A stretch of DNA of 44,188 nt from Acidocella aromatica. GTDB lineage: Bacteria > Pseudomonadota > Alphaproteobacteria > Acetobacterales > Acetobacteraceae. Shown in pieces: positions 1 to 44,188 of this stretch. The translations under genes were made by a program, and so were the position numbers. The DNA is taken from NCBI RefSeq assembly GCF_014201825.1, contig NZ_JACHFJ010000015.1, positions 1-44,188 on the forward strand, given 5' to 3'. Below the pieces are notes generated by a model that was not told the origin of the DNA, did not search any database, and worked only from the letters and a program-made list of their open reading frames with translations. Each line of letters begins with the position of its first letter. Position 1 is the first letter of the stretch.

Positions 1-31
1 TCTGCTCTTCAGAAAATCGGCTGCCCTTCAT
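1..31 (-). CDS. IS3-family transposase OrfA, N-terminal fragment
   Basis: Only the first codons are inside the window: ATG at 31-29, reading MKGSRFSEEQ. This matches the start of the OrfA helix-turn-helix protein of IS3-family elements, which binds the IS ends and is joined to OrfB by frameshifting to make the active transposase. The rest of the gene lies beyond the left edge. The identical start is found at 44156 on the plus strand. Confidence 0.75.
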   Translation of the reverse strand, partial: MKGSRFSEEQ

Positions 32-92
32 CGGTCTATCCCCCAGGAACAGACTCTACACAAAAACGGTCACATTCCAGGGGAGCACGTCA
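1..92 (-). mobile_element. Left end of an IS3-family insertion sequence (partial)
   Basis: Read on the minus strand, this stretch starts at base 92 with TGACGTGCTCCCCTGG, an IS3/IS407-type terminus. It then runs through a short leader to an ATG at 31-29 that opens MKGSRFSEEQI, the usual start of IS3-family OrfA. The element continues off the window. The same 92 bases recur inverted at 44095-44186 without a mismatch. IS identity rests on recognising the OrfA start and terminus; the subgroup is a recollection, not a search result. Confidence 0.8.
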
Positions 93-394
93 AACCGCAC
101 AGGCACCACCTGCCCTGGCTTCAGCGCCCGGGCATGGCGCTGCGTGAACGGGATTTGCAGCAGAACCTCGAAATGCGCCCCCTCGCGCGGGGCGACATCC
201 AGCCGCACAAGCGCCTCTGGACCGACACCGCCGCGGGGTTTGGTCTCCTGCACACTCAGCACGGTAGCCCGCCCCGGCATGCCAGTAGCGAGGATCTGCC
301 CATCACCCGGGCGGCGGAACAAGCTCCCCCAAATCAACAACAGGGCCAGGAGCCCCACGCCAACCGCCAAAACCGCAACCGCCTCAGTGGACAT
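56..394 (-). pseudogene. Small membrane-anchored protein truncated by an IS (chimeric tail)
   Basis: The open frame has 112 codons. Residues 5-25 form one hydrophobic segment, followed by RR and a soluble beta-rich domain with GRATVLSVQETKPRGG and LKPGQVVPVRFD. That layout resembles small DUF3592-like anchored proteins. The ATG at 394 has GGAGG eight bases upstream, so the start is good. The IS boundary at base 92 falls in codon 101, so the last eleven residues (DVLPWNVTVFV) and the stop come from the IS terminus. The native C-terminus is missing, although only a short tail may be lost. Function unknown. Confidence 0.6.
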
Positions 395-780
395 CGCTCA
401 TCCTCCGCAAGACAGGTCGGCGGCGCGCTGGGCTTGCGCGCGCCTGCAAGCTCTCACAATTAATGCGTGCTTGATGTTTACCTGTCCTCGGGAGAATACA
501 ACACAATCGAAACAATACAAACAACAAAACCCGCAGCACTATACGGGCAACCTTAGCGAGGATTTCGGCTATATCGACATACCGGTCTTGCAGAATGCGG
601 AACCGAGACGATTGATGGTATTTGTCCTTCTCGCGCTATCGGGACTCTCCGCCTGTTGGATAGACCACCTCGAACGGCGGCGCACCGTAACGCTCGGCGT
701 GTTCGCCGGTGCTGTGGCATGCACGCTGCCTGCGACTCTTGCCCCCTCGACCATGTGAGACGCGAGTTCAATCATGTCAG
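395..780. other. Intergenic stretch without a convincing gene
   Basis: This gap lies between the truncated membrane gene, which is transcribed leftwards, and the end of the glycosyltransferase. A plus-strand open frame to 758 contains a hydrophobic run (VFVLLALSGLSACW) and could be the relic of a membrane protein. It has no clear ribosome site, and no family is recognised. No terminator or repeat was seen. Confidence 0.4.
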
Positions 781-2256
781 CTACTCAAATTCGGAGGAGG
801 GAATGAGCGGCTGGTCAATAGGCAATGGAAGGCAAGTCGCCGACGGTGCCGGACGCTCAAGCCTGATCCCTAGGGTTTCCAGCAACCGACTTCGGAATCG
901 CGCCGGGCTATGATTTTGGGCGTAGTTCCGCATCGCCTCCTCTGGCGCCGGGGCAATGGCGGCAGCCAAAACGGCTTTGGCCAATTCGGACGCAGTTACC
1001 TGTTCTGGCACCTTCTGGACCGCACCTCCATATTCGCGGAAGGCGCCAATATCGGAAACAATGGTACGCTGACCCAGAGCGATTAGCTGAGGAACGATAC
1101 CGGAACTTTCGCCTCTGTTCGTGGCGCGAAGCTGCACAGCAACATCGACCTCCAGCATAGCCTCGCAAAGTTGCCGGTCGGTTGGCGCATCCCTCACGTC
1201 CAACGCGATCCCGGCCAGCATGGTCGCATGCACATCCGCGTAATAAGCCGTACCGAAACCAGCAAGCAGCAGGCGAACGTTTATCCCCTCGCGTTGTAGC
1301 TCATGTACCGCAGCCACAAGCAACTCGGTGCGCTTCGAAGACCCTGCGTAGCCAAAACTACCCACGACCAGCGGCGCGTCTGGAGTTTTGCTGACTGGCC
1401 GTGTGCGCTGTATGCCAGACGGCAAAAAGACCGGATGGAACAGCGTTTCTATGCTGCCTCCCATCGCCTCCATATCATGCCGCAGAATTTCTGCCGCAGC
1501 ATTGGAATTCACCAGGAAGCGCTTAACTCCAAGGTCAGCAAAATAGCTGGCGCCGCAATATCCTGCATCGGCTAAGCTTTCATGTACCCTGCGCGCATCT
1601 ATCTGGTTTGCGTTCGTAACCGGCCCGTGCTTGGCCTTGATGCGGACAAGGGCGTCGATTAGAGCTGCACCGGTCAGCCCTGTACCGCGTTCGACCAAGT
1701 GCAGAAGCACGGGGTCGTGAACATAGAGGCATACTCGGTTTAGGTCGCCATCCAGTTCTCCAGCCTTGCGCAGCATATCGTGGATATAGACATTGTGCCC
1801 AGAATTGCCGAGGGCAATCACGATGGCTGCATAGCGGTGCAAACAATCTGCAGTCAGAAAAGTCCCGGCGTCGAAAAGGTATGTACCCTCCCTTCCCCCA
1901 GCGCGCAGACGCAGTTCATTCGCGAAAAACCAGTCCGTGTCCGTCACCGGACAGAAGATATCGACCGGCAACTCGCTGCCCTGCCAAGTGTAAAAAGAGC
2001 AAGAGGCAATGCCGGTTGTATCCGGCGGCATATTGCTGATGAAGGCAAGGCGCGGGCCGGACAACTGCCGGGTGCGCAAAACCGCCAGACTATGGTCGAT
2101 GCTAGCCTGGTTCGTGGGCATGCGGCTCAGCACGTCCTCCTGGTGCCGCATGAGGTCGTTAAAACGCCAGCCACGGAGCGTGTATCTAGCTTCGCGAACT
2201 TCTTCCGCTAAACGTGGTGAGGCGCGTTCAAACAGATTAAAGAGCTTATTTAGCAT
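781..2256 (-). CDS. Glycosyltransferase, GT-B fold (GT4-like)
   Basis: This 491-residue protein probably transfers a sugar from an activated donor in surface polysaccharide or protein glycan assembly. The C-terminal half has the GT4 layout. A Rossmann start PLVVGSFGYAGSSKRTELL at about 288 is followed by LLLAGFGTAYYADVH. A donor-binding segment around RGESSGIVPQLIALG then gives the acidic EX7E-like region, followed by TIVSDIGAFREYG. The N-terminal half is poorly conserved, as expected for the acceptor side. There is no signal peptide or membrane segment. The ATG at 2256 directly follows the stop of the upstream methyltransferase with no gap, so the two are co-translated. Substrate not determinable. 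Confidence 0.8.
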   Translation of the reverse strand: MLNKLFNLFERASPRLAEEVREARYTLRGWRFNDLMRHQEDVLSRMPTNQASIDHSLAVLRTRQLSGPRLAFISNMPPDTTGIASCSFYTWQGSELPVDIFCPVTDTDWFFANELRLRAGGREGTYLFDAGTFLTADCLHRYAAIVIALGNSGHNVYIHDMLRKAGELDGDLNRVCLYVHDPVLLHLVERGTGLTGAALIDALVRIKAKHGPVTNANQIDARRVHESLADAGYCGASYFADLGVKRFLVNSNAAAEILRHDMEAMGGSIETLFHPVFLPSGIQRTRPVSKTPDAPLVVGSFGYAGSSKRTELLVAAVHELQREGINVRLLLAGFGTAYYADVHATMLAGIALDVRDAPTDRQLCEAMLEVDVAVQLRATNRGESSGIVPQLIALGQRTIVSDIGAFREYGGAVQKVPEQVTASELAKAVLAAAIAPAPEEAMRNYAQNHSPARFRSRLLETLGIRLERPAPSATCLPLPIDQPLIPSSEFE

Positions 2257-3090
2257 TTAGGGCCATTCTGATGGGGTTACATACATCTCGGCGGGCCAGC
2301 GATCGCGGATCGCGCAGGTTTTTCGCGCCATTAAGAATAGACAGTCACCACGAAAGTCTGTTGGAAATTCTTGGCGATTCAGCATTTCAACAATGTCAGG
2401 CATCGGCGCTTCAAAGACATCGTGACTGGCCACATGCTCAACCTCGAACCCCGCGGCTTTAACCAGGGCCACTAGGGCGTGCACATCATATTCAAAATTA
2501 TGCCTATATGGAGAACGGTTGCGGTAGTACTGCATGTGAAAATGCGGCCGCCATCCATTCAACATTTTGTTGACATTGCGCGCCGAGCAACAATTGGGCG
2601 TGGTTAGCAGCAGTTGCCCACCAAGCGCGCAGATTCTGTTAATCTCACTCATCATAAACATAGGATCGACATCGAGATGTTCGATAACCTCGCAGCACAG
2701 AACGAAATCGAGGCTAGCATCCGGAAAGGGGAAGATATCGTTTTCAACATTAATGCTCAAAGTCAGGTTTTCAGCCCGATGCCCCGCCACGTCGATGGTT
2801 CTACGATAGATCTTCTCTTCTACCCGCTCGCTGAACGCTGTGCCTGCGACGAAACCATAGCCAAACACCTCGCGCAGCGCGACTTGAAAGAATGCCGTAG
2901 CACCAATCTCGAGTGCTTTTTTGTTGCCTTTGGCGGCGGGGATGAGTTCCAGCGTCCGGGCAAAGCGGGCCCGATGCGTTAGATAGTAGTTTTGGTTAAA
3001 CTCGGAGCTACCGGTAGCATTTTGCAAGACCTTGATATAACGATCCAGCAATCCTAGCGCGGCCTCAATCAATGTATTTTGATCCGGCAT
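2257..3090 (-). CDS. Class I SAM-dependent methyltransferase
   Basis: This 277-residue protein has a Methyltransf_11-type core. KALEIGATAFFQVAL around residue 60 stands where the glycine-rich SAM loop should be, although that loop is degenerate (EIGAT rather than DxGxGxG). It is followed by FPFPDASLDFVLCCEVIEHLDVDP around 121-142 and LLLTTPNCCSARN around 160. The EVIEH motif is typical of enzymes in O-antigen and glycan clusters. It precedes a glycosyltransferase with no intergenic gap. The ATG at 3090 has GGAGA about eight bases upstream. It may methylate a sugar or lipid-linked glycan; this is inferred from context only. Confidence 0.8.
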   Translation of the reverse strand: MPDQNTLIEAALGLLDRYIKVLQNATGSSEFNQNYYLTHRARFARTLELIPAAKGNKKALEIGATAFFQVALREVFGYGFVAGTAFSERVEEKIYRRTIDVAGHRAENLTLSINVENDIFPFPDASLDFVLCCEVIEHLDVDPMFMMSEINRICALGGQLLLTTPNCCSARNVNKMLNGWRPHFHMQYYRNRSPYRHNFEYDVHALVALVKAAGFEVEHVASHDVFEAPMPDIVEMLNRQEFPTDFRGDCLFLMARKTCAIRDRWPAEMYVTPSEWP

Positions 3091-3221
3091 GACTATTCTC
3101 CGTGTCTGCGATCGAACGCCATGTGTCAGGGCTCAGAGGCGAAAACATCCTGCCCCATGAATCGTGGGCCCCGCATTGCGCGAGAGCTTTTTGAAAGAGC
3201 CCCTTAATACCCTCCACTGGT

Positions 3222-5249
3222 TTAACCTTTTTTAATTGACAATAAGACAGACAGCTCTCGTTTGTCCCCATTGTAAATAATTCTATTTGGAACAAATGTT
3301 TGATTCGCCGTCAAGGTAACAATCGTATCCGCCGGTATATAAAGGACCTGCATCGTTGCTTGTCCGACAGTATAAACGACCTGACTCGATGGAGTAGTAA
3401 CCGTAATTTGTACAGGGACAGAAAGGGGCCGCCCTTTCCCCGTTATTGTCAGTTCTACTGGTGTTCCATGGGTAACAATACGAACCTGCCGACCCATCCA
3501 GTTCTGCTGCGCGGATGAAGGCCAATAATCACCCTCCAGATAGTAATAATTAAGCGCTGATGGCAGCGGAACCTTCACGACATCGACCCCATGGTCCATG
3601 TGCTGCAGCCAGCCCTGCGCCGCAATTGCCGCGACCAACTGGGGCTGTGTGCCCGGGCCGATCAGAATATCATCGACATGATGCGTTTCACAAAAAGCGG
3701 CAAGATCATTGCCGAAGTCGGGCCCAGGCACCCCCGTAAGAAACTCACTCAAAATTGGAAAGGCCTGTTCCGAATACGGAGCGAAGCCGGTATAACCGCC
3801 CGATTGGCTAAATTGCATGCCCTCGTCCAGCTGCCAAGCCATCCCCTCCCCTTCGTCCGCAAAGGGAAGAATAATTACATTTGCTTTCGTGCCGAGCGCT
3901 TGTTTCGTATTTTGCGGCGTAAAAAACGGCTGTTCTGGCCAGCGGGTCCAGGTATGCATACGTGCATTGGGCACAATAAACAGGCATGCAAGCCCGGCGA
4001 GTGCAAACCGCCGGGACGGCCCACGCCCAACGCTCGGCGTCGCCAAGTATAGCCCCGCGACAATCGCCGAAATAAGCGACACGTACATCGTGAAACGTGT
4101 TGGTAGCGCCGAGCGAATCAAAGGAAGTTTTTCACCAAGCCGCCAAGGCAACGGCATTTGAGTTTGCACTCCAGCAACATGTAGCCAGGGCCCTAAACTC
4201 AATACGGCGAGTACAATTACTGTAATCAACAAGGCTTTAACATAAGGAAGAGTAATATGAGCGCGAAAATAAAGCATCATGAGGAAAATCAGAGGCAAAC
4301 CTAAGTAGGCTCCTTGTTCCGCTGTGTTGCCAGTGAATTGACTAGCAACAGCAGCAAAAACCGTTCTCCCAAGGTAGGCAACCCCTGTCGGTATCAAGTA
4401 GTTTAGTGGGTCAGCTGAATAAGTTGTTGCAGAGTTGATTATTGGTGGAACCTCTGACAAACCTTCTACCAAATAAAATAAAAATGGCACGGCCAATATT
4501 GTCATGACCATGCCTGCAAAAACAATGTCGATTGCCAGACGCCACAAGCCAAGCCGATCGGCCTTTGGGGCACATGCCAGGAAGATGGCCCATGTGATTA
4601 CGCCAAGAAAGACCAATGTCGCCAAAATTTCGCTTGACAGCCCTAGCTGAACCAAAAAAATTACCGCCAGTCCTATCACAAAGCCTGTGCGCCCCATTTG
4701 TCTCCGGATGCGTCTTACGCACAACAAGATCGCAAGAGGTATCAAGAAAGTTAGATCGAGATTAAGATGCCCCTGAAGCTGGCCACTTTCGTAAGAGGAG
4801 AATCCAAATAAGTAGCCTCCAACAAGAGCTGCAGCCCAGTCACGTGTCAGGTATCGCACCAACAGAAAGGCCGTCCACGCGGAGAGAACTGGCGCCATCA
4901 AGCTTAATAGGTTGTAGGACAGGACCGCACCGCCCAGCACCGTGATTGGGAAGCTTAACAGAGCAGCAAACGGCACCGAGGTCCGCCATGTCATGTTATC
5001 CCCATGGGGAAACCAAACATAATTTGAAATAAATGGATTTAGACCATGAGAAATGGCAAAGGGCCACCAGTGGAGGAACCATATGACAGATAGCGGGTCT
5101 CTGCCCACTCCCAAGTACCAGTGCGTCAAGCTCCCCGTTCTGCCAAAAAAAATCAAAGAAAAAATGGCATAGATAAATAAAGGAAACGTAACTATCAGCA
5201 TGTAATGAGCGAGTGTCGAACGCTCTTTGTTTTTGGGAGGGCAAAGCAT
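3222..5249 (-). CDS. Polytopic GT-C-like membrane protein, putative glycosyltransferase
   Basis: About 675 residues from the ATG at 5249; a TTG at 5270 would add seven. There are roughly ten hydrophobic segments over the first 430 residues and a soluble periplasmic-looking C-terminal domain. Before the second membrane segment lies WYLGVGRDPLSVIWFLHWWP, then GLNPFISNYVWFPHGDN, a pattern seen in bacterial GT-C-type proteins that use polyprenyl-phosphate sugars. The acidic loop residue and the HG/NPF block fit that class, but no specific family is certain. It heads the minus-strand glycan cluster, 131 bases upstream of the methyltransferase. Codon and base composition are AT-richer than the core genes, suggesting acquisition. 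Confidence 0.6.
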   Translation of the reverse strand: MLCPPKNKERSTLAHYMLIVTFPLFIYAIFSLIFFGRTGSLTHWYLGVGRDPLSVIWFLHWWPFAISHGLNPFISNYVWFPHGDNMTWRTSVPFAALLSFPITVLGGAVLSYNLLSLMAPVLSAWTAFLLVRYLTRDWAAALVGGYLFGFSSYESGQLQGHLNLDLTFLIPLAILLCVRRIRRQMGRTGFVIGLAVIFLVQLGLSSEILATLVFLGVITWAIFLACAPKADRLGLWRLAIDIVFAGMVMTILAVPFLFYLVEGLSEVPPIINSATTYSADPLNYLIPTGVAYLGRTVFAAVASQFTGNTAEQGAYLGLPLIFLMMLYFRAHITLPYVKALLITVIVLAVLSLGPWLHVAGVQTQMPLPWRLGEKLPLIRSALPTRFTMYVSLISAIVAGLYLATPSVGRGPSRRFALAGLACLFIVPNARMHTWTRWPEQPFFTPQNTKQALGTKANVIILPFADEGEGMAWQLDEGMQFSQSGGYTGFAPYSEQAFPILSEFLTGVPGPDFGNDLAAFCETHHVDDILIGPGTQPQLVAAIAAQGWLQHMDHGVDVVKVPLPSALNYYYLEGDYWPSSAQQNWMGRQVRIVTHGTPVELTITGKGRPLSVPVQITVTTPSSQVVYTVGQATMQVLYIPADTIVTLTANQTFVPNRIIYNGDKRELSVLLSIKKG

Positions 5250-5695
5250 GAACACAACATTCCCACTCAAAATTCAGTTTGATTGATTAACGTACTTCGA
5301 GTGCGTAAACTTTCGCACAACAAGTTCAAATATGAAGTAAATTAAATATTTTTTATATCTCAGTGGCTTAGTCAAGAGATTCGGGACTCGTTCTACCATA
5401 AAAAAATAAGTCCCGAGCCCAGTTCATTTGTTTCTAAATTGCATCTTATGAGATGCACAATATCGTTAGATCAACAACGAAAAAATTCACCCTTAATGTC
5501 TCGCTGTGTTGCACCAAGCTATTGAAGTGTAGTGCCCAGTTGCCGTTTCTGCTCTTCTTTGGAATCTTCAAAGTTGTAAACAATGATCGAAAGAAGCTCC
5601 CCTGACAAAGCTACTCGTATTGTCGCAAACTTCTTTTCGTTTGAGCGGAACTGTTCAGTGTGGCATTATCCAGACCCCACTTATTCAGTACGATA
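5250..5695. other. AT-rich intergenic region between glycan cluster and integrase relic
   Basis: No gene, tRNA or CRISPR-like repeat was seen. The base composition is strikingly AT-rich in 5280-5480 (runs such as AAATATTTTTTATA), unlike the surrounding core DNA. The promoter of the glycan cluster probably lies here on the minus strand, but no single -35/-10 pair stands out. It looks like remnant DNA of an older island. Confidence 0.4.
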
Positions 5696-6180
5696 TCAGA
5701 CAACGCCCCGCTTCAGTTTCTCCGCCTCGCGCAGCACCGCCACTGCTTGCACGCTCAGCTGCACGCGGTGCAGAGTGTTCATCTTGCTGCATGCCGCCGG
5801 AATCGCCCACATCGCGTTCTCCAGATCAAACTCGCTCCACGTCGCCCCCTGCCTTTACCGGAACGGCGGGCGCTCAACACCACAAAGCGCACTGCCTAGT
5901 GCGGACACGCTGCCGCTCTCTGCCACCGGCTTGGCGCCAAAATGCGGGAAGACATAGGCTCGCATGTTTGGCGTTCCATCACCCGGCGCGTTACGTCTCT
6001 ATGTATAACGTGGCCACGGCCTCGAAACAGCGGCCATCGGCCACCTGCTGCGCTGCCGGCCTTGCCGATTTACAGCCATAGGTTAGTACCATCGCCGTTC
6101 ATGCCGGGTTCCCCGGTGCGCAACAGCTTCTTCACCTGCCCCTCGGTCAGTTTTTCTACACTCTTTGCCTCGGCCTAAAG
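5696..6180 (-). pseudogene. Decayed P4-type tyrosine integrase
   Basis: Read on the minus strand in several frames, this stretch keeps recognisable integrase blocks in the right order. First comes VEKLTEGQVKKLL, then GEPGMNGDGTNLWL-stop-IGKAGSA (arm-binding DUF4102 domain). FEAVATLYIET-stop-RAG-stop-WNAKHA follows, then AYVFPHFGAKPVAE, then LSARRSGKGR (box I arginine), and after a one-base frameshift GATWSEFDLENAMWAIPA and VAVLREAEKLKRG. Compare FDAVAKLYIEAHRAGWKNEKHA in the intact integrase at 6571. In-frame stops, a frameshift, internal deletions and loss of the HxxR/Tyr part make it inactive. It points to an earlier integration beside the same tRNA. Confidence 0.85.
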
Positions 6181-6329
6181 CTCTGCCTAACCTACGATTT
6201 TCTCACGTTGATTATTGGGAGTTAGGCGCACAGTGGTGCCAATACGAGCCCGGCGAAAGGGGAATTATTGACAGAATAATGTAGCTTTTTGGGATGTGGC
6301 TCTAGGCTGCCCAGCGAGCTACGCAGGCC

Positions 6330-6345
6330 CGTGGCGGAGGAGATG
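6330..6345. repeat. attL: 16-bp copy of the tRNA-Ser 3' end
   Basis: CGTGGCGGAGGAGATG here is identical to 13771-13786. Bases immediately outside differ (C against G to the left, T against G to the right), so the exact identity is 16 bp. It duplicates the tRNA-Ser acceptor end, including the CCA complement, as expected of the site left by tyrosine-recombinase integration into a tRNA gene. Confidence 0.88.
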
Positions 6346-6523
6346 TCCGCCTAACATGTATCCACAGCCGTTTATGGACATCGACAAAAACTAGTATATA
6401 TGACTGTTTTTGCTTTAAATCCGTCCGCCTAAATCCTCTTGCGTATGCAACAATGTTGATTTAGGGTGTATCCACCAAAGAGATTCACCCCGCGCCGGAC
6501 ACGCAAAAATGAGCATTTGCACC

Positions 6524-6555
6524 TGTACCCCTGCTAAAGTTGCTAAACTTGCTAA
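6524..6555 (+). repeat. Triple TGCTAA block, left inverted copy (possible integrase arm sites)
   Basis: TGTACCCC is followed by TGCTAA at 6532, 6541 and 6550, a strict 9-bp period. The same 32-bp arrangement occurs inverted at 13507-13538, with the TGTACCCC flank again on the outward side. It sits just upstream of the integrase start and about 180 bp inside attL. Symmetric multi-site blocks near both ends fit arm-type sites of an integrase with an N-terminal arm-binding domain. They could instead be regulator or replication iterons. Confidence 0.7.
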
Positions 6556-6570
6556 TCGGCGGGCTGCCTA

Positions 6571-7809
6571 ATGGCTAAAGGGCCGAGCAAGCGCCTGACC
6601 GCCTTGGCTATCAACGCCCTGGTGAAGGTCGGAAACTACCCGGACGGCGATAACCTTTATCTTCGTGTCCGGCATGACGGGTCCAAATCCTGGGCGTTCC
6701 GGTACAAGATGGCCAACAAGCCGCACTGGATGAGCCTTGGCCCGCTGCGCGATGTAACGCTGGCCGAGGCACGCGAGGCCGCCCGAAAACTCAGAAACGA
6801 TCTGCGCGAAGGTATCTCCCCGCTCGACCAGCGCCGTGAACGCCAAGCCCTGGCCATGAATGCCGAGGGCCGGACCTTCGATGCCGTGGCGAAGCTCTAT
6901 ATCGAGGCTCACCGGGCAGGCTGGAAGAATGAAAAGCACGCGGCGCAATGGACCAACACCCTAAAAACCTACGCCAGCCCGGTCATCGGCAGCATGTCGG
7001 TCGGCAGCATCGGCCTGGACGAGGTGCTGCGTATCCTGCGCCCAATTTGGAAGGAGAAGCCGGAGACCGCCTCCCGGCTGCGTGGCCGCGTAGAAGCCGT
7101 GCTCGATTATGCCGGGGTGCACGGCTGGCGCACCGGGGACAATCCGGCACGCTGGACCGGCTACCTTGACCAAGTATTGCCCGCCAGGGCGAAGGTGCGC
7201 GCCGTTGAACACCATGCCGCCCTGCCCTGGGCCAATCTACCAGAGGCGTGGGGGAAGCTGGTCGCCAGCGGTAGCACCAGCGCGCTATGCTTGCGGCTCC
7301 TGATTCTGACCGCCACCCGGTCCGGTGAGGCGCGCGGGGCCCGATGGAACGAGCTTGATCTGGCGGCCAAGACATGGACCGTCCCCGCCTCGCGCATGAA
7401 AGCAAAGCAAGAGCATCGCGTGCCACTGAGTAACGCCGCCGTGGCAATCTTGGAGACCATGCGCCCCCTACAGAACAAGCCTGATGGGCTCGTGTTCCCT
7501 GGCGGTAAACCCGGCAAGCCGTTATCGGACGTGGCCCTAAGCAAGGCCCTGGCCACCGTGGCTGAGGGGTTTACCGTTCACGGTATGCGCTCCACGTTCC
7601 GCGATTGGTGCGCCGAGAGCACGAACTTCCCGCGCGAGGTGGCCGAGGCCGCACTGGCCCACACGAACAAGAACAAGGTGGAAGCCGCCTATGCCCGCAC
7701 CGATCACTTCGAGCAGCGGCGCAAGCTGATGGATGCATGGGCGCGGCACTGCACCAGCCCGGCTGTTAAGCCAGCCGGGAACGTGACGACGATCCGCGCC
7801 ACCGCGTGA
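6571..7809 (+). CDS. int: P4-type tyrosine recombinase (integrase)
   Basis: This 412-residue integrase is expected to recombine the element with the tRNA-Ser attachment site. Residues 1-90 form the DUF4102 arm-binding domain (YPDGDNLYLRVRHDGSKSWAFRY). Residues 100-200 form the SAM-like core-binding domain (FDAVAKLYIEAHRAGW). The catalytic domain carries R250 in TATRSGEARGARW, H337 and R340 in VHGMRSTFRDWC, H364 in ALAH and nucleophile Y374 in EAAYARTD. All catalytic residues are present and the length is normal, so it is probably active. It is encoded at the attL end and reads into the element. The triple-motif block lies 16 bp before the start and may let Int repress its own gene. Confidence 0.95.
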   Translation: MAKGPSKRLTALAINALVKVGNYPDGDNLYLRVRHDGSKSWAFRYKMANKPHWMSLGPLRDVTLAEAREAARKLRNDLREGISPLDQRRERQALAMNAEGRTFDAVAKLYIEAHRAGWKNEKHAAQWTNTLKTYASPVIGSMSVGSIGLDEVLRILRPIWKEKPETASRLRGRVEAVLDYAGVHGWRTGDNPARWTGYLDQVLPARAKVRAVEHHAALPWANLPEAWGKLVASGSTSALCLRLLILTATRSGEARGARWNELDLAAKTWTVPASRMKAKQEHRVPLSNAAVAILETMRPLQNKPDGLVFPGGKPGKPLSDVALSKALATVAEGFTVHGMRSTFRDWCAESTNFPREVAEAALAHTNKNKVEAAYARTDHFEQRRKLMDAWARHCTSPAVKPAGNVTTIRATA

Positions 7810-7878
7810 AACAAGCGGGCGCGGGAGGTCATCACCCTCACCGCGCCCTGATGATCCAGACAAAAGGACTGCAACCAA

Positions 7879-8556
7879 ATGACCGAGATCAAGCCCACGA
7901 ATAGCACGCCTAATCCGACAGCGCCAACCGATGAGGCGCTCATTAGGCGGGACCTGTATTGGGAGGATTTTATAAAATCGCAGCGGGCTGAAATTAAAGA
8001 GCGATTTACGCATTTGGTGGTTTCTCTGGACCAAGCAGCGCAAGAACGCATCCGCACTAGCTGCGACCTGCCGCCCATGCCGCCCTGGTGGTGGGAACGG
8101 GTGGAGATGCACCTTGAAAATTACCGGGTTTCAAAGCTGCCTAAATTCTCTCCACAGGTAATCGCTGCTGCAAAACGCTTGAGGTTCGAACTAAATCCCT
8201 ACTGTTCCGAAATTAGCCATCCAGCATTGGTCGATGAGTTAGACACCTTCTTAGAAGCTGCCGAATTTTCTGAAAAAATGGATAGGCCGAAACAACCGAA
8301 GCGTCCAACAAATCACGAGGACCCCGCAGTCATCGCCTTCTTAGGTTCGCTTTGGAAATACGCCATGAAGAGAAATCCAGGCGCAACCACGGAAGGGCCG
8401 TTTGCTCGTTTCTTGATTGCAACACTTAACGAGGTCAGCATTCCAATGCAGGGCCGGACAATCAGAAAGCATGTCGAAACGCTTTTGCAGCCGCCTTGGT
8501 ACACGAAGGATGGCGAGTGGGCGTTGTTTCCACCACCCCCGCACGAAACCCCCTAA
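7879..8556 (+). CDS. Unknown 225-residue protein of the element
   Basis: No family is recognised. The N-terminal 20 residues are Thr/Pro/Asn-rich and probably disordered. The middle is helical with a conspicuous PPMPPWWWERVEMHLENY block around 73-90. The C-terminal third (GPFARFLIATLNEVSIPMQGRTIRKHVETLLQPPW) resembles a compact helical DNA-binding-like unit but is not assigned. AAAGGA lies about nine bases before the ATG. It stands alone between the integrase and the AlpA-like gene, with less GC-rich codon use than the replication genes. It is a candidate for cargo or element control. Confidence 0.7.
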   Translation: MTEIKPTNSTPNPTAPTDEALIRRDLYWEDFIKSQRAEIKERFTHLVVSLDQAAQERIRTSCDLPPMPPWWWERVEMHLENYRVSKLPKFSPQVIAAAKRLRFELNPYCSEISHPALVDELDTFLEAAEFSEKMDRPKQPKRPTNHEDPAVIAFLGSLWKYAMKRNPGATTEGPFARFLIATLNEVSIPMQGRTIRKHVETLLQPPWYTKDGEWALFPPPPHETP

Positions 8557-8631
8557 AATTCATAGTTTTGTGCAGATTATGCAGGCATCCATTGGTGTCC
8601 ATAATCAGGCTCCAAGTCAACGGAGCCAAAA

Positions 8632-8823
8632 ATGTCTAATGCTATGAAGTTACTTTTCCGCCCCGCCGAGGTCCAAGCTGCGCTTGGCATCGGCCATTCC
8701 ACCTTTTGGAGCCTCGTGAAGTCCGGGGCACTGGAATCTCGCAAGATCGGACGCGCAACCGTGGTTCCGGCTGATAGCCTGAATCAGTTTATCGCAAGCC
8801 TTCCGAAGGCCAACGCCGCTTAA
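8632..8823 (+). CDS. AlpA/excisionase-like helix-turn-helix regulator
   Basis: This 63-residue protein has the MerR-like winged helix of HTH_17/AlpA proteins. FRPAEVQAALGIGHSTFWSLVKSGALESRKIGR forms the helix-turn-helix, and ATVVPADSLNQFIASL the wing and last helix. Such proteins activate integrase or act as recombination directionality factors in P4-like elements. GGAG stands eight bases before the ATG at 8632; a second in-frame ATG is four codons on. It is followed by a GC hairpin at 8829-8849 and the replication genes. It could be the Xis of this element; that role is inferred. Confidence 0.8.
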   Translation: MSNAMKLLFRPAEVQAALGIGHSTFWSLVKSGALESRKIGRATVVPADSLNQFIASLPKANAA

Positions 8824-8942
8824 AAACCAAACCCCGCGCTTGTGGCACGGGGCTGGGAAGCACGTAACGGGTTTCTCGGCTGACACCAGAAACCTAGTTT
8901 CTCCCAGCTCAAAGTACAAGCGCAATCTTGAAAGATTGCAAC

Positions 8943-9137
8943 ATGCATAAGCCCAAAAACTCCACCGCCACCCGCACCTTGCGCCGCGCCGCCGCGCATC
9001 TCACCAGCCGCAGCGAGTGGCTGCGCCGCCGCCGGGAGCCTGATCCGCGTTGCCGCGCGGTTCAACTGGCTGACGCCGCCGAATGCGAGCGCCTAGCAGC
9101 CACGTTGCTGGAGATGGTTGAAGGGGGCACGAAATGA
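8943..9137 (+). CDS. Small basic protein of the replication operon
   Basis: This 64-residue, arginine-rich protein (RTLRRAAAHLTSRSEWLRRRREPDPR) has a C-terminal amphipathic helix (ECERLAATLLEMVEGG). No family is recognised. The ATG at 8943 is preferred to a TTG at 8928. Its stop overlaps the Prim-Pol start (ATGA at 9134-9137), which supports it being a real, translationally coupled gene. The charge suggests nucleic-acid binding, but that is inference. Confidence 0.6.
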   Translation: MHKPKNSTATRTLRRAAAHLTSRSEWLRRRREPDPRCRAVQLADAAECERLAATLLEMVEGGTK

Positions 9138-9898
9138 CACCCCTACAGCACGCTCTTGAATGCGCCGCCCGTGGCTGGGCAGTTTACCCGGTGGCCCAAG
9201 ATAAAACGCCCCGCACGCCGAACGGCCACAAGGCCGCCAGCACCGATCCAGAGCGCATCCGCGCCATGCACGTCCAATTTGGCTTCGTGCTGGTCGGCAT
9301 CCGCACCGGGGAAACAAGCAACCTGGCAGTGCTCGACATCGACCGCCAGCACAATGGCCTTGAGTGGTGGCGCGACAATCGCCACCGCCTGCCCGCAACC
9401 CGCGCGCACCGCACGCGCAGCGGCGGGTTACACTTGTATTTCATCCACAAGCCGGGCCTACGGTGCAGTACAGCTCGCATTGCTCCTGGCATCGACGTGC
9501 GGGCCGAGGGAGGCTCAATTATCTACTGGCCCAGCGCTAGGCTAGAGGTGCTCTCTGACGCCCCTATAGCCGAGTGGCCGGAATGGCTCACGCCTGCCCC
9601 CAAACCCGCCGTAGCACCTTCCTGGCAGCCTCTGCACGTCACCCACGGGGACAAGGCGCGCAACTACGCCACCGCCGCCCTCCACAACGCTGTGCAGCGC
9701 GTTGCAGGCACCACAACCGGCAGTCGGAACGCGGCCTTAAACGCCGAGACCTTCAGCTTGGCGCGTTTCGTTCAATCTGGCTCGCTCTCACCCACTGAGA
9801 TTGCCGGGGCGATGGCTCACGCTGGCATTGCTGCCGGGCTGGAAGCCGCCGAGGTGCAGGCGACGATTGCCAGCGCACTGGGGAGTGCTGCCCGATGA
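9134..9898 (+). CDS. Bifunctional DNA primase/polymerase (Prim-Pol)
   Basis: This 254-residue protein has the archaeo-eukaryotic primase-type Prim-Pol domain in residues 1-155. LDID at 67-70 supplies the metal-binding acids. SGGLHLYF at 96-103 and GIDVRAEGGSIIYWPS at 119-134 complete the active site. The domain makes primers and extends them at plasmid, phage or satellite origins. The C-terminal 90 residues are helical and may contact the helicase-like partner. It overlaps the genes on both sides by four bases (ATGA), so it forms a coupled replication unit with the DUF3987 protein. Confidence 0.9.
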   Translation: MTPLQHALECAARGWAVYPVAQDKTPRTPNGHKAASTDPERIRAMHVQFGFVLVGIRTGETSNLAVLDIDRQHNGLEWWRDNRHRLPATRAHRTRSGGLHLYFIHKPGLRCSTARIAPGIDVRAEGGSIIYWPSARLEVLSDAPIAEWPEWLTPAPKPAVAPSWQPLHVTHGDKARNYATAALHNAVQRVAGTTTGSRNAALNAETFSLARFVQSGSLSPTEIAGAMAHAGIAAGLEAAEVQATIASALGSAAR

Positions 9899-11409
9899 GC
9901 GACACCGGCAAGATTCTCAAATTCGACCCCGCCACCATCGCCGCCAACGCCGTGGCCGCCGCATCGGCCCCGCCGGACGCCAAGCGCCCGCTGTACCGCG
10001 ACATTCCACCGGCTGCTGAATATCCTATCGAAGCCCTGGGCGGGCTGCGCGACGTGGCCGACGCCATCCACATGAAAACCCAAGCACCCTGGGCGATCTG
10101 TGCTCAATCGGTTCTTGCCGCCGCCGCGCTGGTCATCGCGCCGCATCGCGATGTTGAGCTGCTGAATGGCCGCAGCGCGTTGACGGTGTTGTGCCTGAGC
10201 ATCGCGGAATCTGGCGAGCGCAAATCCAGCGTGGATAACTTGGCTCTCGGCCCTGTTTTTACGAAGGAGGAACAACTGCGCGCCGATTACGAGGCCGAGG
10301 CGCGATACTTCGCCGCCGATCATCCCGCCTGGAAAGCAGCCATTGAGCAGGCCCGAAAGGCTGCCAAAAATGGCCGAGCCGCAGCGAGAAGCGCCATTGA
10401 GGCGGTTGGCGCGGAACCCAAGCCCCCAGCGCCGCCGATGTTGCTGATGAGTGACGCCACGCCTGAGGGCATTGTGCTCCAGCTTGCCGAATCCAGGCCA
10501 TGGGGTGGCGTGTTCAGTGCCGAGGGCGGTTTAATGCTGGGCGGGCATGGCATGTCTGACGAATCGAAAATCCGCACTGCTGGGCTGCTGAATGTGCTCT
10601 GGGATGGCGGCCCGATCCGCCGCCGCCGCGTGCTGACCGGCAATACCTTCCTGCCTGGCAGGCGGTGCTCGATGCACCTTATGGCGCAGCCTGGCGTTGC
10701 CGAAATCCTCACATGCGACCCCGCTTTTGCCGACATTGGCTTGATGGCGCGCATGTTGATTGTGGCCCCGGCAAGCACTGCGGGGACGCGGAAATATCGC
10801 GAGGCCCCGCGAGAGTGTGCCTTGGTTTTGGCCGACTACAAGGCCCGTCTAGCGCAGTTTCTCGACAGGCCGCATCGGATGCTCGACGGTTCCGGCGGGC
10901 TTGATCCCCAAGTGCTGACACTCACCGACGACGCCAAGGCCATGATGGTGGCCTTCCATGATGAAATCGAGCAGCGGCTTGCACCAGGCGGTGAGTTTTC
11001 CTCTATTCGCGGTTTCGCCAGCAAAATGGCGGAGCACTCTGGGCGGCTGGCTGCGGTGCTCGAGGCATACGGCGATCCCGAAGCGGTAGAGGTGGGGGCC
11101 GAGGCAATGGCAAACGGCATCGCCCTGGTGCAGCACTACGCCGCCGAGATGAAGCGCCTGGCGGACGGCGCAAGCATCGCCCCCGATCTGAAACTGGCCC
11201 GGCATCTCGTGGAGTGGTGGCAGACTGAGGGCAAGCCCAAACGCCATCTTGCCGAAATCTACCAGCGCGGGCCGAACCAGCTACGTGATGCAGCCACAGC
11301 CAAGCGGATCATCGCCATCTTGGAAGAGAGCGGATGGGTGACGCGGCTGCCGCCCAAGACGATGCTGGACGGTGCGCCGCGCCGCGATGCCTGGGAGTTA
11401 GCACCATGA
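9895..11409 (+). CDS. DUF3987 (YfjI-like) helicase-like replication protein
   Basis: This 504-residue protein of the DUF3987 family is usually found beside Prim-Pol genes in prophages and islands. YRDIPPAAEYPIEALGG near residue 40 is the family opening. SIAESGERKSSVDN near 103-116 stands in the Walker-A-like position. GIVLQLAESRPWGGVFSAEGG, around 190-210, and the RMLIVAPAS region, around 284, follow. The C-terminal part (HLAEIYQRGPNQLRDAATAKRIIAIL) looks like a winged helix. The family is thought to act as a DUF927/helicase-like ATPase in replication initiation, but biochemical evidence is thin. Coupled to Prim-Pol by ATGA overlap. Confidence 0.85.
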   Translation: MSDTGKILKFDPATIAANAVAAASAPPDAKRPLYRDIPPAAEYPIEALGGLRDVADAIHMKTQAPWAICAQSVLAAAALVIAPHRDVELLNGRSALTVLCLSIAESGERKSSVDNLALGPVFTKEEQLRADYEAEARYFAADHPAWKAAIEQARKAAKNGRAAARSAIEAVGAEPKPPAPPMLLMSDATPEGIVLQLAESRPWGGVFSAEGGLMLGGHGMSDESKIRTAGLLNVLWDGGPIRRRRVLTGNTFLPGRRCSMHLMAQPGVAEILTCDPAFADIGLMARMLIVAPASTAGTRKYREAPRECALVLADYKARLAQFLDRPHRMLDGSGGLDPQVLTLTDDAKAMMVAFHDEIEQRLAPGGEFSSIRGFASKMAEHSGRLAAVLEAYGDPEAVEVGAEAMANGIALVQHYAAEMKRLADGASIAPDLKLARHLVEWWQTEGKPKRHLAEIYQRGPNQLRDAATAKRIIAILEESGWVTRLPPKTMLDGAPRRDAWELAP

Positions 11410-11624
11410 GCGGCTTACTGAAATTCGACCCGTGGCAAGCAATCGGCAAACCGAACCCAAAGCGCGAGGCGGAGGAACGCCGCCTCGATGCTGAGCTTGA
11501 ACGAGCCGAGCGTCACGCGATCATGAACGAGCCGGAACTTCCACCACCTGGCAGCGAAGGCCGGAAGATCATCAACCTTGAACACGAACGTATGGTGCGC
11601 GGCCTGCTGACCATCGCCCGTTAG
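11406..11624 (+). CDS. Small unknown protein after the replication genes
   Basis: This 72-residue protein starts at the ATG overlapping the DUF3987 stop (ATGA). It opens MSGLLKFDPWQAIGKP, then has a charged helix (KREAEERRLDAELERAERHAIMNEP), then LPPPGSEGRKIINLEHERM. No family is recognised. The opening is reminiscent of the DUF3987 protein's own N-terminal LKFDP, which may be a shared short motif. Translational coupling argues it belongs to the replication operon. Confidence 0.65.
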   Translation: MSGLLKFDPWQAIGKPNPKREAEERRLDAELERAERHAIMNEPELPPPGSEGRKIINLEHERMVRGLLTIAR

Positions 11625-11726
11625 TCGGTCCGTGGGGCGCGGCACAATAAACACCGACAGCCCGCAGGCGGTTTTAACCTTTTCGCCGCCGTGGCGGGCA
11701 AATTCATTCACCTGAAAGGACTCCCT

Positions 11727-12170
11727 ATGTCTGAAAAAGCAGGGAAAAAGCAGGAGACCCGGTTTAAGCCGGGACAATCTGGCAACCCAGCGGGCAAGCC
11801 AAAAGGCACCCGCAACGCCGCCTTGATGGCCCTAGAGCAGATAGGTCAGGCCGACGCCGAGGGCATCCTGCGCGCCGTCATCACCGCCGCTAAAACCGGC
11901 GACATGCAGGCCGCGAAGATCATCATGGATCGTCTCTGGCCAGTGCGGCGGGGCGTGCCGGTGATGATCGACTTGCCCAAAATCAAAACCGCATCGGACG
12001 TCATCGAGGCCACGGCGCAAATCATTGAAGCTACCGCACGGGGCGAGATCACCACCGACGAAGCCGCCGCCCTTGCCGGGCTGGTGGAAGGCCAGCGCAA
12101 GGCAATCGAGACCCACGAATTAGAGCAGCGCATCGCGGCGCTGGAGGAAAGGAGCAAGCAAAATGGCTAA
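11727..12170 (+). CDS. DUF5681 domain protein
   Basis: This 147-residue protein carries the DUF5681 signature TRFKPGQSGNPAGKPKGTRN at residues 12-31, then an alanine-rich helical region (QADAEGILRAVITAAKTGDMQAAKIIMDRLWP). It ends in a coiled coil (HELEQRIAALEER). The ATG at 11727 is chosen over an upstream start because AAAGGA precedes it. The family is common in phages, often near terminase genes, and in islands. Its function is not established. Here no terminase is present, which makes it interesting as a possible link to helper packaging. Its end overlaps the next gene by eight bases. Confidence 0.8.
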   Translation: MSEKAGKKQETRFKPGQSGNPAGKPKGTRNAALMALEQIGQADAEGILRAVITAAKTGDMQAAKIIMDRLWPVRRGVPVMIDLPKIKTASDVIEATAQIIEATARGEITTDEAAALAGLVEGQRKAIETHELEQRIAALEERSKQNG

Positions 12171-12375
12171 AATCAAAGACCGGCTGACCAGGCTGGAAGC
12201 CAAGACCCCTGCGCCGGAAAAGGCCATTCAAATCTGCCGCGTCATCGTTGAACGTGGCGAGAACGGAGAACTGCGCGAAGTTGGGCGGATGTACCGCCAA
12301 TCGGATGGCAGCCTAGGCCCGATGATCCCAACTCCACGCAATGGAGAAAAGACAGAGCGTGACAAAACCCTTTGA
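12163..12375 (+). CDS. Small unknown protein coupled to the DUF5681 gene
   Basis: This 70-residue protein reads MAKIKDRLTRLEAKTPAPEK, then a short beta-like stretch (AIQICRVIVERGENGELREVGRMYRQSDGS). The start overlaps the upstream gene by eight bases, with GGAG in the upstream gene's last codons serving as ribosome site. No family is recognised. The N-terminal helix and small beta unit are compatible with an oligomerising accessory protein. It is followed by a 70-bp gap containing a palindrome. Confidence 0.6.
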   Translation: MAKIKDRLTRLEAKTPAPEKAIQICRVIVERGENGELREVGRMYRQSDGSLGPMIPTPRNGEKTERDKTL

Positions 12376-12405
12376 GTAGAAAACGAAGTAGAAATGGCCG
12401 GGCAA

Positions 12406-12429
12406 AATGTGGTAATATACTACCACATT
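12406..12429. promoter_or_regulatory. Perfect palindrome, likely operator
   Basis: AATGTGGTA, six bases ATATAC, then TACCACATT form an exact inverted repeat with 9-bp arms. It lies between 12375 and the ATG at 12446, immediately ahead of the ribosome site AGGGGAA. There is no T-run, so a terminator is unlikely. Spacing and symmetry fit a dimeric repressor site controlling the last two genes of the element. Confidence 0.6.
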
Positions 12430-12445
12430 GTTAGGGGAACCTCAT

Positions 12446-12667
12446 ATGAATCTGAAAGCCGAAGTTGCGCGACGCCTAGCTGAAATGCGCGAGCGCGAGC
12501 GCTATGTTGAGAGCCTCGCCTCGCTGGGCATTGCCGCCGATAGCGCCATCAATCTTGCCGGGTTGAAGGCGTTGCACACCCAGGCAACCGGCCAAGGTGC
12601 AGCGGCAGCCAAAGCATCAAGCAGCGTCTCCAGGCACTACGGCGTGCCCGCGCCAAGGAAGCTCTGA
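12446..12667 (+). CDS. Small helical protein following the palindrome
   Basis: This 73-residue protein opens MNLKAEVARRLAEMRERERYVESLASLGIAADSAINLAGL. A charged helix is followed by a second short helix, and the Ala/Ser-rich tail ends RHYGVPAPRKL. The ATG at 12446 is preceded by AGGGGAAC; a TTG at 12428 inside the palindrome is unlikely. Its stop overlaps the next gene's start (TGATG). No family is recognised. Its placement directly after an operator-like palindrome suggests separate regulation from the replication operon. Confidence 0.6.
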   Translation: MNLKAEVARRLAEMRERERYVESLASLGIAADSAINLAGLKALHTQATGQGAAAAKASSSVSRHYGVPAPRKL

Positions 12668-13362
12668 TGACCCCGGAGCGCGAGAAACTAGCCGCCGCCA
12701 TCGCGGCCTTGAAGCAGGCTGAGCAGGAAAAAACCGCACTGGCCTCCCTCTCCTCAAATTCATGGGAGCCAATTTCCTCCGCCGAGCGCCGAGTTGAAGC
12801 TGCCGAAAAAGCTCTCTCGGAGGCGCAGGAATTGGCTGTGGCCGACATGGTGGCCGCGAGGCTTGGCCGGGAGGTTCCGAAGCGTTCCACCCGCCAGGAG
12901 TTGCAAGCCGAACTGGACACCGCCCGCGCCGATCTGGACGCTGCCCGCGCTGCACGGGGCGAGTTGAAGCGCCAAGCTCAGGATGCCGAGAAGGCTCTGG
13001 GCTGGTGCCAGAGCAGCTTGAACAGCGCCCTATCGGCAGTAATCGAGGCTTCTCCCGAAGTCTCTAAGCTGCTGGGCGAGATCAAGGCCCTGGAGGCCGA
13101 ACTCATTCAGCGATACGAAGCCCTGGCCGCCATCGGAATCAGTGGCCCCTATTCTCGCGCGAAGCGTGAAGCGCAGCTCCAGCCGCCCGCCCGAACTGTT
13201 CCCGGCCTTCCCGATTGGCATTTGCTATTCCACGGCCCGCGCGGCGACTTGGCGGCAAGTTGGGCGGTGGCGGTGGATAAGTTGCGGACCGATGCAAACG
13301 CGCCACTACCGGGCAGCACTACCGGGGAAGGCCAGCGCCCGAAGCGGAAGCTGTTCGGGTAG
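12667..13362 (+). CDS. Coiled-coil protein, end of the element operon
   Basis: In this 231-residue protein, residues 1-165 are almost entirely heptad-like (EKLAAAIAALKQAEQEK, RRVEAAEKALSEAQELA, RQELQAELDTARADLDAARAA). The C-terminal 60 residues are Pro/Gly/Trp-containing and end RPKRKLFG. It has no membrane segment or signal peptide. The start overlaps the upstream stop by one base. No family is recognised; scaffold or accessory roles are possible. It is followed by two hairpin terminators. Confidence 0.65.
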   Translation: MTPEREKLAAAIAALKQAEQEKTALASLSSNSWEPISSAERRVEAAEKALSEAQELAVADMVAARLGREVPKRSTRQELQAELDTARADLDAARAARGELKRQAQDAEKALGWCQSSLNSALSAVIEASPEVSKLLGEIKALEAELIQRYEALAAIGISGPYSRAKREAQLQPPARTVPGLPDWHLLFHGPRGDLAASWAVAVDKLRTDANAPLPGSTTGEGQRPKRKLFG

Positions 13363-13457
13363 AAACCGCCTAGCGGGGTTTTTGGTTCCCTCCACCCGCA
13401 GGCGAGCAGGAGGGCGGCGGACTCCACTACGCCGCCCTCCACGCAATTCCAAACCAG

Positions 13458-13483
13458 CCCCGGACATAGCGCCGGGGTTTTTT
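13458..13483 (+). terminator. Rho-independent terminator of the element operon
   Basis: CCCCGG, loop ACATAGCG, CCGGGG, then six T. It lies about 95 bases after the coiled-coil gene. A weaker hairpin with a T-run (AACCGCCTAGCGGGGTTTTT) sits at 13365-13384, directly after the stop codon. Together they close the plus-strand operon. Confidence 0.8.
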
Positions 13484-13506
13484 GTTACCTGGGGGGGTGG
13501 CGCGGT

Positions 13507-13538
13507 TTAGCAACTTTAGCAGGATTAGCAGGGGTACA
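13507..13538 (-). repeat. Triple TGCTAA block, right inverted copy
   Basis: On the minus strand this reads TGTACCCC, then TGCTAA three times at 9-bp intervals (13530-13525, 13521-13516, 13512-13507). The order and flank are those of the left block at 6524-6555. Two of the three spacers differ (TCC and AGT against AGT and ACT). It lies about 230 bp inside attR and beyond the operon terminator, so it is not part of a gene. That favours a recombination or replication site. Confidence 0.7.
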
Positions 13539-13770
13539 CCCTCAAATCTGTAAAATGCGGTCCAGGGACAAAAGGGCTATCTCTCATGCACGCGCGCGTG
13601 AAAAACAAGGAAAAAAGGTCAGTATTACTTACTTATTTATATTGGCATGATACAGCCTGCCATACGCCCTGATCCGCCAACGTGCGGCAACTGAGTGTAT
13701 CCAGATAGGTGTTACCATAAATTTGGGCAGTTTTGATTGTTGCTGTATTTTGCTGCAACACTTCAAAGTG
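13539..13770. other. Non-coding right end of the element
   Basis: No gene was seen. It contains a 12-bp palindrome CACGCGCGCGTG at 13589-13600 and a T/A-rich tract (TTACTTACTTATTTATATT) at 13627-13645. The position between the right triple-motif block and attR makes it a plausible place for an origin or for excision-factor binding, but no iterons beyond the triple block were found. Confidence 0.4.
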
Positions 13771-13786
13771 CGTGGCGGAGGAGATG
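13771..13786. repeat. attR: 16-bp repeat within the tRNA-Ser 3' end
   Basis: CGTGGCGGAGGAGATG is identical to 6330-6345. It covers the CCA end and acceptor stem of tRNA-Ser, so the tRNA gene stays intact on the right side of the element. Confidence 0.88.
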
Positions 13787-13865
13787 GGATTCGAACCCAC
13801 GATACGCCTTGACAGCGTATAACGGTTTAGCAAACCGCCGCCTTCAGCCTCTCGGCCACCCCTCC
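13773..13865 (-). tRNA. tRNA-Ser (anticodon GCU)
   Basis: The minus strand gives acceptor GGAGGGG paired with CTCCTCC (one G-T pair), discriminator G and encoded CCA. The D-arm is TGGCCGAGAGGCTGAAGGC. The anticodon stem-loop CGGTTTGCTAAACCG carries GCT at 13831-13829. A long variable arm TACGCTGTCAAGGCGTA and the T-loop GGGTTCGAATCCC complete the gene. The long variable arm and the anticodon identify it as serine, AGC/AGU codons. It is the integration target of the element to its left. Confidence 0.97.
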
Positions 13866-14124
13866 GTACACGGCCAGGGCAAGCATAAATTGCTACGCCC
13901 TGCGTGCCACCTTCATAATCGGCAGCAGCGGGAAGGTAAAGCCTCCCTGGCGCGCAATCCGCCACAAACAACCAAGTATCTGAATTTATTTGTTTTACTT
14001 TCCGCTGCATGGATTGCTTTGCTGCATTGCAAAATTTTTCTTGCACTGCAACATAAATTGGCATATACAAATAAATACAGGGTGAGTTTCTCCCCTGTTT
14101 CTTGGACGTTTCCTCCCTAAACTT

Positions 14125-14154
14125 GGCGGCGCTGTATTAGCGCCGCCTTTTTTT
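14125..14154 (+). terminator. Strong hairpin with T-run
   Basis: GGCGGCGCT, loop GTATT, AGCGCCGCC, then seven T on the plus strand. The T-run side faces the end of the minus-strand amidohydrolase gene. No plus-strand gene is seen to end here, so the transcript it terminates is unknown. The 260 bases between tRNA-Ser and this hairpin contain no supported gene and should hold the tRNA promoter. Confidence 0.7.
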
Positions 14155-15028
14155 ATTCGGCCGCCGCGCAATAGCCCGGGCCAGCGCCCCCCCATAGGCG
14201 CATGGCATCGGCCATATCCCGCAGAAAACCGCTCAAACGCTCCTGCACCAGGGCAAAGCGTGCGTTCCGGGCGAATTGCCGCTCATGCATGTACAGCCCG
14301 CGCGCTACCTCGAGCTGCACCACCTGCACGCCCTCGCGCGGGCGGCCGTAATGGCGGGTGATGAAGCCCCCGGCATAGGGGTCGTTGCGGCGCACGGAAA
14401 ATCCGTATCCGGTGAGCAAGGACTCGATATACGCGGTCCAAGCCGGGGTACAGCTTGTGCCATGGCCGTCGCCCAGCACAATATCGGGCCGGTTTGCGTT
14501 CCGTCCCGGCGGGGTCGGCATGGAATGGCAATCCAGCACCAAACAATGTCCGAATTCAGCCTGGGTTTCCTCAATCAGCCCGGCCAGCGCCTCGTGGAAG
14601 GGCTGCCAGCACGTGCGCACGCGCGCCTCGGCGTCGGCGAAGCTCAGCTTGCGGGCGTAAATCGGCTCGCCTGTGCCAACGATCCGCGCGATCGTCCCCA
14701 ACCCCGCCGCCACGCGCGAGCTGTGGCGGTTCACGTAGTCGGGCAGTTCGTCCGCGAACATGCTGGGGTCCAGCTCCCAGGGCTCGCGGTTGGCATCGCA
14801 CCAGGCGCGCGGGAATTCCGCCGCCAGCAGCGGCACCCCCAGCGCGGGGGCTCCGCCGAACAGCTCCTCCACGTAACTATCCTCGGAACGGCGGATGGCC
14901 TGTGCGTCGAGCCGCGCCTGGGCAAGGAATTCCACGCCGTAATACCGCCCCGAATGCGGCGAGGTGAGCACCAGAGCGGCACTCTGGCATTGGGGACGCA
15001 GCAGGGTGAAGGGCGATAAATCTCTCAT
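14153..15028 (-). CDS. N-formylglutamate amidohydrolase family protein
   Basis: This 291-residue protein hydrolyses, in the characterised family, N-formylglutamate to glutamate and formate (HutG type). SPHSGRYY near residue 24, LPDYVNRHSSR near 94, LVLDCHSMP near 162, RPDIVLGDGHGTS near 178 and GGFITRHYGRP near 220 are the conserved zinc-hydrolase blocks. No hut genes are nearby, so a histidine-degradation role is not supported by context. It lies 52 bp after the Wzx-like gene on the same strand and may be its co-transcribed tail. Related N-acyl amino acids are possible substrates. Confidence 0.85.
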   Translation of the reverse strand: MRDLSPFTLLRPQCQSAALVLTSPHSGRYYGVEFLAQARLDAQAIRRSEDSYVEELFGGAPALGVPLLAAEFPRAWCDANREPWELDPSMFADELPDYVNRHSSRVAAGLGTIARIVGTGEPIYARKLSFADAEARVRTCWQPFHEALAGLIEETQAEFGHCLVLDCHSMPTPPGRNANRPDIVLGDGHGTSCTPAWTAYIESLLTGYGFSVRRNDPYAGGFITRHYGRPREGVQVVQLEVARGLYMHERQFARNARFALVQERLSGFLRDMADAMRLWGGAGPGYCAAAE

Positions 15029-15080
15029 GGCGCGGTTTCATTCAACCAGCACGGGGCGCCAGGGGCAAGCAAATTGCCCG

Positions 15081-16532
15081 TCATCCCCCTCCCGCGCCGA
15101 GCAGGGCCCCATGCAGCCGCCGCGCCATCTCCCACATGCGGCGCGGCGCCAAAGCCAACACCAGCAGGGCGAACACGCCCCCCGAAACCGCGGCCCCCAC
15201 GCCAAGCTGCGCCAGCAGGTTCTGGCCAGGGAACACCAACAGCGCCGCCCAGGCCGCCAGTCTTGCCATGGCCAACGCCACGCAGGGCAGGATCAGCAGC
15301 CGCAACACCGGCCCCACCGCCCCCTCCAGCCCCTGGCGCATGGCCAGCGCGAACAGCCCCACTCCCAGCACCCCACGCGCCGTTAACGCCCAGGCCAGTG
15401 CCAGCAGCCCATAAGGTGCCGCGAACCATGCCGCCACGGCAATGGTGACGGCGTTGACTAAGGCATAGCGCGAAACCAGCCGCGTGCGCCCTGCACTGGT
15501 GAGCATCGGGTTGACCACGCTGTATAAGGCGGCCGCCGGGGCCGTCAGGGTCAGCACGGCGAATACCGGCACCGCCGCCTCCCAACGCGCCCCGAACATT
15601 AGCAGCACGATGGGCCTCGCCGCCGCCCCGCACACGGCACTGACGAAAAAGATGACCATGGAGAGCAGGTCGAGCATCTGCCGCGTGGTCTCGAAGCGCC
15701 GGGCGGGATCGTGCCGTACCGCCACCAGCACCGGCATGAACACGTTCCGCGCGGGCATGAAGGCAACCTCCTGCAGCACCTCGAACAAGCGCTGGGCGAT
15801 GCGGAACTCGCCAAGGACGGCCACCGGCATGCGCAAGCCCGCCAGCATCACATAGCCCGTGACGGCGATGTAATCGACCAGCCCCGCCTGCATCAGCGGA
15901 AAAGAGAAGCGGAAGCCCTCGCGCAGCACAGGCCAGGAGGGCGGACGTGGCGGCACCCAGCGCGCGGCAACAGACGCCACCACGGCATAAAGCACCCCCC
16001 CCGCCATGCGCTGCGCAACGAGCGCCGCCACCCCATGCCCGGCAAAGGCGCAGGGCAGCGCCACCGCCCCACCGGCAACCGTGCTGCCCAACGAGATCAG
16101 GCCTACCGCGCGGAAGCGGAATTGCGTGGCCAGCCGCGCCGAGGGCACGACGAGAAACGCCGTCAGCACCACATTCAGCCCCATGATGCGCAACACAGGG
16201 GCCAGCACGGGCTGGCCGTACAGCGCGGCAAATCCCGGCGCGAGCGTAAAGAGCAGCGCCATGAACAGCAGCGAGGCGAGGAACTGGCTCCAGAACGCCG
16301 CCGCCTCCACGTTCATGTCGCCCGGGCTGGCCTGCACCTGCTCCCCCGCCCCGCTATTGGCGACAAGCCTTGCGAGATCGGAAATCGCGGAGGCAATGGC
16401 GATGAGCCCCACCACCGAGGCCGGCACCACCCGCAGCAGCAACCCAAGGACAATGAAGCCAACCCCACGCTCGGCCAGCACAGTGGCAAAGCCCCACGCC
16501 GCCCCGCGCACAGCTCCCCGAGCCAACGTCAT
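15081..16532 (-). CDS. Wzx-like polysaccharide flippase
   Basis: This 483-residue protein has about twelve to fourteen hydrophobic segments and no signal peptide. The opening RGAVRGAAWGFATVLAERGVGFIVLGLLLR and the early SGAGEQVQ loop are typical of the polysaccharide transport branch of the MOP superfamily, which flips undecaprenyl-linked glycans across the inner membrane. The ATG at 16532 has GAGGA about seven bases upstream. It begins ten bases after the ArsB-like gene. No polymerase or ligase is adjacent, though uppP, which recycles the same lipid carrier, lies 2.5 kb away. The cargo is unknown. Confidence 0.82.
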   Translation of the reverse strand: MTLARGAVRGAAWGFATVLAERGVGFIVLGLLLRVVPASVVGLIAIASAISDLARLVANSGAGEQVQASPGDMNVEAAAFWSQFLASLLFMALLFTLAPGFAALYGQPVLAPVLRIMGLNVVLTAFLVVPSARLATQFRFRAVGLISLGSTVAGGAVALPCAFAGHGVAALVAQRMAGGVLYAVVASVAARWVPPRPPSWPVLREGFRFSFPLMQAGLVDYIAVTGYVMLAGLRMPVAVLGEFRIAQRLFEVLQEVAFMPARNVFMPVLVAVRHDPARRFETTRQMLDLLSMVIFFVSAVCGAAARPIVLLMFGARWEAAVPVFAVLTLTAPAAALYSVVNPMLTSAGRTRLVSRYALVNAVTIAVAAWFAAPYGLLALAWALTARGVLGVGLFALAMRQGLEGAVGPVLRLLILPCVALAMARLAAWAALLVFPGQNLLAQLGVGAAVSGGVFALLVLALAPRRMWEMARRLHGALLGAGGG

Positions 16533-16542
16533 GCGGCGATCC

Positions 16543-17775
16543 TCAGCCCGCCAAGGCCAGCGCCACCAGCGCCGCGAGCAAGGCCGGCGGCATCACCACC
16601 GCGCCCAAGCGGAGGAACCGCCAAGCGGACACGCTGATCCCGTTTTTGCGCAACGCCGTCAGCCAGAGCAGCGTGGCGAGCGAGCCGGTGATGGAGAGGT
16701 TCGGGCCGAGATCCACACCGATCAGCGCCGCGGCAGTCACCCTTTGGCCCGCCTGCCCCAGCGCATGCCCGGCCAGCAGCCCGGCGGGCAGGTTGTTGAT
16801 AAGGTTGCTCAACCCCGCCAGCCCCAGCCCCACGGCCCAGACCTCACCGCCCGGCACGGCCCGCACACTCCGCGCTATCGCTTCAGCCAGCCCCAGCCGG
16901 TCCAGCGCCCCGACCATTACGAACAGTCCCGCCACCATCGGCAGCACGCCCCAGGACACCTCCCGCGCCAGCCGCCAGACCGGCTGCCGGGTAAATACCG
17001 CCACCAGCGCGGCACTGCCCAACCCGGCGCAAAGCGTTGGCAAGCCCAACCGCCAGCCCAGCCCAGAGGCTGTGAGCAACAGCACCGTCATCCCGCCAAG
17101 CCCAGCCAGTGTCAGCCTGCCGCCGCGCGAAAGCGGGGCAACCGCCCCCGGTGTAGCAAGACACTGCCGCAACCCGCGCCGCTGGGTGAACCAGAGAGCC
17201 AGGAAGGTGGCGCCGACGGCCGCCGCCGAAGACAAGCCAAACGCCCCCAGCCAATGGCCAAGATCCGGCATGGCATCAGCGAACACCACGAGGTTGGCGG
17301 GGTTGGAGATCGGCAGCACGAAGGAGGCGGCATTGGCCACAAAGGCGCAGATGAGCAGATAAGGCAGGCGGTCCTCGGCCCGCACCGCCCGGACCATGGC
17401 GGCCACGGCAGGGGTGAAGACGACGGCCGTGGCATCGTTGGAGAGAAACACCGTCACCACCACCGCCATGGCATAGATCAGCCCAAACAGCCGCAGCGCC
17501 GAGCCATTCGCCGCCCGCGCCACCAGCCCCGCCGCCCAAGCGAACACGCCCTGGTCGGCGGCCAGCTCGGCCAGCAGCATCATGCCGGTAAGGAACAGAT
17601 ACACATCGCCACCCTGCCCCACCGCGCCCAGTGCCTCACGCAGCGGCAGCGCCCCGCCCAGCACCAACAGCACCGCCCCCGCCAGGGCGGGCATCCATTC
17701 GCGCATCCCCCAGGGGCGGATGAGCACGCACCCCAGGCTAACCAGCACCACCGCCCAAACGGCGCCTGCGCTCAC
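16543..17775 (-). CDS. arsB: ArsB-like arsenite/anion transporter
   Basis: 410 residues from a GTG at 17775, whose GTGA overlaps the stop of the MFS gene. Frames extending further upstream read as low-complexity shadow of that gene. It has around ten to twelve membrane segments. FLSNDATAVVFTPAVAAMV near 100 and LSNLINNLPAGLLAG near 325 are the paired hairpin motifs of the ArsB/NhaD group. The length matches ArsB (about 430). The usual partners arsR and arsC are absent, so arsenite is only the best guess; other ion substrates are possible. Confidence 0.75.
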   Translation of the reverse strand: MSAGAVWAVVLVSLGCVLIRPWGMREWMPALAGAVLLVLGGALPLREALGAVGQGGDVYLFLTGMMLLAELAADQGVFAWAAGLVARAANGSALRLFGLIYAMAVVVTVFLSNDATAVVFTPAVAAMVRAVRAEDRLPYLLICAFVANAASFVLPISNPANLVVFADAMPDLGHWLGAFGLSSAAAVGATFLALWFTQRRGLRQCLATPGAVAPLSRGGRLTLAGLGGMTVLLLTASGLGWRLGLPTLCAGLGSAALVAVFTRQPVWRLAREVSWGVLPMVAGLFVMVGALDRLGLAEAIARSVRAVPGGEVWAVGLGLAGLSNLINNLPAGLLAGHALGQAGQRVTAAALIGVDLGPNLSITGSLATLLWLTALRKNGISVSAWRFLRLGAVVMPPALLAALVALALAG

Positions 17776-18938
17776 GCCCGCACCAGCCGGCAATACCCCA
17801 ACGCCAGCAGCGGCAGCATCGCTCCCAGCCCGCACAACTCCTGCCAGCCGCCATGCAGCAGCAGCGCGCCGGTCACCGCGGAACCCGCCGCCCCGCCGAC
17901 GAAGAACACGGCGATGAACAGCCCGTTCAGCCGCGAGCGGATCTCCGCCGCTTCCGCGTAGATGGCCCGCTGACCGACGATCAGGCTGGTCTGCACCCCC
18001 GCATCGAGCAGCATGGCGGCGCCCGCCAGCACCAGCGCCGAATGCACTTCGCCACCCGCCCACGCCAAGGCGAACGCCAAGGCGATGGACGCAAGCCCGC
18101 CATACGTGGCGGCCCGGCCATGCCCCCTATCGGCCAAGCTTCCCGCGATGGGCGCCACCAGCGCCCCCGCCGCCCCGGCCAAGCCAAACACCGCAATGCC
18201 GCGCTGTGTGAAGCCGAAATCCCGCGACAGATAAAGCGGCACACCGGTCCAGAACAACGAGAATGCGCCAAAACAGGCCGACTGCACCAAGCCCCGCTGG
18301 CGCAAAATCGGTACCCTGAACGGCAAGGCGAACAGCGAGGCCAGCAGCGCGCCGTAGCCCTGCCGCGCGCCGGGGCTGCGCTCGGGCAGCATGCAGCGCA
18401 ACAGCAGCGCAAGCACGGCCATCAGCCCCGCCGAAAGAAAGAACACCACCCTCCAGCCGAACGCGGCGGTGATGGCCGAGGACACAGGCCGGGCGAGCAA
18501 TATGCCCACCAGCAGCCCGCTCATCACCGTGCCGACCACGCGCCCGCGCGACTGCTCCGGCGCCATATGCGCGGCCAGCGGCACGAGCATCTGCACCGCC
18601 ACCGAGGTCACACCCACCGCCGCACCGGCCACCAGCATCTCGGGCCCCGAACGTGCCAGCCCCGCCAACAGCAAAGGCGGCATGCAGGCGGCGATAGTCA
18701 GCACCACCAGCCGCCGGTTCTCCACGATGTCCCCTAGCGGAACCAGCAGCAGCAGCCCTGCCGCATAGCCAAGCTGCGTGCAGCTCATGATCAGGCTCGC
18801 CGCGCGCGGGCTCATATGCACATCCGGCCCGATCAGCCCGATCAGCGGCTGCACGTAATAGATATTCGCAACCACCACGGCGCAGGCGACCGCCAGCAGC
18901 GCAACCATGGCCCGTCCCGGGGTTTGTGAAACTTGCAT
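17772..18938 (-). CDS. Major facilitator superfamily exporter
   Basis: This 388-residue protein has twelve predicted membrane segments. The motif between TM2 and TM3 is GDIVENRRLVVLT (MFS motif A variant), and the mid-loop region carries LPERSPGARQGY. YVQPLIGLIGPDVHMSPRAASLIMSCTQLGYAAGLLLLVPLGD resembles the YnfM/AraJ-type drug and sugar efflux branch. It is the first gene of a four-gene minus-strand run and is divergent from uppP. Its stop overlaps the ArsB-like start, so the two are coupled. Substrate unknown. Confidence 0.85.
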   Translation of the reverse strand: MQVSQTPGRAMVALLAVACAVVVANIYYVQPLIGLIGPDVHMSPRAASLIMSCTQLGYAAGLLLLVPLGDIVENRRLVVLTIAACMPPLLLAGLARSGPEMLVAGAAVGVTSVAVQMLVPLAAHMAPEQSRGRVVGTVMSGLLVGILLARPVSSAITAAFGWRVVFFLSAGLMAVLALLLRCMLPERSPGARQGYGALLASLFALPFRVPILRQRGLVQSACFGAFSLFWTGVPLYLSRDFGFTQRGIAVFGLAGAAGALVAPIAGSLADRGHGRAATYGGLASIALAFALAWAGGEVHSALVLAGAAMLLDAGVQTSLIVGQRAIYAEAAEIRSRLNGLFIAVFFVGGAAGSAVTGALLLHGGWQELCGLGAMLPLLALGYCRLVRA

Positions 18939-19020
18939 GCCCCTGACTTAACGGCGGAGGAGAATTCTGCAATGCAGATGCGGGCGCCAATGCCGCGCCG
19001 CAGCCTGACGGGGAGACAAC

Positions 19021-19857
19021 ATGGATTTCGTGCACGCCGTATTATTCGCGATTCTGCAGGGGGCGACGGAACTTTTTCCCGTCAGCAGCCTGGGCCACGC
19101 CGTGATCGTGCCGAAGCTGCTGCACTGGCCCATCGATCAGTCCAGCCCGGATTTCCTGCCCTTCCTGGTCATGCTGCATCTCGGCACCGCCATCGGCCTG
19201 CTCGCCTATTTCTATGCCGACTGGCTGGCCATGGCGCGCGGGGTGCTGGGCATCGGCTATCAGGCGGAGGTGAGCGCGACGCGCGACCTGCTGCTCAAGC
19301 TCATCATTGCCACCATCCCGGCCGTGCTCATCGGCGCGATACTGAAAAAGCCGATCGCGCATCTCTTCGGCAGCCCGCTTATCGCCTCGCTGTTCCTCAT
19401 CGCCAATGCCGGCCTGCTGCTGGCGGGCGAGCGCCTGCGCGGCCGCGCCGCCCTGCGCGGCGGGCATCTCACCAACCTGGACGCTCTGATCATCGGCCTG
19501 TTCCAGTGCCTCGCCTTCCTGCCCGGTATCTCGCGCTCGGGCTCGGCCATCGTCGGCGGCCTGCGCCGGGGCATCAACCATGAGGACGCGGCGCATTTCT
19601 CCTTCCTCATGGGCACGCCGGTCATCCTCGCCGCCAGCGTCGCCGAGATCCCCAAGCTGCTGCGCGCGCACGAGCTGCACGCACTGTTCGGCGTCTCGCT
19701 GCTCGCCGCCATTGTGGCGGGCGTGGTGGCCTATGCCAGTACCGCCTTCCTGATGCGCTATTTCAAGCAGCACGATTCCTGGGCGCTGAAGCCCTTCGCC
19801 TGGTATTGCGCGGCGTTCGGCGCGGGCAGCTTCGGCCTGCTGATGCTGGGGCTGTGA
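19021..19857 (+). CDS. uppP: Undecaprenyl-diphosphate phosphatase
   Basis: This 278-residue inner-membrane enzyme dephosphorylates undecaprenyl diphosphate to recycle the lipid carrier for peptidoglycan and surface glycans. It can also confer bacitracin tolerance. QGATELFPVSSLGH at 13-26 holds the catalytic glutamate and serine, and PGISRSGSAIVGGL near 168 is the second conserved loop. About eight membrane segments are visible. GGGGAG stands seven bases upstream of the ATG. The SGNH hydrolase start follows within three bases, so they share a transcript. Confidence 0.95.
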   Translation: MDFVHAVLFAILQGATELFPVSSLGHAVIVPKLLHWPIDQSSPDFLPFLVMLHLGTAIGLLAYFYADWLAMARGVLGIGYQAEVSATRDLLLKLIIATIPAVLIGAILKKPIAHLFGSPLIASLFLIANAGLLLAGERLRGRAALRGGHLTNLDALIIGLFQCLAFLPGISRSGSAIVGGLRRGINHEDAAHFSFLMGTPVILAASVAEIPKLLRAHELHALFGVSLLAAIVAGVVAYASTAFLMRYFKQHDSWALKPFAWYCAAFGAGSFGLLMLGL

Positions 19858-19859
19858 CC

Positions 19860-20606
19860 ATGCGCCGCCTGCTCACAACTCTCGCCCTGACCCTGCCGCT
19901 CGCCGCGCAGGCGAAGGTGAACCTCGCCGAAGCACCCATCGACCGGCTGAACCTGCCTGTCTGGCACCAGCATTGGGACGCGTCGCTGGAGGATGCCCGC
20001 ACCCACCCGGACGCCAAGATTGTCTGGCTAGGCGACTCCATCACCTATTACTGGCAGCGCCATGGCGGGCATGGGTATGACGATATCCTACCCATCTGGA
20101 ACCAGTATTACGCCCCCTACGGCGCGCTGGATTTCGGCTTCATCGGCGACACCACCTCAAGCCTGATCTGGCGGCTGGATCACGGGCAGGTCGAGGGGCT
20201 GCACCCGCAACTCGCCATCATCCTCATCGGGGCGAACAATTTCGGCAAGGTGCATTGGGACGCGGCGATGACCATCCCCGGCATCGAGGCCGTGGTCGAG
20301 AACACCCATCGCCGCCTGCCCGGCGCGCATATCCTGCTGCTGGGCGTGCTGCCCTCCATCCGCTCCCCCTGGGTGGACGCGCAGACGCGGACAACCAACG
20401 CCGCCCTGGCGCAGCATTACGCGGACAGCCAGACCGTCACCTTCATGGATGTCGGGCATCTGCTGCAAACGGATGGACACACCGACCCGACGCTGTTCGT
20501 TGACCCGCATTTGAACCCGCCAGACCCGCCTTTGCACCCCGATGCCGAGGGCATGCGCCGCATCGCCGAGGCATTGGCCCCGGTGGTGCGGGAATACGTG
20601 CGCTAA
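19860..20606 (+). CDS. Secreted SGNH/GDSL hydrolase
   Basis: 248 residues from the ATG two bases after the uppP stop. A signal peptide is visible at 1-18 (LLTTLALTLPLAAQA). Block I is IVWLGDSIT with Ser60, the block II glycine is in GFIGDTTSSLIWR, block III is LIGANNFGK, and the C-terminal DPPLHPDAEGMRRIAE carries the catalytic His. Platelet-activating-factor acetylhydrolase-like GDSL enzymes of this type remove acetyl or acyl groups from carbohydrates. Coupling to uppP suggests an envelope-glycan substrate, by inference. It converges on trpF with a four-base overlap. Confidence 0.85.
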   Translation: MRRLLTTLALTLPLAAQAKVNLAEAPIDRLNLPVWHQHWDASLEDARTHPDAKIVWLGDSITYYWQRHGGHGYDDILPIWNQYYAPYGALDFGFIGDTTSSLIWRLDHGQVEGLHPQLAIILIGANNFGKVHWDAAMTIPGIEAVVENTHRRLPGAHILLLGVLPSIRSPWVDAQTRTTNAALAQHYADSQTVTFMDVGHLLQTDGHTDPTLFVDPHLNPPDPPLHPDAEGMRRIAEALAPVVREYVR

Positions 20607-21223
20607 CCGCGCGCGGCCTTAACAAACGCCCGGATCAGTTCGGGCGATTTCTTCCCCGGCGCGGTCTCCACGCCGGAGGATACATCCACCCCCGGCGTGC
20701 CGGTCTGGGCGATGGCCTCGGCCACATTGCCGGGGTTCAGCCCGCCCGCCAGCAGCCAGAGCTTGGCGGGACGGAAGGTGGAGAGCAGCGCCCAATCCGC
20801 CTTCACCGCGTTGCCACCAGGCCTCGTCGCCCCCGGCGGCGGCTTGGCCTCCACCACATAGCCATCGGCATGTTCGTCCTTGGCGGGGAAATCCGCCGCG
20901 CTGGTCACGCCCAGCTGGCGCCAGACAGGGCGGCCAAAGCGGTCCCGTAGCGCCGTCACGGCGGCGGGCGAGGCATGGACCTGCAAGATATCCAGCGAGA
21001 CGCTTTGCAGCACCGCGTCAATCTCGTCGAACCCGGGATTCACGAACAACCCCACGCGCAGCGGCCCACCCTGAGCGCGGGCGGAGAGCAGCGCCGCCTC
21101 AGCCGGGGTGACGTAGCGCGGCGAAGGCGGGAAAAACACAAAGCCCAGATAATCCGCGCCCGCCTGCACCGTGGCGTCGAACGCCTCGGGGCTGTTGATC
21201 CCGCAGATTTTGACCTTGGTCAC
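20603..21223 (-). CDS. trpF: Phosphoribosylanthranilate isomerase
   Basis: This 206-residue TIM-barrel enzyme converts N-(5-phosphoribosyl)anthranilate to CdRP in tryptophan synthesis. VKICGINSPEAF at 4-15 holds the catalytic Cys7. LGFVFFPPSPRYV follows, and the phosphate-binding end is LLAGGLNPGNV and GVDVSSGVETAPGKKS with the catalytic aspartate. The start overlaps the pyrF stop by four bases (ATGA type). No trpB or trpA is seen within the window to its left. Confidence 0.95.
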   Translation of the reverse strand: MTKVKICGINSPEAFDATVQAGADYLGFVFFPPSPRYVTPAEAALLSARAQGGPLRVGLFVNPGFDEIDAVLQSVSLDILQVHASPAAVTALRDRFGRPVWRQLGVTSAADFPAKDEHADGYVVEAKPPPGATRPGGNAVKADWALLSTFRPAKLWLLAGGLNPGNVAEAIAQTGTPGVDVSSGVETAPGKKSPELIRAFVKAARG

Positions 21224-21903
21224 GCGATGCTCGCGGCGATCGCCGCCGCAGCCGCCACCGGGTCCACAGCACCCGTAATGGGCCGCCCAACCACGATGTA
21301 ATCCGCCCCGGCTGAGACGGCCTCCTCCGGCGTCATCACCCGCGCCTGATCGCCGATCTCGGCGCCCTTGGGGCGGATGCCCGGCACGACCAGCACCGGC
21401 TTCTCGCCAAAGGCGTCGCGCAGGCGGGAAATCTCATGCGCCGAGCAGACCAGCCCGTCCGCGCCATTCTCCAGCGCCAGCCGCGCCAGACGCAGCACCT
21501 GCTGCGCCGGGCCACCCGAGACGCCGGTCGCCGCCAGGGCCTCGGTATCCAGGCTGGTCAGCACCGTCACGGCCAGGATCTTCGGGCGCTTCGCACCTTC
21601 CGAGGCCGCCTTTGCCGCCGCCTCGATCATTTTCGCGCCGCCACCGGCATGGATGGTTAGCATATCCGCCCCCAGCGGCAGCAGCGAGCGCACGGCCCCG
21701 GCCACGGTGTTGGGAATGTCATGCAGCTTGAGGTCCAGAAACACCGGATTACCCTGCGCCGCCTGGGTGAACCCCGCGGGGCCGTGGCGGAGGAAGAATT
21801 CCAGCCCCAGCTTCACCAGCCCGCAATGCGGCGCCACACCGCGCACAAGCTCTTGCGCCCGGTCCAACTCGGGCGTGTCGATCGCGGCGATAAGTCGTTT
21901 CAT
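21220..21903 (-). CDS. pyrF: Orotidine-5'-phosphate decarboxylase
   Basis: This 227-residue enzyme makes UMP from OMP. FLDLKLHDIPNTVAGAV around 57-73 is the DxKxxDIPxT active-site signature, and VVPGIRPKGAEIGDQ and GADYIVVGRPIT form the phosphate-binding end. Length and motifs are normal for group I PyrF. The ATG overlaps the stop of the lapA-like gene, and the stop overlaps trpF, so four genes from ihfB to trpF are tightly coupled. Confidence 0.96.
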   Translation of the reverse strand: MKRLIAAIDTPELDRAQELVRGVAPHCGLVKLGLEFFLRHGPAGFTQAAQGNPVFLDLKLHDIPNTVAGAVRSLLPLGADMLTIHAGGGAKMIEAAAKAASEGAKRPKILAVTVLTSLDTEALAATGVSGGPAQQVLRLARLALENGADGLVCSAHEISRLRDAFGEKPVLVVPGIRPKGAEIGDQARVMTPEEAVSAGADYIVVGRPITGAVDPVAAAAAIAASIA

Positions 21904-22169
21904 GGGGTATCCTGTGTCGGGGTAAGCTGCGCCTCCAGCTCGGCCACGCGCTTTTCGGCGCGTTTGGCCCGGCGGTGCGCACGGAAACGGTGGGGCAGAT
22001 GGAAAATCAGCCCGGAGAGAAAGCCAAAGCCCAGTGCGCCGAGCAGCACCCCGCCCAAGGGCAGAGGCATGCCGCCGAACGGCCAGAAATTCACCGGGAC
22101 GAAATCACGATTGGAGAGAAGCAGAATCACCAGCGCGACGATGAGGACAAAGCCGGCGATTGTTTTCAG
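21900..22169 (-). CDS. LapA-like (DUF1049) small membrane protein, unusual start
   Basis: The protein reads (L)KTIAGFVLIVALVILLLSNRDFVPVNFWPFGGMPLPLGGVLLGALGFGFLSGLI followed by a basic coiled tail (RAHRRAKRAEKRVAELEAQL). Two membrane helices joined by SNRDFVPVNFWP and a C-terminal coiled coil are the LapA/YciS layout. The first helix continues upstream of the only GTG (22130). No ATG, GTG or TTG is in frame after the ihfB stop, so the true start may be CTG at 22169 or the AUC before it. It overlaps pyrF by its stop. In enteric bacteria the homologue works with LapB in LPS control. Confidence 0.75.
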   Translation of the reverse strand: MKTIAGFVLIVALVILLLSNRDFVPVNFWPFGGMPLPLGGVLLGALGFGFLSGLIFHLPHRFRAHRRAKRAEKRVAELEAQLTPTQDTP

Positions 22170-22174
22170 GATGG

Positions 22175-22501
22175 TCAGGTTTCCGCTCCACCATTCTTTT
22201 TGCCCTTGGCCGGGGCCGGGGCGGGCTTGTTGATGCGCTCGCGCAGCTCCTTGCCGGCCTTGAAGAAGGGCACGGATTTCTGCGCCACCTGCACCGTCTC
22301 GCCGGTGCGCGGGTTGCGCCCGGCGCGGGCCTGGCGGCTCTTCACGGTAAACGCGCCGAAGCCGCGCAACTCCACACGCTCGCCGCGCGCTAACGCGGCT
22401 GTCATTTCATCAAACAGCGCCGATACAATGCGCTCCACCTCGGCCACGGTCAGATGAGGGTTATCTTCCGCCAGCCCGGCGATTAGTTCAGAACGTGTCA
22501 T
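22175..22501 (-). CDS. ihfB: Integration host factor subunit beta
   Basis: This 108-residue HU/IHF-family protein bends DNA as a heterodimer with IhfA. It opens [45 protein letters not shown] is the family signature with the minor-groove arm around 45-72. The C-terminus has a lysine-rich extension ([17 protein letters not shown]). The position before a lapA-like gene and pyrF is conserved in many proteobacteria. It may serve as host factor for the integrase of the nearby element, but that is speculation. Confidence 0.93.
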
Positions 22502-22577
22502 AAAGCTCTCCCACCCCGCGTAACGATGCCAAAACCGCGGCGGCAGGTCAATAAACGATTGTCACACGTAGGTTTTT

Positions 22578-22756
22578 CCACGCTGCCGGGGAACGTGGAG
22601 CCACCCTGGCCGTTGGCGTGTACATCCTCCCAAGGCCTGCTTGTGCAGGTGGGCGCCGGGTAACCGGACCAATGGTCCGGACAGAGCCAGCCCCCGAGGG
22701 AGATGCTTAACGGCCCTGGGGATGATTTGCCTGACGCACCGGGCAGCTCCAGCCAT
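22578..22756 (-). ncRNA. ssrS: 6S RNA candidate
   Basis: It lies on the minus strand just downstream of zapA, the usual place of 6S RNA in proteobacteria. GCTGCCCGG at the 5' side pairs with CCGGCAGC at the 3' side as closing stem. GGCCGTT pairs with AACGGCC, then CATCTCCC with GGGAGGATG. The arm ends with a CCTGC-ACAA-GCAGG hairpin and a GTCCGGACCATTGGTCCGG hairpin. This long imperfect rod with a central bubble is the 6S shape, which mimics an open promoter to hold sigma-70 polymerase. Ends are approximate, and no covariance search could be run. Confidence 0.68.
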
Positions 22757-22941
22757 CTATTTAGGCGGCGATGGCCGCCGGTGCAATGCGTCCTATGCGC
22801 GGGTCAGAGATGGCTTTAAAACGCGCTTCGGTGAGTTGCATGAGTGAGATTTTTGAGCACCGGAACAGAGCGTATATGGGCTACACGCGCACCGGAGCGC
22901 ATAAAATCACGCCCAGACGACCTCCAGGGCAGGGTTTTAAA

Positions 22942-22966
22942 ACCTTCTCTCAGCTATCGAGAAGGT
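22942..22966 (-). terminator. Hairpin overlapping the zapA stop
   Basis: On the minus strand ACCTTCTC, a nine-base loop, and GAGAAGGT are followed by TTT before the sequence turns A-rich. The stem uses the last codons of zapA. The short T-run makes it a moderate terminator or an attenuator in front of the 6S candidate. Confidence 0.45.
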
Positions 22967-23291
22967 CGGCGGCGATCTCTTCCGCCCGGGCCGCCACCCG
23001 GCGCAACCGGGCGCGGCGCTGCTCATCGGCGGGTGCGGGCTTGGCGGCCTGCGCCTCGATCACGCGAGCCTCGGCGGCGGCCAACGCCCCGCGCAGGTCG
23101 TGCAGTTCGTCGGCCAGCAGCAGCGAGGCCAGCATCAGCAACCGCGCCTCGCCGGACTGCCCGCCAATCGCCTTGATGCTGGTGATCCGCTGCTCGATCT
23201 CGGCGGCCATCTGGCCCAGATGCTCTTCCTGCCCGTCCTCACAGCCGACGGTATAGGCGAAACCATTGATGCGTATGGTGACCTGGGCCAT
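22950..23291 (-). CDS. zapA: Cell division protein ZapA
   Basis: 113 residues from the ATG at 23291 (MAQVTIRINGFAYTVGCEDGQEEHL), preferred to a start twelve codons upstream. ZapA binds FtsZ and bundles protofilaments at the division ring. The N-terminal beta unit (VTIRINGFAYTVGC) is followed by a long coiled coil (MAAEIEQRITSIKA, LLADELHDLRGALAAAEARVIEAQA). This is normal for the family. The next gene upstream is a small coiled-coil protein, and downstream lies the 6S RNA candidate, as in other alphaproteobacteria. Confidence 0.9.
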   Translation of the reverse strand: MAQVTIRINGFAYTVGCEDGQEEHLGQMAAEIEQRITSIKAIGGQSGEARLLMLASLLLADELHDLRGALAAAEARVIEAQAAKPAPADEQRRARLRRVAARAEEIAADLLDS

Positions 23292-23295
23292 GGCG

Positions 23296-23487
23296 TCACT
23301 CCGTCGGTTCGGGCGGGTGGACCTCATCGATCGCCGTGCGCAGGCGGTTGATCACCTGATCCAGCCCCTCGGCCAAGGTGGCGCGGTCGAGAGCCTCACC
23401 GCCAGCAGGCTTGGACAGGCTGGCGATCTTGCGCAGCGCGGCTTCGATACGGTCCAGGATTTCGTCTTCTGATTCAGACTCAGACAT
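23296..23487 (-). CDS. Small coiled-coil protein upstream of zapA (DUF4164-like)
   Basis: 63 residues from the ATG at 23487 (MSESESEDEILDRIEAALRKIA). Acidic start, then heptad-like helices ending DQVINRLRTAIDEVHPPEPTE. In-frame starts at 23502 and 23547 exist, but the conserved-looking part begins here. A short coiled-coil gene directly ahead of zapA is common in alphaproteobacteria and is often annotated DUF4164. A division role is inferred from neighbourhood only. No strong ribosome site is visible. Confidence 0.7.
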   Translation of the reverse strand: MSESESEDEILDRIEAALRKIASLSKPAGGEALDRATLAEGLDQVINRLRTAIDEVHPPEPTE

Positions 23488-23559
23488 GCGACTATAGAAC
23501 ATGACCGCGCCGTGGGCGGTCAAGGTAAGGTTTAACGCCCAAAACATGATTATAGTGTA

Positions 23560-23964
23560 ATGAGTTTACCACCTGCGGTCATCGTGCATGGGCTGCCCGA
23601 TATCCGCGCCGCCATGGCCTGCGGCCACCCCGTCACCCTGCTTTCCACCCCCGGTGCCGCGCTTTATGCGGGCGGTTTATGGTGGCGCGAGCTGCTGGCG
23701 GCGGCGGCATATACTGGCCCCGCGCTGCTCGATTGCGGCCCCGCCCCCGGCCGCGCCTGGGAGGCGCTGAAGCTCGGCCTGCCGGGCGTAGTGCTCGCCC
23801 CCTGCCCGGCCTGGAGCCAGGTGGCCGAATACGCCGCCGCCCAGGGGGCGCTGCTGCTCTCCGCCCCGCCCCCGGCGCTGGATCTGTCCACACCCGGCGC
23901 CCCCCGGCACATCGCGGCATGGCTCACCGGAAGTTTTTTACCGCCAGCGCCCCCGGCACCATGA
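23560..23964 (+). CDS. Hypothetical protein, 134 residues
   Basis: No family can be named securely. It reads VIVHGLPDIRAAMACGHPVTLLSTPGAALYAGGLWWRELLAAA, with a likely Rossmann-like alternation of strands and helices and a second unit LPGVVLAPCPAWSQVAEYAAAQGALLLSAPP. It has no signal peptide. It is divergent from the zapA group and lies 117 bp before the aldolase gene. The base composition is that of the core genome. It may be lineage-specific. Confidence 0.65.
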   Translation: MSLPPAVIVHGLPDIRAAMACGHPVTLLSTPGAALYAGGLWWRELLAAAAYTGPALLDCGPAPGRAWEALKLGLPGVVLAPCPAWSQVAEYAAAQGALLLSAPPPALDLSTPGAPRHIAAWLTGSFLPPAPPAP

Positions 23965-24081
23965 TTTGGCCGCATTTTTTGAGCTTTTGTGCCGCCACGA
24001 CGCGCCCCAAGGCGGATGACATCCGCCGAGCCATCGGCTACAGGGCGCACGGTTGCAAAATTATTCATAGGTTGGGACAAA

Positions 24082-24996
24082 ATGGCGATCACGCAGACCG
24101 TTAAGAAAATCCTCTCGCATTACGAGAGCGACAACCCCGGCACCAAGGCGAATCTGGCCCGCATCCTGATGCAGGGCAAGCTGGGCGGTACCGGCAAGCT
24201 GGTGATCCTGCCGGTGGACCAGGGTTTCGAGCATGGCCCGGCCCGCTCCTTCGCCCCCAACCCCGCCGCCTATGACCCGTACTACCACTACCAGCTCGCC
24301 ATCGACGCTGAGCTCTCCGCCTATGCCGCCCCGCTGGGCATGCTGGAAGTCGGCGCCTCCGAGTTCGCCGGTCAGATCCCGACCATCCTGAAGGTCAACT
24401 CCTCCAACTCGCTCGCCACCGACAAGAACCAGGCCATCACCGGCTCCGTCTCCGACGCGCTGCGCCTGGGCTGCTCGGCCATCGGCTTCACCATCTATCC
24501 AGGCTCCGAATTCGCGTTCGACCTGATGGAAGAAATCCGCGAGATGGCCGAGGAGGCCAAGTCAGCCGGTCTGGCCGTGGTTGTGTGGCCTTATCCGCGC
24601 GGCCCGAACCTGGACAAGGCCGCCGAAACCGCGCTCGACATCTGCGCCTACGCCGCGCACATGGCCGCTCTGCTGGGTGCCCACATCATCAAGGTCAAGC
24701 CGCCCACGGATGTGATCTCGCTCGAAGCCGCCAAGAAGTCCTATGCCGGGTTCGACGCCTCGACCATGGCCAAGCGCACCGCCCATGTCGTGCAGTCCTG
24801 CTTCGCCGGCAAGCGTATCGTCGTGTTCTCCGGCGGCGAGGCCAAGAACCTGGACGCGCTGTATGAGGAAATCCGTGGCCTGCGCGATGGCGGCGCCAAC
24901 GGCTCGATCATCGGCCGCAACACCTTCCAGCGCCCGCGCGAGGAAGTCCTGGAGCTGCTGGGCAAGATCATCGACATCTATCTCGGCAAGTTCTAA
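24082..24996 (+). CDS. fbaB: Class I fructose-bisphosphate aldolase (DhnA type)
   Basis: 304 residues from the ATG at 24082 with GGGAC five bases upstream; earlier in-frame codons read as leader. It cleaves fructose 1,6-bisphosphate to DHAP and glyceraldehyde 3-phosphate. LVILPVDQGFEHGPARSF near 39-56 is the family opening. GAHIIKVKPPTD near 196 holds the Schiff-base lysine, and VVFSGGEAKN near 250 and GSIIGRNTFQRP near 276 are the phosphate-binding loops. Archaeal-type FbaB replaces or complements class II enzymes. It is followed by a strong terminator. Confidence 0.93.
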   Translation: MAITQTVKKILSHYESDNPGTKANLARILMQGKLGGTGKLVILPVDQGFEHGPARSFAPNPAAYDPYYHYQLAIDAELSAYAAPLGMLEVGASEFAGQIPTILKVNSSNSLATDKNQAITGSVSDALRLGCSAIGFTIYPGSEFAFDLMEEIREMAEEAKSAGLAVVVWPYPRGPNLDKAAETALDICAYAAHMAALLGAHIIKVKPPTDVISLEAAKKSYAGFDASTMAKRTAHVVQSCFAGKRIVVFSGGEAKNLDALYEEIRGLRDGGANGSIIGRNTFQRPREEVLELLGKIIDIYLGKF

Positions 24997-25023
24997 GCTA
25001 ACAATTTGTAAAAGTTTTTGGGG

Positions 25024-25058
25024 GCGGCCTTTTTCCAAAAAGGCCGCTTCTTTATTTT
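25024..25058 (+). terminator. Rho-independent terminator after the aldolase gene
   Basis: GCGGCCTTTTT, loop CC, AAAAAGGCCGC, then TTCTTTATTTT. It is a perfect 11-bp stem 28 bp beyond the aldolase stop, and separates that gene from thiE. Confidence 0.9.
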
Positions 25059-25073
25059 CCAGCTTCTGGTGCC

Positions 25074-25697
25074 ATGACAAACGATTGCCGCCTCTACCTC
25101 ATTACCCCGCCGGTTCTGCCCGATAACTTCGAGGCCCAACTTGCCGCCGCCCTCGATGCCGGGGACGTGGCCGCCCTACAATTGCGCCTGAAGGACGTCC
25201 CGGACGATTTGATTGCCCGCACGGTGGACCGCCTGCGCCCCATCGCCCAGAGCCGGGATGTCGCCTTCATCCTCAACGACCGGCCGGACTTGGCCATGAA
25301 GCTCGGCTGCGACGGCGCCCATGTCGGCCAGACGGACATGCCCCTCAAGCAGGCGCGCAAGATTTTGGGCGAGCTGACGCTGGGCGTGACCTGTCATAAC
25401 TCCCGCCATCTCGCGATGGAGGCGGCGGAGGCTGGGGCGGATTACGTGGCTTTTGGCGCATTCTTCCCCACCTCCACCAAGGAGCCGCCGGAAATGGCGG
25501 AGATCGAGACGTTGCAGATCTGGGCCGAGACGATGGAAGTGCCCTGTGTGGCCATCGGCGGCATCACGGCTGAAAATTGCGCGCCGCTGGTGCGTGCGGG
25601 CGCGGAATTCCTGGCCGTGGTCGGCGCGGTATGGAACCACCCCGACGGTCCCGCCGCCGGTGTTCAGGCGATGCTCAAGGCCATCGCCGCAGCTTAA
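25074..25697 (+). CDS. thiE: Thiamine-phosphate synthase
   Basis: This 207-residue TIM-barrel enzyme joins HMP-diphosphate and thiazole phosphate to make thiamine phosphate. [12 protein letters not shown] near 36, [25 protein letters not shown] near 64-88, [14 protein letters not shown] near 105 and [29 protein letters not shown] near 160 are the family blocks. LGVTCHN stands where the usual G(V/I)S motif is, so the serine is replaced by Thr-Cys. No TPP riboswitch was found ahead of it. It converges with a lipoprotein gene by a four-base overlap. Confidence 0.9.
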
Positions 25698-26068
25698 CGG
25701 CAATCATTGCCCTTAAGGGTGAAGCCCGCCACCTTGCCATCCTTCAGGGCGAAGGTGATCTCGCAGGACCAGACCTGGATATTCTGTGGAAAGGGCTGCA
25801 TGTACCCCCCATAATACGGCCCCCAGTACGGCCCGTACCAAGGCCCGAAGCCACCCATGGCGATGTTGTTTGGCATGACCTCAGCATGACCATGGACATA
25901 GGCGAGATACTGCACGCCATCCACGGTGATCTGCTTGTCCGGCACGCCCAGCGACTGCACGAGACTCGCCTCTGGCGCGCCGATATAAGCGGCCATGCGC
26001 GATTGCAGGCTCGGCCCGTGGGCGCAGGCGGCAAGAGCTAGCGGCAAGGCGAGAACGGCACGGCGCAT
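25694..26068 (-). CDS. Small lipoprotein, aromatic/Gly-rich
   Basis: This 124-residue protein has a signal peptide and lipobox [11 protein letters not shown], with the lipid-attachment cysteine at about residue 15. The mature part starts like an OmlA/SmpA-type fold ([25 protein letters not shown]). It contains a Gly/Tyr/Trp/Pro-rich stretch ([21 protein letters not shown]), then [22 protein letters not shown], which offers two cysteines for a disulphide. GGAGGG stands eight bases before the ATG. Function unknown; probably an outer-membrane lipoprotein. Confidence 0.8.
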
Positions 26069-26128
26069 GGATAAACCCTCCTAAGCGCTGGGATATACCA
26101 TTTGCACGTAACAATTTGATGACTTACG

Positions 26129-27085
26129 TCAAGGCAGCCACAAAACATCGGCAATGCGCGCGGCACCCGTGGCCAGCATGGCCAGCCGGTCGAACCCCAG
26201 AGCGATGCCCGAGCAAGCGGGAAGCGCGGCCACGGCGGTAAGGAACTCCTCGTCCATCGGCCAATCCTCGCCATAGAGCGCATGCCGCCGCGCGCGGTCG
26301 GCGATAAAGCGCGCCCGCTGCTCCTCGGCATCCGTGAGTTCGACGAAGGCATTGGCCAACTCGATGCCGCAAACATACAGCTCGAACCGCTCCGCCACGC
26401 GCGGGTCATCCGGGCATTTGCGCGCCAGCGCCGCCTGGGCGGCGGGCCAATGGGTGAGGAAGGTCGGGCGCTCGCGGCCCAGATGCGGCTCGATCCGCTC
26501 CAGCAGCAGGCGGAAGAACAAATCCTCCCAATCCTCGCCCTCGCGCAGTTTTGCACCAGCCTGGGCGGCCAAAGCGGGCGCGTCATCGGCGGTGGCCAAC
26601 ACATCCGCCCCCACATAGCGCTGGAAGGCCTCGGCCACGGTGAGGAATTCCGGCTCGTCGAGGCGCGTGGTGATGCCCCGGCAACTCACCTCGGGCGGCA
26701 GAGTGGCGCGTAGCAGGGCAAAGGTTTCGTCCATCAGCGCCTGCATGTCCGCGCCCAGCGAGTACCATTCCAGCATGGTGAACTCAGGGGCGTGGGTGTC
26801 GGACCAGGGCTCGTCGCGCCAGACGCGGGCGAGCTGAAAGATTGGCCCCGAGCCGCCCGCCAGCAGCTTTTTCATGGCGAATTCGGGCGAGGTGTTCAGC
26901 CATTTGTCGCCCGCCGGACGGGCGCGCAGATGCACCTCCTCACCCGGCGCTGCCACGGCGTAGGGGGTTTCCACCTCGGTATAGCCGCGCGCGGCGAAGA
27001 AGGCGCGCACGGCGGCGGCCAGGCGCTGGCGGCGCAGGAGACGGGGAAAACGGTCGGGCAGTGTCTGCCAGGGTTGAGAGCGCAT
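26129..27085 (-). CDS. epmA: EF-P lysine--lysine ligase (GenX/PoxA-like)
   Basis: This 318-residue paralogue of the lysyl-tRNA synthetase catalytic core lacks the anticodon-binding domain. It attaches beta-lysine to the conserved lysine of EF-P. Motif 1 is GYTEVETPYAVAAPGEEVHL near 34-53. Motif 2 is IFQLARVWRDEPWSDTHAPEFTMLEWY near 82-108. CGIELANAFVELTDAEEQRARF, near 230-251, and GIALGFDRLAMLATG, near 294-308, form motif 3. It is divergent from epmB with starts 23 bp apart. EF-P itself is encoded at 32172 in the same window. Confidence 0.93.
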   Translation of the reverse strand: MRSQPWQTLPDRFPRLLRRQRLAAAVRAFFAARGYTEVETPYAVAAPGEEVHLRARPAGDKWLNTSPEFAMKKLLAGGSGPIFQLARVWRDEPWSDTHAPEFTMLEWYSLGADMQALMDETFALLRATLPPEVSCRGITTRLDEPEFLTVAEAFQRYVGADVLATADDAPALAAQAGAKLREGEDWEDLFFRLLLERIEPHLGRERPTFLTHWPAAQAALARKCPDDPRVAERFELYVCGIELANAFVELTDAEEQRARFIADRARRHALYGEDWPMDEEFLTAVAALPACSGIALGFDRLAMLATGAARIADVLWLP

Positions 27086-27108
27086 GGCGCACGTTCTACA
27101 TCACCCCG

Positions 27109-28077
27109 ATGCCGGATGGTATTTCCCCCAAGCCCCGCACGCTGCGCCGCCCCGACGAGCTGGCCCGCGCCGGGTTGCTGCCCCAGAACCGCGTCGCCGA
27201 GGCCGAGGCCGTCGGCGCGCGCTACGCCATTGCCGTGCCGCCCGCCCTGGCCGCACTCATCGAGTCGCCGGACGATCCGCTGGGGCTGCAATTCATCCCC
27301 AGCGCCGCCGAACTAATCACCGCCCCGCATGAGAGCACGGACCCCATCGCCGACGAGGCGCTCTCGCCCCTCCCCGGCATCGTGCACCGCTACCCGGACC
27401 GTGCGCTGCTGAAACCCCTGCTTGCCTGCCCCGTCTATTGCCGGTTCTGCTTCAGGCGCGAGCAGGTGGGGCCGGATGGCGGGGTGCTCTCGGCCGATGA
27501 GCTGGAGGCGGCCTACGCTTACATTGCGGCGCATCCGGGCATCCGCGAGGTGATTTTAACCGGCGGCGACCCGCTGATGCTCTCGCCCCGCCGCCTGGGC
27601 GAAATGCTGCGCCGAGTGGCGGCGATCCCGCATGTGGAGCTGCTGCGCATCCATAGCCGCGTGCCTGTGGCCGATCCGTCGCTGGTGAACGAGACGCTGC
27701 TGGAGGCGCTGGAGATCGAGAAGCCGCTCTACATCGCGGTGCACAGCAACCATGCGCGGGAGCTGACGGCGGACGCCAACGAGGCCTGCCGCAAGCTGAC
27801 ACGGCTGGGCATTCCGCTGCTGGGCCAGACCGTGCTGCTGGCCAGCGTGAACGACAGTGAAGCCGCGCTGGCCGATTTGTTCCGCGCCATGCTGCGCGCG
27901 CGGATCAAGCCTTATTACCTGCACCAGCTAGACCCCGCCCCCGGCACCGCGCGCTTCCATGTGGAACCGGAGCGCGGGCGGGAGCTTCTGCGCAACCTGC
28001 GCGGCAAGATCAGCGGCACAGCGTTTCCGATTTATATCCTCGACCGTCCCGGCGGGCTGGGGAAAGTGCCGCTATAA
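27109..28077 (+). CDS. epmB: EF-P beta-lysylation protein (lysine 2,3-aminomutase family)
   Basis: 322 residues from the ATG at 27109; a GTG at 27061 would add sixteen and overlap epmA. This radical-SAM, PLP-dependent enzyme converts alpha-lysine to beta-lysine for EpmA. CPVYCRFCFRR near 108 is the cluster-binding CxxxCxxC. ILTGGDPLMLSPRR near 149-162 is the family GGD loop, and LLRIHSRVPVADPSLVN near 181 follows. YYLHQLDPAPGTARFHV near 279 and FPIYILDRPGGLGKVPL at the C-terminus supply the remaining conserved blocks. The length is near the bacterial EpmB norm (about 340). Confidence 0.93.
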   Translation: MPDGISPKPRTLRRPDELARAGLLPQNRVAEAEAVGARYAIAVPPALAALIESPDDPLGLQFIPSAAELITAPHESTDPIADEALSPLPGIVHRYPDRALLKPLLACPVYCRFCFRREQVGPDGGVLSADELEAAYAYIAAHPGIREVILTGGDPLMLSPRRLGEMLRRVAAIPHVELLRIHSRVPVADPSLVNETLLEALEIEKPLYIAVHSNHARELTADANEACRKLTRLGIPLLGQTVLLASVNDSEAALADLFRAMLRARIKPYYLHQLDPAPGTARFHVEPERGRELLRNLRGKISGTAFPIYILDRPGGLGKVPL

Positions 28078-28428
28078 CGCCCCTGCCCCACTTTGAATCA
28101 TGGCTTCGCCCCTTTTTGGGAACTTTGCCTCTATCCGCCCGCATCGCATGCCCACCCTCACGCGGGTCTTCGGCAAATCCGGTATGCCATGCCGTATGCT
28201 GAGAGCCCATTGGGGAGCTTGCGGCGGGCACAAATCTTGACAAAAATTAACATTCATCAGAACATCACCTACAAGCAGCTTCCTCCCTGCTTCCATTTCA
28301 TTCAGCACGCAAGCGCCACTTCATCAAAACAGCCAAACTTACCCGCGTAATTTTCCGGCTTCTCTCCCGCCCAGAGACATGAATATGCCAAGCCTGCTCA
28401 CAGCCCCCTTACGCAAGATCGGAATTAT
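28078..28428. other. Long leader ahead of the ferredoxin-globin gene
   Basis: No gene was found in these 351 bases. TTGACAAAAATTAA at 28237-28250 matches the FNR half-site pair TTGAT-N4-ATCAA at eight of ten positions and also looks like a -35 hexamer. No convincing -10 follows at 17 bp (GAACAT). The start of the downstream gene is GTG at 28429 with CGGAA just upstream. Confidence 0.4.
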
Positions 28429-29319
28429 GTGGTGACTGAAACGCACGCCCCCGTCGTTACCTATATGGGACGGTCCGTTGCTGTACGAACCAACGAGACC
28501 GTGCTCAACGCCCTGCTCAGGGCCGGGATCGAAGTGCCGTTTTCCTGCAAGGCCGGCAGCTGCCAGACGTGCTTATTGAAGTGCCTGGAAGGCGAACTGC
28601 CCGAGCGGACACAGCGTGGCCTCTCGGAAACCTTGCGGGCCAAATCTTACTTCATGCCCTGCCGTTGCAAGCCCGCGGGCGATATGCAGCTGGCCCCCGT
28701 GAATGCGGATGATCTGCTGGCCGAGAAAGCCAGTGCCGCCCCCACGGAATCCGAGATCCCCTACCCGGAAACCGACCCCGCCCTATGGATGGAACTGCAA
28801 CAAGACGGCGACAAGGTTCGCAAAATCTTGGAAGCGTTCTACGACATGGTCTATGCCGACGAGCAACTCGCCCCCTTCTTCGAAAATGTCCAAAAAGAAC
28901 ATGTGACCGACAAGCAATACGTGTTCATGAAACGCTGCCTGCTCGGCGAGAAAGTCTATTTTGGCAATCGCCCGCGCAACGCGCATCACTGGATGATCAT
29001 CTCAGATGAGCTGATGGATCACCGGCAGGCGCTCATGCTGAAATCATTGCGCGCCAATGGCCTAACCCAAGATCAAATTGACCGGTGGGTGCGTTTTGAG
29101 GAACATTTCCGCGGCGATATCGTCAAGCAAGAGACGTGGCCTAAGCGTATGGGGGGCCAGGATATCGTCTTTGAAGGCGTCGGCCAGGAAGTGTTCCCGA
29201 TCGCCCTGATCTGCGATTACTGCCATGCTGAAATTCCCGCCGGGACCACGGTAGTGGTTCACCATCGCCGTGGGCTGGTCAGCTGCCCCGCCTGTGCAAG
29301 CGGCGCGCCGCTGACATAA
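28429..29319 (+). CDS. 2Fe-2S ferredoxin-truncated hemoglobin-zinc ribbon fusion
   Basis: In this 296-residue protein, residues 8-95 are a plant-type ferredoxin domain with C40, C45, C48 and C78 or C80 (FSCKAGSCQTCLLKC). Residues 118-236 form a truncated-globin-like helical domain. PALWMELQQDGDKVRKILEAFYDMVYADEQLAPFF leads to RPRNAHHWMIISDEL with a probable proximal His186, then RWVRFEEHFRGDIV. The end carries CDYC (262-265) and CPAC (286-289), a zinc-ribbon pair. No flavin or NADH domain is present, so an external reductase must feed the cluster. NO or oxygen chemistry is the likely role, by inference. The start is GTG, with a second GTG next to it. Confidence 0.8.
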   Translation: MVTETHAPVVTYMGRSVAVRTNETVLNALLRAGIEVPFSCKAGSCQTCLLKCLEGELPERTQRGLSETLRAKSYFMPCRCKPAGDMQLAPVNADDLLAEKASAAPTESEIPYPETDPALWMELQQDGDKVRKILEAFYDMVYADEQLAPFFENVQKEHVTDKQYVFMKRCLLGEKVYFGNRPRNAHHWMIISDELMDHRQALMLKSLRANGLTQDQIDRWVRFEEHFRGDIVKQETWPKRMGGQDIVFEGVGQEVFPIALICDYCHAEIPAGTTVVVHHRRGLVSCPACASGAPLT

Positions 29320-29329
29320 GCTGTGAATC

Positions 29330-29359
29330 TTGGCGCGCTTTTTATAAAAAGCGCGCCAA
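29330..29359. terminator. Bidirectional palindromic hairpin
   Basis: TTGGCGCGCTTTTT, AT, AAAAAGCGCGCCAA is a perfect 30-bp palindrome eleven bases after the globin fusion stop and before the convergent autotransporter end. It has T-rich upper stem but no long T-run after the hairpin on either strand. It probably serves both transcripts. Confidence 0.65.
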
Positions 29360-29421
29360 ACCCCGTAAAAATTTTCAATAATTTCAATTCACTAAAGAAT
29401 TTTTTCGTCTGAACCAGTCCC

Positions 29422-31935
29422 TTAAAACCGCGCCGAGACTGCCGCTTGCAAGCTCTGCGCCGACCAGTTGCCGGCGAAGCGGCCGCTATAGCCGATATCC
29501 AGCGCCCAATCGCCTTTGGCCATGCGCAGCCCCAGCCCCACCACGCCGGAGACCGGCGACAGCTCCTGCGGGTTGAGGGTAAAGGCTGTGCCGTCCTGCG
29601 TGGCCAGCCCCAGCCCCACGCCAGGATTGCCCAAGCTGCCCTCGACCCCGAAAGTAACGCGCGGGGTGATGACGATGTGCGAGGCGGCAACATAACCGCG
29701 GCCCAAATTCAGGTGCAGGAACGGCGTCACCGTGGCGCCGGAGGACGCGCCGCCATTCAGCGCGAAAGCCTGCACCGAAGCGCCTTCCGCCAGCCCACCA
29801 ATGGCCACGCGGGTCACCCGCAGCCCGGCGGCGGGGCTGATGTCCCATCCGCCCCAGGCCAGCGGCAGCGCCGCCTGCGCCGCGAGGGACAGCACATTGC
29901 CATTCTCCCGCGCCACCGCGGCGTCCGCCCCGGTCTGGCGGGCGGTGCTGGCGTTCACGATACCATCCAGCACCGCGCCGCTGAGGACGAACGCCCCCAT
30001 AGGCTGGTTGGCGTAGAGGCCAAGGCGGACCGTCTCCAGATCGGCGGTTCCCGTGCCCTTGCCGCGCATGGCGGCATCATCATACCCTGCGGCGAGGCCG
30101 ATCCGCCCGTCCGTCGCGGGGATGGCATGGTCCACCCCCGCGAGAAACCCGCCGCCGGTCATGTTGAAACCATCGGTGGCGAGGTTGGAGCCCGCCGCCT
30201 CCACCCAGCCTCCGGCCGCGCAGAACCCGCTGGCGATGGCCGAGGCGATACCCGCCTTACCGTCCCCCTGGGCCGGGGCGTTGCGGCACTCCGCCCCCGC
30301 CCCTGGCGACATGGCGTGGCCAAGCAGCAGATCGTCCATGGTCTGGGCGTCGAGCGTCATGGCCTGTGAGAGGTCGGGCAGCAACCCCGCCCCTTGTGGC
30401 GCCACGGTGAAGTTGCTGTTCACCAGCAGCCGCGCCGCCTGGCTGTTCAGCGAGAGCGTGAGCGGCTGCGCCACCTGTTCCACCTGGGCAAAACTGCCGC
30501 TCAGGCCGGCATCCGCCTCCAAGAACTGGTAGCTCGCGGGGGTGTAGGTGCCCGGTGCCAGTACATAAGTGAGTGTGCCACCCAGCTTGATCGTGCCTGT
30601 GACGCTGAAGCTGGAAACCTGCCCCGGTTTCACCAGTACCACCAGCGTGCCCGTGTCGCTCTGGCTGAAATTGCCGTTCAGCCGCAGCGGGGCCGTGGCC
30701 AGCCCGGCGGAGAAGCTACCATTATTCACCATCTGCGCCACATTCCAGGTGCCGGTACCGGCCCAACTCGCCCCCTGCGCCACAATGAGCGACCCGCCAC
30801 TGCCGAAGCCCATGATGTCGCTGGAGAGCGTGCCGCCGCCGGTGAGCGAGATGGAACTCGCCGTGCCATTGCCTGCAATATCCCCCACGATCTGCGCCCC
30901 GGTGCCCAGCGTGATGCTGCTCGCCCCGCGCGACAGGCTGATCGCATTACCGCCCCCGGTGGCGATGATGCTGCCGGTGTCGATAATATCCACCGCCCCG
31001 CTGGCAATAATTCCGGTCGCCCCGGCGATGGTCCCGGCATTGTCCAGCGTGCCGCCCTTGGCCAGCTTCACCCCGGCGGTGGTGCCGGTGATCAGCCCGG
31101 TATTCTCCACCACCCCGCCACCCCCGGTATCGATCGCGCCGCCGATCCCTCCCGCGATGGTGCCACTATTGTTGAGCGAGGACGCACCGGTAAGATACAC
31201 GCCGAAATCCGGCCCGCTGATCAGCCCGGCATTGGTGATGCGCGAGCCGTCGCCGCCCGCATACACGCCGGAATAGCCGCCCAGCAGCCGCCCGGTCTCG
31301 GTATTGGTGAGGCTGCCGCCGGAATAGAGCGAGACGGCATCGCCCCGGCTGGCGGAAATCTGCCCGCTATTGGTCACGCTGCCCGCGCCGTTGCCGGTGT
31401 AAACGCCGATATGCCCGCCAAAGATGGAGCCAGTATTGGTCACGCCGCCGCCCTGGTTGAGGCTCACGCCGTCGAACCCCGCACTGATGGCGCCGCTGTT
31501 GCTGACCTGCCCGGCGCCGCCATTCACCACCACGCCGTAGCGCGTGGCGCTGATGTTGCCGCTATTGGCCACACTTCCCGAAGCCCACAACTCCACCGCG
31601 TTATTGCCCGCCACGCTGCCTGTATTGGTGACGCCGCCGCCCCCGCCGAGCCAGATGCCCGCGCCATTGGCGGCCTGCACCTGCCCGGCATTGCTGAGCT
31701 GAGCCGGGCTCAAATCCCACAGCGCCGCCCAACTCTGGCTATCAACCGTCACGCCGTTGGCGATGCTCACCCCCGCATTGCCATACCGCGCGAGGTTCAC
31801 GGGCGCATAGTGGCTGGTGGAGATCACGCTCTGCGCGGCGGCCGGGGCGGCAAGCCCCATGGCGGCGGGCAGAACCAGCAGCGACGCATTGGCGCCCTTG
31901 CGCGCCAGGGCAATGCCGATGGAGGACGTGTTCAT
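29422..31935 (-). CDS. Autotransporter (type V secretion) with repetitive passenger
   Basis: In this 837-residue protein, the first 35 residues are a long signal peptide (ASLLVLPAAMGLAAPAAAQS). Residues 70-370 hold a passenger built of short beta-helix repeats of the form VTNTGSIxGxxxGVxxxxGG, about twenty residues each. The C-terminal 280 residues form the beta-barrel (from about 560; GDGKAGIASAIASGFCAAGGWVEAAGS), ending with the outer-membrane signature LQAAVSARF with terminal Phe. AAGGA precedes the ATG. No adhesin motif is recognised. The gene is convergent with the globin fusion. Confidence 0.88.
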   Translation of the reverse strand: MNTSSIGIALARKGANASLLVLPAAMGLAAPAAAQSVISTSHYAPVNLARYGNAGVSIANGVTVDSQSWAALWDLSPAQLSNAGQVQAANGAGIWLGGGGGVTNTGSVAGNNAVELWASGSVANSGNISATRYGVVVNGGAGQVSNSGAISAGFDGVSLNQGGGVTNTGSIFGGHIGVYTGNGAGSVTNSGQISASRGDAVSLYSGGSLTNTETGRLLGGYSGVYAGGDGSRITNAGLISGPDFGVYLTGASSLNNSGTIAGGIGGAIDTGGGGVVENTGLITGTTAGVKLAKGGTLDNAGTIAGATGIIASGAVDIIDTGSIIATGGGNAISLSRGASSITLGTGAQIVGDIAGNGTASSISLTGGGTLSSDIMGFGSGGSLIVAQGASWAGTGTWNVAQMVNNGSFSAGLATAPLRLNGNFSQSDTGTLVVLVKPGQVSSFSVTGTIKLGGTLTYVLAPGTYTPASYQFLEADAGLSGSFAQVEQVAQPLTLSLNSQAARLLVNSNFTVAPQGAGLLPDLSQAMTLDAQTMDDLLLGHAMSPGAGAECRNAPAQGDGKAGIASAIASGFCAAGGWVEAAGSNLATDGFNMTGGGFLAGVDHAIPATDGRIGLAAGYDDAAMRGKGTGTADLETVRLGLYANQPMGAFVLSGAVLDGIVNASTARQTGADAAVARENGNVLSLAAQAALPLAWGGWDISPAAGLRVTRVAIGGLAEGASVQAFALNGGASSGATVTPFLHLNLGRGYVAASHIVITPRVTFGVEGSLGNPGVGLGLATQDGTAFTLNPQELSPVSGVVGLGLRMAKGDWALDIGYSGRFAGNWSAQSLQAAVSARF

Positions 31936-32171
31936 GAAAGGCGATCCTTGGGCCGGGCGGCTTTTTGCAACCCTTCACGACTACAAGCTGCTTTCAACCT
32001 AGAACCGCACCGATGAACGGCGTGTTAATCTCCCAGCCCCACCCTGCGGAATCGCTATTTTCCCGTTAACCTGCTTGCCGCGCCCCCAGGGGGTGGCTTG
32101 CCGAAATCGCCCTGGCGGCGTAAGCCCCCGCCTTACGATCATTCAAGTTTTCAATCGGCAGGGCAGAACCC

Positions 32172-32738
32172 ATGAAGCAGCAGGCTAACCTTATCCGCGC
32201 CGGGCAGGTCATCGAACACGAGGGCCAGCGCTGGACCGTGCTGAAGCAGCAGATCATCACCCCCGGCAAGGGCGGCGCCTTCATCCAGGTGGAAATGCGC
32301 AACCTGAAGACCGGCAACAAGACCAACGAGCGTTGGCGCACCGCCGATACCGTCGAGCGCCTGACCACCGAGGACCGGGACTTCACCTATTCCTACACCG
32401 ATGGCGAGAACCTCGTGCTGATGGATCCCGAGACCTTCGAGCAGTTCATGGTCCCCGCCGCGATCCTGGGCGATTCCGCCCCCTTCCTGCAGGACAACAT
32501 GGCCGTCATCGTTGCGCTGGTCGAAGGCGACCCGGTCGGCATCACCCTGCCGCCGCAGGTGACGCTGGAAGTCGTCGAGGCCGACCCGGTGGTGAAGGGG
32601 CAGACCGCCTCCTCCTCCTATAAGCCCGCCAAGCTCTCCAACGGCGTGAAAACGCTGGTGCCGCCCTTCATCGAGGCTGGCGAGCGCATCGTGGTGCGCA
32701 CCGAGGACGGCAGCTACGTGGAACGCGCCAAGGGCTGA
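32172..32738 (+). CDS. efp: Translation elongation factor P
   Basis: This 188-residue three-domain, tRNA-shaped factor rescues ribosomes stalled on polyproline. IITPGKGGAFIQVEMRN puts the modified lysine at position 33 (PGKGGAF), the substrate of EpmA/EpmB encoded at 26129-28077. TLPPQVTLEVVEADP near 135 and TGERI-like EAGERIVVRTEDGSYVERAKG at the end are the domain III signatures. Length and motifs are normal. It is followed 61 bp later by suhB. Several proline-rich proteins nearby (33644) are natural EF-P clients. Confidence 0.97.
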   Translation: MKQQANLIRAGQVIEHEGQRWTVLKQQIITPGKGGAFIQVEMRNLKTGNKTNERWRTADTVERLTTEDRDFTYSYTDGENLVLMDPETFEQFMVPAAILGDSAPFLQDNMAVIVALVEGDPVGITLPPQVTLEVVEADPVVKGQTASSSYKPAKLSNGVKTLVPPFIEAGERIVVRTEDGSYVERAKG

Positions 32739-32799
32739 TCTCCAACACGAGGGGGCCAACGGCCCCCTCACTTTATTCTGACACGAGGAGTGCATTGCC

Positions 32800-33627
32800 A
32801 TGATGCCACGTCTTTCCCCGCACATGACCGTGATGCACGCCGCGGCGAACAAAGCGGCGAAGCGTCTGCTGCGCGATTTCATGGAAGTCGAGAATCTGCA
32901 GGTTTCCGTTAAGGGGCCGGGGGATTTCGTCAGCCAGGCGGATCTGCGCGCCGAGCAGTCGCTGCGCGAGGATTTGGAGAAGGCCCGCCCGGGCTATGCC
33001 TTCCTGATGGAAGAGTCAGGTGCTTCCGGCTCCGATAAATGGGCCTGGCGCTGGGTTGTCGACCCGCTGGACGGCACCACCAACTTCCTGCACGGCATCC
33101 CGCATTGGGCGATCTCGATCGCGCTGGAGAAGCGCCTGCCGGATGGCGGCTCCGAGATCCATGCCGCTGTGGTGTACTGCCCGGTGAACGGCGAGATGTT
33201 CTGGGCCGAGAAAGGCATCGGCGCGTATCTCAACGACAAGCGCCTGCGCGTCTCCGCCCGGCGCGACCTGAAGGACGCGCTGTTCGCCACCGGCATTCCC
33301 TTCGCCGTCTCCGCCTCGCGCAGCCGCCTCTCCTTCGCCCGCACGCTGGGCACGCTGATGCCGCAGGTCGCGGGCATCCGCCGCTTCGGCTCCGCTGCGC
33401 TGGACCTCGCCTGGGTCGCGGCCGGGCGTTATGATGGCTATTGGGAAACCGGCATCTACCCGTGGGACATCGCGGCGGGCATGCTGATCGTGCGCGAGGC
33501 CGGCGGCTATGCCACCGATGCCGAAGGCAAGGATGAGATCGCCAACACCGTGGTGGCGGCAAACCCGCATCTGCACCCCAAATTGCTGGAAGTGGTGCAG
33601 GACGGTCTGGCGGCGGCCAAGGCTTGA
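32800..33627 (+). CDS. suhB: Inositol monophosphatase family protein (SuhB-like)
   Basis: In this 275-residue Mg-dependent phosphatase, metal ligands sit in LMEESG near 68 and WVVDPLDGTTNFLHGIPHWAIS near 85-106 (DPxDGTxN). The C-terminal motif is WDIAAGMLIVREAGGYATDAEG near 224-245. In proteobacteria SuhB also joins the ribosomal antitermination complex, so the phosphatase activity may not be its main job. GAGGAG stands ten bases before the ATG. It heads a plus-strand run through the OmpA/MotA/MotB genes to the cyclo-ligase. Confidence 0.92.
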   Translation: MMPRLSPHMTVMHAAANKAAKRLLRDFMEVENLQVSVKGPGDFVSQADLRAEQSLREDLEKARPGYAFLMEESGASGSDKWAWRWVVDPLDGTTNFLHGIPHWAISIALEKRLPDGGSEIHAAVVYCPVNGEMFWAEKGIGAYLNDKRLRVSARRDLKDALFATGIPFAVSASRSRLSFARTLGTLMPQVAGIRRFGSAALDLAWVAAGRYDGYWETGIYPWDIAAGMLIVREAGGYATDAEGKDEIANTVVAANPHLHPKLLEVVQDGLAAAKA

Positions 33628-33643
33628 CGTTAAGGTTTCTGCC

Positions 33644-34267
33644 GTGAAGCGAATTTTGCTCCTGGCAGGTCTTTCGGCTCTGGTTGCCCCATGCGCGCAG
33701 GCGCAGGTGGCAGTGAACGCGGCGGCGTTGCAGCAACTGGCTGGCACCCCGCCAGCCCCGCCGCCCGCCCCCAAGCCGGCACCCGCAGCTACAGCGCCCA
33801 TGCCGCATATCGCGCATCATCACCACGCGGCCCCGGCGGTTGTGGCGGCCAAACCCGCACCACCGCCGCTACCCCAGGCCGCGCCCGCCGCCCCGCAAGC
33901 CGCCCCGGCAACGCTCAAGGCGCCGCCGCCGCCGCCCTCCGTTCCCACGGAGGTGCTGAAAGCTCTGGCCCCTGTGCGGATCAACTTCGCCCCCGGCAGC
34001 GCAGACCTGCCAGCCAGCGCCGCCAATGCGCTCAGGCCCTTCTGCCACGAGGGCGGCATGGTCAGCATCGATGCCCATGCCCCGGCCAACCCCTCCGATC
34101 CCTCGGCGGCCATGCGGCTCTCGCTCTCCCGCGCTCTTGCGGTGAAGGCCGTGCTCGCCGCCTGCGGCGTGCCGGTGCAGAACATCGTGCCCCGCGCCGC
34201 GGGCGCGACACCCGGGCATGCTGACGACCAGACGATTGTGGCCGCGGGCACGGGAGCCGGAAAATGA
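33644..34267 (+). CDS. Secreted proline-rich OmpA-like protein
   Basis: 207 residues from a GTG sixteen bases after suhB. A signal peptide is visible at 1-20 (LLLAGLSALVAPCAQAQ). A Pro/Ala-rich linker containing HHHH covers 38-100. The C-terminal 105 residues resemble a small OmpA-type peptidoglycan-binding domain: VRINFAPGSADLPASAANALRPFC, then RLSLSRALAVKAVLAACGV and IVPRAAGATP. A long linker from membrane or periplasm to the wall suits a partner of the adjoining MotA/MotB-like pair. Its stop overlaps the MotA-like start (ATGA). Confidence 0.75.
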   Translation: MKRILLLAGLSALVAPCAQAQVAVNAAALQQLAGTPPAPPPAPKPAPAATAPMPHIAHHHHAAPAVVAAKPAPPPLPQAAPAAPQAAPATLKAPPPPPSVPTEVLKALAPVRINFAPGSADLPASAANALRPFCHEGGMVSIDAHAPANPSDPSAAMRLSLSRALAVKAVLAACGVPVQNIVPRAAGATPGHADDQTIVAAGTGAGK

Positions 34268-35400
34268 CAAAGCCGACCAACTACCTGATCCGCATGATCC
34301 TGTTCTGTGTGGTGGTATACAGCGTCGCGGCCCTGCTCGCGCCACAGCTGGCGCGCTTCTACATGGCCAATCCGGTGATCAACACGGTCATCGTGGCGGT
34401 GGAGCTGTTCGGCGTGTTCTGGAACATCCGTCAGGTGCAGCGTTTGTATCCCGAGGCCGCGTGGGTCGAGGATTTCCGCCGCCACCGCGAGCGGCTGGAG
34501 CAGGCGACGCCGCCGGTGCTGCTGGCCCCGATGGCGCGCATGCTGCACGGCCGCGCCGATGGCGAGCGGCGCATCACCCTCTCCGGCCCCGCGATGCGCA
34601 CGATCCTGGATGGCATCTCCGTCCGCCTGGACGAGAACCGCGAACTCTCCCGCTATGTTACCGGGGTGATGATCTTCCTTGGCCTGCTGGGCACGTTCTG
34701 GGGCCTGCTGCGCACGGTCAACTCCGTGGCCGAGGTCATCAACGGCATGAACCTCGCGGGCGGGGATGTGAACGGGATGTTCGCGCAGCTCAAGGGCGGG
34801 CTGGCCGGACCGCTGGCGGGCATGGGCACGGCGTTCTCCTCCTCAATGTTCGGCCTCTCCGGCGCGCTGATCCTTGGCTTTCTGGACCTCACCGCCGGAC
34901 AGGCGATGAACCGCTTCTTCAATGAGCTTGAAGAATGGTTGGCGGGGCTGACGCGGCTTTCCACCGGTGCTCTTTCGGGCGATGGCGATGGCAGCATCCC
35001 CATCTACGTGCAAGCATTGCTGGAACAGACGGCGGAGAACATGGACCAGCTCCAGCGCCTGCTGGCGCGCGGCGAGGAAGGCCGGGTGCAAAGCCATGCC
35101 GCCGTAGTGGCGATGACCGAGCGCCTCGCGCATCTTTCCGACACGCTGCGCGTGAACCAGCAGCTGATGGAAAAAATCGCCACCGCGCAGACGGAGCTGA
35201 CACCGGCCCTCGCGCGCCTCGCCGAGCCCAAACCAGCGGATGAGGTGGCACGCGCGCATCTGCGCAATATCGAGCTGCTGCTCTCCCGCCTGCTTACCGA
35301 GAGCGAACAGGGCCGCGCCCAGAACCTCTCCGAGCTGCGCAGCGATTTGAAGGTGATGACCCGCACCATCGCCGGGCTGGCGGATAACGCCCGCGCATGA
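34264..35400 (+). CDS. MotA/TolQ/ExbB-type proton-channel protein
   Basis: This 378-residue inner-membrane protein has two N-terminal hydrophobic segments (9-28 and 38-56) and a cytoplasmic loop. A pair of later segments follows, with GVMIFLGLLGTFWGLLRTV near 136 and AGMGTAFSSSMFGLSGALILGFLDL near 181, the MotA/TolQ signatures. The C-terminal 150 residues are coiled coil (MDQLQRLLARGEEGR, LLSRLLTESEQGRAQNLSELRSDLKVM). No flagellar genes are near, so an ExbB/TolQ or ZorA-like motor is more likely than a flagellar stator. It overlaps both neighbours by four bases. Confidence 0.85.
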   Translation: MTKPTNYLIRMILFCVVVYSVAALLAPQLARFYMANPVINTVIVAVELFGVFWNIRQVQRLYPEAAWVEDFRRHRERLEQATPPVLLAPMARMLHGRADGERRITLSGPAMRTILDGISVRLDENRELSRYVTGVMIFLGLLGTFWGLLRTVNSVAEVINGMNLAGGDVNGMFAQLKGGLAGPLAGMGTAFSSSMFGLSGALILGFLDLTAGQAMNRFFNELEEWLAGLTRLSTGALSGDGDGSIPIYVQALLEQTAENMDQLQRLLARGEEGRVQSHAAVVAMTERLAHLSDTLRVNQQLMEKIATAQTELTPALARLAEPKPADEVARAHLRNIELLLSRLLTESEQGRAQNLSELRSDLKVMTRTIAGLADNARA

Positions 35401-36521
35401 GCCGGCGGCGCGGCACGGGCAACGGGCTGGAGGCTTGGCCGGGCTATGTGGATGCGCTCTCCACCTTGCTCATGGTCACCATCTTCGTGCTGCTGGTGTT
35501 CGTGTTGGCCGAGGCGTTCCTCTCCTCGGCGCTGACCGGCTCCAACAACACCATCGACAAGCTGAAGCAGCAGATCGCCGAGCTTACGCAGAGTCTCTCC
35601 ATGGAAACCACCAAGGATGCGACGCTGAGCCAGGAGTTGGCCGCACTGAACGCGCAGCTCGCCAGTACGCAGACGGCCAATGCCAGCCTCACCCAGCAGC
35701 TCTCGGCGGATACGGCCACCATCACCGCGCTGCAAGGCGCGCAGAAATCGCTCCAGGCCCAGCTTTCCGACGCCCAGTCCCAAGCCGCCTCGGCCACCGG
35801 GCGCATCTCGGCCTTGCAGGCGCAGATGGAAGCCATCGCCGGTACGCCGGACATGCAGCAGAAACTCGCCGACGCGCAGAAGCTCTCCGCCCAGGATGAG
35901 GCGCAGATCGCGCTGCTGAACCAGCAGATGGCCGCGCTGCGCGCCCAGCTCGCCGCGCTGCAGACGGCGCTGGATGCCTCCCAAGCCGCCGACGCCAAGG
36001 ACAAGGTACAAATCGTGGACCTCGGCAAGCAGCTTAACGAGGCGCTAGCCCGCAAGGTGGAGGAGTTGCAGCAATACCAAAGCGTGTTCTTCCGCACACT
36101 CTCGGAAAGCCTGAAGGGCCAGAAGAATATCAAGGTCGTCGGCGACCGCTTCGTGTTCGAGAGCGACGTGCTCTTTCCCGTGGATGAGGCGACCATCACC
36201 CCGGAGGGTCAGGCCGAGATCGCGGAAGTCGCGAATGCGGTGAAGGAGATCGCCGCGAAGATCCCGCCAAATGTAAACTGGGTGCTCTCCGTGGATGGCT
36301 ATGCCGATGCGCAGCCGATCAAGGGCGGACCGTATAAGTCGAATTTCGACCTGTCCTCGGCACGCGCGCTGACGGTGCTGGATTTGCTGATCGCCGACGG
36401 CGTGCCGGAGAACCGGCTGGTCACCTCGGGGCTAGGCTCGAACAACCCGATCGCCACCGGCAACACCCCGGCCGATTACGCGCAGAACCGGCGGATCGAA
36501 TTCCGCCTGACCGCGCCTTAA
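35397..36521 (+). CDS. MotB/OmpA-type peptidoglycan-binding partner
   Basis: In this 374-residue protein, one membrane segment at 22-45 carries WPGYVDALSTLLMVTIF, with Asp19 as the likely proton carrier. Residues 50-220 form a long coiled coil (LKQQIAELTQSL, LAALNAQLASTQTANASLTQQL). The C-terminal 140 residues are an OmpA domain: FVFESDVLFPVDEATITPEGQAEI, SVDGYADAQPIKG, LSSARALTVLDLLIADGVPENRLVTSGLG and NRRIEFRLT. The coiled coil would sit in the periplasm between motor and wall. It starts in the stop of the MotA-like gene (ATGA). Confidence 0.88.
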   Translation: MSRRRGTGNGLEAWPGYVDALSTLLMVTIFVLLVFVLAEAFLSSALTGSNNTIDKLKQQIAELTQSLSMETTKDATLSQELAALNAQLASTQTANASLTQQLSADTATITALQGAQKSLQAQLSDAQSQAASATGRISALQAQMEAIAGTPDMQQKLADAQKLSAQDEAQIALLNQQMAALRAQLAALQTALDASQAADAKDKVQIVDLGKQLNEALARKVEELQQYQSVFFRTLSESLKGQKNIKVVGDRFVFESDVLFPVDEATITPEGQAEIAEVANAVKEIAAKIPPNVNWVLSVDGYADAQPIKGGPYKSNFDLSSARALTVLDLLIADGVPENRLVTSGLGSNNPIATGNTPADYAQNRRIEFRLTAP

Positions 36522-36525
36522 GACT

Positions 36526-37071
36526 TTGGAGCTTGCCGAACAAAAAGCGGCGCTGCGGGCGGAAATACTGGGCCTGCGCGTGGGCTGGGACCCGAGCCTG
36601 GGCACGAAATTAGCCAAGCATGTGCTGGCTTCGGGCATCGTGCCACCGGGCGCTGTGGTGGCCGGGTTCTGGCCGATGCCGCATGAGATCGACATATGCC
36701 CGCTGCTGCATGGCTTGCATGAGCGCGGCCATGTCATCGGCCTGCCGGAAACACCTCCACGCGGTAACCCGCTAATCTTCCGCGCCTGGACGCCGCAAGC
36801 CGAACTGCTACGCGGACGCTTCGGTACGCTCTACCCCGAGGGCGCTCCGATCGTGCCTGATTTCATCTTGGTGCCACTGGTGGCGTTCGACGCCAAGGGC
36901 CATCGGCTGGGCTATGGCGGCGGGTATTACGACCGCACTTTAGCCGAACTGCCCCACGCCTTCCGCCTGGGCTGCGCCTATGCCGCGCAGCAAGTGGCGC
37001 ATGTGCCGGTGGAGGAGATGGATTTGCACCTGCACGCCATCGCCACCGAAGCAGGTGTCAGGCCGCTATAA
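36526..37071 (+). CDS. 5-formyltetrahydrofolate cyclo-ligase
   Basis: This 181-residue enzyme uses ATP to turn 5-formyl-THF into 5,10-methenyl-THF. Residues 1-20 start with the family helix (ELAEQKAALRAEILGLR). FWPMPHEIDICPLL near 47, LPEGAPIVPDFILVPLVAFDAKGHRLGYGGGYYDRTLAEL near 105-143 is the nucleotide-binding signature (the first part reads YPEGAPIVPD). The start is TTG at 36526, four bases after the MotB-like stop; no ATG is available. In many proteobacteria this gene follows 6S RNA, but here it closes the motor operon instead. Confidence 0.93.
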   Translation: MELAEQKAALRAEILGLRVGWDPSLGTKLAKHVLASGIVPPGAVVAGFWPMPHEIDICPLLHGLHERGHVIGLPETPPRGNPLIFRAWTPQAELLRGRFGTLYPEGAPIVPDFILVPLVAFDAKGHRLGYGGGYYDRTLAELPHAFRLGCAYAAQQVAHVPVEEMDLHLHAIATEAGVRPL

Positions 37072-37073
37072 TT

Positions 37074-37104
37074 AAAAAAGGCGAGGAGCAATGCCCTCGC
37101 CTTT
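37074..37104. terminator. Bidirectional terminator between cyclo-ligase and helicase genes
   Basis: AAAAAAGGCGAGG, eight-base loop, CCTCGCCTTT. On the minus strand the stem is followed by six T, closing the helicase transcript; on the plus strand by TTT, closing the suhB-motor transcript. Confidence 0.85.
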
Positions 37105-37111
37105 GGTTGTT

Positions 37112-38365
37112 TTACGCAGCTCGCGTCTTGCGCTGCTCGCCATATTGCGGGCGGCGGGGCTTGGCGGGTTTCACCTTGCGCACCACCATGTCCGGGTGAC
37201 GCTGCGGCTTCTTCACCGGCATCGCCTGGGACGGACGGGTGCCGCCCGCTACTTCCATCTTGATGCCCGTGAGCTTCTCGATCTGGTTCAGGTACGGCAG
37301 CTCGGTCGCATCGCAGAAGGCCACGGCCACGCCCTCGGCGCCGTTACGGGCGGTACGGCCGATGCGGTGCACATAGCTCTCCGGCTCATTCGGCAGCTCG
37401 AAGTTCACCACGTGGGACACACCAGAAACGTCGATGCCGCGGGCCGCGATATCGGTCGCCACAAGCACCCGGGCCTCGCCGGACTTGAAGGCATCCAGCG
37501 CACGCTGGCGAGCGTTCTGGCCGAGATTACCATGCAACGCCACGGCCGGGATCTTCACGGCGTTCAGCTGCAGGGCCACGCGGTCCGCACCGCGCTTGGT
37601 GCGGGTGAACACGATGGAGCGGGTAAGGGCCGGGTCGCGCAGCAGGTCCACCAGCAGGTCGCGCTTCTGCGAGCCATCGACGAAATGCACGCTCTGGGCG
37701 ATGCGCGCCGGGGTGGAGGACACCGCCGCCACCGTCACCCTCACCGGGTCACGCAGCAGGCCTTCCGCCAGCTTGGAGATTTCCGCCGGCATGGTGGCCG
37801 AAAACAGGGCAGACTGGCGGCGCGTGGGCAGATGCGTCACGATCTTGCGGATATCGGGGAAGAAGCCGAGGTCCAGCATGCGGTCGGCTTCGTCCAGCAC
37901 GAAGAACTCGCACTGGTCGATGATCAGCTCCTTGGTGTTCATCAGGTCCAGCACGCGGCCTGGGCAGCCGACGACGATGTCCGCCCCGCGAGAAAGGCGC
38001 GTAACCTGCCCGGAGCGGCCCACGCCGCCGACGATGAGCACCACGCGCAGGCCGAGCCCAGCGCCGAACTTCTTGAATTCCTGCTCGATCTGCACGGCCA
38101 GCTCACGGGTCGGCGCCAGGATCAGCGCACGGGTGGAGAAGCGGCGGTTATGCAGCTTATGCCCGGCCATGACCTGCAGGATGGGCAGCGCGAAAGCGGC
38201 GGTCTTGCCGGTGCCGGTCTGGGCGAGGCCCAGCACGTCCTTGCGGGCGAGGCCATGCGGGATGGCGCCAGCCTGGATCGGGGTGGGCTTGATGAAGCCG
38301 GCATGCTTCAGCGCGGCGAGAATGGGGGTAGCGAAGCCAAAAGCTTCAAAAGTCGTATCAGTCAT
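37112..38365 (-). CDS. DEAD-box RNA helicase (RhlE-like)
   Basis: 417 residues from the ATG at 38365 (MTDTTFEAFGFATPILAALKHAGF), preferred to a longer frame. An ATP-dependent RNA unwinder. The Q-motif is FIKPTPIQAGAIP, motif I AQTGTGKT, Ia PTRELA, II VLDEADRML, III SAT, IV SIVFTRTK, V ATDIAARGID and VI HRIGRTAR. The C-terminal tail is short and basic (KKPQRHPDMVVRKVKPAKPRRPQ), as in the RhlE group. Ribosome assembly or cold-stress roles are usual for the family. The upstream region is non-coding and separates it from the GH17-GT2 gene terminator. Confidence 0.93.
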   Translation of the reverse strand: MTDTTFEAFGFATPILAALKHAGFIKPTPIQAGAIPHGLARKDVLGLAQTGTGKTAAFALPILQVMAGHKLHNRRFSTRALILAPTRELAVQIEQEFKKFGAGLGLRVVLIVGGVGRSGQVTRLSRGADIVVGCPGRVLDLMNTKELIIDQCEFFVLDEADRMLDLGFFPDIRKIVTHLPTRRQSALFSATMPAEISKLAEGLLRDPVRVTVAAVSSTPARIAQSVHFVDGSQKRDLLVDLLRDPALTRSIVFTRTKRGADRVALQLNAVKIPAVALHGNLGQNARQRALDAFKSGEARVLVATDIAARGIDVSGVSHVVNFELPNEPESYVHRIGRTARNGAEGVAVAFCDATELPYLNQIEKLTGIKMEVAGGTRPSQAMPVKKPQRHPDMVVRKVKPAKPRRPQYGEQRKTRAA

Positions 38366-38589
38366 AAACAAACGTCTCCGGCGCCAAGGAACAGCTCCAT
38401 GGCGATATTGTCCGGCTTCCACGCGCGATATTGGAAAAGGACGGGTACAAAAATGCCCGAGAAGGGACGTCCCCGCCCCCAAAAGACAAACCAGCCGCCA
38501 AGGCCAGGGACATAAACGCCCTGGTCGCGCATTCGCGGTTGGTGACGGCCTTATGCACAGGATAGGCTCGGCGATGCAAGCTTAATCGC

Positions 38590-38613
38590 AAAAAGGGCCC
38601 CGGAAAGGGGCCC
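38590..38613 (-). terminator. Terminator of the GH17-GT2 gene
   Basis: On the minus strand GGGCCCC, TTTCC, GGGGCCC is followed by five T, 28 bases beyond the stop codon. A clean GC-rich stem with a T-run. Confidence 0.9.
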
Positions 38614-38640
38614 TTTGCTTAGGTCTAAGTTCACTTCGGC

Positions 38641-41346
38641 TTAGTCGCCAGCCGCCGGATGCATGGCACCGAGCTTGGCGGGCGCCTTGGCCGGGGCCTG
38701 GACCATCACCGGCTTGGCGGCCTTGGCCGGCATGGAGGCCAGGATGGAGACACCGACCGAGGCGAGGTAGGGCATGGACTGGATCACCATTACCGCCACC
38801 CAGAGCTTGGCCTCCAGCGTCGCCCAGTGGTGGCCGAAGCCGACCCCCAGCGCCGCCCCCCAGGTCAGAGCCAGGATCACCAGCTCCTCGCGGGCCATCA
38901 CCAGACCCTGCACCAGGGCCGGGGCGTTCTCCATCTTGGGCGTGCGCAGGAAGGGCAGCTTGTTGCTGAAGAGGCCTTTCCACACCGCCTTGCCGATGCT
39001 GTGCGACAGAGCCAGCCCCGCCACCGCGGCGCCGATCCGGTCCCCGAAGCCGCAGGGCACGCGGTTCTTATAGAGGGCGAGGATCTGCGCGATCTTGAAG
39101 AAGAACAGGCCGATCGAGGGCAGCATGAAGAGGACGATCGGGAACTCGAAGCGCACCGGGTCCAGGATCAGCCCGGCCGACCAGGCGAGGCCCATGGCCA
39201 GGAACACAATCCCCAGCGCATCGCCGAACCAGGGCAGCCAGCCGGTGATGAAGTGCCAGCGCTGGCCGAGCGTCAGCTCCTTGTTGAAGGGGTTGAACAG
39301 AGCGTCGGCATTGGCGCGGACGATGCGCATGGCGCCATAGGCCCAGCGGAAACGCTGCTTGCGGAAGGCCGTGTAGTCGTCCGGCATCACACCCTTGCCG
39401 AAGGACTTCTTGGAGTACACCGCCTCGTACCCGGCGCGGAACAGGCGCAGGCCGAGCTGGCTGTCCTCGGTGATGCACCACTCCGCCCAGCCGTGCTCGT
39501 TGAGCAGCGCCTGCTTGCGGACCAGCGTCATCGTGCCGTGCTGGATGATGGCGTTACGCTCGTTGCGGGTGACCATGCCGGCGTGGAAGAAGCCCGCATA
39601 TTCCCAGAACATCATCCGCTTGAACAGCGAGCCGTCATTGTCGCGGTAGTCCTGGGGCGACTGGGTGAAGCCGACCTTCGGGTTGTCGAAGGCGGGAACC
39701 ATGGAGCGCAGCCAGTCGGGCTCCACCAGATAGTCGGAGTCGATCACACCAATGATCTCGGCGTCCGGGGCGGTCTCGCGCAGGCCGAAGTTCAGCGCGC
39801 CGGCCTTGTAGCCCTTGTACTTGCCCAGGGTGAAGAAGCGGAACTTGGGCCCCAGGCGGGCGCAATGCTCGGCCACCGGCTCCCACACAGCGGGGTCCAT
39901 GGTGTTGTTGTCGATGACCAGAACCTCGAAGCGGTCATAGTCCAGGTTAGCCAGGGCATCGAGCGTCTGCTTCACCATGTGCGGCGGCTCGTTGCAGATG
40001 GGCAGATGGATGGAGACCTTGGGCAGCTTCGCGCCAGCCGGGGCCGGGATCGGCTCGTAATGGCGCTTGGCGACGCGGCCGAAGATGGTCTCGACCAGAT
40101 CGAAGCTGTCGGCGATCAGCAGGAAGAGCAGCAGCCCCTGCCCGGCGGCCAGCGCGCCCCACACGGCGGCGGCACCCAGCGAGAGATAGGTCTCGCTCAT
40201 GTTCATGAACAGCAGAGCCAGGATGGCGGTGAAGCCTTCCACCAGCGCCGCGAAGGTGAGCTTGCCGAGGAAGCGGATATCCGGGCGGCGGGAGAGCAGC
40301 AGCATGGTGGCCGCCAGCGAGGCCAGGGTCGCGCCCAGAGCGTAGTCCATCCAGTGCGGATTATTCTCAACCGGGCCGGTCAGCGACCACTTGGCCTGAC
40401 GGTCCAGGGTGAACATGCCCCAGTAGCCGGCGGCGCGGCCCTCGAAGCTGGTCTTCCAGGGCTGGTCGAAGGCTTCCATCACGAAGTAGTCGATGTGCTT
40501 CTGCTGCGCGAGGTTGAAGAAATCGCGCAGGAAGCGGGCCTGATTGATGTTGCTCGCGCGGGCGGCGCCGATGTCGATACCGTCGGAGGGCCAGCCCACC
40601 TCGCCGATGACGATGCGCTTGTTCGGATAGGCCTTATGCACCGCCTCGAAGCGGTTCATCGTATCCTGCACCGCGATGTTCTCCGGCACGCCTTCCCAAT
40701 AGGGCAGCAGATGCACGGTGATGAAATCGACCTGGTTCGCGAGTTCAGGATGTTTCAACCAAACATGCCAGGGCTCGGCGGTGGAGACGGGCACATGCGT
40801 CTGCGCCTGCACCTGCTTGATGTCAGCGACGAGCTGCGGAACGGTGAGGTCGGTGCGCAGGATGGTCTCGTTACCGACCATGATCTGCTTCACATCGGGG
40901 TTGGCGTTCGCCACCTGCACCAGCTTGGCCAACTCCTTGGCGTTGGCGTCCGGGTGGCGGTCCAGCCAGCCGCCGAGCGTGACGTTGAGGTTCATGCCCT
41001 CGGCCAGGGCCGGGATCTGGCCGAGATCGCCTTCGACCGTGTAGGTGCGGATGTTGTGGGTGTATTTGGCGGCCAGGGCAAGGTCGGACTTGATCTCAAC
41101 CGTGCTGGGGTACTTGCCGCTCTCCGGGCTCTCGCCCTTGTGGAAGGGCGAGAAGGCGAAACCGCCGATCTCCCCGTGATAGGGAGCGATATTGGTCGCG
41201 GGCCGGTTGGCCGCCCCCCACAAGCCAAACGCCACCACGCCAACGCCGAGCGCAGCCGCCCAGGATGCCGGATTCGCCCAGCCCTTGCGCTGCTTGGCGG
41301 TGGAGATGAGCGCCTCCTGGCGCTGGATTGGTGACTGGTACGTCAT
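38641..41346 (-). CDS. GH17-GT2 fusion, putative beta-glucan synthase/remodelling enzyme
   Basis: 901 residues from the ATG at 41346; longer frames add non-conserved residues. After one membrane segment (26-45) comes a glycoside hydrolase family 17 domain (50-330). Its acid/base is in IMVGNETIL and its nucleophile in RIVIGEVGWPSDG. Then come membrane segments, a cytoplasmic GT2 domain (about 445-680) with VIDSDYLVEP (DxD), WCITEDSQLGLRLF (TED) and RKQRFRWAYG (QxxRW), and a set of C-terminal membrane segments. The order matches NdvB-type proteins for beta-1,3/1,6-glucans: one half polymerises, the other cuts or branches. The product is not determinable. Confidence 0.9.
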   Translation of the reverse strand: MTYQSPIQRQEALISTAKQRKGWANPASWAAALGVGVVAFGLWGAANRPATNIAPYHGEIGGFAFSPFHKGESPESGKYPSTVEIKSDLALAAKYTHNIRTYTVEGDLGQIPALAEGMNLNVTLGGWLDRHPDANAKELAKLVQVANANPDVKQIMVGNETILRTDLTVPQLVADIKQVQAQTHVPVSTAEPWHVWLKHPELANQVDFITVHLLPYWEGVPENIAVQDTMNRFEAVHKAYPNKRIVIGEVGWPSDGIDIGAARASNINQARFLRDFFNLAQQKHIDYFVMEAFDQPWKTSFEGRAAGYWGMFTLDRQAKWSLTGPVENNPHWMDYALGATLASLAATMLLLSRRPDIRFLGKLTFAALVEGFTAILALLFMNMSETYLSLGAAAVWGALAAGQGLLLFLLIADSFDLVETIFGRVAKRHYEPIPAPAGAKLPKVSIHLPICNEPPHMVKQTLDALANLDYDRFEVLVIDNNTMDPAVWEPVAEHCARLGPKFRFFTLGKYKGYKAGALNFGLRETAPDAEIIGVIDSDYLVEPDWLRSMVPAFDNPKVGFTQSPQDYRDNDGSLFKRMMFWEYAGFFHAGMVTRNERNAIIQHGTMTLVRKQALLNEHGWAEWCITEDSQLGLRLFRAGYEAVYSKKSFGKGVMPDDYTAFRKQRFRWAYGAMRIVRANADALFNPFNKELTLGQRWHFITGWLPWFGDALGIVFLAMGLAWSAGLILDPVRFEFPIVLFMLPSIGLFFFKIAQILALYKNRVPCGFGDRIGAAVAGLALSHSIGKAVWKGLFSNKLPFLRTPKMENAPALVQGLVMAREELVILALTWGAALGVGFGHHWATLEAKLWVAVMVIQSMPYLASVGVSILASMPAKAAKPVMVQAPAKAPAKLGAMHPAAGD

Positions 41347-41504
41347 GGCCTTGCGATCCAAAAACCCCGGGACTAGCCCCGCGTGTAACGATTTATGACG
41401 TTCCAGTAAGGCGTCGGCTGGGCGCGATTGTGTCCCAACTAAGGCAAAACGAACGTCAGCCATGCGCGGCATGGCTGCACGCCCCGCAAATTTTCGATAC
41501 AAGC

Positions 41505-42803
41505 ATGGCCATGGCCCTCGCACTTCAGATTTTCATCCTGGCTCTGCTCATCCTGCTCAACGGCGCCTTTGCGTTGGCCGAGCTTGCCCTCGTCTCGGCT
41601 CGCCGGGCCATGCTCAGCCTCATGGAGCGCGAGGGCGTGCCCGGCGCCGCCCACGCGCGCAAGCTGGCGGACGATCCGCAGAGCTTCCTGCCCGCCTCGC
41701 AATTGGGCATCACGCTCATCGCGATTCTCACCGGCGCGTTCGGCGGGGACCAACTCGCCGCGCGGCTGGAGGAACCTCTCTCCCGCTTGTCCTATATTGC
41801 CCCCTATGCCGCGCCGGTGGCGGTTGTGAGCACGGTCATCGTCATCACCTTCCTCACTTTGGTATTTGGCGAGCTGGTGCCCAAGCAGCTCGCCCTGCGC
41901 CACCCGGAGCGCGTGGCCACGATCATGGCCGGGCCGCTCAACCTGCTGGCCCGCGTGGCGGCCCCGGCGGTGTGGTTGCTGGGCAAGGCGACATCGCTGG
42001 TGCTGCGCGTCTTTGGCGAAGCGCCGGAAAACAACCGCGCGGTGAGCGAGGAAGAGCTTAAGGCGATCCTCGTGGAAGGTGCCGAGACCGGCGTACTGGA
42101 GATGGAGGAGCGCGACATCATCGAGCGCGTGCTGCGCCTGGCCGACAAGCCCGTACGCGCGATCATGACGCCGCGCACGGAGATCGTGTGGATCGACCGC
42201 ACCGCGCCGAGGGAGGACATCGTCGCCCGGCTGCGCACCTCGCCCTATTCGCGCTTCGTGGTGTGCGACGGCGCGATCGACAACGTGGCGGGCGTGGTGC
42301 AGGCCAAGGAGATCCTCGACCGCGTGCTGGACGGCAAGGAGTTTTCGCTGGCCGAGGCGCTACGCCAGCCGCTGGCCCTGCCCGATTCCGTAACGGCGCT
42401 GGAGGCGCTGGAGCGGCTGAAGGGCGAGACACTCGGCATCGCCCTGATACTGGACGAGTATGGCAGCTTCGAGGGCATGGTCACGGCCGCCGACGTGCTG
42501 GAAGCCATCGTGGGCGACGCCGACGATTCCGGCCCCTCGGCCCACGCGCCGGAACCGGCCGCCGATTCAGTGTACGAGCTGGACGGCCTGACCCCGGTGG
42601 ATGAGACAAAAGCCAGGCTGCATCTGCCAACTCTGCCGAACGAAGGCAGCTACCACACGCTGGGCGGGCTGATCCTGGCACTGCTGCTGCGCCCCGCACG
42701 CACGGGCGATGCGATTGTGTTTGGCGGGTGGAAGTTTGAGGTGCTGTCCATGGATGGGCGGCGGATTGAGCGCGTGCGGGTGACTAGGGAGGCGGGGGAG
42801 TAG
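41505..42803 (+). CDS. CNNM/CorC-type hemolysin-family transporter protein
   Basis: 432 residues from ATG at 41505 or 41511; the longer frame is antisense to the divergent gene. Residues 1-180 form the DUF21/CNNM membrane domain (NGAFALAELALVSARRAML, LTLVFGELVPKQLAL). Two CBS repeats follow (PVRAIMTPRTEIVWIDR, GVVQAKEILDRVLDG, GSFEGMVTAADVLEAIVGD), then the CorC_HlyC domain (VYELDGLTPVDETKARLHLP, TLGGLILALLLRPARTGD). Members are linked to Mg/Co efflux or metal homeostasis rather than true haemolysis. It is divergent from the GH17-GT2 gene with a 158-bp shared upstream region. Confidence 0.92.
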   Translation: MAMALALQIFILALLILLNGAFALAELALVSARRAMLSLMEREGVPGAAHARKLADDPQSFLPASQLGITLIAILTGAFGGDQLAARLEEPLSRLSYIAPYAAPVAVVSTVIVITFLTLVFGELVPKQLALRHPERVATIMAGPLNLLARVAAPAVWLLGKATSLVLRVFGEAPENNRAVSEEELKAILVEGAETGVLEMEERDIIERVLRLADKPVRAIMTPRTEIVWIDRTAPREDIVARLRTSPYSRFVVCDGAIDNVAGVVQAKEILDRVLDGKEFSLAEALRQPLALPDSVTALEALERLKGETLGIALILDEYGSFEGMVTAADVLEAIVGDADDSGPSAHAPEPAADSVYELDGLTPVDETKARLHLPTLPNEGSYHTLGGLILALLLRPARTGDAIVFGGWKFEVLSMDGRRIERVRVTREAGE

Positions 42804-42805
42804 CC

Positions 42806-44094
42806 TTATATTAGCCCTCCACTCTTCTCTTGTTTAAGCTCCTTCAAAAGCCCCAACATTTTCTCAGAGTATTTACGGGTTATAGTGGATTTTCCATTCG
42901 GAATCGCAATATGATAGTCATTATCTGAACTTTTAATATCGAAGCCCACAACATCATTCGCCTTTGACATAAGAGGCGTTAATTTATTCCAACTTTTGTA
43001 CCCCACCTTACCGGCCAACTGCGAAAGAAGATATGGATGTGTTATATTTGGGTTTGCAACCTTAGTAATACCCAAGACAGACGCTAAAGCTTCAGGATCA
43101 TCTGACAAATTTTCAACCGCCCTATAATCGATCTGCATTTCTTTTTTAGGCGCATCAACGCGAACCAACTCCACAACACGGGCGGCTAAATGACGCAATA
43201 CCTTTGTGTTGACCGAAATTGGAGATGAAAGATCCGAAAGAGCCTCTAATATCCACGAAAAATCACTTGTGACGATAGAGCGAACCCTCAGAGCCGGAGC
43301 CCCCGCAAAATCAACAGGAACGACATGCTCTTCTTTTAAACTTTTCTGTTGAAGTATATCTTCGACCCATTCAACGTAGAATATGTTATCAATAAAACCC
43401 CCAGAGTCTTTTAGCGCCTCACCTAAATCAGATATGATTGCGTTGATATTGGCATCCCCTAAACCGTAACCAAATATAAAAACCGGATACTCCGCAAAGT
43501 ACGTCATCATTTTGCTGCTGATATATCGACGCTTTTTCATAAAGCGCTCATAATCTTCCTTGGTTAGAACCAAGCTTTGCGGCTCGTCTACAGTTCCATG
43601 AATTTGATAAATCTCACCCGTGATATTCATGGACATCGGAATTATCTTTTCTCCGACAACCCTTTCAAAATGTGGATACATATCCGCCACCAATTCATCA
43701 AAATTTGTAGTGATGACTGCGTGCGGAGATAACTTTCTGAACAGATCAAATTCAGATGAAAGTTCGTGATTCTCAGATATTTTTCCAAATGTTTTGAGAT
43801 AATTGGCAACCAAAAATTTTAAAAAAACAGATTTATCTGTAGACGAATTAAAATACTCTGCCGGAAACTCGTTTCGGCCAGAAGTCCAGGCCCATTCATG
43901 TACAACTTCAACTAGACTGGTACCCAAAGCAGCCGGGTCATTGTCGACTTTCTGCGCAAGATAATTAAATTTATCCTCTCCCACCCCCACGTAAGATGCA
44001 ATTTGCTTCAACAATTCCATCCACCCAGGGCTACCAAGATATCGTCGAGATACGCCACTTCCTAAAAACAAAACTGGGCGTGCATCACTACCCT
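42806..44094 (-). CDS. SIR2-family protein, 5' end removed by an IS (partial)
   Basis: About 429 native codons remain. It starts GSDARPVLFLGSGVSRRYL, the SIR2-like nucleotide-binding loop. ITTNFDEL and YQIHGTVDEP with the catalytic His follow, and then FGYGLGDANI, the SIR2_2/PF13289-like layout. A C-terminal unit of about 75 residues (PNITHPYLLSQLAGKVGYKSWNKL) looks like a winged helix. Such proteins act as NAD-degrading or DNA-sensing effectors in antiphage defence. The gene is AT-rich against a GC-rich genome, so it was acquired. The IS begins at 44095 and removes the native start. The frame stays open through the IS to the window edge, and no native ATG precedes MELLKQI. A TTG at 44071 is available. 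Function may be lost. Confidence 0.8.
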
Positions 44095-44188
44095 TGACGT
44101 GCTCCCCTGGAATGTGACCGTTTTTGTGTAGAGTCTGTTCCTGGGGGATAGACCGATGAAGGGCAGCCGATTTTCTGAAGAGCAGATT
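44095..44188 (+). mobile_element. Left end of an IS3-family insertion sequence (partial, second copy)
   Basis: It begins TGACGTGCTCCCCTGG at 44095 and is the exact inverse of 1-92. It carries the OrfA start and runs off the window. Flanking bases differ from those of the left copy (CTACCCT here, GTGCGGTT there), so the two are independent insertions of the same end. Confidence 0.8.
44156..44188 (+). CDS. IS3-family transposase OrfA, N-terminal fragment
   Basis: ATG at 44156 opens MKGSRFSEEQI and continues past the right edge. GGGGGATAGACCG supplies the ribosome site. It is identical in sequence to the reverse complement of 1-31. Only the first eleven codons are available, so activity cannot be judged. 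Confidence 0.75.
   Translation, partial: MKGSRFSEEQI

What the first reader, a model, noticed from the sequence alone, without database searches (positions are those of the whole stretch)
6330..13786. Compact tRNA-Ser element with Prim-Pol and DUF3987 but no structural or transfer genes
It is complete by several tests: att repeats, intact catalytic integrase, AlpA-like regulator, coupled replication genes and a terminator. Absence of capsid, tail, relaxase and secretion genes points to a satellite or IME that depends on a helper. Five of its genes have no recognisable function, and the DUF5681 gene stands without a terminase. This is the best candidate in the window for an undescribed system.
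Basis: partly seen in the sequence, partly recalled or inferred. Interest (0 to 1): 0.72.

Follow-up and report, generated by a model that had tools for sequence, protein, structure and literature searches.

The report
PICMI-like phage satellite in Acidocella
A small DNA parasite sits in a bacterial serine-tRNA gene; it carries genes to cut itself out and copy itself but none recognised for building a virus particle, so it probably travels in the shells of other viruses, like a recently described group of marine satellites.

Summary
The feature is real: a 7,457-bp integrated element (6330-13786) in tRNA-Ser(GCT), with a 16-bp exact att repeat and genes int, g2, alpA, g4, Prim-Pol, DUF3987, g7, DUF5681, g9-g11. 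A relative lacks it at the same site. It belongs to a family in Acetobacteraceae: 14 att-bounded elements (4.8-12.2 kb; 8 at tRNA-Ser), all with an integrase, 10 with DUF3987. Among 94 accessory proteins none matches a capsid, portal, large-terminase or relaxase family; one has tail-type matches. Core genes look under purifying selection. In 10 of 12 elements the left end matches the element's own right end best, as expected of integrase arm sites.

The closest known kind is the PICMI satellite of Vibrionaceae: integrase, AlpA and DUF3987 in the same order. Differences: tRNA instead of fis, an extra Prim-Pol, and a DUF5681 gene. In at least 35 of 80 viral contigs a large terminase follows DUF5681, so I read it as a small-terminase-like packaging adaptor. 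This is inferred: most of those contigs share only its N-terminus, and the fold search was negative. Best reading: a helper-dependent satellite, a new variant of a known kind (0.65). Packaging, helper and excision are not shown.

The parts
6330..6345 (+). attL core CGTGGCGGAGGAGATG
   Evidence: exact 16-bp copy of the tRNA 3' end
6357..6364 (+). TGTATCCA motif, left copy 1; candidate AlpA/Xis or core-proximal site
   Evidence: repeated at both ends, with similar copies seen in L111 and L028; function inferred
6466..6474 (+). GTGTATCCA motif, left copy 2
   Evidence: function inferred
6524..6561 (+). three GCTAA-type repeats just before int; candidate integrase arm sites
   Evidence: blastn match to the right end, E 1e-8; control
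6571..7809 (+). tyrosine integrase (412 aa)
   Evidence: Pfam PF13356, PF22022, PF00589; pN/pS 0.18-0.22
7879..8556 (+). g2, 225 aa, in the iolg/icg position of PICMIs; no homologue found
   Evidence: no family; no phmmer hit at E 1 among 469 proteins; single-sequence model poor, pLDDT 44
8632..8823 (+). AlpA/excisionase-type HTH protein (63 aa)
   Evidence: PF12728, 34.3 bits against a cut-off of 27; phrog_66 excisionase/regulator 1.7e-4
8943..9137 (+). g4, 64 aa, between alpA and primase (up1 position)
   Evidence: homologues in L028, L041, L094
9134..9898 (+). Prim-Pol primase-polymerase (254 aa)
   Evidence: PF09250 1.7e-29
9895..11409 (+). DUF3987 helicase/primase-family replication protein (504 aa)
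   Evidence: PF13148 2.5e-92; phrog_2373 DNA helicase
11406..11624 (+). g7, 72 aa, conserved in Acidocella elements L111 and L028
   Evidence: phmmer 1e-30 to L111 and 5e-30 to L028
11727..12170 (+). DUF5681 protein (147 aa), inferred small-terminase-like packaging adaptor
   Evidence: PF18932; followed by TerL in at least 35 of 80 viral contigs; no TerL recognised beside it in 20 Acetobacteraceae loci (by eye)
12163..12375 (+). g9, 70 aa, RLxxLE-type companion of DUF5681
   Evidence: phmmer 7.6e-4 to L041 and L094 proteins; such a gene follows DUF5681 in 17 of 20 other loci
12408..12427 (+). TGTGGTA-N6-TACCACA inverted repeat before g10-g11; candidate operator
   Evidence: perfect arms; at up to 3 mismatches 28 of 100 shuffles have a match, so weak
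12446..12667 (+). g10, 73 aa, no homologue found
12667..13362 (+). g11, 231 aa, coiled-coil-like accessory protein
   Evidence: only weak, below cut-off matches to coiled-coil families
13456..13479 (+). terminator-like hairpin with T tail
   Evidence: hairpins not enriched over shuffles
13501..13538 (-). right-end GCTAA-type repeats; candidate integrase arm sites
13589..13643 (+). conserved non-coding right-end block; candidate ori or packaging site
   Evidence: 6 places in 5 of 38 Acidocella genomes, each beside a tRNA or att core
13695..13703 (+). GTGTATCCA motif, right copy
13771..13786 (+). attR core
13773..13865 (-). tRNA-Ser(GCT), target gene left intact
   Evidence: ARAGORN

Best explanation
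An integrated, helper-dependent phage satellite of the PICMI/PICI kind. Integrase recombines the 16-bp core in tRNA-Ser, using arm repeats near both ends. AlpA acts as excision factor or inducer when a helper phage infects or is induced. Prim-Pol and DUF3987 replicate the circle or concatemer. The DUF5681 protein, perhaps with g9, marks element DNA for the helper's terminase, and the DNA leaves in helper particles. Shown here: integration, end anatomy, gene content, conservation and the family. Inferred: excision, induction, packaging and the role of DUF5681.
For: Exact att repeat and an unoccupied site in G322. PICMI gene set and order: int, a gene, alpA, a gene, primase (PMC10803314). 14 att-bounded elements of 4.8-12.2 kb, all with an integrase, 10 with DUF3987, at least 8 with an AlpA-type gene. 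No capsid, portal, TerL or relaxase family among their 94 accessory proteins. Core pN/pS 0.18-0.36. Own right end is the best match of the left end in 10 of 12 elements, tied in one more. DUF5681: of 58 downstream ORFs of 300 aa or more in 80 viral contigs at least 35 match a large terminase family. Some Gram-negative PICIs carry a terS homologue (PMC6092414 passages).
Against: No helper phage, virion reads or excision data. The DUF5681 model (pLDDT 78.6) found no match at E 0.001 or better in PDB or BFVD; its only sequence link to a terminase small subunit is phrog_4102 at E 0.005. Most of the terminase-linked viral contigs match only the N-terminal part of the window protein. A fragment of a phage record with a full-length match (MT836812.1) has tail-like ORFs and no TerL seen beside it (by eye). 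In the one paper found, a DUF5681 protein was detected in a phage's structural proteome (PMC8954984 passages), which ties it to particles but is not typical of a small terminase (recalled). The resident prophage has TerL and the genome no second DUF5681. The exact right-end pattern was in no viral contig. The PICMI paper calls the fis site a hallmark and reports complete PICMIs only in Vibrio.
Confidence: 0.65

Rival explanations
1. A self-replicating integrative island spread without a dedicated helper: it excises and replicates, and moves by generalised transduction, a gene transfer agent or natural transformation. DUF5681 and g9 would then serve replication or regulation.
For: Replication and recombination modules explain most conserved genes. 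DUF5681 is missing from 7 of the 10 att-bounded elements found through DUF3987 or the tRNA site. No helper link was found.
Against: AlpA plus primase without structural genes is the published satellite signature (PMC10803314). DUF5681 is followed by TerL in many phage-like contigs.
Confidence: 0.2
2. An integrative mobilisable element carrying only an oriT, mobilised by a conjugative element's relaxase.
For: tRNA integration and compact size fit; relaxase-less IMEs are known (recalled).
Against: No relaxase or transfer family in the 94 accessory proteins of 14 elements; AlpA and Prim-Pol/DUF3987 are satellite-like. oriT was not searched for.
Confidence: 0.1
3. A decayed prophage that lost its structural genes.
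For: Integrase, AlpA and DUF5681 have phage homologues.
Against: L111 (tRNA-Ser CGA) and L028 (tRNA-Ser TGA) share the core gene order, and L111 also DUF5681, with no structural genes found; genes intact and pN/pS low.
Confidence: 0.03

Closest known systems
[quoted passage not shown] PICMI115 of Vibrio chagasii, PMC10803314)
   Same: int, a gene after int, alpA (PF12728 is in the model), a gene, then primase DUF3987 (PF13148 is in the model); small (6.1 kb for PICMI115, average 6.7 kb); flanking direct repeat of similar length (17 bp there, 16 bp here); no capsid genes; variable 3' genes.
   Different: Inserted in a tRNA 3' end, not beside fis; Acetobacteraceae, not Vibrionaceae; separate Prim-Pol gene; DUF5681-g9 cassette, whereas the paper reports no identifiable packaging genes such as terS; induction by phage untested.
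Gram-negative PICI (EcCICFT073 type, PMC6092414)
   Same: int, alpA, primase/replication gene, no structural genes; some members carry a terS homologue.
   Different: Primase is Prim-Pol plus DUF3987; no helper known; no cos or pac site identified.
cf-PICI
   Same: Satellite-size integrated element with integrase and AlpA (recalled).
   Different: cf-PICIs make their own capsids (stated in PMC10803314); no capsid, portal or TerL found here. L109 has a TerL-like gene but was not examined as a cf-PICI.
P4-type satellites
   Same: AlpA/Vis-type regulator, integrase at tRNA, primase-helicase (recalled).
   Different: No P4 family appeared in the scans of the window proteins; replication genes belong to other families.

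Membership tests
PICMI | integrase PF00589 | tested here: met
   58.6 bits, cut-off 27.1
PICMI | AlpA PF12728 or PF05930 | tested here: met
   PF12728 34.3 bits, cut-off 27
PICMI | primase with DUF3987 PF13148 (or DUF5906) | tested here: met
   310 bits
PICMI | integration beside fis | tested here: not met
   att in tRNA-Ser(GCT); therefore not filed as a PICMI
PICMI | found in Vibrionaceae | tested here: not met
PICMI | activation and packaging by a helper phage | not testable with these tools
   needs culture and phage
Gram-negative PICI | int, alpA, pri-rep, no structural genes | tested here: met
   pri-rep by role, not by family
Gram-negative PICI | phage-dependent induction and specific packaging | not testable with these tools
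   needs culture and phage
Gram-negative PICI | TerS homologue or cos/pac (some members) | tested here: inconclusive
   DUF5681 often precedes TerL in phage contigs but no TerS fold match
IME | relaxase | tested here: not met
   none among the window proteins or the accessory proteins of 14 elements; oriT not searched
cf-PICI | own capsid, portal and packaging genes | tested here: not met
P4-like satellite | P4-type genes (psu, sid, alpha; names recalled) | tested here: not met
   no family so named in the Pfam or PHROGs results of the window proteins

The most novel reading that the evidence does not exclude
The DUF5681-g9 cassette is a packaging-hijack module: a small terminase plus a stand-alone RLxxLE protein that mimics, or bridges to, the N-terminus of the helper's large terminase. 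It is shared by elements with different replication modules. Hint: in viral contigs L126 and L128 the gene directly after DUF5681 begins with the same RLxxLE segment (L128 has a Walker motif, L126 resembles a large terminase only by eye), as does a likely terminase 1.7 kb further on in L129. Counter-example: L291.
Probability: 0.15. Interest if true: 0.75.

Novelty: new variant of a known kind. Interest (0 to 1): 0.5.

Why it matters
The PICMI authors found complete PICMIs only in Vibrio, at fis. A family with the same core in tRNA genes of Acetobacteraceae, with low pN/pS and, in several members, a gene that in phages often precedes the large terminase, would extend this satellite plan to another bacterial class. 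It would offer a tractable set of elements for asking how minimal satellites choose their packaging machine, and it gives a candidate function to DUF5681, which only one paper of the searched library mentions.

Tried and rejected
Fold search of DUF5681 for a TerS fold: nothing at E 0.001 or better. Single-sequence model of g2: unusable. Defence-system scan of 10 of the 11 proteins (not g9): only a weak alpA hit and coiled-coil hits for g11. Right-end block as a phage-derived packaging site: no exact pattern match in viral contigs, so its role stays open between ori and packaging. DNA similarity in plasmids: best 4% coverage. DUF3987 in the phage collection: one record, 23% identity. DUF5681 in the phage collection: two records; Yersinia phage P778 is a short match with no terminase annotated within 4 kb, and MT836812.1 (8.7-kb unverified fragment, 42% over 90%) shows tail-like ORFs and no TerL by eye. 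'RLxxLE at the start of TerL is general': rejected, 3 of 58 downstream ORFs (background 7 of 471 windows); two of the three follow extended-type DUF5681, and another extended-type contig with a terminase-like ORF lacks it. The DUF3987 relatives in viral contigs (28 loci) and the serine recombinase genes near several relatives were not followed up.

Limits: gene maps come from my own codon-bias caller, which can miss or mis-start small genes. Elements L089, L096, L099 and L102 were found through DUF5681, so its frequency in the 14 is biased. Of 21 genomes with DUF3987, the window's own and three weak ones (G091, G035, G243) were not fetched. Eight of the 22 tRNAs found near candidate elements gave no att repeat. 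Of the 147 element proteins, 53 that I took as core (integrase, replication, AlpA, DUF5681, recombinase, transposase) were seen only in capped lists: 25 of 36 Pfam families (six of the 11 hidden ones appear, five were never seen) and 25 of 84 PHROGs. Synonymous differences are near saturation (pS up to 0.77), so pN/pS is rough.
Full report
OBSERVATION. The window is contig G000:C15 of a 2.88-Mb genome. The element runs from 6330 to 13786. The 16-bp core is exact at both ends; at up to 2 mismatches there are 4 hits in the window against a shuffle mean of 0.02. The right copy lies at the 3' end of tRNA-Ser(GCT). G322 has the same tRNA and right flank (87% over 2.4 kb) without the element. The same comparison shows about 5.9 kb of further DNA left of attL (409-6329) that G322 lacks.

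GENES. Pfam: integrase with arm-binding, central and catalytic domains; HTH_17 (AlpA-type); Prim-Pol; DUF3987; DUF5681. Six other genes have no family above a cut-off: g2, g4, g7 and g11, g10, g9 (PADLOC and NCBIfam not run for g9). No capsid, portal, large terminase or relaxase was found among the window proteins; g11 has one weak, coiled-coil-like hit to a tape-measure family (E 0.009).

FAMILY. DUF3987 relatives occur in 21 of 299 Acetobacteraceae genomes, 17 of 102 genera. I fetched loci of 17 of the 20 other genomes, element L111, found through the tRNA site search, and 20 loci round DUF5681 relatives, which occur in 46 of 299 genomes. Over these 38 loci and the window a script looked at tRNAs and exact repeats of their 3' ends: 22 tRNAs, of which 14 (window included) have a repeat of 14 nt or more bounding 4.8-12.2 kb. 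Eight of the 14 are tRNA-Ser; the others are Tyr, Glu, Lys, Thr and Arg (two). No shuffle control was run on these repeats; by simple counting a 14-nt match within the range searched is expected about 0.003 times per tRNA. All 14 have an integrase and 10 have DUF3987; an AlpA-type gene was recognised in at least 8. The four found through DUF5681 lack DUF3987; three of them have other primase or ATPase-type genes. L111 (tRNA-Ser CGA, 7,113 bp) and L028 (tRNA-Ser TGA, 8,018 bp) have int, a unique gene, alpA, Prim-Pol, DUF3987 and g7 in the window's order; L111 also has DUF5681. Core genes show pN/pS 0.18-0.36; DUF5681 is faster, 0.50-0.58 (synonymous sites near saturation).

I scanned 147 proteins of the 14 elements (capped lists, 25 of 36 and 25 of 84 families shown) and then 94 accessory proteins alone, with complete listings (PHROGs; Pfam). 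In the complete listings no capsid, portal, large-terminase, relaxase or secretion family appears. One protein of L041 (694 aa) matches tail and injection-type families (phrog_2276 1e-12, phrog_873 9e-19). Separately, L109 in G309 is a second element type at the same tRNA, with int next to the tRNA and a TerL-like gene (below Pfam's cut-off, above it). Two of the DUF5681 loci that were not att-bounded (L091, L097) have ORFs downstream that look phage-structural by eye; they were not scanned.

ENDS. The distance from att to the start of int is 241, 243 and 242 bp in the window, L111 and L028. In most elements looked at, short repeats just before int recur near the other end; their sequence differs between elements. 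Control: with the att core removed, the left end of each of 12 elements was compared with all 12 right ends. Its own right end scores best alone in 10, ties with two others in one (L030) and is second in one (L089); own scores are 19-50 bits, the others average 18. L038 and L099 were left out because their integrase lies differently. This is what integrase arm sites should look like. A non-coding block at 13589-13643 is conserved in other elements and found in 6 places in 5 of 38 Acidocella genomes, each beside a tRNA or an att core; its exact pattern has no match in viral contigs.

DUF5681. In 20 Acetobacteraceae loci no neighbour was recognised by eye as a large terminase (not scanned by HMM), and a small protein starting with an RLxxLE-type motif follows directly in 17 of 20, as g9 does in the window. 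In 80 viral contigs with DUF5681 (the best 80 of 263), 58 have an ORF of 300 aa or more starting within 1.2 kb downstream. Of these 58 plus one upstream ORF (L124, no match), 35 match Terminase_6N and 26 Terminase_3; the overlap is not known. So DUF5681 often sits where a small terminase gene would. But most of these contigs match only the first 60-80 residues of the window protein. Among the six best full-length relatives (L124-L129) I see a terminase-like ORF by eye or motif in L124, L126, L128 and L129, none in L127, and a contig end in L125. The predicted model (helices 31-56, 60-70, 89-104, 110-146; pLDDT 78.6) has no match at E 0.001 or better in PDB or BFVD and no named TerS among those listed. 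In L126 and L128 the ORF directly after DUF5681 starts with the RLxxLE motif, and in L129 a likely terminase 1.7 kb downstream does so; L291, with a terminase-like ORF directly after, does not, and its DUF5681 C-terminus also differs. Over all 58 ORFs the motif is rare: 3 of 58, background 7 of 471.

HELPER. G000 has one Terminase_6N match, in C8, within genes that look like a contractile-tail prophage; the tail assignments are recalled resemblances, not scanned. The genome's only DUF5681 match is the one in the window. The prophage is a possible helper and nothing more.

KNOWN SYSTEMS. PICMIs (PMC10803314; I read sections 10 and 12 and passages) are defined by int, AlpA and DUF3987-type primase beside fis. 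The order is int-iolg-alpA-up1-prim, alpA triggers excision, and the paper reports no identifiable packaging genes (a passage names terS, sid, ppi). The authors found 135 PICMI-like elements in complete genomes, 67 of them in Vibrionaceae, and complete PICMIs only in Vibrio. The element here meets the three gene criteria and the order but not the fis site or the host family, so it works like a PICMI without being filed as one. PMC6092414 (passages) reports terS homologues in some Gram-negative PICIs. Library searches: DUF5681 (one paper on a Salmonella phage, where passages show a DUF5681 protein in the structural proteome); phage satellite + Acetobacteraceae (none); phage satellite + DUF3987 (the PICMI paper only); phage-inducible chromosomal island + Alphaproteobacteria + satellite (two papers on other subjects by title and abstract listing); satellite + small terminase + Prim-Pol + tRNA + integrase (none); tRNA + satellite + DUF3987 + integrase (none). 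None of these describes this family as far as the listings show. The library is open-access only.

VERDICT. A real, intact, recurrent element; most likely a helper-dependent satellite; a new variant of a known kind. The packaging role of DUF5681 and g9 is the open and interesting part.

Noticed in passing
window 409-6329: About 5.9 kb absent from the G322 site, with a weak glycosyltransferase match, a methyltransferase and a 682-aa membrane-like protein, left of attL: a second island or older cargo at the same hotspot.
   Followed up: partly
L109 (G309:C48) 1-14500: Tandem array at tRNA-Ser(GCT): right end of a window-type element followed by a different element with int next to the tRNA, a Prim-Pol relative, a TerL-like gene and, by eye, a resolvase-like gene.
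   Followed up: partly
L041 (G153:C18), 694-aa ORF: A satellite-like element carrying one tail or injection-type protein near DUF5681; a near-identical DUF5681 with neighbouring genes occurs elsewhere in the same genome (L094).
   Followed up: no
L363 (MT836812.1) 1-8660: Unverified phage fragment from human faeces with a full-length DUF5681 relative (42%) and tail-like ORFs (tape-measure-like 825 aa, by eye), no TerL seen beside it.
   Followed up: partly
L110 (G309:C33) 4860-6561: Right-end block and an RLxxLE gene beside tRNA-Glu with no other element genes recognised: a possible remnant.
   Followed up: no
L091 (G205:C47) and L097 (G168:C52), downstream of DUF5681: ORFs that look phage-structural by eye follow the DUF5681-RLxxLE cassette; not scanned.
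   Followed up: no
window 12408-12427: Inverted repeat TGTGGTA-N6-TACCACA before g10-g11, a possible operator for a separate accessory operon.
   Followed up: partly
L032 (G134:C33): Relative element whose DUF3987 match contains one TGA, with two Ala-rich ORFs (451 and 480 aa) without a Pfam or PHROGs match between int and DUF3987.
   Followed up: no
L033, L038, L039, L042, L044, L125: Small serine recombinase genes recur in or near these elements.
   Followed up: no
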